DNA of 38,358 bases from Lachnospiraceae bacterium (GTDB lineage Bacteria > Bacillota > Clostridia > Lachnospirales > Lachnospiraceae), in assembly GCA_021205305.1 (NCBI GenBank), contig JAJPXU010000028.1, positions 1 to 38,358 on the forward strand, read 5' to 3'. This document shows, piece by piece, positions 1 to 38,358 of the stretch. The notes beneath the pieces were generated by a model, which was not told the origin of the DNA, searched no databases, and saw only the letters and a list, made by a program, of their open reading frames with translations. The translations under genes were made by a program, and so were the position numbers. Position 1 is the stretch's first letter. Each line of letters begins with the position of its first letter.

Positions 1-78
1 CTAAGGAACCGCGTTATAGGTCACACCACAGCCAAATTTGCCTCTGCAAATATAGCCAGTAACTTACACGCTCTACGC

Positions 79-113
79 ACGAAAAGAGCCGCCCTTCCCG
101 GCGGCTCTTTCTC
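79..113 (-). terminator. Terminator of the tryptophan-uptake superoperon
   Basis: An 11-12 bp perfect stem (AAAGAGCCGCC at 83-93 with GGCGGCTCTTT at 100-110) closes on a short loop and is followed on the minus strand by a CTCTTTTC tail. It lies 25 bases beyond the stop of the ABC ATPase gene and is the natural end of the leftmost minus-strand operon. The A-rich other flank could let it work in both directions. Confidence 0.85.
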
Positions 114-137
114 AGTCTTTTCCAGCAGACTATATTG

Positions 138-944
138 TTATTCCACTTTTGAAAATAAAATCCGATCGTTATCGAGTTCCTTACCCGCCCCGGTTCGGAA
201 CTTCTCCAGCAGTCCGTCTACAGTCAGCCCGGCACGCTCTTCGCCGCTGATGTCAAGTACAATGCGCCCGGAATCCATCATCAGCGTCCGGTTGCCCATG
301 TCGAGAGCGGAATGCATATTGTGCGTGATCATCAGGCAGGCAAGATGATTTTCCGCCACGACGCGTTTTGTAATATCGATGACTTTGTCTGCTGTGGCCG
401 GGTCAAGTGCCGCTGTGTGCTCGTCAAGAAGCAGGATTTTGGTCGGCACGAGGGTAGCCATCAGGAGCGTAAGCGCCTGCCGCTGTCCGCCGGAGAGAAG
501 ACCAACGGGCTGTTTCATGCGATCCTCAAGCCCCATATCGAGAAGGGCGAGCCGCTCCCGAAACATTTTCCGCTCCGCGGTGGTGATTCTGGAAAAAACT
601 GATTTCTTCTTTGCTACCCGCAGGTAAGCGAGCGCCAGATTTTCCTCGATGGTCATATGCGGGGCGGTGCCTTTCATTGGGTCCTGAAACAGGCGGCCGA
701 TGTCGACCGCACGCTTGTATTCCGGCACATAGGTAATGTCGCGGTCGTCCAGATAAATATGCCCTTCGTCCGGAAAAAAGTTTCCGCTGATGCAGTTAAA
801 AAGGGTCGACTTTCCGGCGCCGTTGCTGCCGATGATCGTCGCGAAATCACCGTCGTTCACAGTCAGCGTCACGCCAGCCAAAGCCGTCTTTTCATTGACC
901 GTGCCAGGGTTAAAAACCTTCCTCACGTTATTGATTTTTAACAT
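138..944 (-). CDS. trpZ: TrpXYZ-type ABC transporter, ATP-binding protein
   Basis: ATPase subunit (268 aa) of a three-gene importer whose permease and binding protein lie just upstream. Walker A GSNGAGKST is at residues 39-47, the signature LLSGGQRQA near 150, and Walker B runs into DEHTAALDP. The His in place of the usual Pro of DEPT is typical of the family that works with PF04392-type binding proteins. The start chosen is the ATG at 944, eight bases after GGAGGTG; an upstream in-frame ATG lies inside that ribosome binding site. The substrate is inferred to be tryptophan or a related aromatic compound from the Trp T-box far upstream in the same gene array; no motif in this subunit shows it. 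The trpZ symbol is by analogy with streptococcal TrpXYZ. Confidence 0.8.
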   Translation of the reverse strand: MLKINNVRKVFNPGTVNEKTALAGVTLTVNDGDFATIIGSNGAGKSTLFNCISGNFFPDEGHIYLDDRDITYVPEYKRAVDIGRLFQDPMKGTAPHMTIEENLALAYLRVAKKKSVFSRITTAERKMFRERLALLDMGLEDRMKQPVGLLSGGQRQALTLLMATLVPTKILLLDEHTAALDPATADKVIDITKRVVAENHLACLMITHNMHSALDMGNRTLMMDSGRIVLDISGEERAGLTVDGLLEKFRTGAGKELDNDRILFSKVE

Positions 945-1070
945 GGCATTCACCTCCATTTTCTCCGAAGTCCCAGTCGTGTCCATTTATCCGAATTCTT
1001 TCATGGCAGAGATCCCATTCGCTTCCTGCTCTCCATCTTTCTTCACCGTTAAAATCCGCATTCCATTCTT

Positions 1071-2000
1071 TCACGACTGGCTTCCCCCTTTCTCCGGCGC
1101 CGCATTCGCGATTTTCCGCTTCTGGAATGCAACCTGCTCTTTCAGGTACGGAGCGGCAATGGCGATGGCCACGATAATCGCGGATACCAGCTTCATCGCC
1201 TCCGCCGGTACGTGAAGCCGCAGGGCAATCGCAATCACAAAACGGTAAACGCAGCTGCCGACGAGGACACCGACAATACGCCGCGGGATGGAACGTTTCC
1301 CCAACAGGGTTTCGCCAATGATCAGGCTCGCGAGAGCGATGGTCACCATGCCGGTGCCCATATTGATGTCACAGGATTTCTGATACTGCCCGATCAGGCA
1401 GCCGGAGAGCGCCGTCAGGGAACCGGAGATGCACAGACCTACCGTCACGGTAAAGCCCGGATTAATGCTGGAAGCACGCACCATATCTTCATTGTCGCCG
1501 GTCGCGCGGATGGAAAGGCCAAGACGCGTCCCCAGAAACCAGGCCAGAAGCAGGCAAATCACCAATACAATGATTGCCGATACAATCAGCTTATACCAGG
1601 TCGCCCCGAAAAAATCTTTACACAGGCTGTAGATCGTATCTTTTTTGAAAATCGAAAGATTCGAAGAAAAACCCATTACACCCAGGTTGATCGTGTAGAG
1701 TCCAGTGTTTACGATAATTCCGGAAAGGATGGGTTCCACTCCCAGCCGGGTCTGCAGCGACGCCGTGATAAAGCCGGAGCAGACGCCTGCCGCCATGGCC
1801 GCGAACAATGCCAGGATCGGATGGCCCATGATGGCCACCTGCGCACCGACGGCGCAGCCCAGCGTAAAGCAGCCGTCCGTTGAGAGATCCGCAATATTTA
1901 AGATGGAGTAGCTCAGAAACAGAGCCAGAGCGATCAGCCCATAGATGATGCCCAATTCCAGAGCATTCGTCACTACCGAGAGTGTAATAATTGAACTCAT
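1071..2000 (-). CDS. trpY: TrpXYZ-type ABC transporter, permease
   Basis: Integral membrane permease (309 aa) of the importer formed with the ATPase at 138-944 and the binding protein at 2305-3318. It shows about eight or nine hydrophobic segments and the conserved small-residue stretch of the BPD_transp_2/LivH-like fold, including a GLSIRATGDNEDMVRASSIN coupling segment near residue 165 that should contact the ATPase. Translation starts at the ATG at 2000 behind AAAGGAA. It has its own candidate promoter (TTGATA-16-TATACT) in the preceding intergenic region, so it may be expressed independently of the genes upstream. The tryptophan specificity is inferred from context only. Confidence 0.8.
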   Translation of the reverse strand: MSSIITLSVVTNALELGIIYGLIALALFLSYSILNIADLSTDGCFTLGCAVGAQVAIMGHPILALFAAMAAGVCSGFITASLQTRLGVEPILSGIIVNTGLYTINLGVMGFSSNLSIFKKDTIYSLCKDFFGATWYKLIVSAIIVLVICLLLAWFLGTRLGLSIRATGDNEDMVRASSINPGFTVTVGLCISGSLTALSGCLIGQYQKSCDINMGTGMVTIALASLIIGETLLGKRSIPRRIVGVLVGSCVYRFVIAIALRLHVPAEAMKLVSAIIVAIAIAAPYLKEQVAFQKRKIANAAPEKGGSQS

Positions 2001-2084
2001 AAAAATTCCGATTCCTTTCTTTAATTGACGGGAGCCAATTTATAGTAAACGACGTAAGTCATCTTACTCTTTCCGTCAAACACA

Positions 2085-2112
2085 AGTATATCACAAAACA
2101 TAAGTATATCAA
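2085..2112 (-). promoter_or_regulatory. Internal promoter before the trpY-like permease, with tandem repeat
   Basis: Minus-strand -35 TTGATA (2112-2107), 16-base spacer, -10 TATACT (2090-2085). The promoter lies in two near-identical 16-base direct repeats (TGATATACTT[A/G]TGTTT) whose starts are 18 bases apart, so each -10-like TATACT is duplicated. It stands 85 bases before the permease start. The match is by eye. Confidence 0.55.
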
Positions 2113-2139
2113 CAAAAAAAACGATATTATAAGACAGTA

Positions 2140-2175
2140 GCCCGCCTGGGGATTTTATGTCTGTCCCAGGCGAGC
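2140..2175 (-). other. Intercistronic hairpin between binding protein and permease
   Basis: Perfect 8-bp stem CGCCTGGG/CCCAGGCG (2143-2150 with 2165-2172), extended by GC pairs. On the minus strand no U-run follows, so it is not a standard terminator in the direction of the operon; the T-rich flank is on the plus strand, where there is no gene. It could be an mRNA 3'-end stabiliser that raises binding-protein levels relative to the permease, as known in other ABC operons, but this is inference. The rest of 2001-2304 holds the promoter above and no convincing gene. Confidence 0.5.
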
Positions 2176-2304
2176 CTTTCTTTTTCTGTATCGATCCGGC
2201 TGCTGTCTGCCATTCCTCAGACATTCCATACCAGGCGTCTTGCTTCGCTCCTGTCAGAACAAAACAGAGTTTCCCTGCCGAATTTATTCATACAATATCC
2301 GTTA

Positions 2305-3318
2305 TCACTCCATGCTCTCTGCCGTCACAACCTCTACAATCTGTGTTGCTACTTCTTCGAATCCGCTGTAATCAATGCCGAGCGCTTCCGCTGTCTCTGT
2401 ATTGACGGTGACAATACCATTGTCAAATGTGACAACTGCGGTCTCTGCGGGATCTGCACCCTGCAGGATGGAAACGGCCAGATCTGCGGTCTCTTTTCCA
2501 AGCAGTTCATAGTCTACGCCGTAGCCGACAAACGCACCGTTTACCGCGAAGGAATCTGCGCCGGTGTAATGCGGGATGCCAGCCTCGATCAGCGTCTCAT
2601 AGATGGAAAGCTCCGCAGACATTACAGTATTGTCGGTCGGGGTAAAGATCGCCTCTACGCCGTCCGCAATTAGAGATTCCACTGCCTGCTGAATTTCCGT
2701 GATGCTGGTTCCGGTTGTTTCATAATACTCAATGCCCTTCTCCTCCAGATATGCCTTTGCGTCCGCAATCGGCTGCTCCGAAGAGTCCTCTGACAGGCTG
2801 TACAGAAGGCCTACCTTGGAAAGATCTGGATTCGCGATAAACATCAGGTCAAGAATCGCTTCGGTGTTCAGAGCGTCACTGGTTCCCGTAATGGTTCCGC
2901 CCGGCTCCTCCATCGAGTCAACCAGCTCAGAGCCTACCGGATCAGATACTGCCGCGAACACAATCGGGATATCCTTACCGGAGTCCTCGATCTCTTCCTG
3001 CAAAATACTTACCGGCATCTTAGCGATCGGGATGACGATATCCACGTCGTCATCATTCACCAGCTGAGACGCCTGCTGCATCATTGTGGAAGAATCCGCA
3101 TTGCCGTTGTAAACATAGCCCTCATAGACATAGGTGTCTTCGCCTTCCTCTGAAAGCGCATCCAGCTCTGCAAGGATTGCGTCCTCGATCTGATCCAGAG
3201 ACGCATGATCCATATACTTCAGAATACCTACCTTATACTCCTCCGCCATCGCTGTGCCGGACACCGTCATAGCTGCCATCGTCGCCGCAAGTGCGCATAC
3301 TGCTAATTTCTTTTTCAT
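2305..3318 (-). CDS. trpX: TrpXYZ-type ABC transporter, substrate-binding protein
   Basis: Extracytoplasmic binding protein (337 aa) of the PF04392 ABC_sub_bind family. The mature part opens with YKVGILKYMDHASLDQI, a signature-like beginning of TrpX-type proteins, and two periplasmic-binding lobes follow (IVIPIAKMPV and IVFAAVSDPVGSELV near residue 130; GVEAIFTPTDNTVMSA near 220). Residues 1-25 form a signal peptide ending AMA before EE. The only early cysteine (residue 8) is too near the N-terminus to be a lipobox, which is unusual for a Gram-positive binding protein. The gene sits between larA-like and trpY-like genes and follows a terminator-like hairpin at 3338-3390. A tryptophan or aromatic ligand is inferred from the Trp T-box upstream. 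Confidence 0.8.
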   Translation of the reverse strand: MKKKLAVCALAATMAAMTVSGTAMAEEYKVGILKYMDHASLDQIEDAILAELDALSEEGEDTYVYEGYVYNGNADSSTMMQQASQLVNDDDVDIVIPIAKMPVSILQEEIEDSGKDIPIVFAAVSDPVGSELVDSMEEPGGTITGTSDALNTEAILDLMFIANPDLSKVGLLYSLSEDSSEQPIADAKAYLEEKGIEYYETTGTSITEIQQAVESLIADGVEAIFTPTDNTVMSAELSIYETLIEAGIPHYTGADSFAVNGAFVGYGVDYELLGKETADLAVSILQGADPAETAVVTFDNGIVTVNTETAEALGIDYSGFEEVATQIVEVVTAESME

Positions 3319-3337
3319 TTTTAATTTCCTTTCGTGT

Positions 3338-3390
3338 TAAAAATCTGTTCAGACCAGCTTCCATGTTTTTATTCCGATGCTGCTCTGAAC
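3338..3390 (-). promoter_or_regulatory. Terminator-like hairpin in the larA-trpX gap
   Basis: Minus-strand stem GTTCAGAGCAGC with GCTGGTCTGAAC (3390-3379 with 3358-3347, one mismatch), then AGATTTTTAA. It has the form of an intrinsic terminator or attenuator, placed 20 bases before the binding-protein start. It would reduce read-through from the upstream ecf-larA genes. No strong promoter was found downstream of it, so partial read-through or conditional termination seems likely. Confidence 0.5.
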
Positions 3391-3482
3391 TGATAAAACA
3401 GTATCCGGCTTACAGGATTCCCGCGCTGCCGCGCATCTGCGCCAGCAGATACCTTCCTTTGCGCCGCATTTGCCTTCTATCG

Positions 3483-4754
3483 TTATACCGGTACCACACT
3501 GCCCGCATACGGAAGCACGTACACCGTTTTCCCGGTGAAGTCGATCTTGCCTAACAATTCCTCCAGATTGGTTCCCGCCTCAATTCCCATGGGGCGAACC
3601 ATTTCCGGATCCAGCTCGGTCAGTGTGTAGACATGACTGGCTTTTTTCAGCTGCTCTACTGTCAGGTAAAAGATATAGCCGCCGATCGTAAAATCCGCCC
3701 GCAGCGAGGGATCCAGATGCCCTTCCTGCAACGGCTTCAGCCAGCTGAAATAATCAGGAGCGCCGCCGCCCTCCGGGCACTTGCAGGTCCAGAGCATTAC
3801 CCCGCCCGGCTTCAGCGCGCGCATGGCATTCAGCATCCCCTTGCAGCCCTGATAAAGGTTCATGTCCTTCGGGGCGCCGCCGCTGGAACAGAGGACGATA
3901 TCCGCAGGTTCCTTTACCTCGACTTCATAACATTTTTTCTGAAAATCACAGCTTGCCTCCCAGGCAGCGTCCATGTCGCCGGAAAAAATTCCGCTGTGTA
4001 CGCCGCTCGCCGCCACGACGAGATTGATGCCAAAATCGGCATGTACCAGATGCGCGGCCTCCATCATATCCTCATGAATCGGGTTATCCTTTAGCTTGCA
4101 GCAGCCTACACGGGCGTCGGTCATCGCCTTTTCCGGATCCAGCGCACGCCGATGGTTCTGCCGGATCGAGTCGCGCCCGGATACGCCCGGCAGCAGATTT
4201 TTCCGTCCGCCGCCAAAACCGGCCATCATATGATGCACCGTCCCGCCCATGACAATCACTTTTCTCCCCACCACAAGCGGGTTCACGCGCACATCGGTTC
4301 CGCGGGAGGTTGTGCCGACATAAACCAGATCCGGCGCGTCACAATCATGGTCGAGTACCCGCACCCGATCCACCACTTCCTGCGAACAGATCTTTACCAA
4401 CTCCTGCGGCGTGGAATGACGGTGCGTCCCGACCGCAATAAGAATCACCATCTGCCCGTACGCCACACCAATTGCATCATGGAGGTAATCGACCAGCAGC
4501 GGAATCACCTGATCCTGGTGCATCCAGCTGCGCGTGACGTCGCTGACTACGATCGTCACTTCGTCGTCTTTTTTTATAACCTCGCGCAGCGGTGAACCGC
4601 CGATCACGCCGTCCTCGATTGAGTGCAGAAAAGCGGCTTTCAGATCTGTAATCTCCTCCATCGGGTTTGGCAGGATCGTCTTGATCGAAGCCGCACCGGC
4701 GACCGTAAATTCTACCTTTTCTTCACCGTAGCCAAGCGATATTTTTTCATCCAT
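3483..4754 (-). CDS. larA: LarA-family nickel-dependent 2-hydroxyacid racemase
   Basis: Homologue of lactate racemase LarA (423 aa from the chosen start; L. plantarum LarA is 424). The family uses the nickel-pincer NPN cofactor to racemise or epimerise 2-hydroxyacids. Visible residues fall almost at LarA numbering: His111 and His113 in GTHRHS, His174/His175 in GGTVHHMMAGFGGGRK, Lys185 (the cofactor-linked lysine position), and His201 in RQNH (the nickel-ligand position). The start is the ATG at 4754, seven bases after GGAGGG; upstream ATGs at 4760 and 4799 are badly spaced or lack a site. The gene is embedded between an ECF transporter and TrpXYZ-like genes, so an aromatic 2-hydroxyacid such as indolelactate or phenyllactate is a better guess than lactate. 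No larB, larC or larE is in the window. Confidence 0.85.
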   Translation of the reverse strand: MDEKISLGYGEEKVEFTVAGAASIKTILPNPMEEITDLKAAFLHSIEDGVIGGSPLREVIKKDDEVTIVVSDVTRSWMHQDQVIPLLVDYLHDAIGVAYGQMVILIAVGTHRHSTPQELVKICSQEVVDRVRVLDHDCDAPDLVYVGTTSRGTDVRVNPLVVGRKVIVMGGTVHHMMAGFGGGRKNLLPGVSGRDSIRQNHRRALDPEKAMTDARVGCCKLKDNPIHEDMMEAAHLVHADFGINLVVAASGVHSGIFSGDMDAAWEASCDFQKKCYEVEVKEPADIVLCSSGGAPKDMNLYQGCKGMLNAMRALKPGGVMLWTCKCPEGGGAPDYFSWLKPLQEGHLDPSLRADFTIGGYIFYLTVEQLKKASHVYTLTELDPEMVRPMGIEAGTNLEELLGKIDFTGKTVYVLPYAGSVVPV

Positions 4755-4896
4755 AAGCATTCCCTCCACAATCGTTCCGAACCGTTTGCTCGTCAACACA
4801 GTACCAAAGATCCCGCCGACATTCGTTTCACGCCAACCGAAAAGCGTAAATCCAGATACAGCACAGCCGGAAAAATTCTTCTCGCGGCCCTGCGCA

Positions 4897-5664
4897 TCAT
4901 AACACCATACTCACCACTGCCGCCGCGAGCACCGCCGCCAGAAACACCAGGCACACCGCATCCTCTTTGTGGAACGGATACTCATGGTATCCGCTGTCCA
5001 CCGTCCGCAGGTTGAATCCGCGCAGCTGCGCGCTCATCGCCCCGGCATCCACCTTTTTCATACTGGAAATCAGAAGCGGCACAAACAGCGGCACGATCAG
5101 CCGGATCCGGTGAAAAATATTGCCGGTGTCATATTCTACTCCGCGCGACTTCTGCGCATCCTCGATATCATGAAATTCTGTCGTAAACAGCGGCACGAAG
5201 CGAAACGCAGTCGTGACAATAAATGCATAGCGGTAAGGTACGTGCAGCCGTTTTACCAGCGCCCCACACAGGTCGTTCATCCGTGTAATCGCAAACAGCA
5301 GCATCAGCGGAAGCATCGTCGCCACAATCCGCAGGCTGAGAAGCAGCGCGCTTTTCAGGCCGCCGACTGTAAATACGCAGAACCCGCCAATCACCAGCAG
5401 CGGGTCGCCAGTCCGCACAAACAGCAGCTGTAAAAGGAACATAATCAGACCCAGCACCAGCAGATTCCTGGTCAGGCGCAGCGCCCGTTTCTGCAAACCC
5501 GCAAAAGAAGAAATCAAAACCATCAATACGATATAGAATAACTCCATCAGCACACTGCCGCAGAGGATGCAGGCTATCCCATAAAGGAACGCCGCAAGCA
5601 GCTTCATGACCGGATTCAGCCGGTGTAAAAAGGAATTTCCGGGTACATAATCCAGTAAATTCAT
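4897..5664 (-). CDS. ecfT: ECF transporter transmembrane protein EcfT
   Basis: Membrane scaffold (255 aa) of an energy-coupling-factor importer. It links the two ATPases to the substrate-capturing S component. Hydrophobic segments fill residues 20-130 and the extreme C-terminus. The two short coupling motifs that insert into the ATPases are both visible: AQKSRG and AQLRGF in the cytoplasmic part (about residues 168-217). Its ATG overlaps the stop of the upstream ecfA gene by four bases (5661-5664), so translation is coupled. The sequence after its stop (TGATGCGCAGGGCCGCGA) matches the start of a GC-rich repeat seen elsewhere in the window. Confidence 0.92.
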   Translation of the reverse strand: MNLLDYVPGNSFLHRLNPVMKLLAAFLYGIACILCGSVLMELFYIVLMVLISSFAGLQKRALRLTRNLLVLGLIMFLLQLLFVRTGDPLLVIGGFCVFTVGGLKSALLLSLRIVATMLPLMLLFAITRMNDLCGALVKRLHVPYRYAFIVTTAFRFVPLFTTEFHDIEDAQKSRGVEYDTGNIFHRIRLIVPLFVPLLISSMKKVDAGAMSAQLRGFNLRTVDSGYHEYPFHKEDAVCLVFLAAVLAAAVVSMVL

Positions 5665-6605
5665 GCCTGCGCGCCTCCTTTTCCGTTCGAAGCCTTCCCA
5701 TCTCTGACTTCTGCCGGATTCGACTTATTTTCCCGCAAATGCGAAATCGTTTCCGCAGCATTCCCTTTTCCCACACGCTTTCCATCCGACTCTCCGGAAG
5801 ACATCTGCTTTTCCCTCCGAATCGCTTCCGTCATCTCTTCCACCGTATACACATCAGAGAACCGGTCGCCGAACCGCAGCGCCAACATCGGAATCTGCGC
5901 GGGCAGGACATGCGCCTGCTCCAGAATGGACATATCCTTCATAATCTGCCCGGTCGGTCCCTCGCCCACAAGAGTGCCGTCCGTGAGCACCATTACACGC
6001 CCGGCGTACTCCTGCACCAACTCCATGTCATGGCTCACCATCAGTACCGTCAGACCAGTCTCCCGGTTCAGCCCTGTGATATAGTCCATGATCCGAATAC
6101 ATTCCCGATAATCCAGTCCGGTCGTCGGCTCGTCTAAAATGACCAGCTTCGGTTTACACGCAAGAACACTCGCGAGGGCAATCCGCTGCCGTTCTCCTCT
6201 CGAACGCGTAAACGGAAACCAGTCCCCGTTCAGTTCGAAAGTCTCCAGCATCTCCTCTGTCCGCTCGCGAACCTCTTCTTCCGGCACACCCTGCACCTGC
6301 GGACCAAAGGCTACCTCCTCGCGCACCGTATTCTGACAAATCTGCCGATCCGGGTTCTGAAACAAAAATCCCACCTTTTTCGCGATCGCGCTGGTGCGCA
6401 CCTTTGCAGTGTCCTCGCCGTCCACATAAACATGACCGGAATCCGGCCGCAGCAGCCCGTTTGCCAGGCGGCTCACCGTCGATTTGCCGGCGCCGTTTGA
6501 ACCGATCAGCGCCACAATCTCACCCGGATGAACCGTAAAGGACAGGTCATTCACGGTGTGCGCCGCACCTGGATAAGCATACGATACATGGTCAAATTTC
6601 AGCAT
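5661..6605 (-). CDS. ecfA2: ECF transporter ATPase (second EcfA)
   Basis: One of the paired ATPases of the ECF module (314 aa). Walker A GSNGAGKST is at about residues 35-43 and Walker B LVILDEPTTGLD near 155-166, with the switch His in SHDME near 190. The ABC signature is altered to RSRGERQR in place of LSGGQ, an asymmetric-site variant that recurs in some ECF ATPases. About 45 C-terminal residues beyond the usual EcfA length are polar and low in complexity (rich in Ser, Gly, Lys, Glu). The gene overlaps ecfA1 by seven bases and ecfT by four, so all three are translationally coupled. Confidence 0.9.
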   Translation of the reverse strand: MLKFDHVSYAYPGAAHTVNDLSFTVHPGEIVALIGSNGAGKSTVSRLANGLLRPDSGHVYVDGEDTAKVRTSAIAKKVGFLFQNPDRQICQNTVREEVAFGPQVQGVPEEEVRERTEEMLETFELNGDWFPFTRSRGERQRIALASVLACKPKLVILDEPTTGLDYRECIRIMDYITGLNRETGLTVLMVSHDMELVQEYAGRVMVLTDGTLVGEGPTGQIMKDMSILEQAHVLPAQIPMLALRFGDRFSDVYTVEEMTEAIRREKQMSSGESDGKRVGKGNAAETISHLRENKSNPAEVRDGKASNGKGGAQA

Positions 6606-7441
6606 CCGAGCACCTCCCTCACCATCGTTTCCGCGTGGTCAACATCTGTGGGAACCGCCCCGCCATAAAGCCCCTCTGCTTTCAGCTGATTTCCCAGCCT
6701 GACAACCCGCGGCACGCTGATACCGAGCCTGTCAAACAAAGACTGCTGCTCCACAATCTCGCCGCTTTTGCCGTTAAAAACAACCTTTCCCTCGTCGAGC
6801 ACCACAATCCGCTTCGCGTATTGGCTCAGCATCATGATTTTCTGCTCCACGACAACAATCGTCTTGCCGAATTCCTCATTCAGCTGTTTTAAAATCTCAT
6901 AGATCATAATCGTGCTCTTCGGGTCAAGCTCGCCGGTCGGCTCATCGAGTACGATGATTTCCGGCTGCATCGCAAGAATAGACGCAATCGCCACCTTCTG
7001 CTTCTGTCCGCCGGAAAGAGAGCTGATTTCCCGATGCCTCAGATCCTGAATCTGAAGCATCGAGAGCACCTCATCCAACCGCTCGCCAATCTGGTCGTGA
7101 GGAAGGCCAAAGTTCTCCAATCCGAACAGGATTTCATCCTCCACTTCCGAAGATACCATCTGGCTGTCAATATCCTGAAACACCTCGCCGACAAAGCGGG
7201 CAAGCTCCTCCGTCTGCACATCTACGGTATCATTGCCATTCACCTTTACCATCCCGTAAAAATCGCCTGGAAAGTGGTGCGGGACAATCCCGGAAAAGGC
7301 ATAAGTCAGCGTCGATTTTCCCGCGCCGGAATTGCCGGTAATGCCAACAAAATCCCCGTCTTCTATTATAAGATTGATATTACTCAGAGCCTTGTGCTCC
7401 TGTCCCTTATAGCAAAAGCTGAAATCCTTACACTCAATCAT
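6599..7441 (-). CDS. ecfA1: ECF transporter ATPase (first EcfA)
   Basis: Partner ATPase of the ECF module (280 aa from the chosen start). It has Walker A GNSGAGKST near residue 37, a canonical LSGGQKQKVAIAS signature, Walker B IIVLDEPTGELD and a Q-loop in EVFQDIDSQM, the DxDxQ-like sequence characteristic of EcfA1. The start is the ATG at 7441 (MIECKDFSFCY), where homology begins. A longer in-frame GTG start at 7480 exists but adds only a basic tail. It follows the S component by 71 bases and overlaps the next gene, consistent with a single operon S-A1-A2-T. Confidence 0.9.
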   Translation of the reverse strand: MIECKDFSFCYKGQEHKALSNINLIIEDGDFVGITGNSGAGKSTLTYAFSGIVPHHFPGDFYGMVKVNGNDTVDVQTEELARFVGEVFQDIDSQMVSSEVEDEILFGLENFGLPHDQIGERLDEVLSMLQIQDLRHREISSLSGGQKQKVAIASILAMQPEIIVLDEPTGELDPKSTIMIYEILKQLNEEFGKTIVVVEQKIMMLSQYAKRIVVLDEGKVVFNGKSGEIVEQQSLFDRLGISVPRVVRLGNQLKAEGLYGGAVPTDVDHAETMVREVLGC

Positions 7442-7512
7442 GAAGTCCGTCTTTCCTTTCCGCCGCCCGGTTCTTTCCACTCGCAGCCGGTATCCAAGCC
7501 CTTACGCAGATT

Positions 7513-8052
7513 TTACTCTTTATTGATAATTTTATCTACCGGAATACTAAGCACCGTAACAATCACACAATTCAGGCACGCAGTCACTACTGTGACAAGC
7601 GCCATGCTCATAAACTGCGCCATCGGCATCGGGTTCGCGTAGGTCAGCGCCGCCAGCCCCGTAAAAGCAAACCCGGAAATCAGCGTCGTGATAAACGTAT
7701 TCACCAGCGCTCTCGGCACCTTCGGCATCGGATTCGCGAGCAGCAGGCACATCGCCACCGCGCCGACCGTCTCACTGATCAGGCCAAGCCATGCCATCGA
7801 AGTCCCAATCTGGCTGATGCAGCCGGAAATAAATCCGATGATCGCCGCTTCTCTGATATTCGGCTTAATAATTAAAATAGAAAGGCAGTAAGTCGCAATC
7901 AGGAAATTCGGGTGCATATTCCCTAGCACCAGAAAGCTCGCGCACAGGCGCAGCACCACGCCAACCGCCATCATAATTCCCACCAGAATCAGGTTGTTAA
8001 TGCTCTTCAAACCCGTCTGATTATCCGTTGTAACCTGTCTTTTCTCCGCCAT
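7513..8052 (-). CDS. trpP: ECF S component, probably tryptophan-specific (TrpP-like)
   Basis: Small membrane protein (179 aa) with five or six hydrophobic helices, first gene of an S-A-A'-T operon, so it should be the substrate-binding S component. The stretch LGNMHPNFLIATYCLSILII (residues 46-65) resembles the GGMKPDFxL region of TrpP proteins. A T-box leader with a UGG specifier directly precedes it, and both facts point to tryptophan. The start is the ATG at 8052 behind AAAGGGAAATACT; upstream in-frame codons belong to the leader. A different aromatic substrate is possible, because the assignment rests on regulation and a short similarity. Confidence 0.72.
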   Translation of the reverse strand: MAEKRQVTTDNQTGLKSINNLILVGIMMAVGVVLRLCASFLVLGNMHPNFLIATYCLSILIIKPNIREAAIIGFISGCISQIGTSMAWLGLISETVGAVAMCLLLANPMPKVPRALVNTFITTLISGFAFTGLAALTYANPMPMAQFMSMALVTVVTACLNCVIVTVLSIPVDKIINKE

Positions 8053-8131
8053 AGTATTTCCCTTTCCATGCGTAAGATTCCGCCCATCCCCGCCGCACAC
8101 ACGGGGAATGGAAAATGTGCAGCATAAACTG

Positions 8132-8520
8132 AAAAATCTGCCCTTATGAAACCATAAGGACAGATTCTAATCTGCGGTACCACCTTATTTGCCATCTATG
8201 CCCGTTCCGGATTTTTAATTTAGGAAGACATCCTTTACACCTTTCCTTTATAAGCAAGCTGCAAACGACTAACCCCGATCAAAGCACAGACAACCTCTCT
8301 GCGAAATGCTGACACATTTCCGACCCTTAACGCAGGCATACGTCTCAGCTACTTCCCGCGAACTCCTGATGCCATTTCCGATACCAGTCCCTCAACGCGC
8401 GGCGTTCACCTCGCCCTCCGTGACCCATTTGCAGGCTGCTTACTGTGGGTATCCCAGCACCACCCACTCTCTGTGAGCGCATCTCCTGTTTGACTTTCAC
8501 ATCGTCGGTTTTTCTTATTT
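8132..8520 (-). promoter_or_regulatory. T-box riboswitch, tryptophan specifier (UGG)
   Basis: Minus-strand leader with T-box sequence AAGGTGGTACCGCA at 8186-8173. The antiterminator pairs AAGG and GCAGATT with AATCTGT and CCTT; the competing terminator is AATCTGTCCTTATG with CATAAGGGCAGATT, then TTTTT (8166-8132). Stem I has the AGAGAG element followed by a GTGGGT/ACCCAC distal stem. A specifier loop is framed by CAGG/CCTG (8488-8485 with 8435-8432) and GTGA/TCAC (8500-8497 with 8423-8420); its 3' side carries TGG at 8427-8425. A GTAG...ACG...CGTTA stem III motif follows. Uncharged tRNA(Trp) should prevent termination and switch on the ecf-larA-trpXYZ genes. Another TGG lies downstream, so the specifier register should be modelled. 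Confidence 0.88.
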
Positions 8521-8565
8521 ATATTGTCGCGGCTACAGGATTCCTGCCTGCCGCAGACTACCGTT

Positions 8566-8594
8566 ATTTTGGCATACGCAAGCGAATTTGTCAA
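8566..8594 (-). promoter_or_regulatory. Promoter of the T-box operon
   Basis: Minus-strand -35 TTGACA (8594-8589, perfect), 17-base spacer, -10 CAAAAT (8571-8566, four of six). Transcription would start near 8560 and give a leader of about 500 nt containing the complete T-box. It lies just downstream of the cytidylate-kinase-like gene, so the two minus-strand operons are separately initiated. Confidence 0.6.
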
Positions 8595-8671
8595 CCGATT
8601 TTTTAGCATTTTCGCTATATTGCAGACCTTTCGTTCTCTTAAGCAAATCCATCGGAACGCTGCCTGACCCA

Positions 8672-9313
8672 CTACTTCGATGATCGATGCCCGGGAAACT
8701 TCATGTCCACATAAGCACAGATCAATTCCACGCATTCTTCCCGCTTCACTCGGCCAGTGTTCAATACGATATCGTAATTCGTCGGGTTCGTCCAATCCTT
8801 TCCGCGCGTATAATACCGATAATAATTCGCACGGTAACTGTCGGTCGATTTTATCAGCTTATGCGCCTTTTTCTCTGAAACATTCAGTTTTTTCATAATA
8901 GATTCTACACAGCAGGCGCGCGGCGCTTCAATATAAACACTGATGACATTAGGAAAATCAGCCAGAATATGATCCGCACATTTCCCCACAATGATGCAGG
9001 ACGTCGAAAACGCCAGCGAACGTATAATCTCAGATTCTATGTTATAAAGATTATCGTTTGAAATAAACTCTTTTTCATTCGGTTTTACCACATAATGCGT
9101 CGGAATCGTTTTAATGTTTTTTAAGATATACTTTTTTCGAAGTTTTTCATCCGACTGCATAAACAGCCCTACATCCAGGCCCGTTTGCTCGGCCGCCATT
9201 TCTATGATTTCCCGTTCATAGCATGGAATTCCCAGCGCATTGGAAAGGCGCTGTCCGATATCAAATCCGCCGCTTCCAAATCCGCGTGCTATTGTTATGA
9301 CATAATTCTTCAT
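8672..9313 (-). CDS. Cytidylate kinase-like protein (PF13189), last gene of the catabolic array
   Basis: P-loop kinase-like protein (213 aa). The N-terminal ARGFGSGGFDIGQRLSNALG (residues 9-28) is the nucleotide-binding loop of the cytidylate_kin2 family, followed by IPCYEREIIEMAA. True CMP kinase activity is not established for this family, which often sits in unrelated operons. The start at 9313 has GGGAGG upstream. It follows the nitrilase-like gene by 18 bases and is last in the long minus-strand array, so it probably shares its transcription. Its role there is unknown; phosphorylation of a pathway substrate or regulation would be guesses. Confidence 0.8.
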   Translation of the reverse strand: MKNYVITIARGFGSGGFDIGQRLSNALGIPCYEREIIEMAAEQTGLDVGLFMQSDEKLRKKYILKNIKTIPTHYVVKPNEKEFISNDNLYNIESEIIRSLAFSTSCIIVGKCADHILADFPNVISVYIEAPRACCVESIMKKLNVSEKKAHKLIKSTDSYRANYYRYYTRGKDWTNPTNYDIVLNTGRVKREECVELICAYVDMKFPGHRSSK

Positions 9314-9331
9314 TGCGGTTCGCCTCCCGTC

Positions 9332-10288
9332 TCAGGAAAATTGTTTCCAATAAGGAGTCTCCAACAGCATCTCATTCAGCTTTTTGTAGATATCCGGTCT
9401 GTAGTCCGGGCAGTTTTTAATCGGATCCACTTTAAAATTCCGTCGGGAGGCAAGCGAAAGATCTATCGCCGCAAGAAATACTCCCTCCTCCTTGTCATCG
9501 ACGTCTCCACAGTAGATATGTATTTTTTCCGCCAGTCCGGGGCCAAGAATCATACTTCCGCCGCCAAAACCGGGGCCAGTCACCATAATGTTGCTGAGGC
9601 TTCCGCCCTCGTCCTCGCTCACCATATTATTTCCTGTCAGGTTTGAGCTTGCTATGAAAATTTCACTGGCATTGACCCCCTGTTTTAATCCGCCAAGATA
9701 ATAATCTCTCCAATCATGGCGGTCACTCGGCCCGATTGCGGTGGGGTTCAGATAAAGACGGCATCCGCTCGCCGCGTAATAGCGCATAAGCTCATGGAAA
9801 TTATAAGTATCATAGCAAATACCGATACCGATCGGCCCCCATGGCGTGTCAAATGAGAACGGTTCATTCCCGCGCTCACACCAGCACTGCTCCGCCAGCG
9901 CCGGATGAATCTTTCGATAGGAGCCAATCACGCCCTCCGGACCGCACACTGCCGCTGCATTGTAAACAATATCGCTCCCTTCCTTTTCCCGTTCCGCCAT
10001 TCCAAACACCGCATAGACGCCATATTCTTTTGTCATTTCCGCGATTGCAGCTGTAGAAGGCCCCGGAATTGTCTCTGCTTCCCGAATCTGCATCTTCTGA
10101 TCCCGCTCAGTCTCACTTTCATCATCATATCCGTTCAGTGCCATTTCCGGAAAAACGATCAGATCTGCCCCCTGTTTTGCAGCCGCACGAATAAATCCTT
10201 TGATTCTTGCAAGGTTGCTCTCTTTATTTCCCCATACCTGCCGGAAATTAACAACCGCAACATTCATAATGTCCTGATATTCTCTCAT
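9332..10288 (-). CDS. Nitrilase-superfamily C-N hydrolase (amidase-like)
   Basis: Carbon-nitrogen hydrolase (318 aa) acting on an amide, nitrile or carbamoyl bond. The catalytic triad is visible: Glu48 in IVFPEMALNGY, Lys126 in GSYRKIHPAL, Cys158 in GIGICYDTYNFHE. The length fits the aliphatic amidase / N-carbamoyl hydrolase branches. The start at 10288 lies eight bases after GGGAGG; the internal ATG at 10267 is less well placed. It follows an amide-type ABC transporter by 16 bases, so it probably hydrolyses the imported amide or an acyclic amide made from it. Beta-ureidopropionase-like or omega-amidase-like activity are alternatives that sequence reading cannot settle. Confidence 0.85.
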   Translation of the reverse strand: MREYQDIMNVAVVNFRQVWGNKESNLARIKGFIRAAAKQGADLIVFPEMALNGYDDESETERDQKMQIREAETIPGPSTAAIAEMTKEYGVYAVFGMAEREKEGSDIVYNAAAVCGPEGVIGSYRKIHPALAEQCWCERGNEPFSFDTPWGPIGIGICYDTYNFHELMRYYAASGCRLYLNPTAIGPSDRHDWRDYYLGGLKQGVNASEIFIASSNLTGNNMVSEDEGGSLSNIMVTGPGFGGGSMILGPGLAEKIHIYCGDVDDKEEGVFLAAIDLSLASRRNFKVDPIKNCPDYRPDIYKKLNEMLLETPYWKQFS

Positions 10289-10304
10289 GGTAGATACCTC
10301 CCTC

Positions 10305-11003
10305 TCAAACCGTCAAATATTTTCTGATAATGTCATCCGTCAGCTCTTCCCGCTTCCCGCTGTTTACAATCTGCCCTTTTTGCATCAAAATGTAAGAGTC
10401 GCAGATTTTAAACGCGAATTTCAGATTCTGCTCGACGAGCAGAATGCCAACATTCATTTCCTCATGTATTTTATTCAGGACTCCCGCCATTTCAGAGACA
10501 ACATTCGGCTGAATTCCCTCTGTCGGCTCATCCAGCAGCAGAATTTTAGGATGCGGCATCAGCGCTCTCGCAATCGCCAGCTGCTGCTGCAGGCCGCCCG
10601 AAAGCACCCCGCCTTTCCGTATATAGTGAGTTTCCAGAGCCGGAAAATAAGCCAGAACCTCTTCTATCCTGTCTTTTACCACATTTGTGGGCAGCTGAAT
10701 TCCTCCGATTTCCAGATTCTCCCGCACCGTAAAATCCGGAATAATCTCCCGCCCCTGCGGCACATAGGCAATTCCCATACTGGACCGTTCATAGCTGTCA
10801 CACTTTGCCAGGGATTCTTCCTCGAAAAGCAGCGTTCCCTGTGCAGGCGGCAGTATTCCAATGATGCTCTTCAGCAAGGTTGTCTTTCCCACACCATTAC
10901 GGCCAAGAAGCGCCACTTTTTCCGTCGTCTCCATGGAAAAATCCACTCCGTTGATCACCCGGCTTTTACCATAACTAACATGTAGATTTTTCAGCTCCAG
11001 CAT
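10305..11003 (-). CDS. Urea/short-chain-amide type ABC transporter ATPase (UrtE/LivF-like)
   Basis: Second ATPase (232 aa) of a five-gene branched-chain/urea-family importer. Walker A is GRNGVGKTT at about residues 34-42; the Arg-Asn-Gly-Val form is typical of UrtE. The signature region is VLSGGLQQQLAIARAL, with a Leu where most members have Gln, and Walker B is ILLLDEPTEGIQ. It begins two bases after the upstream ATPase gene and is followed by the C-N hydrolase. It is tightly packed with the other urt-like genes and clearly belongs with them. Confidence 0.88.
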   Translation of the reverse strand: MLELKNLHVSYGKSRVINGVDFSMETTEKVALLGRNGVGKTTLLKSIIGILPPAQGTLLFEEESLAKCDSYERSSMGIAYVPQGREIIPDFTVRENLEIGGIQLPTNVVKDRIEEVLAYFPALETHYIRKGGVLSGGLQQQLAIARALMPHPKILLLDEPTEGIQPNVVSEMAGVLNKIHEEMNVGILLVEQNLKFAFKICDSYILMQKGQIVNSGKREELTDDIIRKYLTV

Positions 11004-11005
11004 GG

Positions 11006-11764
11006 CTATGCCTCCTCTTCCTGCTTCAGATATACCTGAACGACCTTCGGATTATTTTCGACCTCTTCAAAAGTTCCTTCCGCCAGTACCTTCCCATGAT
11101 GAAGGACCGTCACCGTCTCCGCGATCTGGCGGACAAAATCCATATCATGTTCAATGACCAGAACGGTTTTATCTGCCAGATTCTTCTTGATCATTTCCCC
11201 GGTTTTATAGGTCTCCTCCGCAGTCATGCCCGCGGTAGGTTCATCCAGAACGACCAGCTGCGCATCCTGCAAAATCACCATACCGATCTCCAGCCACTGC
11301 TTCTGTCCGTGAGAGAGGGATGCCGCGCGAATCCCTTCATATTCCAGCAGATTTACTGCCTCCAGAGCACGCCGGATTCTGTTCTCTTCCTCCGACGTAT
11401 TTTTCTGAAACAGACATTGAAAAAAACTTTTTCCTCCCATCAGAGCCAGCTTCATATTTTCCTGTACCGTCAATTCCCCAAACACATTTGGTCCCTGGAA
11501 TTTTCTCCCTACACAATAATTCCGGCAAATATGCGAGGTCGATTTCCCGATCAGCTGGTGTCCGTTAAATTCAATCGTTCCCGACGTAGCCTTCGTCTTT
11601 CCCGTAATCAAATCCAAAAGTGTCGTCTTTCCGGCCCCGTTTGGCCCGATAATTACGCGGGTTTCACCGTTTTTTACGGCCAGGTTTACATGGTCAACCG
11701 CTACAAACGTGCCAAATTGCACGCACAGTTCTTTAATCAGCAGGAAATAATCTTCACCCATCAT
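11006..11764 (-). CDS. Urea/short-chain-amide type ABC transporter ATPase (UrtD/LivG-like)
   Basis: First ATPase (252 aa) of the importer. ETRVIIGPNGAGKTTLLDLI (residues 33-52) and the later GRKFQGPNVFGELTVQEN are hallmarks of UrtD rather than LivG. The signature is SLSHGQKQWLEIGM, also the UrtD form, and Walker B is LVVLDEPTAGMT. The ATG overlaps the stop of the permease gene before it (11761-11764), so translation is coupled. Together with the binding protein this supports a urea, formamide or short-chain amide transporter rather than one for branched-chain amino acids. Confidence 0.9.
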   Translation of the reverse strand: MMGEDYFLLIKELCVQFGTFVAVDHVNLAVKNGETRVIIGPNGAGKTTLLDLITGKTKATSGTIEFNGHQLIGKSTSHICRNYCVGRKFQGPNVFGELTVQENMKLALMGGKSFFQCLFQKNTSEEENRIRRALEAVNLLEYEGIRAASLSHGQKQWLEIGMVILQDAQLVVLDEPTAGMTAEETYKTGEMIKKNLADKTVLVIEHDMDFVRQIAETVTVLHHGKVLAEGTFEEVENNPKVVQVYLKQEEEA

Positions 11765-12837
11765 TTCTCACCACCTTCTGAAGCGTTTAGTCTCTGATTC
11801 TGTTCTTTGGAAATCCTCCGATTGTATAGAAACGAATCCAATTGACCAATGATTCCTTTCGGAATAAAGAACACCACCAGAAGAATCAATATGCCGTAAA
11901 TAATATACCAGTAATCCGTCAGCTGTTCCGAAAGCAGACTCTCCGCCCAACATAAAACCAGCGTTCCCACAGTAGCTCCTGTCAGGTTTCCGCGCCCGCC
12001 AAGTGCCAGCCAGACAATCACAGCGGTTGACGCCGATATCCCCACATTCGATGGGCCGATAAACGATTGTGAAGTAGCAAACATGATTCCTGACAATCCG
12101 GCAATCACAGCGGATATGATAAAAATGATAATCTTAAATCTGGTCACATCATAGCCAAAGAAGTCCAGACGGCTCTCATTTTCACGAATTGCTTCCAGGA
12201 TAAGGCCAAAACGGCTCCCTGTTAAAAACCGGCAGAACAGGTATACCAGAATTGTGATTCCAAGCAATACATAATAATACGCGCCCTGCGGGATAACAAT
12301 ATCAAAGATCAGCTTACGCGGAATATTGGTAATTCCATTCGCGCCTCCTGTGTAACGCTGCTGGTTATTGATCAGCAGCTGGAATACTCTTGCAAGCGCA
12401 AATGTAATCAGGGAAAAATAGACACTGTTTACTTTTTTCGAGAACAGAAAAGCTGCCAGAATCCCTGCCACAACGCCGCAGGCCAGAAGCGCCCCAAAAA
12501 AGGCTACCGGTTTATTCGCCAGAAAATAATACAATTTCGGTGCTTCCATATACCCCAGGCTTGTCATATAAGAAAGAACGCCATTCTCCATCGAATAGCC
12601 AATTGCAAGCACATAGGCTCCGATTCCAAAAAACACCGCATGCCCCATACTCATCAGTCCGACATAGCCCCAAATCAGGTCCAGTGAATACGCAAAGACG
12701 ATGTAGCAGAGACATTTCGCCATAATCTGCCGGCGAAAAACATTTACAAACAAAGGAAACAGAGCAAGGAATACGAAAACAATAATATCTATATAAGTCA
12801 GTACAGAAACATCTGCCAATTTCTTTTTGGGTTTCAT
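11761..12837 (-). CDS. Urea/amide type ABC transporter permease (UrtC/LivM-like)
   Basis: Permease (358 aa) with about ten hydrophobic segments; the LivM/UrtC fold shows in YSLDLIWGYVGLMSMGHAVF near residue 50 and the coupling stretch GLILEAIRENESRLDFFGYD near 210. The second permease lies directly upstream with a three-base gap, and the ATPase gene overlaps its end by four bases. It forms the heterodimeric channel with the UrtB-like protein. Specificity follows the binding protein. Confidence 0.88.
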   Translation of the reverse strand: MKPKKKLADVSVLTYIDIIVFVFLALFPLFVNVFRRQIMAKCLCYIVFAYSLDLIWGYVGLMSMGHAVFFGIGAYVLAIGYSMENGVLSYMTSLGYMEAPKLYYFLANKPVAFFGALLACGVVAGILAAFLFSKKVNSVYFSLITFALARVFQLLINNQQRYTGGANGITNIPRKLIFDIVIPQGAYYYVLLGITILVYLFCRFLTGSRFGLILEAIRENESRLDFFGYDVTRFKIIIFIISAVIAGLSGIMFATSQSFIGPSNVGISASTAVIVWLALGGRGNLTGATVGTLVLCWAESLLSEQLTDYWYIIYGILILLVVFFIPKGIIGQLDSFLYNRRISKEQNQRLNASEGGEK

Positions 12838-12840
12838 ACT

Positions 12841-13695
12841 CTACCTCCTTTCTTTCACAATGATGCCTCTTGGGAAAAAGCGGACAATAATGACCACTGC
12901 AAACACAACAATCATCTCGGCAAATACGCTGTCAATAAATCCTCCTACGACGGATTCACTTTCGCCAATCAGAAGCGCCCCGACTACAGGTCCAAACAGG
13001 GTATCTACACCGCCCAGAACCACTGTAATAAAGGAATCCGTTATATAGTTGGAACCAGCGAAAGGAGAAATGGAGTTAATCGGGGCAATCATACAGCCCG
13101 CCAGGCCGGTAAGCCCGGCTCCATACGCAAATGTCAGCGTATCAATCCGCTTGGTATTGACTCCCAGGCAGGCAGCCATCGCCCGGTTCTGACTGACGGC
13201 ACGAATCTGCAGGCCAAGTCTGGTTTTGTTGAACAAAAGCCATGTTACAAGAAACATGAGAACCGCAACCGCAATGATGCACAGATAATATTTCGGCATA
13301 ATTGTTTTTCCCAATCGTACAATACCGGTAATCGGTGATTCCAGATGGATATATCCGGAACCGTAAATTAATTTCAGAAGCTGCTGAAAAATCATGGACA
13401 AAGCATATGTCACCAGAAGCGTTTCCGCTGTTTTCCCATACAGCTTCTTGATGATAATTTTTTCAATCAGGCTGCCAATCACAGCCGTCGTAGCAAAGGA
13501 GGCAAGAACCGCCGCTCCAAAAGGAAGCCCAAGGATCTCAATCATGGTATAGGATGCGTAAGCGCCAATGATTATCAATTCCCCGTGCGCCAGATTAACG
13601 ACATTCATAATTCCAAATATAATCGCCATGCCCATAGACATCATCAATAATGACGCGGCTGTCATCAATCCATTGATCAAATATGTAAGCAGCAT
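12841..13695 (-). CDS. Urea/amide type ABC transporter permease (UrtB/LivH-like)
   Basis: Permease (284 aa) with about eight hydrophobic segments. MSMGMAIIFGIMNVVNLAHG (residues 19-38) is the conserved N-terminal motif of LivH/UrtB, and LGLQIRAVSQNRAMAACLGV near 160 is the cytoplasmic coupling loop. The length matches UrtB without its extra periplasmic domain. It follows the binding-protein gene by 27 bases. Confidence 0.88.
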   Translation of the reverse strand: MLLTYLINGLMTAASLLMMSMGMAIIFGIMNVVNLAHGELIIIGAYASYTMIEILGLPFGAAVLASFATTAVIGSLIEKIIIKKLYGKTAETLLVTYALSMIFQQLLKLIYGSGYIHLESPITGIVRLGKTIMPKYYLCIIAVAVLMFLVTWLLFNKTRLGLQIRAVSQNRAMAACLGVNTKRIDTLTFAYGAGLTGLAGCMIAPINSISPFAGSNYITDSFITVVLGGVDTLFGPVVGALLIGESESVVGGFIDSVFAEMIVVFAVVIIVRFFPRGIIVKERR

Positions 13696-13722
13696 ATCCC
13701 TGCCTCCTTCCGCTGTTTCCGT

Positions 13723-14925
13723 TTATGATTCGGATTCTGTATAATACGCTTCACCCGCATAAGGATCCGGGCTTACCGGCTCCTCAGCTTCATAAATCAC
13801 GTCAAACAGCCCCTCCGAATTTACAACACCGATTCTCGGCGTCACAGTACAATGGTTGTTTTCCTCCACTGTCACAAAGCCCGCCGGCCCGTCGAAAGTC
13901 GTCCCCTGTAAAGCAGCCACCAGTTCTTCTGTTGTGAATTCATCCGAAAGCCCTTCCAGCGCCTGCGCCAGCAGATTTGCCGCTACATATCCATTGCTTG
14001 CGTAAACCGTCGGAACCGTTCCGTAGAGCTCCTCATACTTTGCAGCAAACACCTCGTTCACTTCGTTTTCCACGGTAGCAAAGTAGGTCTGGCCGGAGTA
14101 AACGCCCTCACAGCTGTTTACACCAATTGCCTCTACGCCGGACTCGTCCAGGCACAAATGGAACATTTCAATGTTGTCAATTCCATACTGTGCGTACTGT
14201 TTCTGGAAAGCGGTAATGCAGTCGCCCACCAATACGGAAAAGACTACATCCGGCTCCGCGTTTATGATTTTTGTAATAGAGGATGTGTAGTCGGTTTCAT
14301 CCATAGCCACATATTCCTCTCCCACAATCTCCGCACCATTTTCTTCCAGCATGGCACTCATCTGTGCCAGCGTAGAACGCGGATACAGATAATCATTTCC
14401 GATCAGGTATACCTTCTGACCGATATTTTCCGTCAGGTATGGAGCAATCGTCTGGATCTGCTGATTCGGCACGCACCCGACATAAATAATGTTATCTGAC
14501 TGTTCCAGGCCCTCATAGTCTGTCGTATAAATCAGAAGGTTATCATATTCTTCTACAACCGGAAGCACTGCCTGACGGCAAGAGGACAATACAACGCCGA
14601 CAATGCAGGACACTCCGTCATTGACAATCAGCTTTTCTGCTTTCTCAGCAGCGGTGGCCGGATCAGAAGCGTAATCCTCGCGGAAAATCTCGATCTCCTT
14701 TCCATTGATTCCGCCAGCCTCATTTATCTCGTCAACAGCCATCATCACTGCGTTCGCGATATAGCCATCCAAAACAGAGGTTGATCCGCTGGAAGCGGCC
14801 AGAAGCCCCACTTTGATCGTTTCCTCACTCTCCGCCGCGGCGGTAAGGCCAAATCCGGACAGTGCCATCGCGACAGTTCCTGCCGCAGATCCTTTTAAGA
14901 ATTCTCTTCTTGTTAATTTTTTCAT
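13723..14925 (-). CDS. Urea/short-chain-amide type ABC substrate-binding protein (UrtA/FmdD-like)
   Basis: Extracytoplasmic receptor (400 aa) of the importer. Family-specific segments include LLIYTTDYEGLEQSDNIIYV, then VGCVPNQQ, then GNDYLYPRS and DETDYTSSITKI; all are recognisable from urea and short-chain-amide receptors rather than leucine/isoleucine receptors. The N-terminus LTRREFLKGSAAG has a twin-arginine look, and where a lipobox cysteine would be expected the sequence is ALSGFG. Cleavage after AAA before ESEE is likely. The start at 14925 follows AAAGGAGG. It comes 21 bases after the alcohol dehydrogenase gene. There is no urease in the window, so an amide other than urea is more likely, perhaps the substrate of the C-N hydrolase at 9332. 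Confidence 0.85.
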   Translation of the reverse strand: MKKLTRREFLKGSAAGTVAMALSGFGLTAAAESEETIKVGLLAASSGSTSVLDGYIANAVMMAVDEINEAGGINGKEIEIFREDYASDPATAAEKAEKLIVNDGVSCIVGVVLSSCRQAVLPVVEEYDNLLIYTTDYEGLEQSDNIIYVGCVPNQQIQTIAPYLTENIGQKVYLIGNDYLYPRSTLAQMSAMLEENGAEIVGEEYVAMDETDYTSSITKIINAEPDVVFSVLVGDCITAFQKQYAQYGIDNIEMFHLCLDESGVEAIGVNSCEGVYSGQTYFATVENEVNEVFAAKYEELYGTVPTVYASNGYVAANLLAQALEGLSDEFTTEELVAALQGTTFDGPAGFVTVEENNHCTVTPRIGVVNSEGLFDVIYEAEEPVSPDPYAGEAYYTESES

Positions 14926-14946
14926 AATGCTTTTCCTCCTTTACCT

Positions 14947-15987
14947 TTACGGTTCAATTGCAAACTTGATTACGTGTTCCTTTTTATGTTCAAAGATGTC
15001 ATAGGCATCCATTATATTTTCGAGCTTCGCGTGATGCGTGATCAGGTACTCTGTATGAATCTTTCCGGCCTCAATCAGCTTTAAGATATCATCACATTTC
15101 GACGCATCCACTCCGCCGGTCTTAAAGGTAAGATTCTTTCCGTACATATCCGGAAGCGGAATCACCTGCGGTTCCTCGTACAGCGCCACTACGCAGACAA
15201 TCGCGTTCGGCCGGGCCACTTTCCAGGCAAGTTCAAAGGTGTTTTTCCCTCCGGCCACTTCAAAAACGACATCCGCGCCTCTCCCTTCCGTCAGTGAGCG
15301 GATTGCCATCTCCACGTCTGTTGTCAGCGGGTTCAGGCCAACATCCGCGATCCCCTGTTTCAGCGCCAGCTCCAGCCTGCTTTCATCGGTATCCACCACA
15401 ACTACTTTCCCCGGCCCATAAAGCTTGACACACTCCAGGGTACACATTCCGGTTGGCCCCGCTCCCAAGACCACCACGGTATCTGCCGGATGAATTTCGC
15501 CGATGGATGCCGCCCAGTATCCGGTCGATAAAATGTCTCCCGTAAAAAGCGCGGCTTCATTCGTAACCGCATCCGGAATTTTGGTGAGCCCGTTATCCGC
15601 AAAAGGAACTCTCACATATTCCGCCTGGCCTCCATCGATGCGGCACCCCAGCGCCCATCCGCCATGCTTATGCGTACAGTTGTTGACAAAACCTCTTTTG
15701 CAGAAAAAACATTCCCCGCAAAAAGTCTCAACATTCACCGCAACCCGATCTCCGGATTTAAACTTTTTCACACCGGCTCCCACTTCACAAACCTGGCCAA
15801 CAAATTCATGTCCTACAATAATTCCCGGCACCGCTCTCGGCACCGCTCCGTGTTTAATGTGAATATCGCTGGAACAAATCGAAGCCAGGGTCACTTTCAC
15901 AATCGCGTCAGTACTCTCAACCAGATCCGGTTCCGGCCGATCTTCCAGACGAAAATCATTCACTCCATGGTAAACAACTGCTTTCAT
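14947..15987 (-). CDS. Zinc-dependent medium-chain alcohol dehydrogenase
   Basis: Oxidoreductase (346 aa) of the sorbitol/threonine dehydrogenase type. Catalytic zinc ligands are Cys38 (SICSSDIH) and His60-Glu61 (VGHEF). Four structural-zinc cysteines are at 90, 93, 96 and 104. A Rossmann motif VVLGAGPTGMCTLE lies near 170, and VVVDTDESR ending in an acidic residue suggests NAD preference. The start is the ATG at 15987 behind AAAGGAGGAAAAA; the open frame extends further upstream only through the GC-rich repeat. It heads the second transcription unit of the array. It probably interconverts an alcohol and an aldehyde or ketone of the pathway; the exact substrate is unknown. Confidence 0.85.
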   Translation of the reverse strand: MKAVVYHGVNDFRLEDRPEPDLVESTDAIVKVTLASICSSDIHIKHGAVPRAVPGIIVGHEFVGQVCEVGAGVKKFKSGDRVAVNVETFCGECFFCKRGFVNNCTHKHGGWALGCRIDGGQAEYVRVPFADNGLTKIPDAVTNEAALFTGDILSTGYWAASIGEIHPADTVVVLGAGPTGMCTLECVKLYGPGKVVVVDTDESRLELALKQGIADVGLNPLTTDVEMAIRSLTEGRGADVVFEVAGGKNTFELAWKVARPNAIVCVVALYEEPQVIPLPDMYGKNLTFKTGGVDASKCDDILKLIEAGKIHTEYLITHHAKLENIMDAYDIFEHKKEHVIKFAIEP

Positions 15988-16009
15988 TTTTTCCTCCTTT
16001 CGCGGCCCT

Positions 16010-16105
16010 GCGATCTGGTAGAAGACAGCTCGTCGGCTCCTATCCGCCCGCGCGGGCCCCGGGTGCGGCATAAGCCGCAAAACACCTTGTGCAGCCCTGC
16101 GCATA
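16010..16105 (-). repeat. GC-rich structured repeat, copy 1 (ADH leader)
   Basis: On the minus strand this starts ATGCGCAGGGC directly after a U-tailed hairpin and runs about 95 nt. It contains a TGCGGC/GCCGCA hairpin, a GGGC/GCCC pairing region and a GGAGCCGAC segment. The same module in the same relation to a hairpin occurs at 31886-31972. It lies entirely in the untranslated leader of the alcohol dehydrogenase gene. Confidence 0.65.
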
Positions 16106-16151
16106 AAAAGAAACAGGGCGAAAAATTCTTTCGACTTCTTCGTCCTGTTTC
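16103..16151 (-). terminator. U-tailed hairpin between the anion permease and ADH genes
   Basis: Minus-strand stem GAAACAGGACGAA with TTCGCCCTGTTTC (16151-16139 with 16122-16110), one G-T pair, then CTTTTTATG. It should end transcription from the hgd-ena-DASS genes. It also falls about five bases after the predicted start of the promoter at 16163-16191, so for the second unit it would act as an attenuator or a 5'-protecting hairpin. Confidence 0.75.
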
Positions 16152-16162
16152 AAACATACGGG

Positions 16163-16191
16163 ATAATAACACCGTTTGTTTTTCTTGTAAA
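16163..16191 (-). promoter_or_regulatory. Second promoter of the catabolic array (ADH-urt unit)
   Basis: Minus-strand -35 TTTACA (16191-16186), 17-base spacer, -10 TATTAT (16168-16163). It sits between the stop of the anion permease gene and the hairpin above. It would transcribe the alcohol dehydrogenase, the five urt-like genes, the C-N hydrolase and the kinase-like gene. Confidence 0.55.
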
Positions 16192-16231
16192 ATATTTTTT
16201 TTAGATACAACCATCTTGTTTTTAAATATCT

Positions 16232-17638
16232 CTATCTCAGACCAATCCCCGGCCAATACCAAAATGCGCAGGCTATGTAAACCACGCAGGCAATCACGGA
16301 AATGGGAAGCCCAACTTTCAAAAAATCCGCTGCCTTCAGCTTTTTGGTGTCATAACATAAAATATTGGGCGTAGTATTGAAAAACGTCAATACCGGATAC
16401 CCGCCAATCATAAAGGCCGCCGGCATAATCAGAGCCTCCGTCTCCATATCCAGCTGAAGCGCCAGGCTTACCAGGATCGGAAAGAACGCATTCGCCATAG
16501 GGGCAGTCCCGACAAAGAAAAGATGCATAAACTGAATAATCACAATTACCGCAGCAATCATTACAGGACCTGTCACATTTTCCCCGATTATCCCCAATAC
16601 CTGCGAAGCCAGCCAGTCAGAGGCACCCGTCACAGACATGGCATTCCCCAGACTGATTCCGCCGCTGATCACAAACAGGACGCTGACCGAAATACTATCC
16701 TGGCAGTCTTTCCATTCCAGGACACGCACGCCCGGAAAGAAAAGCAATACGGCGCCTAACAGCGCAGCGGTTGCGCTGTCAATCCCCATCTTATCCCCGA
16801 AAATCCACAGGAAAATCGTTATTCCGATGATGAACACCGTATAGCGCTCTTTTCCTGAAATTTTCCCAAGCTGTGCCATCTGCTGACGTATCACCTGTAT
16901 TCCCATCTCATTCTGGCTCTCACGCGGCCGGAAACAGATCTGTATCATAAGCCATGCTGCAATAGTCATAATGAGAGCAGGTAAAAACCCCCAGAGCATC
17001 CACTGGAAATAACTGATCTCTTTCCCGGAAGCGTTATAAATATAACTGACGGCCATCGGATTACTTACCGTTGACGTCATGATTCCAGAGCTGATCGTTG
17101 AGGATGTGACGCATAAGGTCAGCAGAAGATTTTCCGCGTATTTACATTTGTCCTCTTCTGCCCCCTCATATTGTTCCACCAGCGCCATCACAAACGGCAG
17201 AAGCATCGCGGTTCTTGCTGTAGAGGACGGAATCATAAAAGCCATGACAATATTTACCATTACAATTCCCAAAGAAATCCTCAGCACGCCCGAACCCACC
17301 CGCGTCAAAAGAAAGCCTGTGATTCTGCCGCCAAGACCGGTCTTTGTCATAGCGGCCGCCAATATATACGAACCCGCTACCAGGTAGGTAGACGTAGAGG
17401 AAAACCCGCCAAGCGCCGTATTCACATCCGTGATTTTCAAAAGCACCAGCGCCGGTACAATCGCAATACTGATCACAGCCGCCGGCATCGCTTCTGTTAT
17501 GTAAACAACAAATACCGCAGCAAACAGGGCAAGGCACCATCTTCCTGCCCGACTAAGTTCTGTCATTCCCGAGGCACATAAAATCACAAGGAATAACAGC
17601 ACTGACAGAATAAGTCCCACATTCTCTTTTCGCTTCAC
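16232..17638 (-). CDS. DASS-family (SLC13-like) anion/dicarboxylate permease
   Basis: Membrane transporter (468 aa) with about 11-13 hydrophobic segments. The paired substrate-loop motifs of the divalent-anion:Na+ symporter family are visible: GGFSSTSTYLVAG near residue 80 and MIPSSTARTAMLLP near 135 in the first half, and VGTAPMANAFFPILVS with GYPVLTFFNTTPN in the second. Such proteins move di- and tricarboxylates. The gene follows the AA_synth gene by 17 bases within the hgd-ena unit, so exchange of a glutarate-type dicarboxylate made by that pathway is a sensible inference. The signature is diverged enough that a monocarboxylate or other anion cannot be excluded. Confidence 0.8.
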   Translation of the reverse strand: MKRKENVGLILSVLLFLVILCASGMTELSRAGRWCLALFAAVFVVYITEAMPAAVISIAIVPALVLLKITDVNTALGGFSSTSTYLVAGSYILAAAMTKTGLGGRITGFLLTRVGSGVLRISLGIVMVNIVMAFMIPSSTARTAMLLPFVMALVEQYEGAEEDKCKYAENLLLTLCVTSSTISSGIMTSTVSNPMAVSYIYNASGKEISYFQWMLWGFLPALIMTIAAWLMIQICFRPRESQNEMGIQVIRQQMAQLGKISGKERYTVFIIGITIFLWIFGDKMGIDSATAALLGAVLLFFPGVRVLEWKDCQDSISVSVLFVISGGISLGNAMSVTGASDWLASQVLGIIGENVTGPVMIAAVIVIIQFMHLFFVGTAPMANAFFPILVSLALQLDMETEALIMPAAFMIGGYPVLTFFNTTPNILCYDTKKLKAADFLKVGLPISVIACVVYIACAFWYWPGIGLR

Positions 17639-17655
17639 CAGACTGTACCCGCTGG

Positions 17656-18240
17656 CTATCTCAGGCCATCCTCTCCTTTAATCTGGTCAACGGTCAGTCC
17701 GCCAATGCGGGCATGCGGACGTCCCCCATCTGTAAATGCCAGCGCGACCACGATTTCGTCTGCTTTCGGGGCATCCGGAATCCGCACTTCCATCGCGTCA
17801 TAATGTGTCCGCACAAAAGCCGCGTCCTTGTAGTGCAGGGGCACATCCAGGCTGGTACCCGCAGACCCGCATTTTTTGGCGGAGGGAATAATCGCTTTTC
17901 CGCCTCCGATTGCCGCACGCATCGGCGCACCGAGCTTCGGATGAAGAATGGCGCCTCCATGTTCTAATTCTCCGGCTTCCCCTATAATCGCACCTTTTCC
18001 GTAACTGTTCACCTGATCCTCGCCAAGAATTCCCGCCGCGATATTCGTCAGATATCCGCCCAGATATTCTCCATATTCTGTGAGTTCAGATAAATCTTCC
18101 ACATATTTCCCAGCGAAAGGGTTTTTAATCACAGCTGCCACACTGCATTTTTTCAGCGGCTTCTCCAGAGGCGCAAACCCTTCATAATAAATTTCTTCCA
18201 CATTCGTTACAATTTTTCTGATTTCCGGTTTCAATGCCAT
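17656..18240 (-). CDS. DUF1185 / AA_synth (PF06684) family protein
   Basis: Soluble protein (194 aa), full length for the family named amino acid synthesis although no reaction is firmly known to me. Conserved segments: NPFAGKYVEDLSEL (40-53), NSYGKGAIIGEAGELEHG (78-95), LHPKLGAPMRAAIGGGKAII (99-118), PSAKKCG (119-125), DGGRPHARIGGLT (171-183). The Ser79/Lys82 and Ser120/Lys122 pairs are striking. Start at 18240 behind AGGAGG, eight-base spacing. Placed between enamidase and the anion permease, it is likely a pathway enzyme, perhaps on a cyclic amide or unstable intermediate; that role is inference only. Confidence 0.8.
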   Translation of the reverse strand: MALKPEIRKIVTNVEEIYYEGFAPLEKPLKKCSVAAVIKNPFAGKYVEDLSELTEYGEYLGGYLTNIAAGILGEDQVNSYGKGAIIGEAGELEHGGAILHPKLGAPMRAAIGGGKAIIPSAKKCGSAGTSLDVPLHYKDAAFVRTHYDAMEVRIPDAPKADEIVVALAFTDGGRPHARIGGLTVDQIKGEDGLR

Positions 18241-18317
18241 CCTCTTATTCCTCCTGATTTTAAACTTTCATGCCCGCTTCACGGACACTGTCAAGTCGAT
18301 TGCACCGTGTTTTGCAC

Positions 18318-19487
18318 TCAGCAGATCACTGCCTGTGTTTTTGCCGGGGGCGTATTTTTACTCTTTCCAACCACAACTTCACCGTTAATAAGCACTTTGC
18401 TGATGCCCGGAATATCTCCGCAGCGTATCGCCTCCAGCGCATTTGCTCCAACACTGCCCATCGGCGCGTCCATAAGAACAATATCCGCTTCCCTGCCCAC
18501 AGCGAGAATTCCTGTGTTCAGGCCATATGTCCTGGCGGTATTCCCAGTCGCCATACAGATCGCCTGCTCCGGTGCAATATCCGAAACAGATGCCGCAAAA
18601 CAGATATTCCGAATGATACCCAAAGGAATAATCCCGGTACCGCTGGGCGCGTCATTGCCAAATATGATTCGGTCGAGCATCTTTTTTTCACTGGCTCTTC
18701 TCAGACAATAGTCCATCATTTTAAAATTCCCGCACTGCACCAGTTCAAGCGCAAATTCCGTTTCATCCATAATCCGGTCTACTTCCTGCTTTGAAACGCT
18801 TGTTGGTCCGCCATTCAGATGCGAAACCACATCCGGCTTTGTTTTGATTACGTCTTCCGCTGTAACGGTTGAAGATCCCGGTATGGATGTGCCGCCCGTA
18901 TGCATCTGCACTTTAAATCCATACTTATGCGCCCACGCCGTCATCACTGAAGCTTCCTTGGGATCTTTCACGCTTCCCAACCCGATTTCTCCTACAATCC
19001 ACACGCCCTGTGACTGCAGATACGCAAAATCTGCTTCACACAGCCCTTTTTCAAGAATCAGGGCTCCGCCATGCACTTTTACGGACGACGGCGGATTTTT
19101 TGCGAATGATTTCGCGCAAAGCACAGCCATCGCCTTTACACCTTCCGGATCCGTCGGCCTCCCCGGCATATGCGCTTCTCCTGCGGAAATCACAGACGTA
19201 ACGCCTCCATGAAGTTCCGACGCAATAAATCCGTCTGCTTTCTGCCGATGACCATAATCCCCAATCGTGACATGCACATGCGAATCAAAAAATCCCGGGG
19301 CAGCCGTAATCCCTTTCGCGTCAATGACACAGGTACTGTCATCTCCGGCTTTATCTTTCACCGTTTCCCACTGCCCGATTGCTGCAATCATTCCATCTTC
19401 AATCAGAATCGCATCCGCGTCACTGACAGGATTTGAACTATCCCCTGTCAAAAACGTCCCGATATTTTTTATAATTACCTGTTTCAT
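18318..19487 (-). CDS. ena: Enamidase-like amidohydrolase
   Basis: Metal-dependent amidohydrolase (389 aa). Compared from memory it is very close over its whole length to Eubacterium barkeri enamidase, which hydrolyses 1,4,5,6-tetrahydro-6-oxonicotinate to 2-formylglutarate and ammonia in nicotinate fermentation. Shared blocks include FKVQMHTGGTSIPGSSTVTA and IIFGNDAPSGTG. Metal-site residues are His70 and His72 (DSHVHV), Glu167 (GEIGLG), His196, His223 and Asp279, as expected for a binuclear site bridged by Glu. The start is the ATG at 19487 behind AGGAAGGGG; eight more residues upstream lack a site. An hgd-like gene lies 27 bases upstream, as the next pathway step would predict. Action on another cyclic enamide is possible because the early nicotinate genes are missing. 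Confidence 0.87.
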   Translation of the reverse strand: MKQVIIKNIGTFLTGDSSNPVSDADAILIEDGMIAAIGQWETVKDKAGDDSTCVIDAKGITAAPGFFDSHVHVTIGDYGHRQKADGFIASELHGGVTSVISAGEAHMPGRPTDPEGVKAMAVLCAKSFAKNPPSSVKVHGGALILEKGLCEADFAYLQSQGVWIVGEIGLGSVKDPKEASVMTAWAHKYGFKVQMHTGGTSIPGSSTVTAEDVIKTKPDVVSHLNGGPTSVSKQEVDRIMDETEFALELVQCGNFKMMDYCLRRASEKKMLDRIIFGNDAPSGTGIIPLGIIRNICFAASVSDIAPEQAICMATGNTARTYGLNTGILAVGREADIVLMDAPMGSVGANALEAIRCGDIPGISKVLINGEVVVGKSKNTPPAKTQAVIC

Positions 19488-19514
19488 AATATCCCCTTCC
19501 TGAAAAATCACTGA

Positions 19515-20402
19515 TTATGAAAGCTCCCCAAACCCCGCAAGGTTTTCCCATACCTTGATGACAGAAGAAATGTCTTTGTCTCCAAGCCCCATACGCTGAG
19601 CCGTTGTATACACCTGCAGCGCCGCCGTTGTCACCGGCAGCGGCATCGCTTTCTTTTCCGATGCTTTGACCGCTAAATTCATATCTTTTCTGGCGAGACT
19701 TAACGCAAATCCGCCGTCATAAGTATCCTGTCCGATAAAGCTGTCAACCTTTGCCTCAAAAGCGTAACTGTTTCCTGAGCTTTGACAGATGACTTCCTTC
19801 ATCACATCCAATGTGAGGCCAAGCTGCCTTCCTAATGTAATGGCTTCCGCAATCGCGGCTACATTACACCCCAGCAGCAAATTATTTACGATCTTTACCG
19901 CATCCCCATTTCCGACGGAACCCGTGTAGATGATCTTCTTGCCAATCTGGCTTAACAAGGGCTTTACGCGGTCAAACACTTCTCGTTTTCCGCCAAACAT
20001 CATTGTAAGGGATGCCTCCCGGGCGCCTCGTACACCGCCGCTGACCGGGACGTCGGCATAGTCAATTCCTCTTTTTTCTGCCTCCCTGCTCAGGTCTCTT
20101 GACGTTTCAGGATCAACACTGCTCAGGTCGAGGACACAGGCCCCTTCCATGCATTTTCCCAAAACTCCGTCCTTTCCCAGCATCACCTCCCGTACAATCG
20201 CCGGATTCGGCAAAGACGTTACAACAACCTGGCACTTCTCCACGGCATCCGCTATAAGGCTGCAGCTCAATCCGCCGCTTTCTGCAAAAAGAATCCTCCG
20301 TTTTTCTGAGACATCAAAACCTTTTACTTCATTTCCGGCCTGTATCAGATTTTGTGCGATCGGAAGTCCCATAGCGCCAAGCCCAATGATCCCTATTTTC
20401 AA
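19515..20402 (-). CDS. hgd: 2-(Hydroxymethyl)glutarate dehydrogenase-like (beta-hydroxyacid dehydrogenase family)
   Basis: NAD(P)-dependent reductase (295 aa) of the 3-hydroxyisobutyrate dehydrogenase family. It has GIIGLGAMGLPIA (residues 4-16), DLSSVDP (92-98), the substrate loop VPVSGGVRGA (118-127) and catalytic Lys170 in NGDAVKIVNNLLLGCN. The segments NNLLLGCN, SSGNSYAFEAK and MGLGDKDISSVIKVWE match E. barkeri Hgd, which reduces 2-formylglutarate to 2-(hydroxymethyl)glutarate. I chose a TTG start at 20402, eight bases after GGGAGG, where homology begins; an ATG start would need 30 unrelated residues. The gene is first in its operon and divergent from the LysR gene. Tartronate or malonate semialdehyde reductase activity is an alternative typical of the family. 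Confidence 0.82.
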   Translation of the reverse strand: MKIGIIGLGAMGLPIAQNLIQAGNEVKGFDVSEKRRILFAESGGLSCSLIADAVEKCQVVVTSLPNPAIVREVMLGKDGVLGKCMEGACVLDLSSVDPETSRDLSREAEKRGIDYADVPVSGGVRGAREASLTMMFGGKREVFDRVKPLLSQIGKKIIYTGSVGNGDAVKIVNNLLLGCNVAAIAEAITLGRQLGLTLDVMKEVICQSSGNSYAFEAKVDSFIGQDTYDGGFALSLARKDMNLAVKASEKKAMPLPVTTAALQVYTTAQRMGLGDKDISSVIKVWENLAGFGELS

Positions 20403-20494
20403 ACAGCATTCCTCCCTCCAGTAAATTTCCACATCGAAACATGCGCTTACCGTTATCCAAATGGCTGCCGCACAGCCTTGCGGTCGGCGCAAAA

Positions 20495-20539
20495 GAAAAG
20501 AGCAATACGATTCGCTTTGCGAACGTCTTTGCTCTTTTC
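20495..20539 (-). promoter_or_regulatory. Leader hairpin (attenuator-like) of the hgd operon
   Basis: Perfect 11-bp stem GAAAAGAGCAA/TTGCTCTTTTC (20495-20505 with 20529-20539) with an inner TTCGC/GCGAA stem. On the minus strand it is followed by TTTTGCG, and it starts at the predicted transcription start. It could act as an early terminator or as a 5' stabilising hairpin. The GC-rich sequence after it (GCGCCGACCGCAAGG) can form a further hairpin with TGCGG. Confidence 0.6.
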
Positions 20540-20574
20540 ACGCAAATCATAAATCATTTTCTGATTTGCGTAAA
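20540..20574 (-). promoter_or_regulatory. hgd promoter embedded in a perfect inverted repeat (LysR-box candidate)
   Basis: ACGCAAATCA (20540-20549) and TGATTTGCGT (20562-20571) form a perfect 10-bp inverted repeat with a 12-base spacer, of the T-N11-A type bound by LysR regulators. A minus-strand promoter with -35 TTTACG (20574-20569), 17-base spacer and -10 TATGAT (20551-20546) overlaps it. Binding here by the LysR protein encoded at 20687 could repress, or reposition on effector binding. Confidence 0.6.
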
Positions 20575-20625
20575 ATACTTTTTTTCTATTTTTATATACA
20601 ATTTCTAAATATCGCGCATTCCGGC

Positions 20626-20653
20626 TTGCTTTTTTTTCGATTTATTTTATAAT
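20626..20653 (+). promoter_or_regulatory. Promoter of the LysR gene
   Basis: -35 TTGCTT (20626-20631), 16-base spacer, -10 TATAAT (20648-20653). It stands 33 bases before the ATG at 20687, which has GAGGAG upstream. The divergent hgd promoter and the inverted repeat lie about 55-85 bases away, so the regulator could control both directions. Confidence 0.7.
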
Positions 20654-20686
20654 TTACCTGACTTTTATTCAGAGGAGATTTCGGCT

Positions 20687-21586
20687 ATGACGCTCAAACA
20701 ATTAACTTATTTTTTGAAAATATCAGAAACGGGAAATCTGACAAAGGCTGCTCAAATGCTGCATATGTCCCAGCCTCCGCTGAGTTATCAGTTAAAGCTG
20801 CTCGAAGAAGAACTCGGAGTCGAACTTTTCGTCCGGGAAGCCCATAATATGCGAATCACTACAGAAGGCTCATACCTGGTAGACAGGGCAAACCAGATTT
20901 TAGCTTTGGTTAATAAGACGGAAACCGAAATCCGACAGCTCTCAAGCAGCGCAGAAATTTATATTAATATTGGAACGGTCAGCAGCGCCAATCATTACCT
21001 GCTTCCTCAGATTGTTGATACTTTTAAAAAACGATACCCGAAAACGATCTTCAACATTTACGATGGAAACAGTTATCGAATCATGGAACTTCTAAACAAC
21101 CATGTGATAGACCTTGGTATCTTACGCGAGCCTTTCAACCGTGAATTATATGATTGTATGAAAATCAATAACACACCCGTTCTTCCGCACGACGAAACGG
21201 GAGATTTTTTTGTTGCCGCCGGCCGTCCGGTTTTTTTCCCTGATCCGTCGCTTGGCGAAATATCTTTAAAAGAAGCCGTCCGCATGCCGCTTATTGTCCA
21301 CCGAAGATATGATGAATTGTTCATGCATCAATGCGAAAAAGACAACTTAAAGCCAAATGTCATTTGTCTGAATGACAATATTATCACTTCCATCGAATGG
21401 GTGCTGAATGGCGTGGGCGTTGGTATCATGCCCTATACCTCCTCCCTTCTTTTGCGGAACCCTGATATTGTCGTTCAAAAAATCACGCCTGCTTTTTATT
21501 CAAATCTTTTCCTGGTTTGGAACAGCGGGGCTAAATTTTCAAAACCACTCATGCAGTTTATCGAATTATTCAATTCTGTCTCTTGA
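20687..21586 (+). CDS. LysR-family transcriptional regulator of the catabolic array
   Basis: LysR regulator (299 aa). The N-terminal winged helix-turn-helix is clear at residues 1-60, with NLTKAAQMLHMSQPPLSYQL as the recognition region. The remainder is the effector-binding domain of periplasmic-binding-like fold, opening at INIGTVSSANHYLLPQIVDTF and containing GVGVGIMPYTSSLL near 245. It is transcribed away from the hgd-ena genes across a 284-base region with a perfect inverted repeat; this is the classic arrangement for a pathway-specific LysR regulator. The effector is presumably a pathway intermediate. Confidence 0.9.
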   Translation: MTLKQLTYFLKISETGNLTKAAQMLHMSQPPLSYQLKLLEEELGVELFVREAHNMRITTEGSYLVDRANQILALVNKTETEIRQLSSSAEIYINIGTVSSANHYLLPQIVDTFKKRYPKTIFNIYDGNSYRIMELLNNHVIDLGILREPFNRELYDCMKINNTPVLPHDETGDFFVAAGRPVFFPDPSLGEISLKEAVRMPLIVHRRYDELFMHQCEKDNLKPNVICLNDNIITSIEWVLNGVGVGIMPYTSSLLLRNPDIVVQKITPAFYSNLFLVWNSGAKFSKPLMQFIELFNSVS

Positions 21587-21631
21587 ATACTACAGGCAAT
21601 GCCAGCCATCCGCCAAAAGGAGAAACCTGAA

Positions 21632-22186
21632 ATGAACAACGCCATCGTCAGAGATGCAACTCTCGAAGATGCCCGGCGCATTCTGGACATCTATCGCTAT
21701 TATGTAGAACACACCGCAATCAGTTTCGAATATGTAACCCCGTCCCTCCCGGAATTTGTGGAACGCATGAAAGGAATCATGAGCCGCTACCCGTATCTTG
21801 TCATTGAAAGAAATGGCCACATTCTGGGCTATGCCTATGCCCATCCTTTTGTGGGACGGGCTGCTTATGACTGGTCGGCGGAGCTGACCATTTACCTCGA
21901 CCAAAACGCCCGAAAATGCGGATTGGGCCGCATGCTTTATGAGAGACTGGAAGAGCGTCTGAAAGAGATGGGCGTTCTCAATTTATACGCCTGTATCGGA
22001 TATCCGGAGAAGGAAGACGAATACCTGACGCGCAACAGCGCCGACTTTCACGCACACCTGGGATTCCGGAACGTGGGAACCTTCCGCAAATGCGGCTATA
22101 AATTCGGGCGCTGGTATGACATGATCTGGATGGAAAAAATCATCGGGGAACATCACGCCAGGCAGGAGCCGGTTCACCCGGCCTGA
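21632..22186 (+). CDS. GNAT acetyltransferase, phosphinothricin-acetyltransferase-like
   Basis: Acetyl-CoA-dependent N-acetyltransferase (184 aa) of the PAT/Pat-like GNAT branch. Residues 1-20 (VRDATLEDARRILDIYRYYV) and SFEYVTPS match the substrate end of these enzymes. The acetyl-CoA loop is ARKCGLGRMLYERLEERLKE (about 100-119), and the later FHAHLGFRNVGTFRKCGYKF is the family's C-terminal signature. The start is the ATG at 21632 behind AAAGGAG (nine-base spacing); an in-frame ATG at 21599 lacks a site. It follows the LysR gene by 45 bases and may be cotranscribed. Such enzymes often acetylate amino acids (for example methionine sulfoximine analogues), so a role in the catabolic cluster is uncertain. 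Confidence 0.85.
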   Translation: MNNAIVRDATLEDARRILDIYRYYVEHTAISFEYVTPSLPEFVERMKGIMSRYPYLVIERNGHILGYAYAHPFVGRAAYDWSAELTIYLDQNARKCGLGRMLYERLEERLKEMGVLNLYACIGYPEKEDEYLTRNSADFHAHLGFRNVGTFRKCGYKFGRWYDMIWMEKIIGEHHARQEPVHPA

Positions 22187-22217
22187 TTTTCCTCTGGTAA
22201 TCTGGCGAGACTGATGC

Positions 22218-22223
22218 TATAAT
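22218..22223 (+). promoter_or_regulatory. Extended -10 promoter of the malic enzyme gene
   Basis: A perfect TATAAT preceded by TGC (extended -10) stands 86 bases before the malic enzyme ATG. The -35 position reads TGGTAA, which is weak, as is usual for extended -10 promoters. Confidence 0.5.
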
Positions 22224-22309
22224 CAACATGCTCTGTAAACGAAACGCCAAAACCCGTTTTACCAGAAGCAGCAAACCAGAAGATGTTTTACAAAAAGGAG
22301 TTTACCGAC

Positions 22310-23482
22310 ATGGATTACGCAAAAGAATCTTTAAAAATGCATTATGACCTGAAAGGCAAAATTGAAGTAACCGCCCGCGCGGCCGTTGATTCGAAGGACG
22401 CGTTGAGCCTGGCCTATACCCCCGGGGTAGCGCAGCCTTGCCTCGAAATCCAGAAAGATATTTCGAAAAGCTATGAGCTGACCCGACGCTGGAACACCGT
22501 CGCGGTCGTCACAGATGGCACCGCTGTGCTGGGACTGGGCGACATCGGCCCGGAGGCCGGAATGCCGGTAATGGAAGGAAAATGTGTACTGTTTAAAGCG
22601 TTTGGCGATGTGGATGCGATTCCACTCTGTGTGCGAAGCAAGGATGTAGACGAGATTGTAAATACAGTCGCCCTGCTTGCAGGCAGTTTCGGCGGCGTGA
22701 ATCTGGAGGACATCTCCGCTCCCCGCTGTTTTGAGATCGAACGCAAACTGAAAGAACGCTGCGATATTCCGATCTTCCACGACGATCAGCATGGGACGGC
22801 AGTCATCACGCTCGCCGGCCTCATCAACGCGCTGAAGGTAGTCGGCAAAAAAATGGAAGATATTAAGATTGTTACCTCCGGTGCGGGTGCCGCCGGTATC
22901 GCGATCATCCGCCTGCTGATCTCTATGGGGCTGAAAAATGTCATCATGACCGACCGCCAGGGTGCAATCTGCGAAGGCCGTGAAGGTCTGAACCCCATCA
23001 AAGAAGAGATGGCTAAAATCACGAACCGGAATCTGGAAAAAGGCCGTCTCGCTGATGTCATTCGCGGTGCGGATGTCTTTATCGGTGTGTCCGCTCCCGG
23101 CACACTGACCGCAGATATGGTACGCACGATGGCAAAGGATCCGATCATTTTTGCCTGTGCAAATCCTACCCCGGAGATTTTCCCGGACGAGGCAAAAGCC
23201 GCGGGGGCCGCCGTGGTATCCACGGGACGTTCCGATTTCCCGAACCAGGTCAACAACGTACTCTGCTTCCCTGGCATCTTCCGCGGGGCACTGGACGTGC
23301 GTGCCTCTGACATCAACGATGAGATGAAGGTTGCGGCGGCTTACGCGCTGGCTTCTCTGGTAAGTGAGGAAGAATTGAACGCAGACTATATCCTGCCCGC
23401 AGCTTTTGATCCCCGCGTGAAAGACGCAGTGGCCAAAGCCGCGGCAGACGCAGCACGCAAAAGCGGCGTCGCAAGGATTTAA
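22310..23482 (+). CDS. NAD(P)-dependent malic enzyme
   Basis: Short bacterial malic enzyme (390 aa) that oxidatively decarboxylates malate to pyruvate in the cytoplasm. Visible features are the catalytic Tyr in LAYTPGVAQPC, Lys in MEGKCVLFKAFG, the metal-binding FHDDQHGTA, and a Rossmann loop SGAGAAGIAIIRLL followed by MTDRQGAI. FACANPTPEIFPDEA is also typical. The start at 22310 follows AAAAGGAG; an upstream ATG at 22283 is unlikely. It is monocistronic, with its own promoter. It could pass C4 acids to pyruvate in the same metabolism as the nearby citrate synthase, but nothing ties it directly to the ena cluster. Confidence 0.93.
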   Translation: MDYAKESLKMHYDLKGKIEVTARAAVDSKDALSLAYTPGVAQPCLEIQKDISKSYELTRRWNTVAVVTDGTAVLGLGDIGPEAGMPVMEGKCVLFKAFGDVDAIPLCVRSKDVDEIVNTVALLAGSFGGVNLEDISAPRCFEIERKLKERCDIPIFHDDQHGTAVITLAGLINALKVVGKKMEDIKIVTSGAGAAGIAIIRLLISMGLKNVIMTDRQGAICEGREGLNPIKEEMAKITNRNLEKGRLADVIRGADVFIGVSAPGTLTADMVRTMAKDPIIFACANPTPEIFPDEAKAAGAAVVSTGRSDFPNQVNNVLCFPGIFRGALDVRASDINDEMKVAAAYALASLVSEEELNADYILPAAFDPRVKDAVAKAAADAARKSGVARI

Positions 23483-23604
23483 AGCAAGGCTCTAAACATG
23501 CAGACGCGCGGAAGATTTAACCATTCGTACGATTTGTAAGCAGCACAACCGCCATATAGGAATGCATCTGGCCTGATATTTGCAATGTGCTGCGATTCCT
23601 GCTT

Positions 23605-23650
23605 CTCCTGTCACTGAGAAAAAACTACATGACACTTTCAGTGGCAGGAG
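23605..23650. other. Hairpin in the gap between malic enzyme and the large permease
   Basis: A 13-base stem CTCCTGTCACTGA with TCAGTGGCAGGAG (one T-G pair) lies between two convergent genes. There is no proper U-tract on either strand, so it may be an imperfect terminator or a processing site. Nothing else is seen in 23483-23712. Confidence 0.45.
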
Positions 23651-23712
23651 CGCATTTCACCCTGTTCAATCATAATTAAGTGCATCTCTATCGTTCAGCA
23701 ACCGCCTTATTC

Positions 23713-26700
23713 TTATTCTATACTCTTCAGCGACTCTACCATATCAATCTTTTTCAGCCGGAAATGCATCACGAAATTCACAATGATCGAGAACCCAATC
23801 GTAAACAGGATGCTGATCACATAGCTTCTCAGGTAAATCGCCCGCCCGAACATACAGCTGTCGACTTCGACGGTCGTAATGATAAAAGCGTGCAGTGCTT
23901 TTCCGATAAGGACGCCCGCGGCCGCACCTATGATAGTAGTCACTGCGTTCTCGCGGAAGATATAGGCAGATACCTCTCCGTCATAGAACCCGAGAACCTT
24001 GAGTGTCGCCAGCTCTCGTCTGCGCTCGTTCATATTAATATTATTCAGATTGTACTGCACGACAAACGCCAGCAGTCCTGCCGATACGATCAAGACAATG
24101 ATGACCAGATCCAGGGCGCTGAGCATCGTGTCAATTGTCTCCTGCAGAGATTCCATATAGGTAATATTCACTGCCGCGTCACAGGCTAGTAATCCCGTCC
24201 CCACGTCCTCCAACTCGGCCAGGCTCTCTTCTGTACCATCGTAGTCTGTACAGAAGAAAATACTGTTGTATTCCGGCGTCTCCCCAAAAAGTTCCTCATA
24301 AAGGGTCGGCGTCAGATAAATGTAGTGGTAAAGATAGTTCTCGCAGATAGCCGCGATCGGAATGTCTACCGTGCTGCCATCGTCCCGGCTGATGCGGATC
24401 GAGTCTCCGACGGAAAGGTCAAATTCTTTCGCAATTTTTTCTGTAATGATCGCACCCTCATCCGTCAGCGTATAGGTTTCATCCGCTGTACGGCTGCGGA
24501 AAGTCAGGAATTTCTCCAGATCGTCCGCGTTTTCCGGCACATAAACATAGCTCGACCACTGTTTGCCGGTGCCGCTCGCATCCTGCCCGGCAATATCCAT
24601 GCTCTGCATATAAAATCGCTTCCAGCGGGTAATCCGATTATCCGAAGTGACCGCGTCAGTTAATTCTTCCAGTTCTTCTTCCTTGGCATCCGCATCATAG
24701 ACCAGCATCGCGTCATAGGTCTGCAGTTCACTGTACTGCAGCACGCCCACATCCCCAATGGAATCCCGCAGGCCATAACCCACCATCAGCAGACCCATGC
24801 AGCCGCCAATGCCGAATATTGTCATCAGCTGACGTCGCTTATAGCGCATCAGGTTACGCACCGTTGACTTCCAGTTGAAATTCAGATGCTTCCAGATAAA
24901 TGGAAGGTGCTCCAGAAAAACGCGTTTGCCCTGTTTCGGCGCTGGAGGACGCATCAGTTCAGCCGGAACCGTCCCCAAAGCCCGATAGCAGGCGGAAAAG
25001 GTCGCCCCCAGCGTACAGACCAGCGCTATCCCGGATGCGGCCAGTCCATAGGGCCAATTGTACGGCACAAGGATCGCCGGCTGATATTTGTACATAATCT
25101 GGTATGCTTTGATAATCACCCACGGAAATACCTTTTCGCCAAAGAGCACACCAAACATACTGCCGCAGGCCGTCGCCCAGAAGGCGTATTTCAGATATTT
25201 TTTCGAAATATCCCACTTGCCGTATCCGAGTGACTTGAGCGTACCGATCTGCGTGCGCTCCTCCTCGACCATACGGGTCATCGTCGTCAGGCTGATCAGC
25301 GCCGCCACCAGGAAGAAAATGACCGGAAAGACCTGCGCAATATTCGTCATACGATCCGCGTTTTCCCCATAACCAGTGTTTTCCGGAAGACAGCTGCGGT
25401 CATACACATACCATTCCGGATAAGCAAGGTCGGCCAGTTCTTTCTCCGCGTCCGCAATCTTCTGCTGCGCGTCCGCGATCTCTTCCTCCGCGTCCGCGAT
25501 TTCCTGCTGCGCGTCCGCAATCTTCTGCTCCGCCTCAGCTTTGCCCTCATAGTAATCGTCCCAGCCGTCCGCGATTTCCTGCTCCGCCTCGGCCAGTTCT
25601 TCCTCCGCGTCCGCGATCTCTTCCAATGCATCCGCGACCTCCGCTCTGGCATCCTCAATCTCCTGCTGACCATCCTCCAGCTGCTTTAATCCATATTTAT
25701 ACTCATAAACGGAAGAATAATACTGCGCCCAACCGTCGTCCAGCTCCGCACGCGCTTCTTCCAGCTGCATCCGCGCCTCTTCCAGCGCGGCATAACCATC
25801 CTCTACCTCCTGCTGGGCCTCGGCAAGCTCCTCCTGTGAAGACTCCAGCTGGGCCTTTGATGAGGCAAGCGTCGCTTTTGACTCCGCGAGCGTCTGTTTC
25901 TGTTCCGCCAGCTCCTCTTCCGCCGCCGTAAGTGTGGCCGCTGTCTCATCCAGAGTCGCCTGCCCCTCTTCCAGCTGCGTCTTCGCCGCTGCCAACTGTT
26001 CCTCGGCCGCCGTAAGCGCGGCCTCCTGCTCCTCCAGCTGCGCGGTCGCGGCATCCAGCTGCGCCTGTGCGCTCGCCATCTCGGTCTCCTGCGCGTCCAG
26101 CTGTGCCTTCGTCGCGGCAAGAGTCGCTGCTGCTTCATCCAGCGCCGGTTTCTGCGCCGCCAGTTCGCTCTCGGCCGCCGTAAGCTGCGCCTGGAGCGTC
26201 TCCGCCGTCGCCTGCGCCTCCGCAATCGTCTGCGGAAGAGACGACACCTGCGCCTGTGCCGCAGCAAGTTCACTTTGCTTTTGCGCCAGATTTGCCTGCG
26301 CCGCAGCGAGCTGCTCCTTTAATGCCGAAACATCTGACCCTGACGCGGAGTCAATCGTCTGTGCCAAATCAATGCCATCTGTAGATGCATTGTCCTGCCC
26401 GGAAGCAACGCTCTGCGCAGATGCACTGTCCTGTGTGGAAGCATCGCTTTGCGCAGAATCACCGCTCGCCGCAATCTGCGCTTGCAGGCTGGCAATTTCA
26501 CTGTTTAGTGTCTCAATTTCCGATGTCAATATGGACACCTGCGCCACCGCGGTATCATACGCGCTTTGTGCGTTCTCAGCCGCCGCCACAGCAGAATTGT
26601 AAGCCGTGCGCAGCTCTTCCACCTGTGCGGCGGCACTATCATAAGCACTCTGAGAAGACGCAAGCTGGGCGGCTCCCGTGTTATAGCTCTCCCACGCCGC

Positions 26701-28146
26701 ATCTAACTGCGCCCGTCCGGCGTCATAGGTACTCTGCTGCGCGGCCAGTTCCGTCTTTGCCGCTTCCAGCGTCTCCCGGCCTGCTTCCACTTCAGCGACA
26801 GACGCCTCATAGGTACTCTGATTCCCGGCAAGCTCTGCCACGCCCTGCTCATAAGCGGCCCATCCTTCAGCCAGTTGCTCTTCGGCCTCCGCGATCTGCG
26901 TCTCACCGGACGTAATCTGCGCCAGGCCATCATTGTACTGTTCCCAGCCGGAAGCGATCTGCTCTGCGCCGGAATCAATTTCCTCCTGTGCGGATTCGAG
27001 CTGCTCTTCGGCCTCTTCCGATTCGCTCTCGTACTCTGCAAGACCGCTGGCATATTCCGCCTCATTTGTTTTTAGCGTATAGTAAGCGTCTCGGAGCTCA
27101 CTGCGCGCTTCCGCAATCGTCTCCTCATTTTCGGCCAGCTCTGCTTCCCCATCTGCCAGCTCGGACTGTGCCTCCGCGACGGTCTCCTTCGAATCTGCCA
27201 GCTCCGCTTTCCCGTCCGCTAACTCTGACTCCGCCGCCAGAAGCTCCGATTCCGCCTCGGCCAGCTCCGACTCTGCCTCGGATTCTGCGTCCGCCAGCTC
27301 CTGCTTCGCGTCCGCCAATTCCTGCTCGCCGTCTTCTACCTCCGCGCGCGCTTCCTCAATCTCTGACTCAGCTTCCTCCTGAATCTCCGTATAGCGCGCC
27401 TCACAACGCACATCCTCGATCGCCTCAATCCGCTCCTGGACCTCTGCCACCAGATCATCGTAAGCGTCCGTGTAGGCCATCTCTTCCTTTGCGCCCTCGA
27501 CCTGCACATAAATCACACTATAAACATCCGAATCAAACTCTTCCACAGTCACGTAAACAAAACCGGAGAGCGTACCTGTCCCCAGCGTCGTACTGCCGCG
27601 GTCATTTGCGATATAACAGGGGCTGTAACCGATACCGGTAATCGTCAGTTCTCTATGTACCAGATAAGAATCGTCCTCATCCTCCACGGTAATCTCCAGC
27701 ACATCCCCCACTTCATAGCCCTTCGAATCCGCAAAAGCCTGATCCAGGAAGCATTCCCCTGCCTGCGACGGAAGACTGCCTGTGCTCACCGCTACCTGAT
27801 TCATCGTCTCCGGAAACGCCTCTACGTGAAGAACCGACTGCGAAGATTCATCCCCCGTATAGACATCCTCCATATAAGTACCCTCGGCCGCCGCCACGCC
27901 TTCCACCGCCGCGATGGCCGCCACATCGTCCTTGGTCAGTCCCATGGTACTGATCACACGAATATCCATCAGGTTGGCGTCGTCAAAATAGGTATCCTCC
28001 GTAACCCGCATATCCGGCGCCGCGGACTGCAGCCCAGAGAAAAAAGACACGCCCAATGCCACAATCAGAAAAATGGACAAAAAGCGGTTCATGCTCTTTT
28101 TTACTTCCATCCGGAAATCTTTTTTTAGCGCACGTTTTCTCCTCAT
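23713..28146 (-). CDS. Very large FtsX-type ABC permease with extracellular coiled-coil rod
   Basis: Permease of 1477 aa, about twice a normal two-FtsX-domain protein. One membrane segment (about 19-38) is followed by a globular MacB/FtsX-like extracytoplasmic domain (about 45-235). Next is a rod of about 660 residues (about 245-905) of Ala/Glu/Leu-rich repeats such as AELADSKETVAEAQSELADG. The rod is interrupted near 559-602 by a Ser/Asp/Gln-rich segment that should break the helix. The C-terminal third has two FtsX domains with further membrane segments, beginning IAQVFPVIFFLVAALISL near 937 and NINMNERRRELATLKVLGFY near 1385. It begins seven bases after the ATPase gene and forms a transporter or mechanotransmission complex with it. 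The function is unknown; envelope-protein or lipid handling and peptidoglycan-hydrolase control are both plausible for FtsX relatives. Confidence 0.88.
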   Translation of the reverse strand: MRRKRALKKDFRMEVKKSMNRFLSIFLIVALGVSFFSGLQSAAPDMRVTEDTYFDDANLMDIRVISTMGLTKDDVAAIAAVEGVAAAEGTYMEDVYTGDESSQSVLHVEAFPETMNQVAVSTGSLPSQAGECFLDQAFADSKGYEVGDVLEITVEDEDDSYLVHRELTITGIGYSPCYIANDRGSTTLGTGTLSGFVYVTVEEFDSDVYSVIYVQVEGAKEEMAYTDAYDDLVAEVQERIEAIEDVRCEARYTEIQEEAESEIEEARAEVEDGEQELADAKQELADAESEAESELAEAESELLAAESELADGKAELADSKETVAEAQSELADGEAELAENEETIAEARSELRDAYYTLKTNEAEYASGLAEYESESEEAEEQLESAQEEIDSGAEQIASGWEQYNDGLAQITSGETQIAEAEEQLAEGWAAYEQGVAELAGNQSTYEASVAEVEAGRETLEAAKTELAAQQSTYDAGRAQLDAAWESYNTGAAQLASSQSAYDSAAAQVEELRTAYNSAVAAAENAQSAYDTAVAQVSILTSEIETLNSEIASLQAQIAASGDSAQSDASTQDSASAQSVASGQDNASTDGIDLAQTIDSASGSDVSALKEQLAAAQANLAQKQSELAAAQAQVSSLPQTIAEAQATAETLQAQLTAAESELAAQKPALDEAAATLAATKAQLDAQETEMASAQAQLDAATAQLEEQEAALTAAEEQLAAAKTQLEEGQATLDETAATLTAAEEELAEQKQTLAESKATLASSKAQLESSQEELAEAQQEVEDGYAALEEARMQLEEARAELDDGWAQYYSSVYEYKYGLKQLEDGQQEIEDARAEVADALEEIADAEEELAEAEQEIADGWDDYYEGKAEAEQKIADAQQEIADAEEEIADAQQKIADAEKELADLAYPEWYVYDRSCLPENTGYGENADRMTNIAQVFPVIFFLVAALISLTTMTRMVEEERTQIGTLKSLGYGKWDISKKYLKYAFWATACGSMFGVLFGEKVFPWVIIKAYQIMYKYQPAILVPYNWPYGLAASGIALVCTLGATFSACYRALGTVPAELMRPPAPKQGKRVFLEHLPFIWKHLNFNWKSTVRNLMRYKRRQLMTIFGIGGCMGLLMVGYGLRDSIGDVGVLQYSELQTYDAMLVYDADAKEEELEELTDAVTSDNRITRWKRFYMQSMDIAGQDASGTGKQWSSYVYVPENADDLEKFLTFRSRTADETYTLTDEGAIITEKIAKEFDLSVGDSIRISRDDGSTVDIPIAAICENYLYHYIYLTPTLYEELFGETPEYNSIFFCTDYDGTEESLAELEDVGTGLLACDAAVNITYMESLQETIDTMLSALDLVIIVLIVSAGLLAFVVQYNLNNINMNERRRELATLKVLGFYDGEVSAYIFRENAVTTIIGAAAGVLIGKALHAFIITTVEVDSCMFGRAIYLRSYVISILFTIGFSIIVNFVMHFRLKKIDMVESLKSIE

Positions 28147-28153
28147 ACATCAA

Positions 28154-28858
28154 CTACCACTCTATATATTCCACCGACATCGGCGCCTCATTTCTGTACT
28201 GCTCGGCCACCTGGCCGTTTTTGATCCGGATCACGCGATCTGCCATCGGCGCAATTGCCGAATTGTGTGTAATCACCAGCACCGTCATCCCCCGCTCCCG
28301 GCACATATCCTGCAAAAGCTTCAGAATCACCTTACCGGTCTGATAATCCAGCGCGCCCGTCGGCTCATCACAGAGAAGAAGCTTCGGGTTCTTCGCCAGC
28401 GCCCGCGCAATGGAAACACGCTGCTGTTCCCCGCCGGAAAGCTGCGCCGGAAAATTTTTCATACGCGACTCAAGCCCTACCTCTTTGAGCACACTCCCGG
28501 CATCCAGCGGATGTTTGCAGATCTGATTGGCCAGTTCCACATTCTCCAGCGCGGTCAGGTTCTGCACCAGATTGTAAAACTGAAAGACAAAACCGATGTC
28601 ATTTCTCCGGTAAGCGGTCAGCTTCCTCTGGTTATACTTCGCGATATCATCCCCGTCGACCCAGACGCTGCCGCTCGTCGCAGAATCCATCCCGCCCAGG
28701 ATATTCAGCACCGTCGTCTTCCCGGCGCCGCTCGGCCCCACGATCACGACAAACTCACCCTTGCCAATCTCAAAATCAATCCCGTCCACCGCGTGAATCT
28801 CCACCTCACCCATGCGATAAATCTTCGTCACATGTTCCAGCTTTACATATGCGTCCAT
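28154..28858 (-). CDS. ABC transporter ATPase, LolD/MacB type
   Basis: ATPase (234 aa) partner of the giant FtsX-like permease. Walker A is GPSGAGKTT near residue 40; the LolD/MacB motif is seen in [20 protein letters not shown]; the signature is [15 protein letters not shown]; Walker B is [12 protein letters not shown]. The chosen ATG at 28858 gives the normal N-terminus [18 protein letters not shown], with AAGGAAAC upstream; the longer frame to 28900 has no homology. The gene is first in a two-gene operon with promoter TTGCAT-17-TAAAAT. Confidence 0.92.
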
Positions 28859-28912
28859 AGGAATCCGTTTCCTTTCCAGTCTGGCCTTGCTTGCTGCCAC
28901 TACGTTGCTTCT

Positions 28913-28946
28913 ATTTTAATAACCCGAACAATAATATGCAATTGTT
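28913..28946 (-). promoter_or_regulatory. Promoter and possible operator of the FtsX-type ABC operon
   Basis: Minus-strand -35 TTGCAT (28941-28936), 17-base spacer, -10 TAAAAT (28918-28913). An inverted repeat AACAAT (28927-28932) / ATTGTT (28941-28946) with an eight-base spacer overlaps the -35. It is a candidate site for the divergently encoded ArsR protein. Confidence 0.5.
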
Positions 28947-29293
28947 TTATGAAAATTTAAGACTATTGTTGTTATATTTTACCGATGAAATACCACAGAT
29001 GGGGTCGCCAAGAATCTCTCTCACTTCTTTGCAAATCTCTTCGAACCGGATCAGACACTTTCCTCTATCTGTACTTGCCGTGCCCTCTGGCTGTTCATAA
29101 GTAAAAACCTTCTTTTCGACTTTATCTTTTGTTTATAAATGCATGTTATCACATAGCCAAAAGTTCGTCAATATGTTTCTTAGATTGTATCGCCATGTTT
29201 TATTTGTTGATAATCGCAACTAATTATTTAAGTTCGCAGGCAAGTCTAAGACAAATTTGCGTACTTTGCTTTTTTGTTTTTCAATTGTGCATC

Positions 29294-29322
29294 TTCACAA
29301 AACGGGCAGGATGAATTATAAT
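29294..29322 (+). promoter_or_regulatory. Promoter of the ArsR-type regulator gene
   Basis: -35 TTCACA (29294-29299), 17-base spacer, perfect -10 TATAAT (29317-29322), 44 bases before the ATG at 29367, which has AAGGAG upstream. Confidence 0.65.
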
Positions 29323-29366
29323 ATACATTAAAAAATCTTCAAGTTGTTTTAAGAACAAGGAGAAAT

Positions 29367-29831
29367 ATGGGTAAAAACAAGGAAAAGAAAGCGAAAAAAG
29401 CCGCCGAAAGAAAGGAAAAAACGAAAACCGGAAAACCAAAAGCGGCAAAAAACAGTGAAAAACCAAAACGCCAGGTCACTCTATATCCTGAGAGTTTTGA
29501 AAAGACTGTATTGCCGACACCTGTTCCGAAAAAGGAGCCGCCGAGGCTCCCTGATGACGCTTTTACGCAGAAAATGCTCATCATTTTCCAGGCGCTCTCC
29601 GATGAGAACCGCCTGAAGATCATGAACCTGCTCGCCGAGCGGGAACGGTCTACGCCAGAACTGCTGGAATCTGTAAATATCGTCCAGTCCACGATGTCAC
29701 ATCATATGAAGGTTTTGTCCGAAGCCGGGCTGGTCCAAAGCCGGAGGGCAGGAAAGCGCTCCTGCTATTCTGTGCGAAAAGATACCCTGGAACAGGCAGC
29801 CGCGTATTTTGAGTTTCTGCGCAGAGAATGA
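29367..29831 (+). CDS. ArsR-family regulator with lysine-rich N-terminal tail
   Basis: DNA-binding regulator (154 aa). Residues 65-152 are a typical ArsR winged helix (MLIIFQALSDENRLKIMNLL, then STPELLESVNIVQSTMSHHM, then LVQSRRAGKRSCYSV). The first 64 residues are an extension of about 40% Lys/Arg/Glu followed by a proline-rich linker (TVLPTPVPKKEPPRLP). No cysteine metal site such as ELCVCDL is present, so it is probably not a classic arsenic or cadmium sensor. The basic tail could add non-specific DNA or RNA contacts. It is divergent from the FtsX-type ABC operon and is the obvious candidate regulator of it. Confidence 0.85.
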   Translation: MGKNKEKKAKKAAERKEKTKTGKPKAAKNSEKPKRQVTLYPESFEKTVLPTPVPKKEPPRLPDDAFTQKMLIIFQALSDENRLKIMNLLAERERSTPELLESVNIVQSTMSHHMKVLSEAGLVQSRRAGKRSCYSVRKDTLEQAAAYFEFLRRE

Positions 29832-29846
29832 CCGGATACCGTTATA

Positions 29847-30004
29847 AGGAGCCGTCGCGAAATTATATGCCCATCTTGCACCGGCTAACACGCGAATCGC
29901 AAGCGATAAAATCCTCAGCGCAGCCCGCTGCGCCTACGTTTTTATCGCTTGTGCTTCACGCATTATCCGGCACAATCTGAACATATTATTTTGCGACGGC
30001 TCCT
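29847..30004. repeat. 158-bp near-perfect palindromic element
   Basis: The first 23 bases (starting AGGAGCCGTCGC) match the reverse complement of the last 23 at 21 positions. Pairing continues inwards through AAGCGATAAAA/TTTTATCGCTT to a GCGCAG-CCCG-CTGCGC tip, so nearly the whole element can fold into one long hairpin. It lies 16 bases after the ArsR stop. No open frame is inside and no clear target-site duplication is seen. It may be a MITE-like or REP-like mobile repeat, and could also end transcription. Confidence 0.8.
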
Positions 30005-30080
30005 AAGTCACACCTGTAGCGGATAAGATAACGTAAAATTGGTCATAGTGTGACTTGTAAACAAGACTGGAGTGATGTAT

Positions 30081-30245
30081 ATGAACAGAAATGACCGAGA
30101 ACTGCATAATAACTGGGAGGAATCCTGGGAACGCCCTGAGCAGAACCGTGGAAATGGACTTACCGCACCTCAGATTTTGCTGATCATCCTTGCGGTACTG
30201 CTGCTCGCAGCGCTGATTGCAATGCTGGTTTTGTTTTTTGCCTGA
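30081..30245 (+). CDS. Small single-span membrane protein, 54 aa
   Basis: Not recognised as a named family. The N-terminal 30 residues are polar (MNRNDRELHNNWEESWERPE), then one hydrophobic helix (QILLIILAVLLLAALIAMLV) runs to the C-terminus, giving a small N-in or N-out membrane peptide. A good ribosome binding site (GGAG, eight bases before the ATG) and a clean stop support translation. It sits alone between the palindromic element and the citrate synthase promoter. No function is assigned. Confidence 0.65.
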   Translation: MNRNDRELHNNWEESWERPEQNRGNGLTAPQILLIILAVLLLAALIAMLVLFFA

Positions 30246-30307
30246 GCGTTTGGAGGTTTTGTAGCCGTTTGCCCTGAATTTAAACCATGTTTTGGCATTT
30301 TCATGAT

Positions 30308-30335
30308 TTGACTATTTACAAAAATGTGCTACAAT
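30308..30335 (+). promoter_or_regulatory. Promoter of the citrate synthase gene
   Basis: -35 TTGACT (30308-30313), 16-base spacer, -10 TACAAT (30330-30335). The predicted transcript has a leader of about 165 nt before the ATG, which contains the shared motif and the terminator described next. Confidence 0.65.
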
Positions 30336-30375
30336 AACCTGTAATAACAACAATTTGCAGGAATTATATTTTATA

Positions 30376-30472
30376 TTTCAGAACAGCAGGCAATTCTGAC
30401 TGTTACGATTCAAATAACCGGCGAGGATGGCGGGCTCTTGGCGCGGATGCGCAGGTGCCAGGCCATTTTTTT
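30376..30472 (+). promoter_or_regulatory. Attenuator-like leader of citrate synthase
   Basis: The leader begins with the 16-base motif TTTCAGAACAGCAGGC (30376-30391), found identically in the shikimate kinase leader. It ends with a terminator-like hairpin, CTTGGC with GCCAGG inside ATGG/CCAT (30427-30466), followed by seven T (30466-30472). The terminator lies before the ribosome binding site, so expression could depend on read-through. Confidence 0.55.
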
Positions 30473-30508
30473 CTGTCAGAAACGTTTTTCATAAGAGGAG
30501 GATTCACC

Positions 30509-31876
30509 ATGGCATTTAGTGAAACAGAAAAAAAGATAAGGGATATCAAGCTGACAGAGCTGGCCAGATACTGTCTGACCTCCAGCGAGTTTGACCTGAA
30601 CCTGTACGCGGAATACGATGTAAAACGCGGCCTGCGTGAATCCGACGGAAAGGGCGTGCTGACCGGTCTGACCGAGATCTCCGATGTCGTCGCGTTCCGC
30701 ACGGAAAAGGGGAAAAAAATTCCCGCGGACGGCGAACTGTATTTCCAGGGCTACAACGTCATGGATCTGAAAAACGGTTTTGGCGACCGGCGCTTCAATT
30801 ATGAGGAGATCGTTTATCTGCTCCTTTTTGGCGCCCTGCCGAACCGTCAGCAGCTGGATTCCTTTCTGGAAATCCTTGCACAGTACCGCGAGCTGCCGAA
30901 TAAATTCGTGCGCGATGTCATTATGAAAGCGCCCAGCCAGAACCTGATGAATGCGCTGCAGAAAAGTGTGCTGACGCTCTACTCTTACGATGAAAACCCG
31001 GACGATATTTCGATTCCGAACGTACTCAAGCAGAGCCTGTCGCTGATCGCTACCCTTCCGCTGATTTCCGTGTATGCATACCACGCTTATCAGCACTACA
31101 ACAACGATGAAAGTCTCGTCATCCGCTACCCGGATCCGAAGCTTTCGACTGCGGAAAACATCCTCCGAACGCTGCGCCCGGATGGCCAGTATACGGAACT
31201 GGAAGCGCGGGTGCTTGACATCGCGCTCGTGATTCACGCAGAGCATGGCGGCGGTAACAACTCCACCTTCACCACGCACGTTGTGACTTCCACAGAGACG
31301 GATACCTACTCCGCTATCTCCGCGTCGCTCGGCTCTCTGAAGGGACCCAAGCACGGCGGCGCGAACCTGAAAGTCGAGCAGATGTTTTCCGATATCCGCG
31401 AACACGTAAAAGACTGGGAAAACGAAGAACAGCTCCGTGATTATCTGCTGAAAATCATCCGCGGACAGGCTTTTGACGGCCGCGGCCTGATCTATGGCAT
31501 GGGGCACGCGGTTTATACTCTCTCCGACCCACGAGCGGTAATTCTGAAAGAATACGCAAAAACACTCTCCGAAGCCAAGGGGCTTACCCAGGAATTCGCC
31601 CTCTATGAGAATGTAGAGCGGATCGCCCGCGAGGTGCTGACCAGTGAAAAGCATCTGCACAAGCCTATTTGCTGCAACGTCGACTTTTACAGCGGATTCG
31701 TTTATTCCATGCTGGGCATTCCCAGAGAGCTCTTCACTCCGATCTTCGCCATCTCCCGTATGGCCGGCTGGAGCGCGCACCGCATGGAAGAACTGGTCAA
31801 CGGCGGCAAAATCATCCGCCCGGCTTACAAATATGTCGGACATCATGTGCCGTATCTGCCGCTTGAGAAACGATAG
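30509..31876 (+). CDS. Citrate synthase
   Basis: Citrate (or 2-methylcitrate) synthase (455 aa), condensing oxaloacetate with acetyl-CoA. Catalytic histidines are seen at 282 (GPKHGGAN) and 333 (GMGHAVYTLSDPR); HAEHGGGNNSTF (243-254) is the preceding active-site helix. The Arg of the usual GHRVY is Ala here, as in other long clostridial citrate synthases. The protein is longer than the common 370-430 aa forms because of an N-terminal extension. The start is the ATG at 30509 behind GAGGAGG; an upstream in-frame ATG lies before the ribosome binding site. It is single, with no aconitase or isocitrate dehydrogenase beside it, so it probably feeds glutamate synthesis. Confidence 0.92.
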   Translation: MAFSETEKKIRDIKLTELARYCLTSSEFDLNLYAEYDVKRGLRESDGKGVLTGLTEISDVVAFRTEKGKKIPADGELYFQGYNVMDLKNGFGDRRFNYEEIVYLLLFGALPNRQQLDSFLEILAQYRELPNKFVRDVIMKAPSQNLMNALQKSVLTLYSYDENPDDISIPNVLKQSLSLIATLPLISVYAYHAYQHYNNDESLVIRYPDPKLSTAENILRTLRPDGQYTELEARVLDIALVIHAEHGGGNNSTFTTHVVTSTETDTYSAISASLGSLKGPKHGGANLKVEQMFSDIREHVKDWENEEQLRDYLLKIIRGQAFDGRGLIYGMGHAVYTLSDPRAVILKEYAKTLSEAKGLTQEFALYENVERIAREVLTSEKHLHKPICCNVDFYSGFVYSMLGIPRELFTPIFAISRMAGWSAHRMEELVNGGKIIRPAYKYVGHHVPYLPLEKR

Positions 31877-31885
31877 ATGAATCGA

Positions 31886-31972
31886 GCAGGAGACGACTTG
31901 TCGACTCCTACTCGCCTGCGTGGGCCGGGTGCGGCTTTAGCCGCAAGACTCCTTGCCCGGCCCTGCGCATGA
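31886..31972 (-). repeat. GC-rich structured repeat, copy 2
   Basis: On the minus strand it begins ATGCGCAGGGCCGGG directly after the hairpin at 31972-32009. It contains GGGCCGGG/CCCGGCCC enclosing TGCGGCT/AGCCGCA, and a second hairpin AGGAGTCGAC/GTCGTCTCCT. It matches the copy at 16010-16105 along its length with substitutions that mostly keep the TGCGGC hairpin. A shorter piece (ATGCGCAGGGCCGCGA) follows the ecfT stop near 4894-4879. Confidence 0.65.
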
Positions 31973-32015
31973 AAAGCCAGCCTGTACACAGAATATCAGG
32001 CTGGCTTTTCTTTTT
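31972..32015. terminator. Bidirectional terminator between citrate synthase and the DUF4340 gene
   Basis: Perfect 13-bp stem AAAAGCCAGCCTG / CAGGCTGGCTTTT (31972-31984 with 31997-32009). It is followed by CTTTTTTG on the plus strand and by TTTTC on the minus strand. It should end both the citrate synthase transcript and the convergent GldFG/DUF4340 transcript. Confidence 0.85.
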
Positions 32016-32042
32016 TGTTACAGGGCGTTCCCGCCCTGTTTT

Positions 32043-33446
32043 TTATTCCGTTTCGCTTTCCGTTTCTGTCTCTTCTACCGCTGCAGCCACCTCATCCGTT
32101 TCTGTCTCCATCTCCGCATCTGTTCCCTCAACGGACTCTGTCTCCGTCGCTGCATCTGCCGCGTCATCGTCATCCGCTTCCGTTGCATCTTCCGCTTCGG
32201 CTGCGTCCTCTGTTTCGGTCTCCGTCTCTTCCTCTTCTTCTGCGATCAGATCGTACGCCGAATAACTCAGGAGTGTCGTGACAATATCACTGGAGAGAGT
32301 ATGCACCTGCGCAGAACCTTCGAGACGCACATAATAATCGCCATTGGAATCTGTATCGCCAATCAGGAATGTGACCGTCTTTTCAATGGTTTCCACGCTC
32401 TCCTCGGTCTCTGTCTCGGATTCCTCTTCGCTTTCCGCCTCAGCATCTGACGCCTCCGTCTCTGCGTCTTCTGCCTCGTCTTCGTCCGATTCTACTTCTT
32501 CCTCGTAAGTAATCGTCAGCGTCACCGCAGGTTCCTCCAGGCCATAGGCAGAAAAATCGCTGCAATTATGCTCCAGATAATCCGCATACGCCAGTCCCGC
32601 CAGCGTACTGGTCAGAGTGTCCGCCTCATCTGCATTCGCTTCGACGCCCGCGGCAAGCTCCTCTGCTGTGACTTCCGTCTCGGTGCTCGTTGACTCTTCC
32701 TCGTCCTCCGTACTGTCTGTTTCCTCTTCCTCATCTGTCACGGCCGTCTCATCGTCCGTTTCCGCTTCGGCCTCACTGACCACTTCCTCACTGACGCCGC
32801 TCACCATCCACACGGCATCTTCCAGATAAAGGTCATAGCTCTCACCATCGGCCATTTCCACGGAGATTCCTGTAATTGTCGATGCCTGGATGGCCGGAAG
32901 TTCCTCACTTTCCGCATAATCGTAAAGATCATCGGAGAATCCGGAACACAGATCTGCCGCAATAGTATAGACCGTCGTCGTATCGTCATTCAGCATCAGA
33001 TAATCATTTCCGGTGGAAGCATTGGTATCGCCGATCGTGAGGATTGTCTCTTCTCCATCCTCATCCGTAAGCGTAATCAGATTCTGCGGATCGTCGAAGC
33101 CGTACTCGGACACATCTTCGATCTCCGTCAGCGTCCGCAGGGATTTGAGCTCCGAAAGTTCCGACAGCGGGGAAAGCAGCGCATCCGAATCTACCGGAAA
33201 CGTCTCGTCGTCATCCTTCTGCCAGGTGCCATCCTCCTGCAGCGTAAAAGATGTCTCTTCTCCGTCAATCAGGAATGAAACTGCCGTAAGTGTGGAGGTA
33301 TTCACTTCCAGAATCGTCTCGCCTTCGGCAGCTTCCTCTTCGGCTTCCTCTGTTTTCTGATTATAAGATTTCAGTCCAAAGTAAGCGCCGCAAAGAACAA
33401 AGATCACCACCACTCCGGCAACCAGTTTTATGCTTTTTTTCTTCAT
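32043..33446 (-). CDS. DUF4340 membrane-anchored protein with acidic tail
   Basis: Protein of 467 aa with a single N-terminal anchor (residues 7-25) and an extracytoplasmic DUF4340 region containing repeated motifs such as FTLQEDGTWQKDDDETFPVD and YGFDDPQNLITLTDEDGEET. DUF4340 proteins commonly sit beside GldG-type proteins, as here. Acidic tracts occur in the middle (about 225-275 and 340-375, rich in Glu, Thr, Asp, Ser). The last 65 residues are almost wholly Glu/Thr/Asp/Ala and end ETESETE. The tracts make the protein extremely acidic. It is last in the four-gene operon, 17 bases after gldG. The function is unknown; a partner of the ABC system at the cell surface is inferred. Confidence 0.82.
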   Translation of the reverse strand: MKKKSIKLVAGVVVIFVLCGAYFGLKSYNQKTEEAEEEAAEGETILEVNTSTLTAVSFLIDGEETSFTLQEDGTWQKDDDETFPVDSDALLSPLSELSELKSLRTLTEIEDVSEYGFDDPQNLITLTDEDGEETILTIGDTNASTGNDYLMLNDDTTTVYTIAADLCSGFSDDLYDYAESEELPAIQASTITGISVEMADGESYDLYLEDAVWMVSGVSEEVVSEAEAETDDETAVTDEEEETDSTEDEEESTSTETEVTAEELAAGVEANADEADTLTSTLAGLAYADYLEHNCSDFSAYGLEEPAVTLTITYEEEVESDEDEAEDAETEASDAEAESEEESETETEESVETIEKTVTFLIGDTDSNGDYYVRLEGSAQVHTLSSDIVTTLLSYSAYDLIAEEEEETETETEDAAEAEDATEADDDDAADAATETESVEGTDAEMETETDEVAAAVEETETESETE

Positions 33447-33463
33447 AATCGAACAATCCTCCG

Positions 33464-35161
33464 TTACCGTTTTCTCCGGCTAAGCCATACGCCCAGACCC
33501 ATGATCAGGATAATCGCCGGAAGGAGGATGGTTGTAACCATTCCCCAGAAGCTGACGGACGCCGATGACAGAGTCAGATAATCCACCACCGTACTCTTAG
33601 ACGGAACAGACACCGAATTTTCCTGGTTGCACGCCCAGCTTACCGTATTCACAATCAGCTGATAGTTCCCGCCGGATACTGCCTGGTTCACGGAATCATT
33701 GACCAGTGCGGAAGACGTAAAGACTGCCAGCCTGGTTTCCGCTGTATCCGTTTCCTCTTCTTCTGTTTCGGTCTCCGTTTCTTCTTCGGTCACATCTTCC
33801 TCATCAGCCGCCGCGGTTGCCTCCTCGGCTTCCTCTGACTCTTCGCTTTCTTCCGTCTCCTCCTCTGTCTCCGTTTCCAGTTCCGTCTCAATCTCAATGC
33901 TGTCAAGCCAGGTGTCCAGATCCAGATCCGAATCCACCGAAGCCGTGTCCTCCAGAAGCTCCTCCGTCAGTTCGACCGTCTCCGTCACAATCACGCCCAG
34001 GTCAAACGGTCCGCTGATGTCATCCGATTCCTGCGAATAAGTCGTCATGTTCTGTACATCTGTCTTCGAATAGGCCGAACTTGACGTCGTAAGGACACTG
34101 TCAATCGTCAGTGTATCCCGTGCGTCCTCTGTAGTTTCAATGCCCTGCGCGGACACCGCCATCACATAGCTTCCGCTCTCGGCCAGGTCAGACGAGACAT
34201 CCGTACTGTTGATATCCGGCAGCAGATAATAGAGATACTGCGAATAATAATAATTCGCGTTGCCCTCAAACACAATGCCATCGACCAGCTCCGTCCCATA
34301 ATAGGCCAGTACCGTAGCCAGATTCGGCAATTCCTCGGTTGTATAGTCGGTAATGATAATCGCGCTCCCGCCGCGCCGCAGATAATTCAGTATCATCTGC
34401 GCCTCAGACGAAGAAATATCTGTGGTCGGAGAAAGAATCATCAGACAGTCCGCATCCTCCGGCACACCATCCGAAGTCAAAAGACTCAATTCCTCAATTT
34501 CAATATTTTCTTTTTCAATCGATGTTACCAGCGAGTCCGTCAGTTCCAGTTCATTATGCCCGGTCAGCGTATACAGTTTTGGAACATCATCACTGATGAG
34601 AGACGCGATTGCACTCGTGATCAGTCCCTCTGCATCAAAACCAGTCGTCGTACTGGAATACGTATAATAACTGAATTCCGTCTCGTACATATCGTCATAG
34701 GAAACCACTTTGCTGTTATCCCCGCACACAATGATCACGCTGTTGTCGGTCAGCGTCTCATCCGTATACTGCGACGTAAACTGCGGATACAGCACCGGGT
34801 CTTTTTCCACAACCGTAATATGTGAAGAAAGATCCGCATAGCGGTTCAGCAGCATGGACACATAGGAATCGCGGTTGCCATCCTCCAGAATGTAATAAAT
34901 CGTGACGTCCTCCGTCAGCCCTTCCACCAATTCCTTACTCGTATCAGTCAGCACGGAAAGCTGCAGTCCGCTCAGATCGATCTGTGTATACTGCGAGGGA
35001 ATCTGGCCGACAATCATGTTGATCATAATCACTGCCACAATCACAATCACGGACAGTGCAATACTGTAAGAACCATGCTTCAGCTGGCGCAGATTTTTCG
35101 GCAGCAGAGAACGCTTTTTTCGGTTTTCACTCTTTTCATTCTTATCTTTATTTTTTCCCAT
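33464..35161 (-). CDS. GldG-like ABC-associated protein
   Basis: Membrane protein of 565 aa of the GldG / ABC_transp_aux family. It has a Lys/Arg-rich cytoplasmic N-terminus (1-30) and a membrane segment about 33-52 (YSIALSVIVIVAVIMINMIV). A large extracytoplasmic domain follows, with IVCGDNSKVVSYDDMYE near 140 and LMILSPTTDISSSEAQMILN near 235. The last segment is a membrane helix (WGMVTTILLPAIILIMGLGV) ending in SRRKR. Between about 420 and 480 an insert of almost only Glu, Thr, Ser, Asp and Ala interrupts the domain just before its end. It is encoded directly after the ABC-2 permease, as in gldFG operons. Gliding itself is not implied; such operons are widespread in Clostridia with unknown cargo. 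Confidence 0.85.
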   Translation of the reverse strand: MGKNKDKNEKSENRKKRSLLPKNLRQLKHGSYSIALSVIVIVAVIMINMIVGQIPSQYTQIDLSGLQLSVLTDTSKELVEGLTEDVTIYYILEDGNRDSYVSMLLNRYADLSSHITVVEKDPVLYPQFTSQYTDETLTDNSVIIVCGDNSKVVSYDDMYETEFSYYTYSSTTTGFDAEGLITSAIASLISDDVPKLYTLTGHNELELTDSLVTSIEKENIEIEELSLLTSDGVPEDADCLMILSPTTDISSSEAQMILNYLRRGGSAIIITDYTTEELPNLATVLAYYGTELVDGIVFEGNANYYYSQYLYYLLPDINSTDVSSDLAESGSYVMAVSAQGIETTEDARDTLTIDSVLTTSSSAYSKTDVQNMTTYSQESDDISGPFDLGVIVTETVELTEELLEDTASVDSDLDLDTWLDSIEIETELETETEEETEESEESEEAEEATAAADEEDVTEEETETETEEEETDTAETRLAVFTSSALVNDSVNQAVSGGNYQLIVNTVSWACNQENSVSVPSKSTVVDYLTLSSASVSFWGMVTTILLPAIILIMGLGVWLSRRKR

Positions 35162-35179
35162 TTCGTCCCACCTCCTCTT

Positions 35180-36043
35180 TTAGCTCCAGCGTCTCTTTTG
35201 AATGGTCTCTACGGTCAGGTACAGAAAAACACCAATCACCGAAAGATAATACACAATTCCGGTCACATCAAAAATACCGCTGTAAAAATTTGAAAAATGG
35301 TCAGAAAGGTCGAACACGCTCAGGACATCCTGCATCAGTCCCTCATAGAGCGTGCTGTTTATTACATAAACAATCACTGCCGCAGCCTCGCCGATGACCA
35401 GGCAAAGTACGGAAACCAGCGTACTTTTCACGATATTGTAGACCAACGCCGCGGCCAGCGCGATCAGCGCGATCACAATCACGAAAGAGCCAAACGCCGT
35501 TTCGGGAAGCAGGGAAGAAACCCCATCAATTACGTAGCAGACAAACAAAATCAAAAATGTGAGCACAGCCGCGATGACCTGACTTTCCGTCAGAGAAGAA
35601 ACAAATAGTCCGATTGCCAGAAAGCTGCAGCCCATCAGGAAAAACCCAAACATCGCTGTGTAAGTCTCACTAAAATAAATCGTCCCAAATTGTGACAAAA
35701 CAAGCGGATAGAGCGCCATAATCAGCATCGGAATCAGAAAAATCGTCGCCAGCGCCAAATATTTGCCCACTACAATCTCTGTCACTGAGACCGGCGCAGT
35801 CAAAAGCATCTGATCCGTCTTTTGCTTCTGCTCCTCCGAGAGGACACGCATCGTCAGGATCGGCACCGCAATCATAAAAACAAACAAAATACAGGATAAA
35901 ACATAGGCGAATTTCGGCCAGCCGACTGACAGGTTATAATACGTAAAATAAATGCCCGTCACCACCAGCAGAAACGCCATAAATACATAGCCAATCATAG
36001 AAGTCAGAAACCCCTTAACTTCCTTTTTATAAATCGCTATCAT
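35180..36043 (-). CDS. ABC-2 type permease, GldF-like
   Basis: Membrane protein (287 aa) with six hydrophobic segments. The N-terminus IAIYKKEVKGFLTSMIGYVF followed by an AFLLVVTGIYFTYYNL membrane segment is typical of GldF-like subunits. The motif MRVLSEEQKQKTDQMLLTAP near 87-106, in the cytoplasmic loop, should contact the ATPase. The ribosome binding site AAAGGAG lies inside the last codons of the ATPase gene, seven bases upstream, so the two are cotranslated. Confidence 0.88.
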   Translation of the reverse strand: MIAIYKKEVKGFLTSMIGYVFMAFLLVVTGIYFTYYNLSVGWPKFAYVLSCILFVFMIAVPILTMRVLSEEQKQKTDQMLLTAPVSVTEIVVGKYLALATIFLIPMLIMALYPLVLSQFGTIYFSETYTAMFGFFLMGCSFLAIGLFVSSLTESQVIAAVLTFLILFVCYVIDGVSSLLPETAFGSFVIVIALIALAAALVYNIVKSTLVSVLCLVIGEAAAVIVYVINSTLYEGLMQDVLSVFDLSDHFSNFYSGIFDVTGIVYYLSVIGVFLYLTVETIQKRRWS

Positions 36044-36049
36044 TTTCGA

Positions 36050-37234
36050 TTACTCCTTTCCGCCGGATTCCTGGCCCTCTGCGCCGACCGAAACGCGATC
36101 CACTGCGTCTGCCTCAGAGCTTCCGTTTTCCTCCGCCGCGCCCATTCCCTGCGCCGCGCCAGTGAACGCATCCGTCTCATAATCCGTATTTGTTTCACCG
36201 GATTCTTCCTGTGTGGAATTCTCCGAATCCGCCGCCTTCTCCTGCTTTGCCTTCCCGCCAAATCCGAATTTTCTCTTCTTTTTTGCAGGTGAAGCCTGTG
36301 GATGATCTTCCGTCAGTTCCAGGAAAACATCTTCCAATGAAACATGTGTGTGCTGCATGCGCAGAATCGGCGTATCCTGCTCCACACAAAGATAGAAAAT
36401 CTTCTCCCGCAGGTCATGATCCCCCTCTGTCTTGATCATGACATCACAGGCATTCTCTTCCGTTGAATTCTTTACGCTGATCGACTGCACACCCGGCAGC
36501 GCCCCAAACATTTTTCTGGCATCGGCCACTTTCGCGGCAACCGTCAGTTCCAAAGAGCCGGATCCCCGCATCAGCTTTGTCAGGTTTTCCGGCGTATCGC
36601 TCGCCACCAGCTTGCCGTGCGCAATGATCATGATATGATCGCAGATCGCACTGATTTCGGAAAGAATGTGAGAACTCAAAATCACCGTATGCTTCTGGCC
36701 GAGGCTTTTAATCAGCTCACGAATCTCAATGATCTGCTTCGGATCCAGCCCGACCATTGGCTCATCGAGAATAATGATATCCGGATAACCGAGAATCGCC
36801 TGCGCCAGGCCGGTGCGCTGCCGATAGCCCTTTGACAGATTGCGAATCAATCGATTCTGCATCTGCGTAAGCCCTGTCGTCTGCATGACCTCCTCAATCA
36901 TGGCAGCACTTTCCTTCTTCGGCAGCTTTTTCAATTCCGCCGCAAATTGCAGATATTCCAGCACAGTCATTTCCGGATAAACCGGCGGAATCTCCGGCAG
37001 GTAGCCAATACACTTGCGCGCTTCCTCCGGTTCTTCCAGAATATTATGGCCATCAATCACCACTTCACCGGCCGATGGAGCAATGTAGCCGGTGAGAATA
37101 TTCATCGTTGTCGTTTTTCCGGCGCCATTCGGTCCAAGGAAACCATAGATCTGGCCTTTTTCTACGGTAAAAGATAAATCGTCCACTGCGGCATTCGAGC
37201 CATAGCGTTTTGTAAGATGTGTTACTTCAATCAA
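36050..37234 (-). CDS. ABC transporter ATPase, GldA-like, with charged C-terminal tail
   Basis: ATPase of 394 aa; about 310 residues are the normal domain. It has Walker A GPNGAGKTTTM near 38-48, signature NLSKGYRQRTGLAQAI, Walker B IIILDEPMVGLDP, switch SSHILSEI, and a C-terminal regulatory domain ending THVSLEDVFLELTED. The last 80 residues are unusual: a basic patch (KKKRKFGFGGKAK) and then a Ser/Glu/Asp/Gly-rich acidic tail. I chose a TTG start at 37234, ten bases after AGGAG, giving the usual IEVTHLTKRYG N-terminus; ATG codons further up lack a site and homology. It heads the operon with ABC-2, GldG and DUF4340 genes. Confidence 0.85.
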   Translation of the reverse strand: MIEVTHLTKRYGSNAAVDDLSFTVEKGQIYGFLGPNGAGKTTTMNILTGYIAPSAGEVVIDGHNILEEPEEARKCIGYLPEIPPVYPEMTVLEYLQFAAELKKLPKKESAAMIEEVMQTTGLTQMQNRLIRNLSKGYRQRTGLAQAILGYPDIIILDEPMVGLDPKQIIEIRELIKSLGQKHTVILSSHILSEISAICDHIMIIAHGKLVASDTPENLTKLMRGSGSLELTVAAKVADARKMFGALPGVQSISVKNSTEENACDVMIKTEGDHDLREKIFYLCVEQDTPILRMQHTHVSLEDVFLELTEDHPQASPAKKKRKFGFGGKAKQEKAADSENSTQEESGETNTDYETDAFTGAAQGMGAAEENGSSEADAVDRVSVGAEGQESGGKE

Positions 37235-37295
37235 GATATTCACACTCCTGTTCCGCATCGTCTGCATGGATATATTTCGTTTTATTGTAGAAAAC

Positions 37296-37330
37296 GATTG
37301 TGTCCATTTCGGGAATAGATTGTGTCCATT
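37296..37330. promoter_or_regulatory. Direct-repeat operator candidate upstream of the GldA-like operon
   Basis: Two identical 13-base copies of GATTGTGTCCATT (37296-37308 and 37318-37330) have starts 22 bases apart, close to two helical turns. On the minus strand a TACAAT -10-like element lies just downstream of the proximal copy, with no good -35. This fits control by an activator binding in tandem. Confidence 0.5.
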
Positions 37331-37377
37331 CTGTGGATAACCATTTTTGATTATGCTATAAACTTCTTTTCCGGAAG

Positions 37378-37406
37378 TTGCCGCATCTGACCTTCTGTGC
37401 TATAAT
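37378..37406 (+). promoter_or_regulatory. Promoter of the shikimate kinase gene
   Basis: -35 TTGCCG (37378-37383), 17-base spacer, perfect -10 TATAAT (37401-37406). A second TATAAT lies 20 bases downstream without a matching -35. The predicted leader is about 145 nt. Confidence 0.65.
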
Positions 37407-37441
37407 GCTCCCTGAATCTGTATAATAAAAATTACATAACT

Positions 37442-37510
37442 TTTCAGAACAGCAGGCCACAGGTCTATGCTTCACTCGGCACCTGTTTTTTCATTTCGAG
37501 GCTGTCCTGA
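37442..37510 (+). promoter_or_regulatory. Attenuator-like leader of shikimate kinase
   Basis: The motif TTTCAGAACAGCAGGC (37442-37457) is followed by a terminator-like hairpin ACAGGT/ACCTGT with six T (37459-37491). A competing pairing exists: TTCAGAACAGC with GCTGTCCTGAA further downstream (37443-37453 with about 37501-37511). Two mutually exclusive folds before the ribosome binding site suggest conditional termination. Confidence 0.55.
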
Positions 37511-37557
37511 ATTGTTACATAATTACAAATACTTATGATGATAGAAAAGAGACAAAA

Positions 37558-38085
37558 ATGAGCCAGAATATTTTTTTGATCGGATTTATGGGCGCCGGCA
37601 AATCCACGGTTGCACGGGAGCTGCGGGATCATTATGGAATGCGCCTGATTGAAATGGATGAACAGATCGAGGCCGAAGAAGGGCGGCCAATTTCCCAGAT
37701 TTTTGCAGAAAGCGGCGAAGCATATTTTCGTACTCTGGAGACACAGCTGCTGCTTTCCCTGGAGCATGAATCAAATACCGTTGTCTCCTGCGGCGGCGGC
37801 GTGCCCTTGCGCGAGGAAAATGTCGCGGCCATGCGCCTGAGCGGAACGATTGTTTACCTCTGCGCAGCCCCGGAAACCATCTACGAGCGGGTCAAAGATT
37901 TTCATACCCGGCCACTGCTTGAGGGGAATATGAATGTGGAATACATCAAAAACCTGATGGCACAGCGTATTCCAAAATACCAAAGTGCCGCAGATATCAC
38001 AGTCACCGCTGACGGCAGCGATGTGCGCGCGGTCTGCGAGGAAATTTTGCGGAATGTGCTTCACACACACTCACGAATTGATTAA
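37558..38085 (+). CDS. aroK: Shikimate kinase
   Basis: Shikimate kinase (175 aa, normal length) phosphorylating the 3-hydroxyl of shikimate with ATP on the way to chorismate. Walker A GFMGAGKST is at residues 9-17; Asp34 (EMDEQIE) and Arg58 (YFRTLE) bind shikimate, CGGGVPLRE (78-86) is the substrate-binding glycine loop, and the lid arginine is Arg118 in HTRPLLEG. The gene stands alone, with a regulated leader. Its start at 37558 is supported by homology; the upstream AAAGAGAC is a modest ribosome binding site. Confidence 0.92.
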   Translation: MSQNIFLIGFMGAGKSTVARELRDHYGMRLIEMDEQIEAEEGRPISQIFAESGEAYFRTLETQLLLSLEHESNTVVSCGGGVPLREENVAAMRLSGTIVYLCAAPETIYERVKDFHTRPLLEGNMNVEYIKNLMAQRIPKYQSAADITVTADGSDVRAVCEEILRNVLHTHSRID

Positions 38086-38142
38086 ATGCCGCGCCAGGTG
38101 CAGGTGCTAGTACCTCGTCTCCAAATTATCTCGACTTTATAC

Positions 38143-38280
38143 TTGCCTGAATTTCCATCTGCTTCGTTGTCATCAGTCGACGTAGCCTCTCCGCTACCGC
38201 TCCGGTCGTTGCTAAACGAGCGCCACTGGCGCTCAGCAACGCTACGCATCTATGTGCATAAATTTTTGTCTAACAGGCAA
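38143..38280. repeat. 138-bp palindromic repeat at the window end
   Basis: The ends TTGCCTG (38143-38149) and CAGGCAA (38274-38280) are inverted. Inside are CGTAGC/GCTACG, GTTGCT/AGCAAC and a perfect GAGCGCC-ACT-GGCGCTC tip, plus a side hairpin GTAGC/GCTAC. No gene is inside. It looks like a dispersed palindromic element of the same general kind as 29847-30004 but with a different sequence. Confidence 0.6.
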
Positions 38281-38287
38281 ATTCGGA

Positions 38288-38340
38288 AAAAAACCAGCGT
38301 CCAAATTTTCAAAAGAAAATCTGGATGGCCGGCTTTTTTC
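38288..38340 (+). terminator. Probable terminator after shikimate kinase
   Basis: An imperfect stem pairs CCAGCGTCCAAATTTTC with GAAAATCTGGATGGCCGG around an AAAA loop, then GCTTTTTT on the plus strand; A-rich sequence on the other flank would make it bidirectional. It lies about 200 bases after the shikimate kinase stop, beyond the palindromic repeat. Confidence 0.65.
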
Positions 38341-38358
38341 CGTAATTACTTTCACTAC

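Follow-up and report, generated by a model that had tools for sequence, protein, structure and literature searches.

Nicotinate fermentation is commonly presented as a single long pathway that depends on molybdenum, 6-hydroxynicotinate reductase, and B12. Genes from the middle of this pathway stand beside an ABC import system in a Lachnospiraceae bacterium, raising the question of what enters such a cluster and what leaves it. In the window (the whole stretch of 38,358 nucleotides that was analyzed), ORF calling and profile searches detected 12 genes, all on the minus strand from 8672 to about 20402, in the order hgd, ena, AA_synth, DASS carrier, Zn-dependent alcohol dehydrogenase (ADH), UrtA-E-like genes, C-N hydrolase, and PF13189 gene (Table 1). 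This bears out the original prediction of 12 same-strand genes divergent from a LysR gene.

Table 1. Features of the cluster and their coordinates in the window
Feature	Coordinates	Strand	Basis
hgd, 2-(hydroxymethyl)glutarate dehydrogenase-like, TTG start near 20402	19515..20402	-	best PDB match 3CKY
ena, enamidase	18318..19511	-	64% identity to 2VUN, trees, invariant columns
AA_synth (PF06684/DUF1185), ena companion	17656..18240	-	Pfam match, gene neighborhoods
DASS-family dicarboxylate/anion carrier	16232..17638	-	TIGR00785, linkage to ena
Zn-dependent alcohol dehydrogenase, probably NAD-dependent	14947..15987	-	conserved residues; cofactor inferred
UrtA/AmiC-like amide-binding protein, Tat-type signal	13723..14925	-	profile and pocket residues
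UrtB-like permease	12841..13695	-	NCBIfam
UrtC-like permease	11761..12837	-	NCBIfam, under equivalog cut-off
UrtD-like ATPase	11006..11764	-	NCBIfam
UrtE-like ATPase	10305..11003	-	NCBIfam
C-N hydrolase (nitrilase superfamily)	9332..10288	-	E48/K126/C158 present
PF13189 cytidylate-kinase-like protein	8672..9313	-	Pfam match
LysR regulator, divergent	20687..21586	+	43% identity to E. barkeri cluster LysR
Promoter-like element GTATTTTAC-N18-TATGAT, 5' of hgd	20546..20578	-	
Attenuator-like hairpin with T-rich tail in the leader of hgd	20491..20539	-	z -5.0
Promoter-like element ATATTTTAC-N18-TATTAT, 5' of ADH	16163..16195	-	
Attenuator-like hairpin with T-run in the leader of ADH	16105..16151	-	z -5.7

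The Ena, AA_synth, and Hgd core

The enamidase identity claimed for Ena in the original prediction held, with 250 of 388 residues (64%) identical to the E. barkeri enamidase 2VUN; the next matches in the PDB search were dihydroorotases at an E value of about 1e-6. Ena H78, H80, D287, E175, H204, and H231 are all the same as the aligned 2VUN residues, His67, His69, Asp276, Glu164, His193, and His220, which we take to be its Fe/Zn ligands. The true start is probably M9, at about 19487. We gathered 30 enamidase loci, a nonexhaustive set, by scanning for two peptides common to the query. Ena retains 131 of the 139 columns invariant in 28 enamidases from other loci, a few of these columns being common by construction because of that scan; its counterparts in two of the loci, L003 and L004, retain 134 and 139, respectively. 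A tree of 31 enamidases, with no outside amidohydrolase included, placed the window Ena among them as the sister of L003 (100/98), on a branch of 0.53 against a median of 0.053. Sequence placement thus supports Ena as a true enamidase, which by homology would hydrolyze 6-oxo-1,4,5,6-tetrahydronicotinate (THON) to (S)-2-formylglutarate and ammonium.

AA_synth, which matched the PF06684 profile, follows ena in E. barkeri too and tracks ena genome by genome. It keeps 68 of the 69 columns invariant in 24 rows from other loci (69 in L003 and 68 in L004). AA_synth is a standard gene of nicotinate clusters rather than an oddity, a point absent from the original prediction. Solved structures exist for PF06684, and we saw no reaction assigned to it; its linkage to ena gives the family a specific, testable context.

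The hgd product is probably Hgd. Its best PDB match was 3CKY (135 of 290 residues identical, 47%; 275 bits, versus 201 bits for the next solved beta-hydroxyacid dehydrogenase), and it retains DAVKIVNNLLLG, presumably the catalytic-lysine motif. Because the 3CKY alignment begins at residues 29 to 31 of the longest hgd ORF, we placed the start at the internal TTG. Hgd keeps 63 of the 71 columns invariant in 23 rows from other loci (68 in both L003 and L004). The match and the motif uphold the predicted identity as probable, but the quick Hgd tree contained long branches (1.27 for the window Hgd against a median of 0.083), and its two HIBADH outgroups did not pair, one falling beside L005/L006. 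Drift could account for the long branches of Ena and Hgd, as could a change of substrate.

Missing steps and recurrence of the gene set

The original prediction had noted the early and late steps of the pathway as missing from the locus, and searches for MoCoBD_1, Hnr, Hmd, and Mgm extended this to the whole genome, in an assembly 90.9% complete. MoCoBD_1, marking the molybdenum nicotinate dehydrogenase, was not found in the window, L003, and L004 genomes and was present in 6 of 11 genomes searched. Full-length 6-hydroxynicotinate reductase was likewise absent from these three genomes, where the search returned only ferredoxin-like partial matches of 50 to 55 residues in the window genome (55) and L003 and no match in L004; among the 11 ena genomes searched, a full-length or split hnr was missing in these three only. 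Neither the B12-dependent mutase Mgm nor an Hmd-like dehydratase gave a match in the three genomes, and the same searches yielded full-length matches in the L013, L015, and L017 genomes. Because searches of the window genome returned one ena and one PF14833 protein (Hgd), we found no second, classical cluster with its own ena and hgd.

The whole 12-gene layout recurs in 2 of the 30 fetched loci. L003 has the same genes in identical order, and L004 has them as ADH, UrtA-E, C-N hydrolase, PF13189, DASS, ena, AA_synth, and hgd, after which comes a convergent LysR gene. The module proteins are 69 to 81% identical between the window and these loci. The GNAT and malic enzyme neighbors of the window were not found at L003, and in L004 the longest PF13189 and DASS ORFs lie end to end, making one transcript likely there. 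Given the recurrence in L003 and L004, these genes are together by more than chance, and the same 12 genes with the same missing steps in three genomes make the cluster a recurring variant form of the nicotinate-type pathway.

Importer, DASS carrier, flanking enzymes, and leaders

The ABC module shares gene order and family with the UrtABCDE urea transporter, an identity that we rejected. UrtB, UrtD, and UrtE scored above the NCBIfam urea cut-offs, but UrtA (297 bits versus 493) and UrtC (264 versus 296) fell below their equivalog cut-offs, and urea pocket residues are replaced. By our own mapping, W120, S122, Q144, Y190, and N246 correspond to V, S, D, Y, and V in the window protein, so that the four urea hydrogen-bonding positions (S122 onward) read S, D, Y, and V; AmiC likewise has V at the N246 position. 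These residues support the predicted amide-type import, with a ligand that would be an amide rather than urea.

The DASS carrier (TIGR00785, 263 bits; cut-off, 198.6) occurs in 7 of the 30 fetched enamidase loci. None of these seven contains Mgm-, Hmd-, Mii-, Dml-, or DmdA-like genes, which are found in 15 of the other 23, supporting a carrier in place of the late dehydratase, mutase, and lyase steps. Both forms coexist in the L013 genome, where one contig bears a DASS cluster lacking late-step genes and a second contig bears a complete cluster with no DASS.

The start of ADH lies at M40 (about 15987) or close to it, and the longer ORF is a spurious extension. The C77/H99/E100/D190, C129/C132/C135/C143, GAGPTG, and D238 of ADH, residues with presumed functional roles, are all kept in L003 and L004, and the enzyme is probably NAD dependent. 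Among the other 391 genomes of the order, 45 have ADH relatives with 49 to 72% identity, in mixed surroundings in the 18 examined. The C-N hydrolase retains E48/K126/C158, which we take to be catalytic, and a close relative (67%) is found in another genome without Urt, ADH, or ena neighbors. Since relatives of both enzymes occur outside an ena context, they could act apart from THON. The PF13189 protein has GSGGFDIG where the canonical P-loop lysine is expected.

The upstream regions of hgd and ADH have a promoter-like element and leader hairpin in common. The pair precedes both genes in the window and in L003; in L004 it lies 5' of ADH. On both strands of the 65 sources searched (1.07 Mb), a pattern derived from these five sites matched them and no others; the region is in any case rich in promoter-like sites (34 versus 18.6 in shuffles). 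ANTAR-controlled leaders consist of a pair of mini-hairpins whose hexaloops follow the pattern A1..G4, and the second of the pair overlaps the terminator. A P2-like loop was found in four of the five leaders by a scan that is not specific, as it gave 73 matches in 47 sources; the window ADH leader lies outside these matches, with a loop that begins with G by eye. No P1 hairpin was seen by eye in the leaders, Rfam gave no credible match for them, and no ANTAR regulator was detected among the window proteins scanned.

A proposed route and its relation to known systems

We give about an even chance to a catabolic cluster under common regulation whose route joins the nicotinate pathway of E. barkeri midway and departs from it early. 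The original prediction that the locus may process a different heterocycle was not supported for Ena and Hgd: because almost every family-invariant position is retained in Ena, AA_synth, and Hgd, the likely entry is THON, with the novelty upstream. The importer would bring in a carboxamide, the C-N hydrolase would remove its amide nitrogen, and the NAD-type ADH would perform an oxidation, together yielding THON in place of the molybdenum dehydrogenase and 6-hydroxynicotinate reductase. Ena, perhaps assisted by AA_synth, would open THON to 2-formylglutarate and ammonium, and Hgd would reduce the former to 2-(hydroxymethyl)glutarate. With no dehydratase, B12 mutase, or later enzymes to take it further, this dicarboxylate may exit by DASS export or exchange. 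Such a route would release nitrogen without a Mo hydroxylase, 6-hydroxynicotinate reductase, or B12 mutase, and NADH from ADH would balance that spent by Hgd.

The cluster might instead be two separate units, one converting THON excreted by other microbes to 2-(hydroxymethyl)glutarate and one scavenging nitrogen from short-chain amides, kept together because both release ammonium. The occurrence of C-N hydrolase and ADH relatives without ena is consistent with this view, as are the separate promoter-like elements of the hgd and ADH units in the window and the annotation of tetrahydro-oxonicotinic acid in faecal or meconium metabolomics. It fits less well with the linkage of the same 12 genes in three genomes and two arrangements, the element and hairpins common to both blocks, the abutting ORFs in L004, and the absence of full-length or split hnr from the three module genomes alone among the 11 searched, and we regard it as possible at well short of an even chance.

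The long branches of Ena and Hgd could be read in two further ways. Retuning of Ena, AA_synth, and Hgd to another lactam or enamide, with a product other than 2-formylglutarate, would also suit an Hgd just 47% identical to 3CKY and the unfamiliar upstream genes, but the retained invariant positions (complete in L004 Ena) and the six residues shared with 2VUN make this unlikely. A nicotinate cluster in decay that acquired unrelated downstream genes, a reading for which the missing steps would speak, appears very unlikely given that all 12 frames are open, conserved residues are kept, and the order is identical in L003, where the GNAT and malic enzyme neighbors were not found.

A more specific form of the midway-entry route, which we consider rather unlikely as a whole, joins catabolism of damaged or reduced nicotinamide, free of Mo hydroxylase, 6-hydroxynicotinate reductase, and B12 mutase, with a role for PF06684. 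NAD(P)H hydrates could, for example, supply 6-hydroxy-1,4,5,6-tetrahydronicotinamide as the substrate; the C-N hydrolase would strip the carboxamide, ADH would form the lactam THON by oxidizing the 6-hydroxy group, and Ena and Hgd would finish to 2-(hydroxymethyl)glutarate at zero net NADH. PF06684, which presumably has a chorismate-mutase-like fold in common with RidA, would supply the partner so far lacking, acting like RidA to resolve the enamine intermediate 2-(aminomethylene)glutarate.

Among known systems, the Pseudomonas aeruginosa AmiC/AmiR amidase operon likewise combines an AmiC-like amide-binding protein, an amide hydrolase, and a terminator-like leader; in the window, the AmiC-like protein has a Tat-type signal and sits in an ABC importer, and the scanned proteins include no ANTAR regulator. 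The E. barkeri nicotinate cluster (L015, strain VPI 5359) shares LysR, hgd, and ena followed by AA_synth. Its ndhFSLM, hnr/ApbE-like, PTS_EIIC, Hmd-like, mgm, mii, MutL, dml, and dmdAB genes are absent beside ena in the window, which instead has DASS, ADH, UrtA-E, C-N hydrolase, and PF13189. Other DASS-bearing clusters are L005 (Anaerocolumna MAG), L008 (Hespellia stercorisuis), L013, L014 (Pelosinus propionicus), and L022 (Paenibacillaceae MAG), which combine ena with DASS and have no Mgm or Hmd in the locus; all but L008 were seen to have hgd, AA_synth, and LysR as in the window. Unlike the window, all five have hnr, and L008, L013 (NdhF-like only, at a contig end), and L014 have ndh genes. 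Their transport genes also differ from the UrtA-E-like system, with MFS carriers in L014 and Bmp-like ABC neighbors in L005, L008, and L022 (Pfam-shown Bmp only in the related L006). These comparisons suggest that nicotinate fermentation is modular, with a conserved core of ena, AA_synth, and hgd fed by more than one front end and drained by the B12 branch or, putatively, by a DASS carrier. Should the amide-fed form operate as proposed, nitrogen in nicotinamide-like compounds could become available to bacteria with no need for the classical cofactor enzymes.

Composition and recurrence of the 12-gene cluster

On the minus strand of the window, hgd, ena, AA_synth, DASS, and Zn-ADH are followed by the UrtA-E-like ABC importer genes, a C-N hydrolase gene, and a gene for a PF13189 protein, confirming the predicted set of 12 same-strand genes beside a divergent LysR gene. 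The window Ena is 64% identical to E. barkeri enamidase (2VUN) across 388 residues, and Hgd is 47% identical across 290 residues to its best solved relative (3CKY). The genome of the window contains only one ena and one PF14833 match, so the searches revealed no second nicotinate cluster of the kind that the original prediction had raised against itself. No ena match at E 1e-60 was found in the 391 other genomes searched from the same order.

The 12-gene set recurred in two other genomes, answering the call to examine conservation of the gene order. The locus of a Clostridium sp. MAG (L003) has the identical order with an extra nitroreductase gene between LysR and hgd, and that of an uncultured Eubacteriales (L004) has the block from ADH to PF13189 followed by DASS, ena, AA_synth, and hgd, with LysR convergent at the end. 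Identities between the window and these loci were 69-81% for proteins of the module (ADH, importer, C-N hydrolase, and PF13189 protein), 68-73% for Ena, 50-59% for DASS, and only 51-55% for Hgd. The 5' end of the window ADH gene was overcalled; both relatives begin at or near M40. We found no paper combining ena with an amide importer among the literature matches listed, most of which were unrelated.

Trees were built from rows above a length floor (31 for Ena, 26 plus two outgroups for Hgd, 27 for AA_synth, 8 for DASS, and 13 for LysR). The enamidase tree places the window enamidase as sister to that of L003 (100/98), close to the L005 and L006 enamidases, and joins L004 with L008 from Hespellia stercorisuis (98/93). 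A single clade of the three module-bearing Ena proteins was not rejected (AU p 0.054), with a p of 0.11 for the corresponding AA_synth clade. The three module-bearing LysR proteins form one clade with support of 100 in a quick tree that carries a long-branch warning elsewhere.

AA_synth (PF06684) belongs to the core of ena clusters. Because a PF06684 gene directly follows ena in the E. barkeri cluster (L015) and AA_synth is present in 26 of 30 enamidase loci, gathered in one scan of genome contigs for two short peptides, we rejected AA_synth as a foreign insertion. (The own-genome copies L001 and L002 were excluded from the neighborhood tables.) The contig stops at or shortly past ena in the remaining four loci (L006, L008, L021, and L032), and the genomes of L006 and L008 have one PF06684 gene each, located elsewhere than the ena locus. 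Of the 11 ena-bearing genomes searched, 10 have a single PF06684 gene each, and the L013 genome has one copy in a DASS cluster (contig C126) and another in a complete cluster (contig C32). The same search found no PF06684 in seven further genomes of the order lacking an ena match (a convenience sample) or in any of 14 control genomes. An alignment of nine AA_synth proteins shows E91, E93, H94, H100, H146, R174, H176, and R178 to be conserved, and we equate these with conserved residues near a cavity in the published description of BB2672. Two published relatives, HcdD and TgnF, belong to coumarin and trigonelline pathways, and HcdD is reported to have had no observable stimulating effect.

Control signals and flanking genes

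The pattern RTATTTTAC-N16-19-TATNAT, or a close form of it, followed by a stable hairpin (z from -2.9 to -8.5), precedes hgd, ADH, or both in the three module-bearing loci.

Promoter-like elements followed by terminator-like hairpins
Source	Coordinates	Position
Window	15960-16240	before ADH
Window	20380-20700	before hgd
L003	8300-8760	before hgd or ADH
L003	13310-13640	before hgd or ADH
L004	820-1110	before ADH

The promoter-like pattern, which was derived from these same five sites, had no further matches when both strands of 65 sources (1.07 Mb) were searched, and none in mononucleotide shuffles. As judged from these leaders, the hgd and ADH halves of the cluster appear to share control signals. 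These hairpins are similar to the second half of an ANTAR target, with the first mini-hairpin not seen, and may possibly mediate attenuation of the ANTAR type; a scan for ANTAR-like hairpins was unspecific (73 matches across 47 sources, including four of these leaders), and comparison of the leaders with Rfam gave no credible family match. At L080, a locus with a C-N hydrolase relative, a similar hairpin lies just before a UrtA-like gene (8731, minus strand) and another at the start of the C-N hydrolase ORF (8921, plus strand). At L008, a 3H-domain HTH protein, which we take to be of the NiaR type, is encoded at 3994-4506 between ABC genes and DASS/ndh/ena genes.

Just downstream of the window cluster (3483-8100), a gene resembling LarAH10, an NPN-dependent 2-hydroxyacid racemase (436 bits, below the cut-off of 540), lies beside ECF transporter genes, which encode a CbiQ-like T component and two ATPases, and beside a gene for an unassigned 195-aa membrane-like protein. 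The LarA cofactor derives from nicotinate. Other flanking genes encode a GNAT acetyltransferase like ArsN1b/phosphinothricin acetyltransferase, scoring below the cut-off (21599-22186), and a 1,477-aa permease of the FtsX type that includes a long coiled-coil-like stretch, adjoining a LolD-like ATPase (23713-28146).

Early and late steps and the DASS carrier

Whole-genome searches bore out the predicted lack of early and late nicotinate steps. MoCoBD_1, 2-methyleneglutarate mutase (Mgm), and the Hmd-like dehydratase had no match in the genomes of the window (90.9% complete), L003, and L004, and Hnr matches there were limited to ferredoxin-like stretches of 50-55 residues; the same searches found full-length matches in E. 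barkeri and other genomes.

DASS is present in 7 of the 30 enamidase loci. Genes like those for Mgm, Hmd, Mii, Dml, or DmdA occur in none of these seven versus 15 of the 23 others, in counts that include several short contigs and ignore relatedness. Full-length Mgm and Hmd occur in just one of the seven DASS genomes, the L013 genome, where they sit in a second, complete cluster without DASS. Matches in the L005 and L014 genomes were limited to the B12-binding domain, and that of L008 gave one weak partial dehydratase match. The simplest inference from this distribution is that DASS would stand in for the late steps by exporting or exchanging 2-(hydroxymethyl)glutarate.

Entry point and front end

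The original prediction suggested that the locus may process a different N-heterocycle or lactam, and such a change of substrate for Ena and Hgd was not supported. In a comparison limited to columns occupied in 70% or more of the other rows, the window, L003, and L004 keep 131, 134, and 139 of 139 columns invariant in 28 other enamidases, a few of them shared by construction because the locus scan required one of two query peptides. They likewise keep 68, 69, and 68 of 69 AA_synth columns invariant in 24 others, and 63, 68, and 68 of 71 Hgd columns invariant in 23 others. With nearly all invariant columns kept, these alignments argue for the ordinary intermediate THON as the probable entry point. 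Counting against an unchanged substrate, the window Ena and Hgd lie on long branches; in the Hgd tree, the two HIBADH outgroup sequences fell apart, one of them next to L005 and L006. Nicotinamide or nicotinate as the direct substrate is unlikely because searches of the three genomes gave neither a Mo hydroxylase nor a full-length Hnr.

The front-end enzymes may provide a route into THON. The window C-N hydrolase retains E48, K126, and C158. The ADH retains C77, H99, E100, and D190, presumably zinc ligands, together with another four cysteines; the acidic D238 that follows its GAGPTG motif suggests NAD as the likely cofactor. Amide hydrolysis by the C-N hydrolase and one NAD-linked oxidation by ADH would, in this proposal, convert a 6-hydroxy-tetrahydronicotinamide to THON. 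Both enzymes also have relatives at places apart from ena. The importer's binding protein resembles AmiC and UrtA, without the urea pocket: in a mapping read from alignments, the positions described as holding urea in Prochlorococcus UrtA (taken to be 8HIC because its motifs fit the numbering) are S, D, Y, and V in the window, and V also stands in place of W120. These replacements and the urea family cut-offs led us to reject urea as the transported ligand.

Searches for the module without ena gave little on substrate. C-N hydrolase matches occurred in 15 of 392 genomes of the order and 1 of 398 of the phylum, ADH matches in 46 of 392 of the order, and UrtA matches in 2 of 358 genomes (own genome included throughout); we fetched neighborhoods for 14 of the remaining 15 C-N hydrolase places and for 18 of the remaining 45 ADH places. 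The best C-N hydrolase relative (L073) has a sigma-factor gene next to it and, further along, one for a sodium:alanine symporter. Three relatives (L074-L076; 44-52%) have similar neighborhoods, with HpaB-type dehydratase, thiolase, EutH, and SDR genes near that of L074, perhaps representing a lactam or aminobutyrate route. Urt-like genes lie near the relatives at L077 and L080, the latter also near glutamine synthetase genes in a genome of the window's family.

Three other enamidase loci (L005, L006, and L022) have hnr and an ABC set without ndh in the locus, with a PF02608 Bmp protein at L006; genome searches found no MoCoBD_1 for L005 and L006 and one for L022. This gene content suggests a further front end that would start at 6-hydroxynicotinate or a nucleoside.

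The original prediction thus stands in part: early and late steps are missing genome-wide, but Ena and Hgd look unchanged. The window cluster is a real variant of nicotinate catabolism that recurs in other genomes; its front end differs and its back end is shortened.
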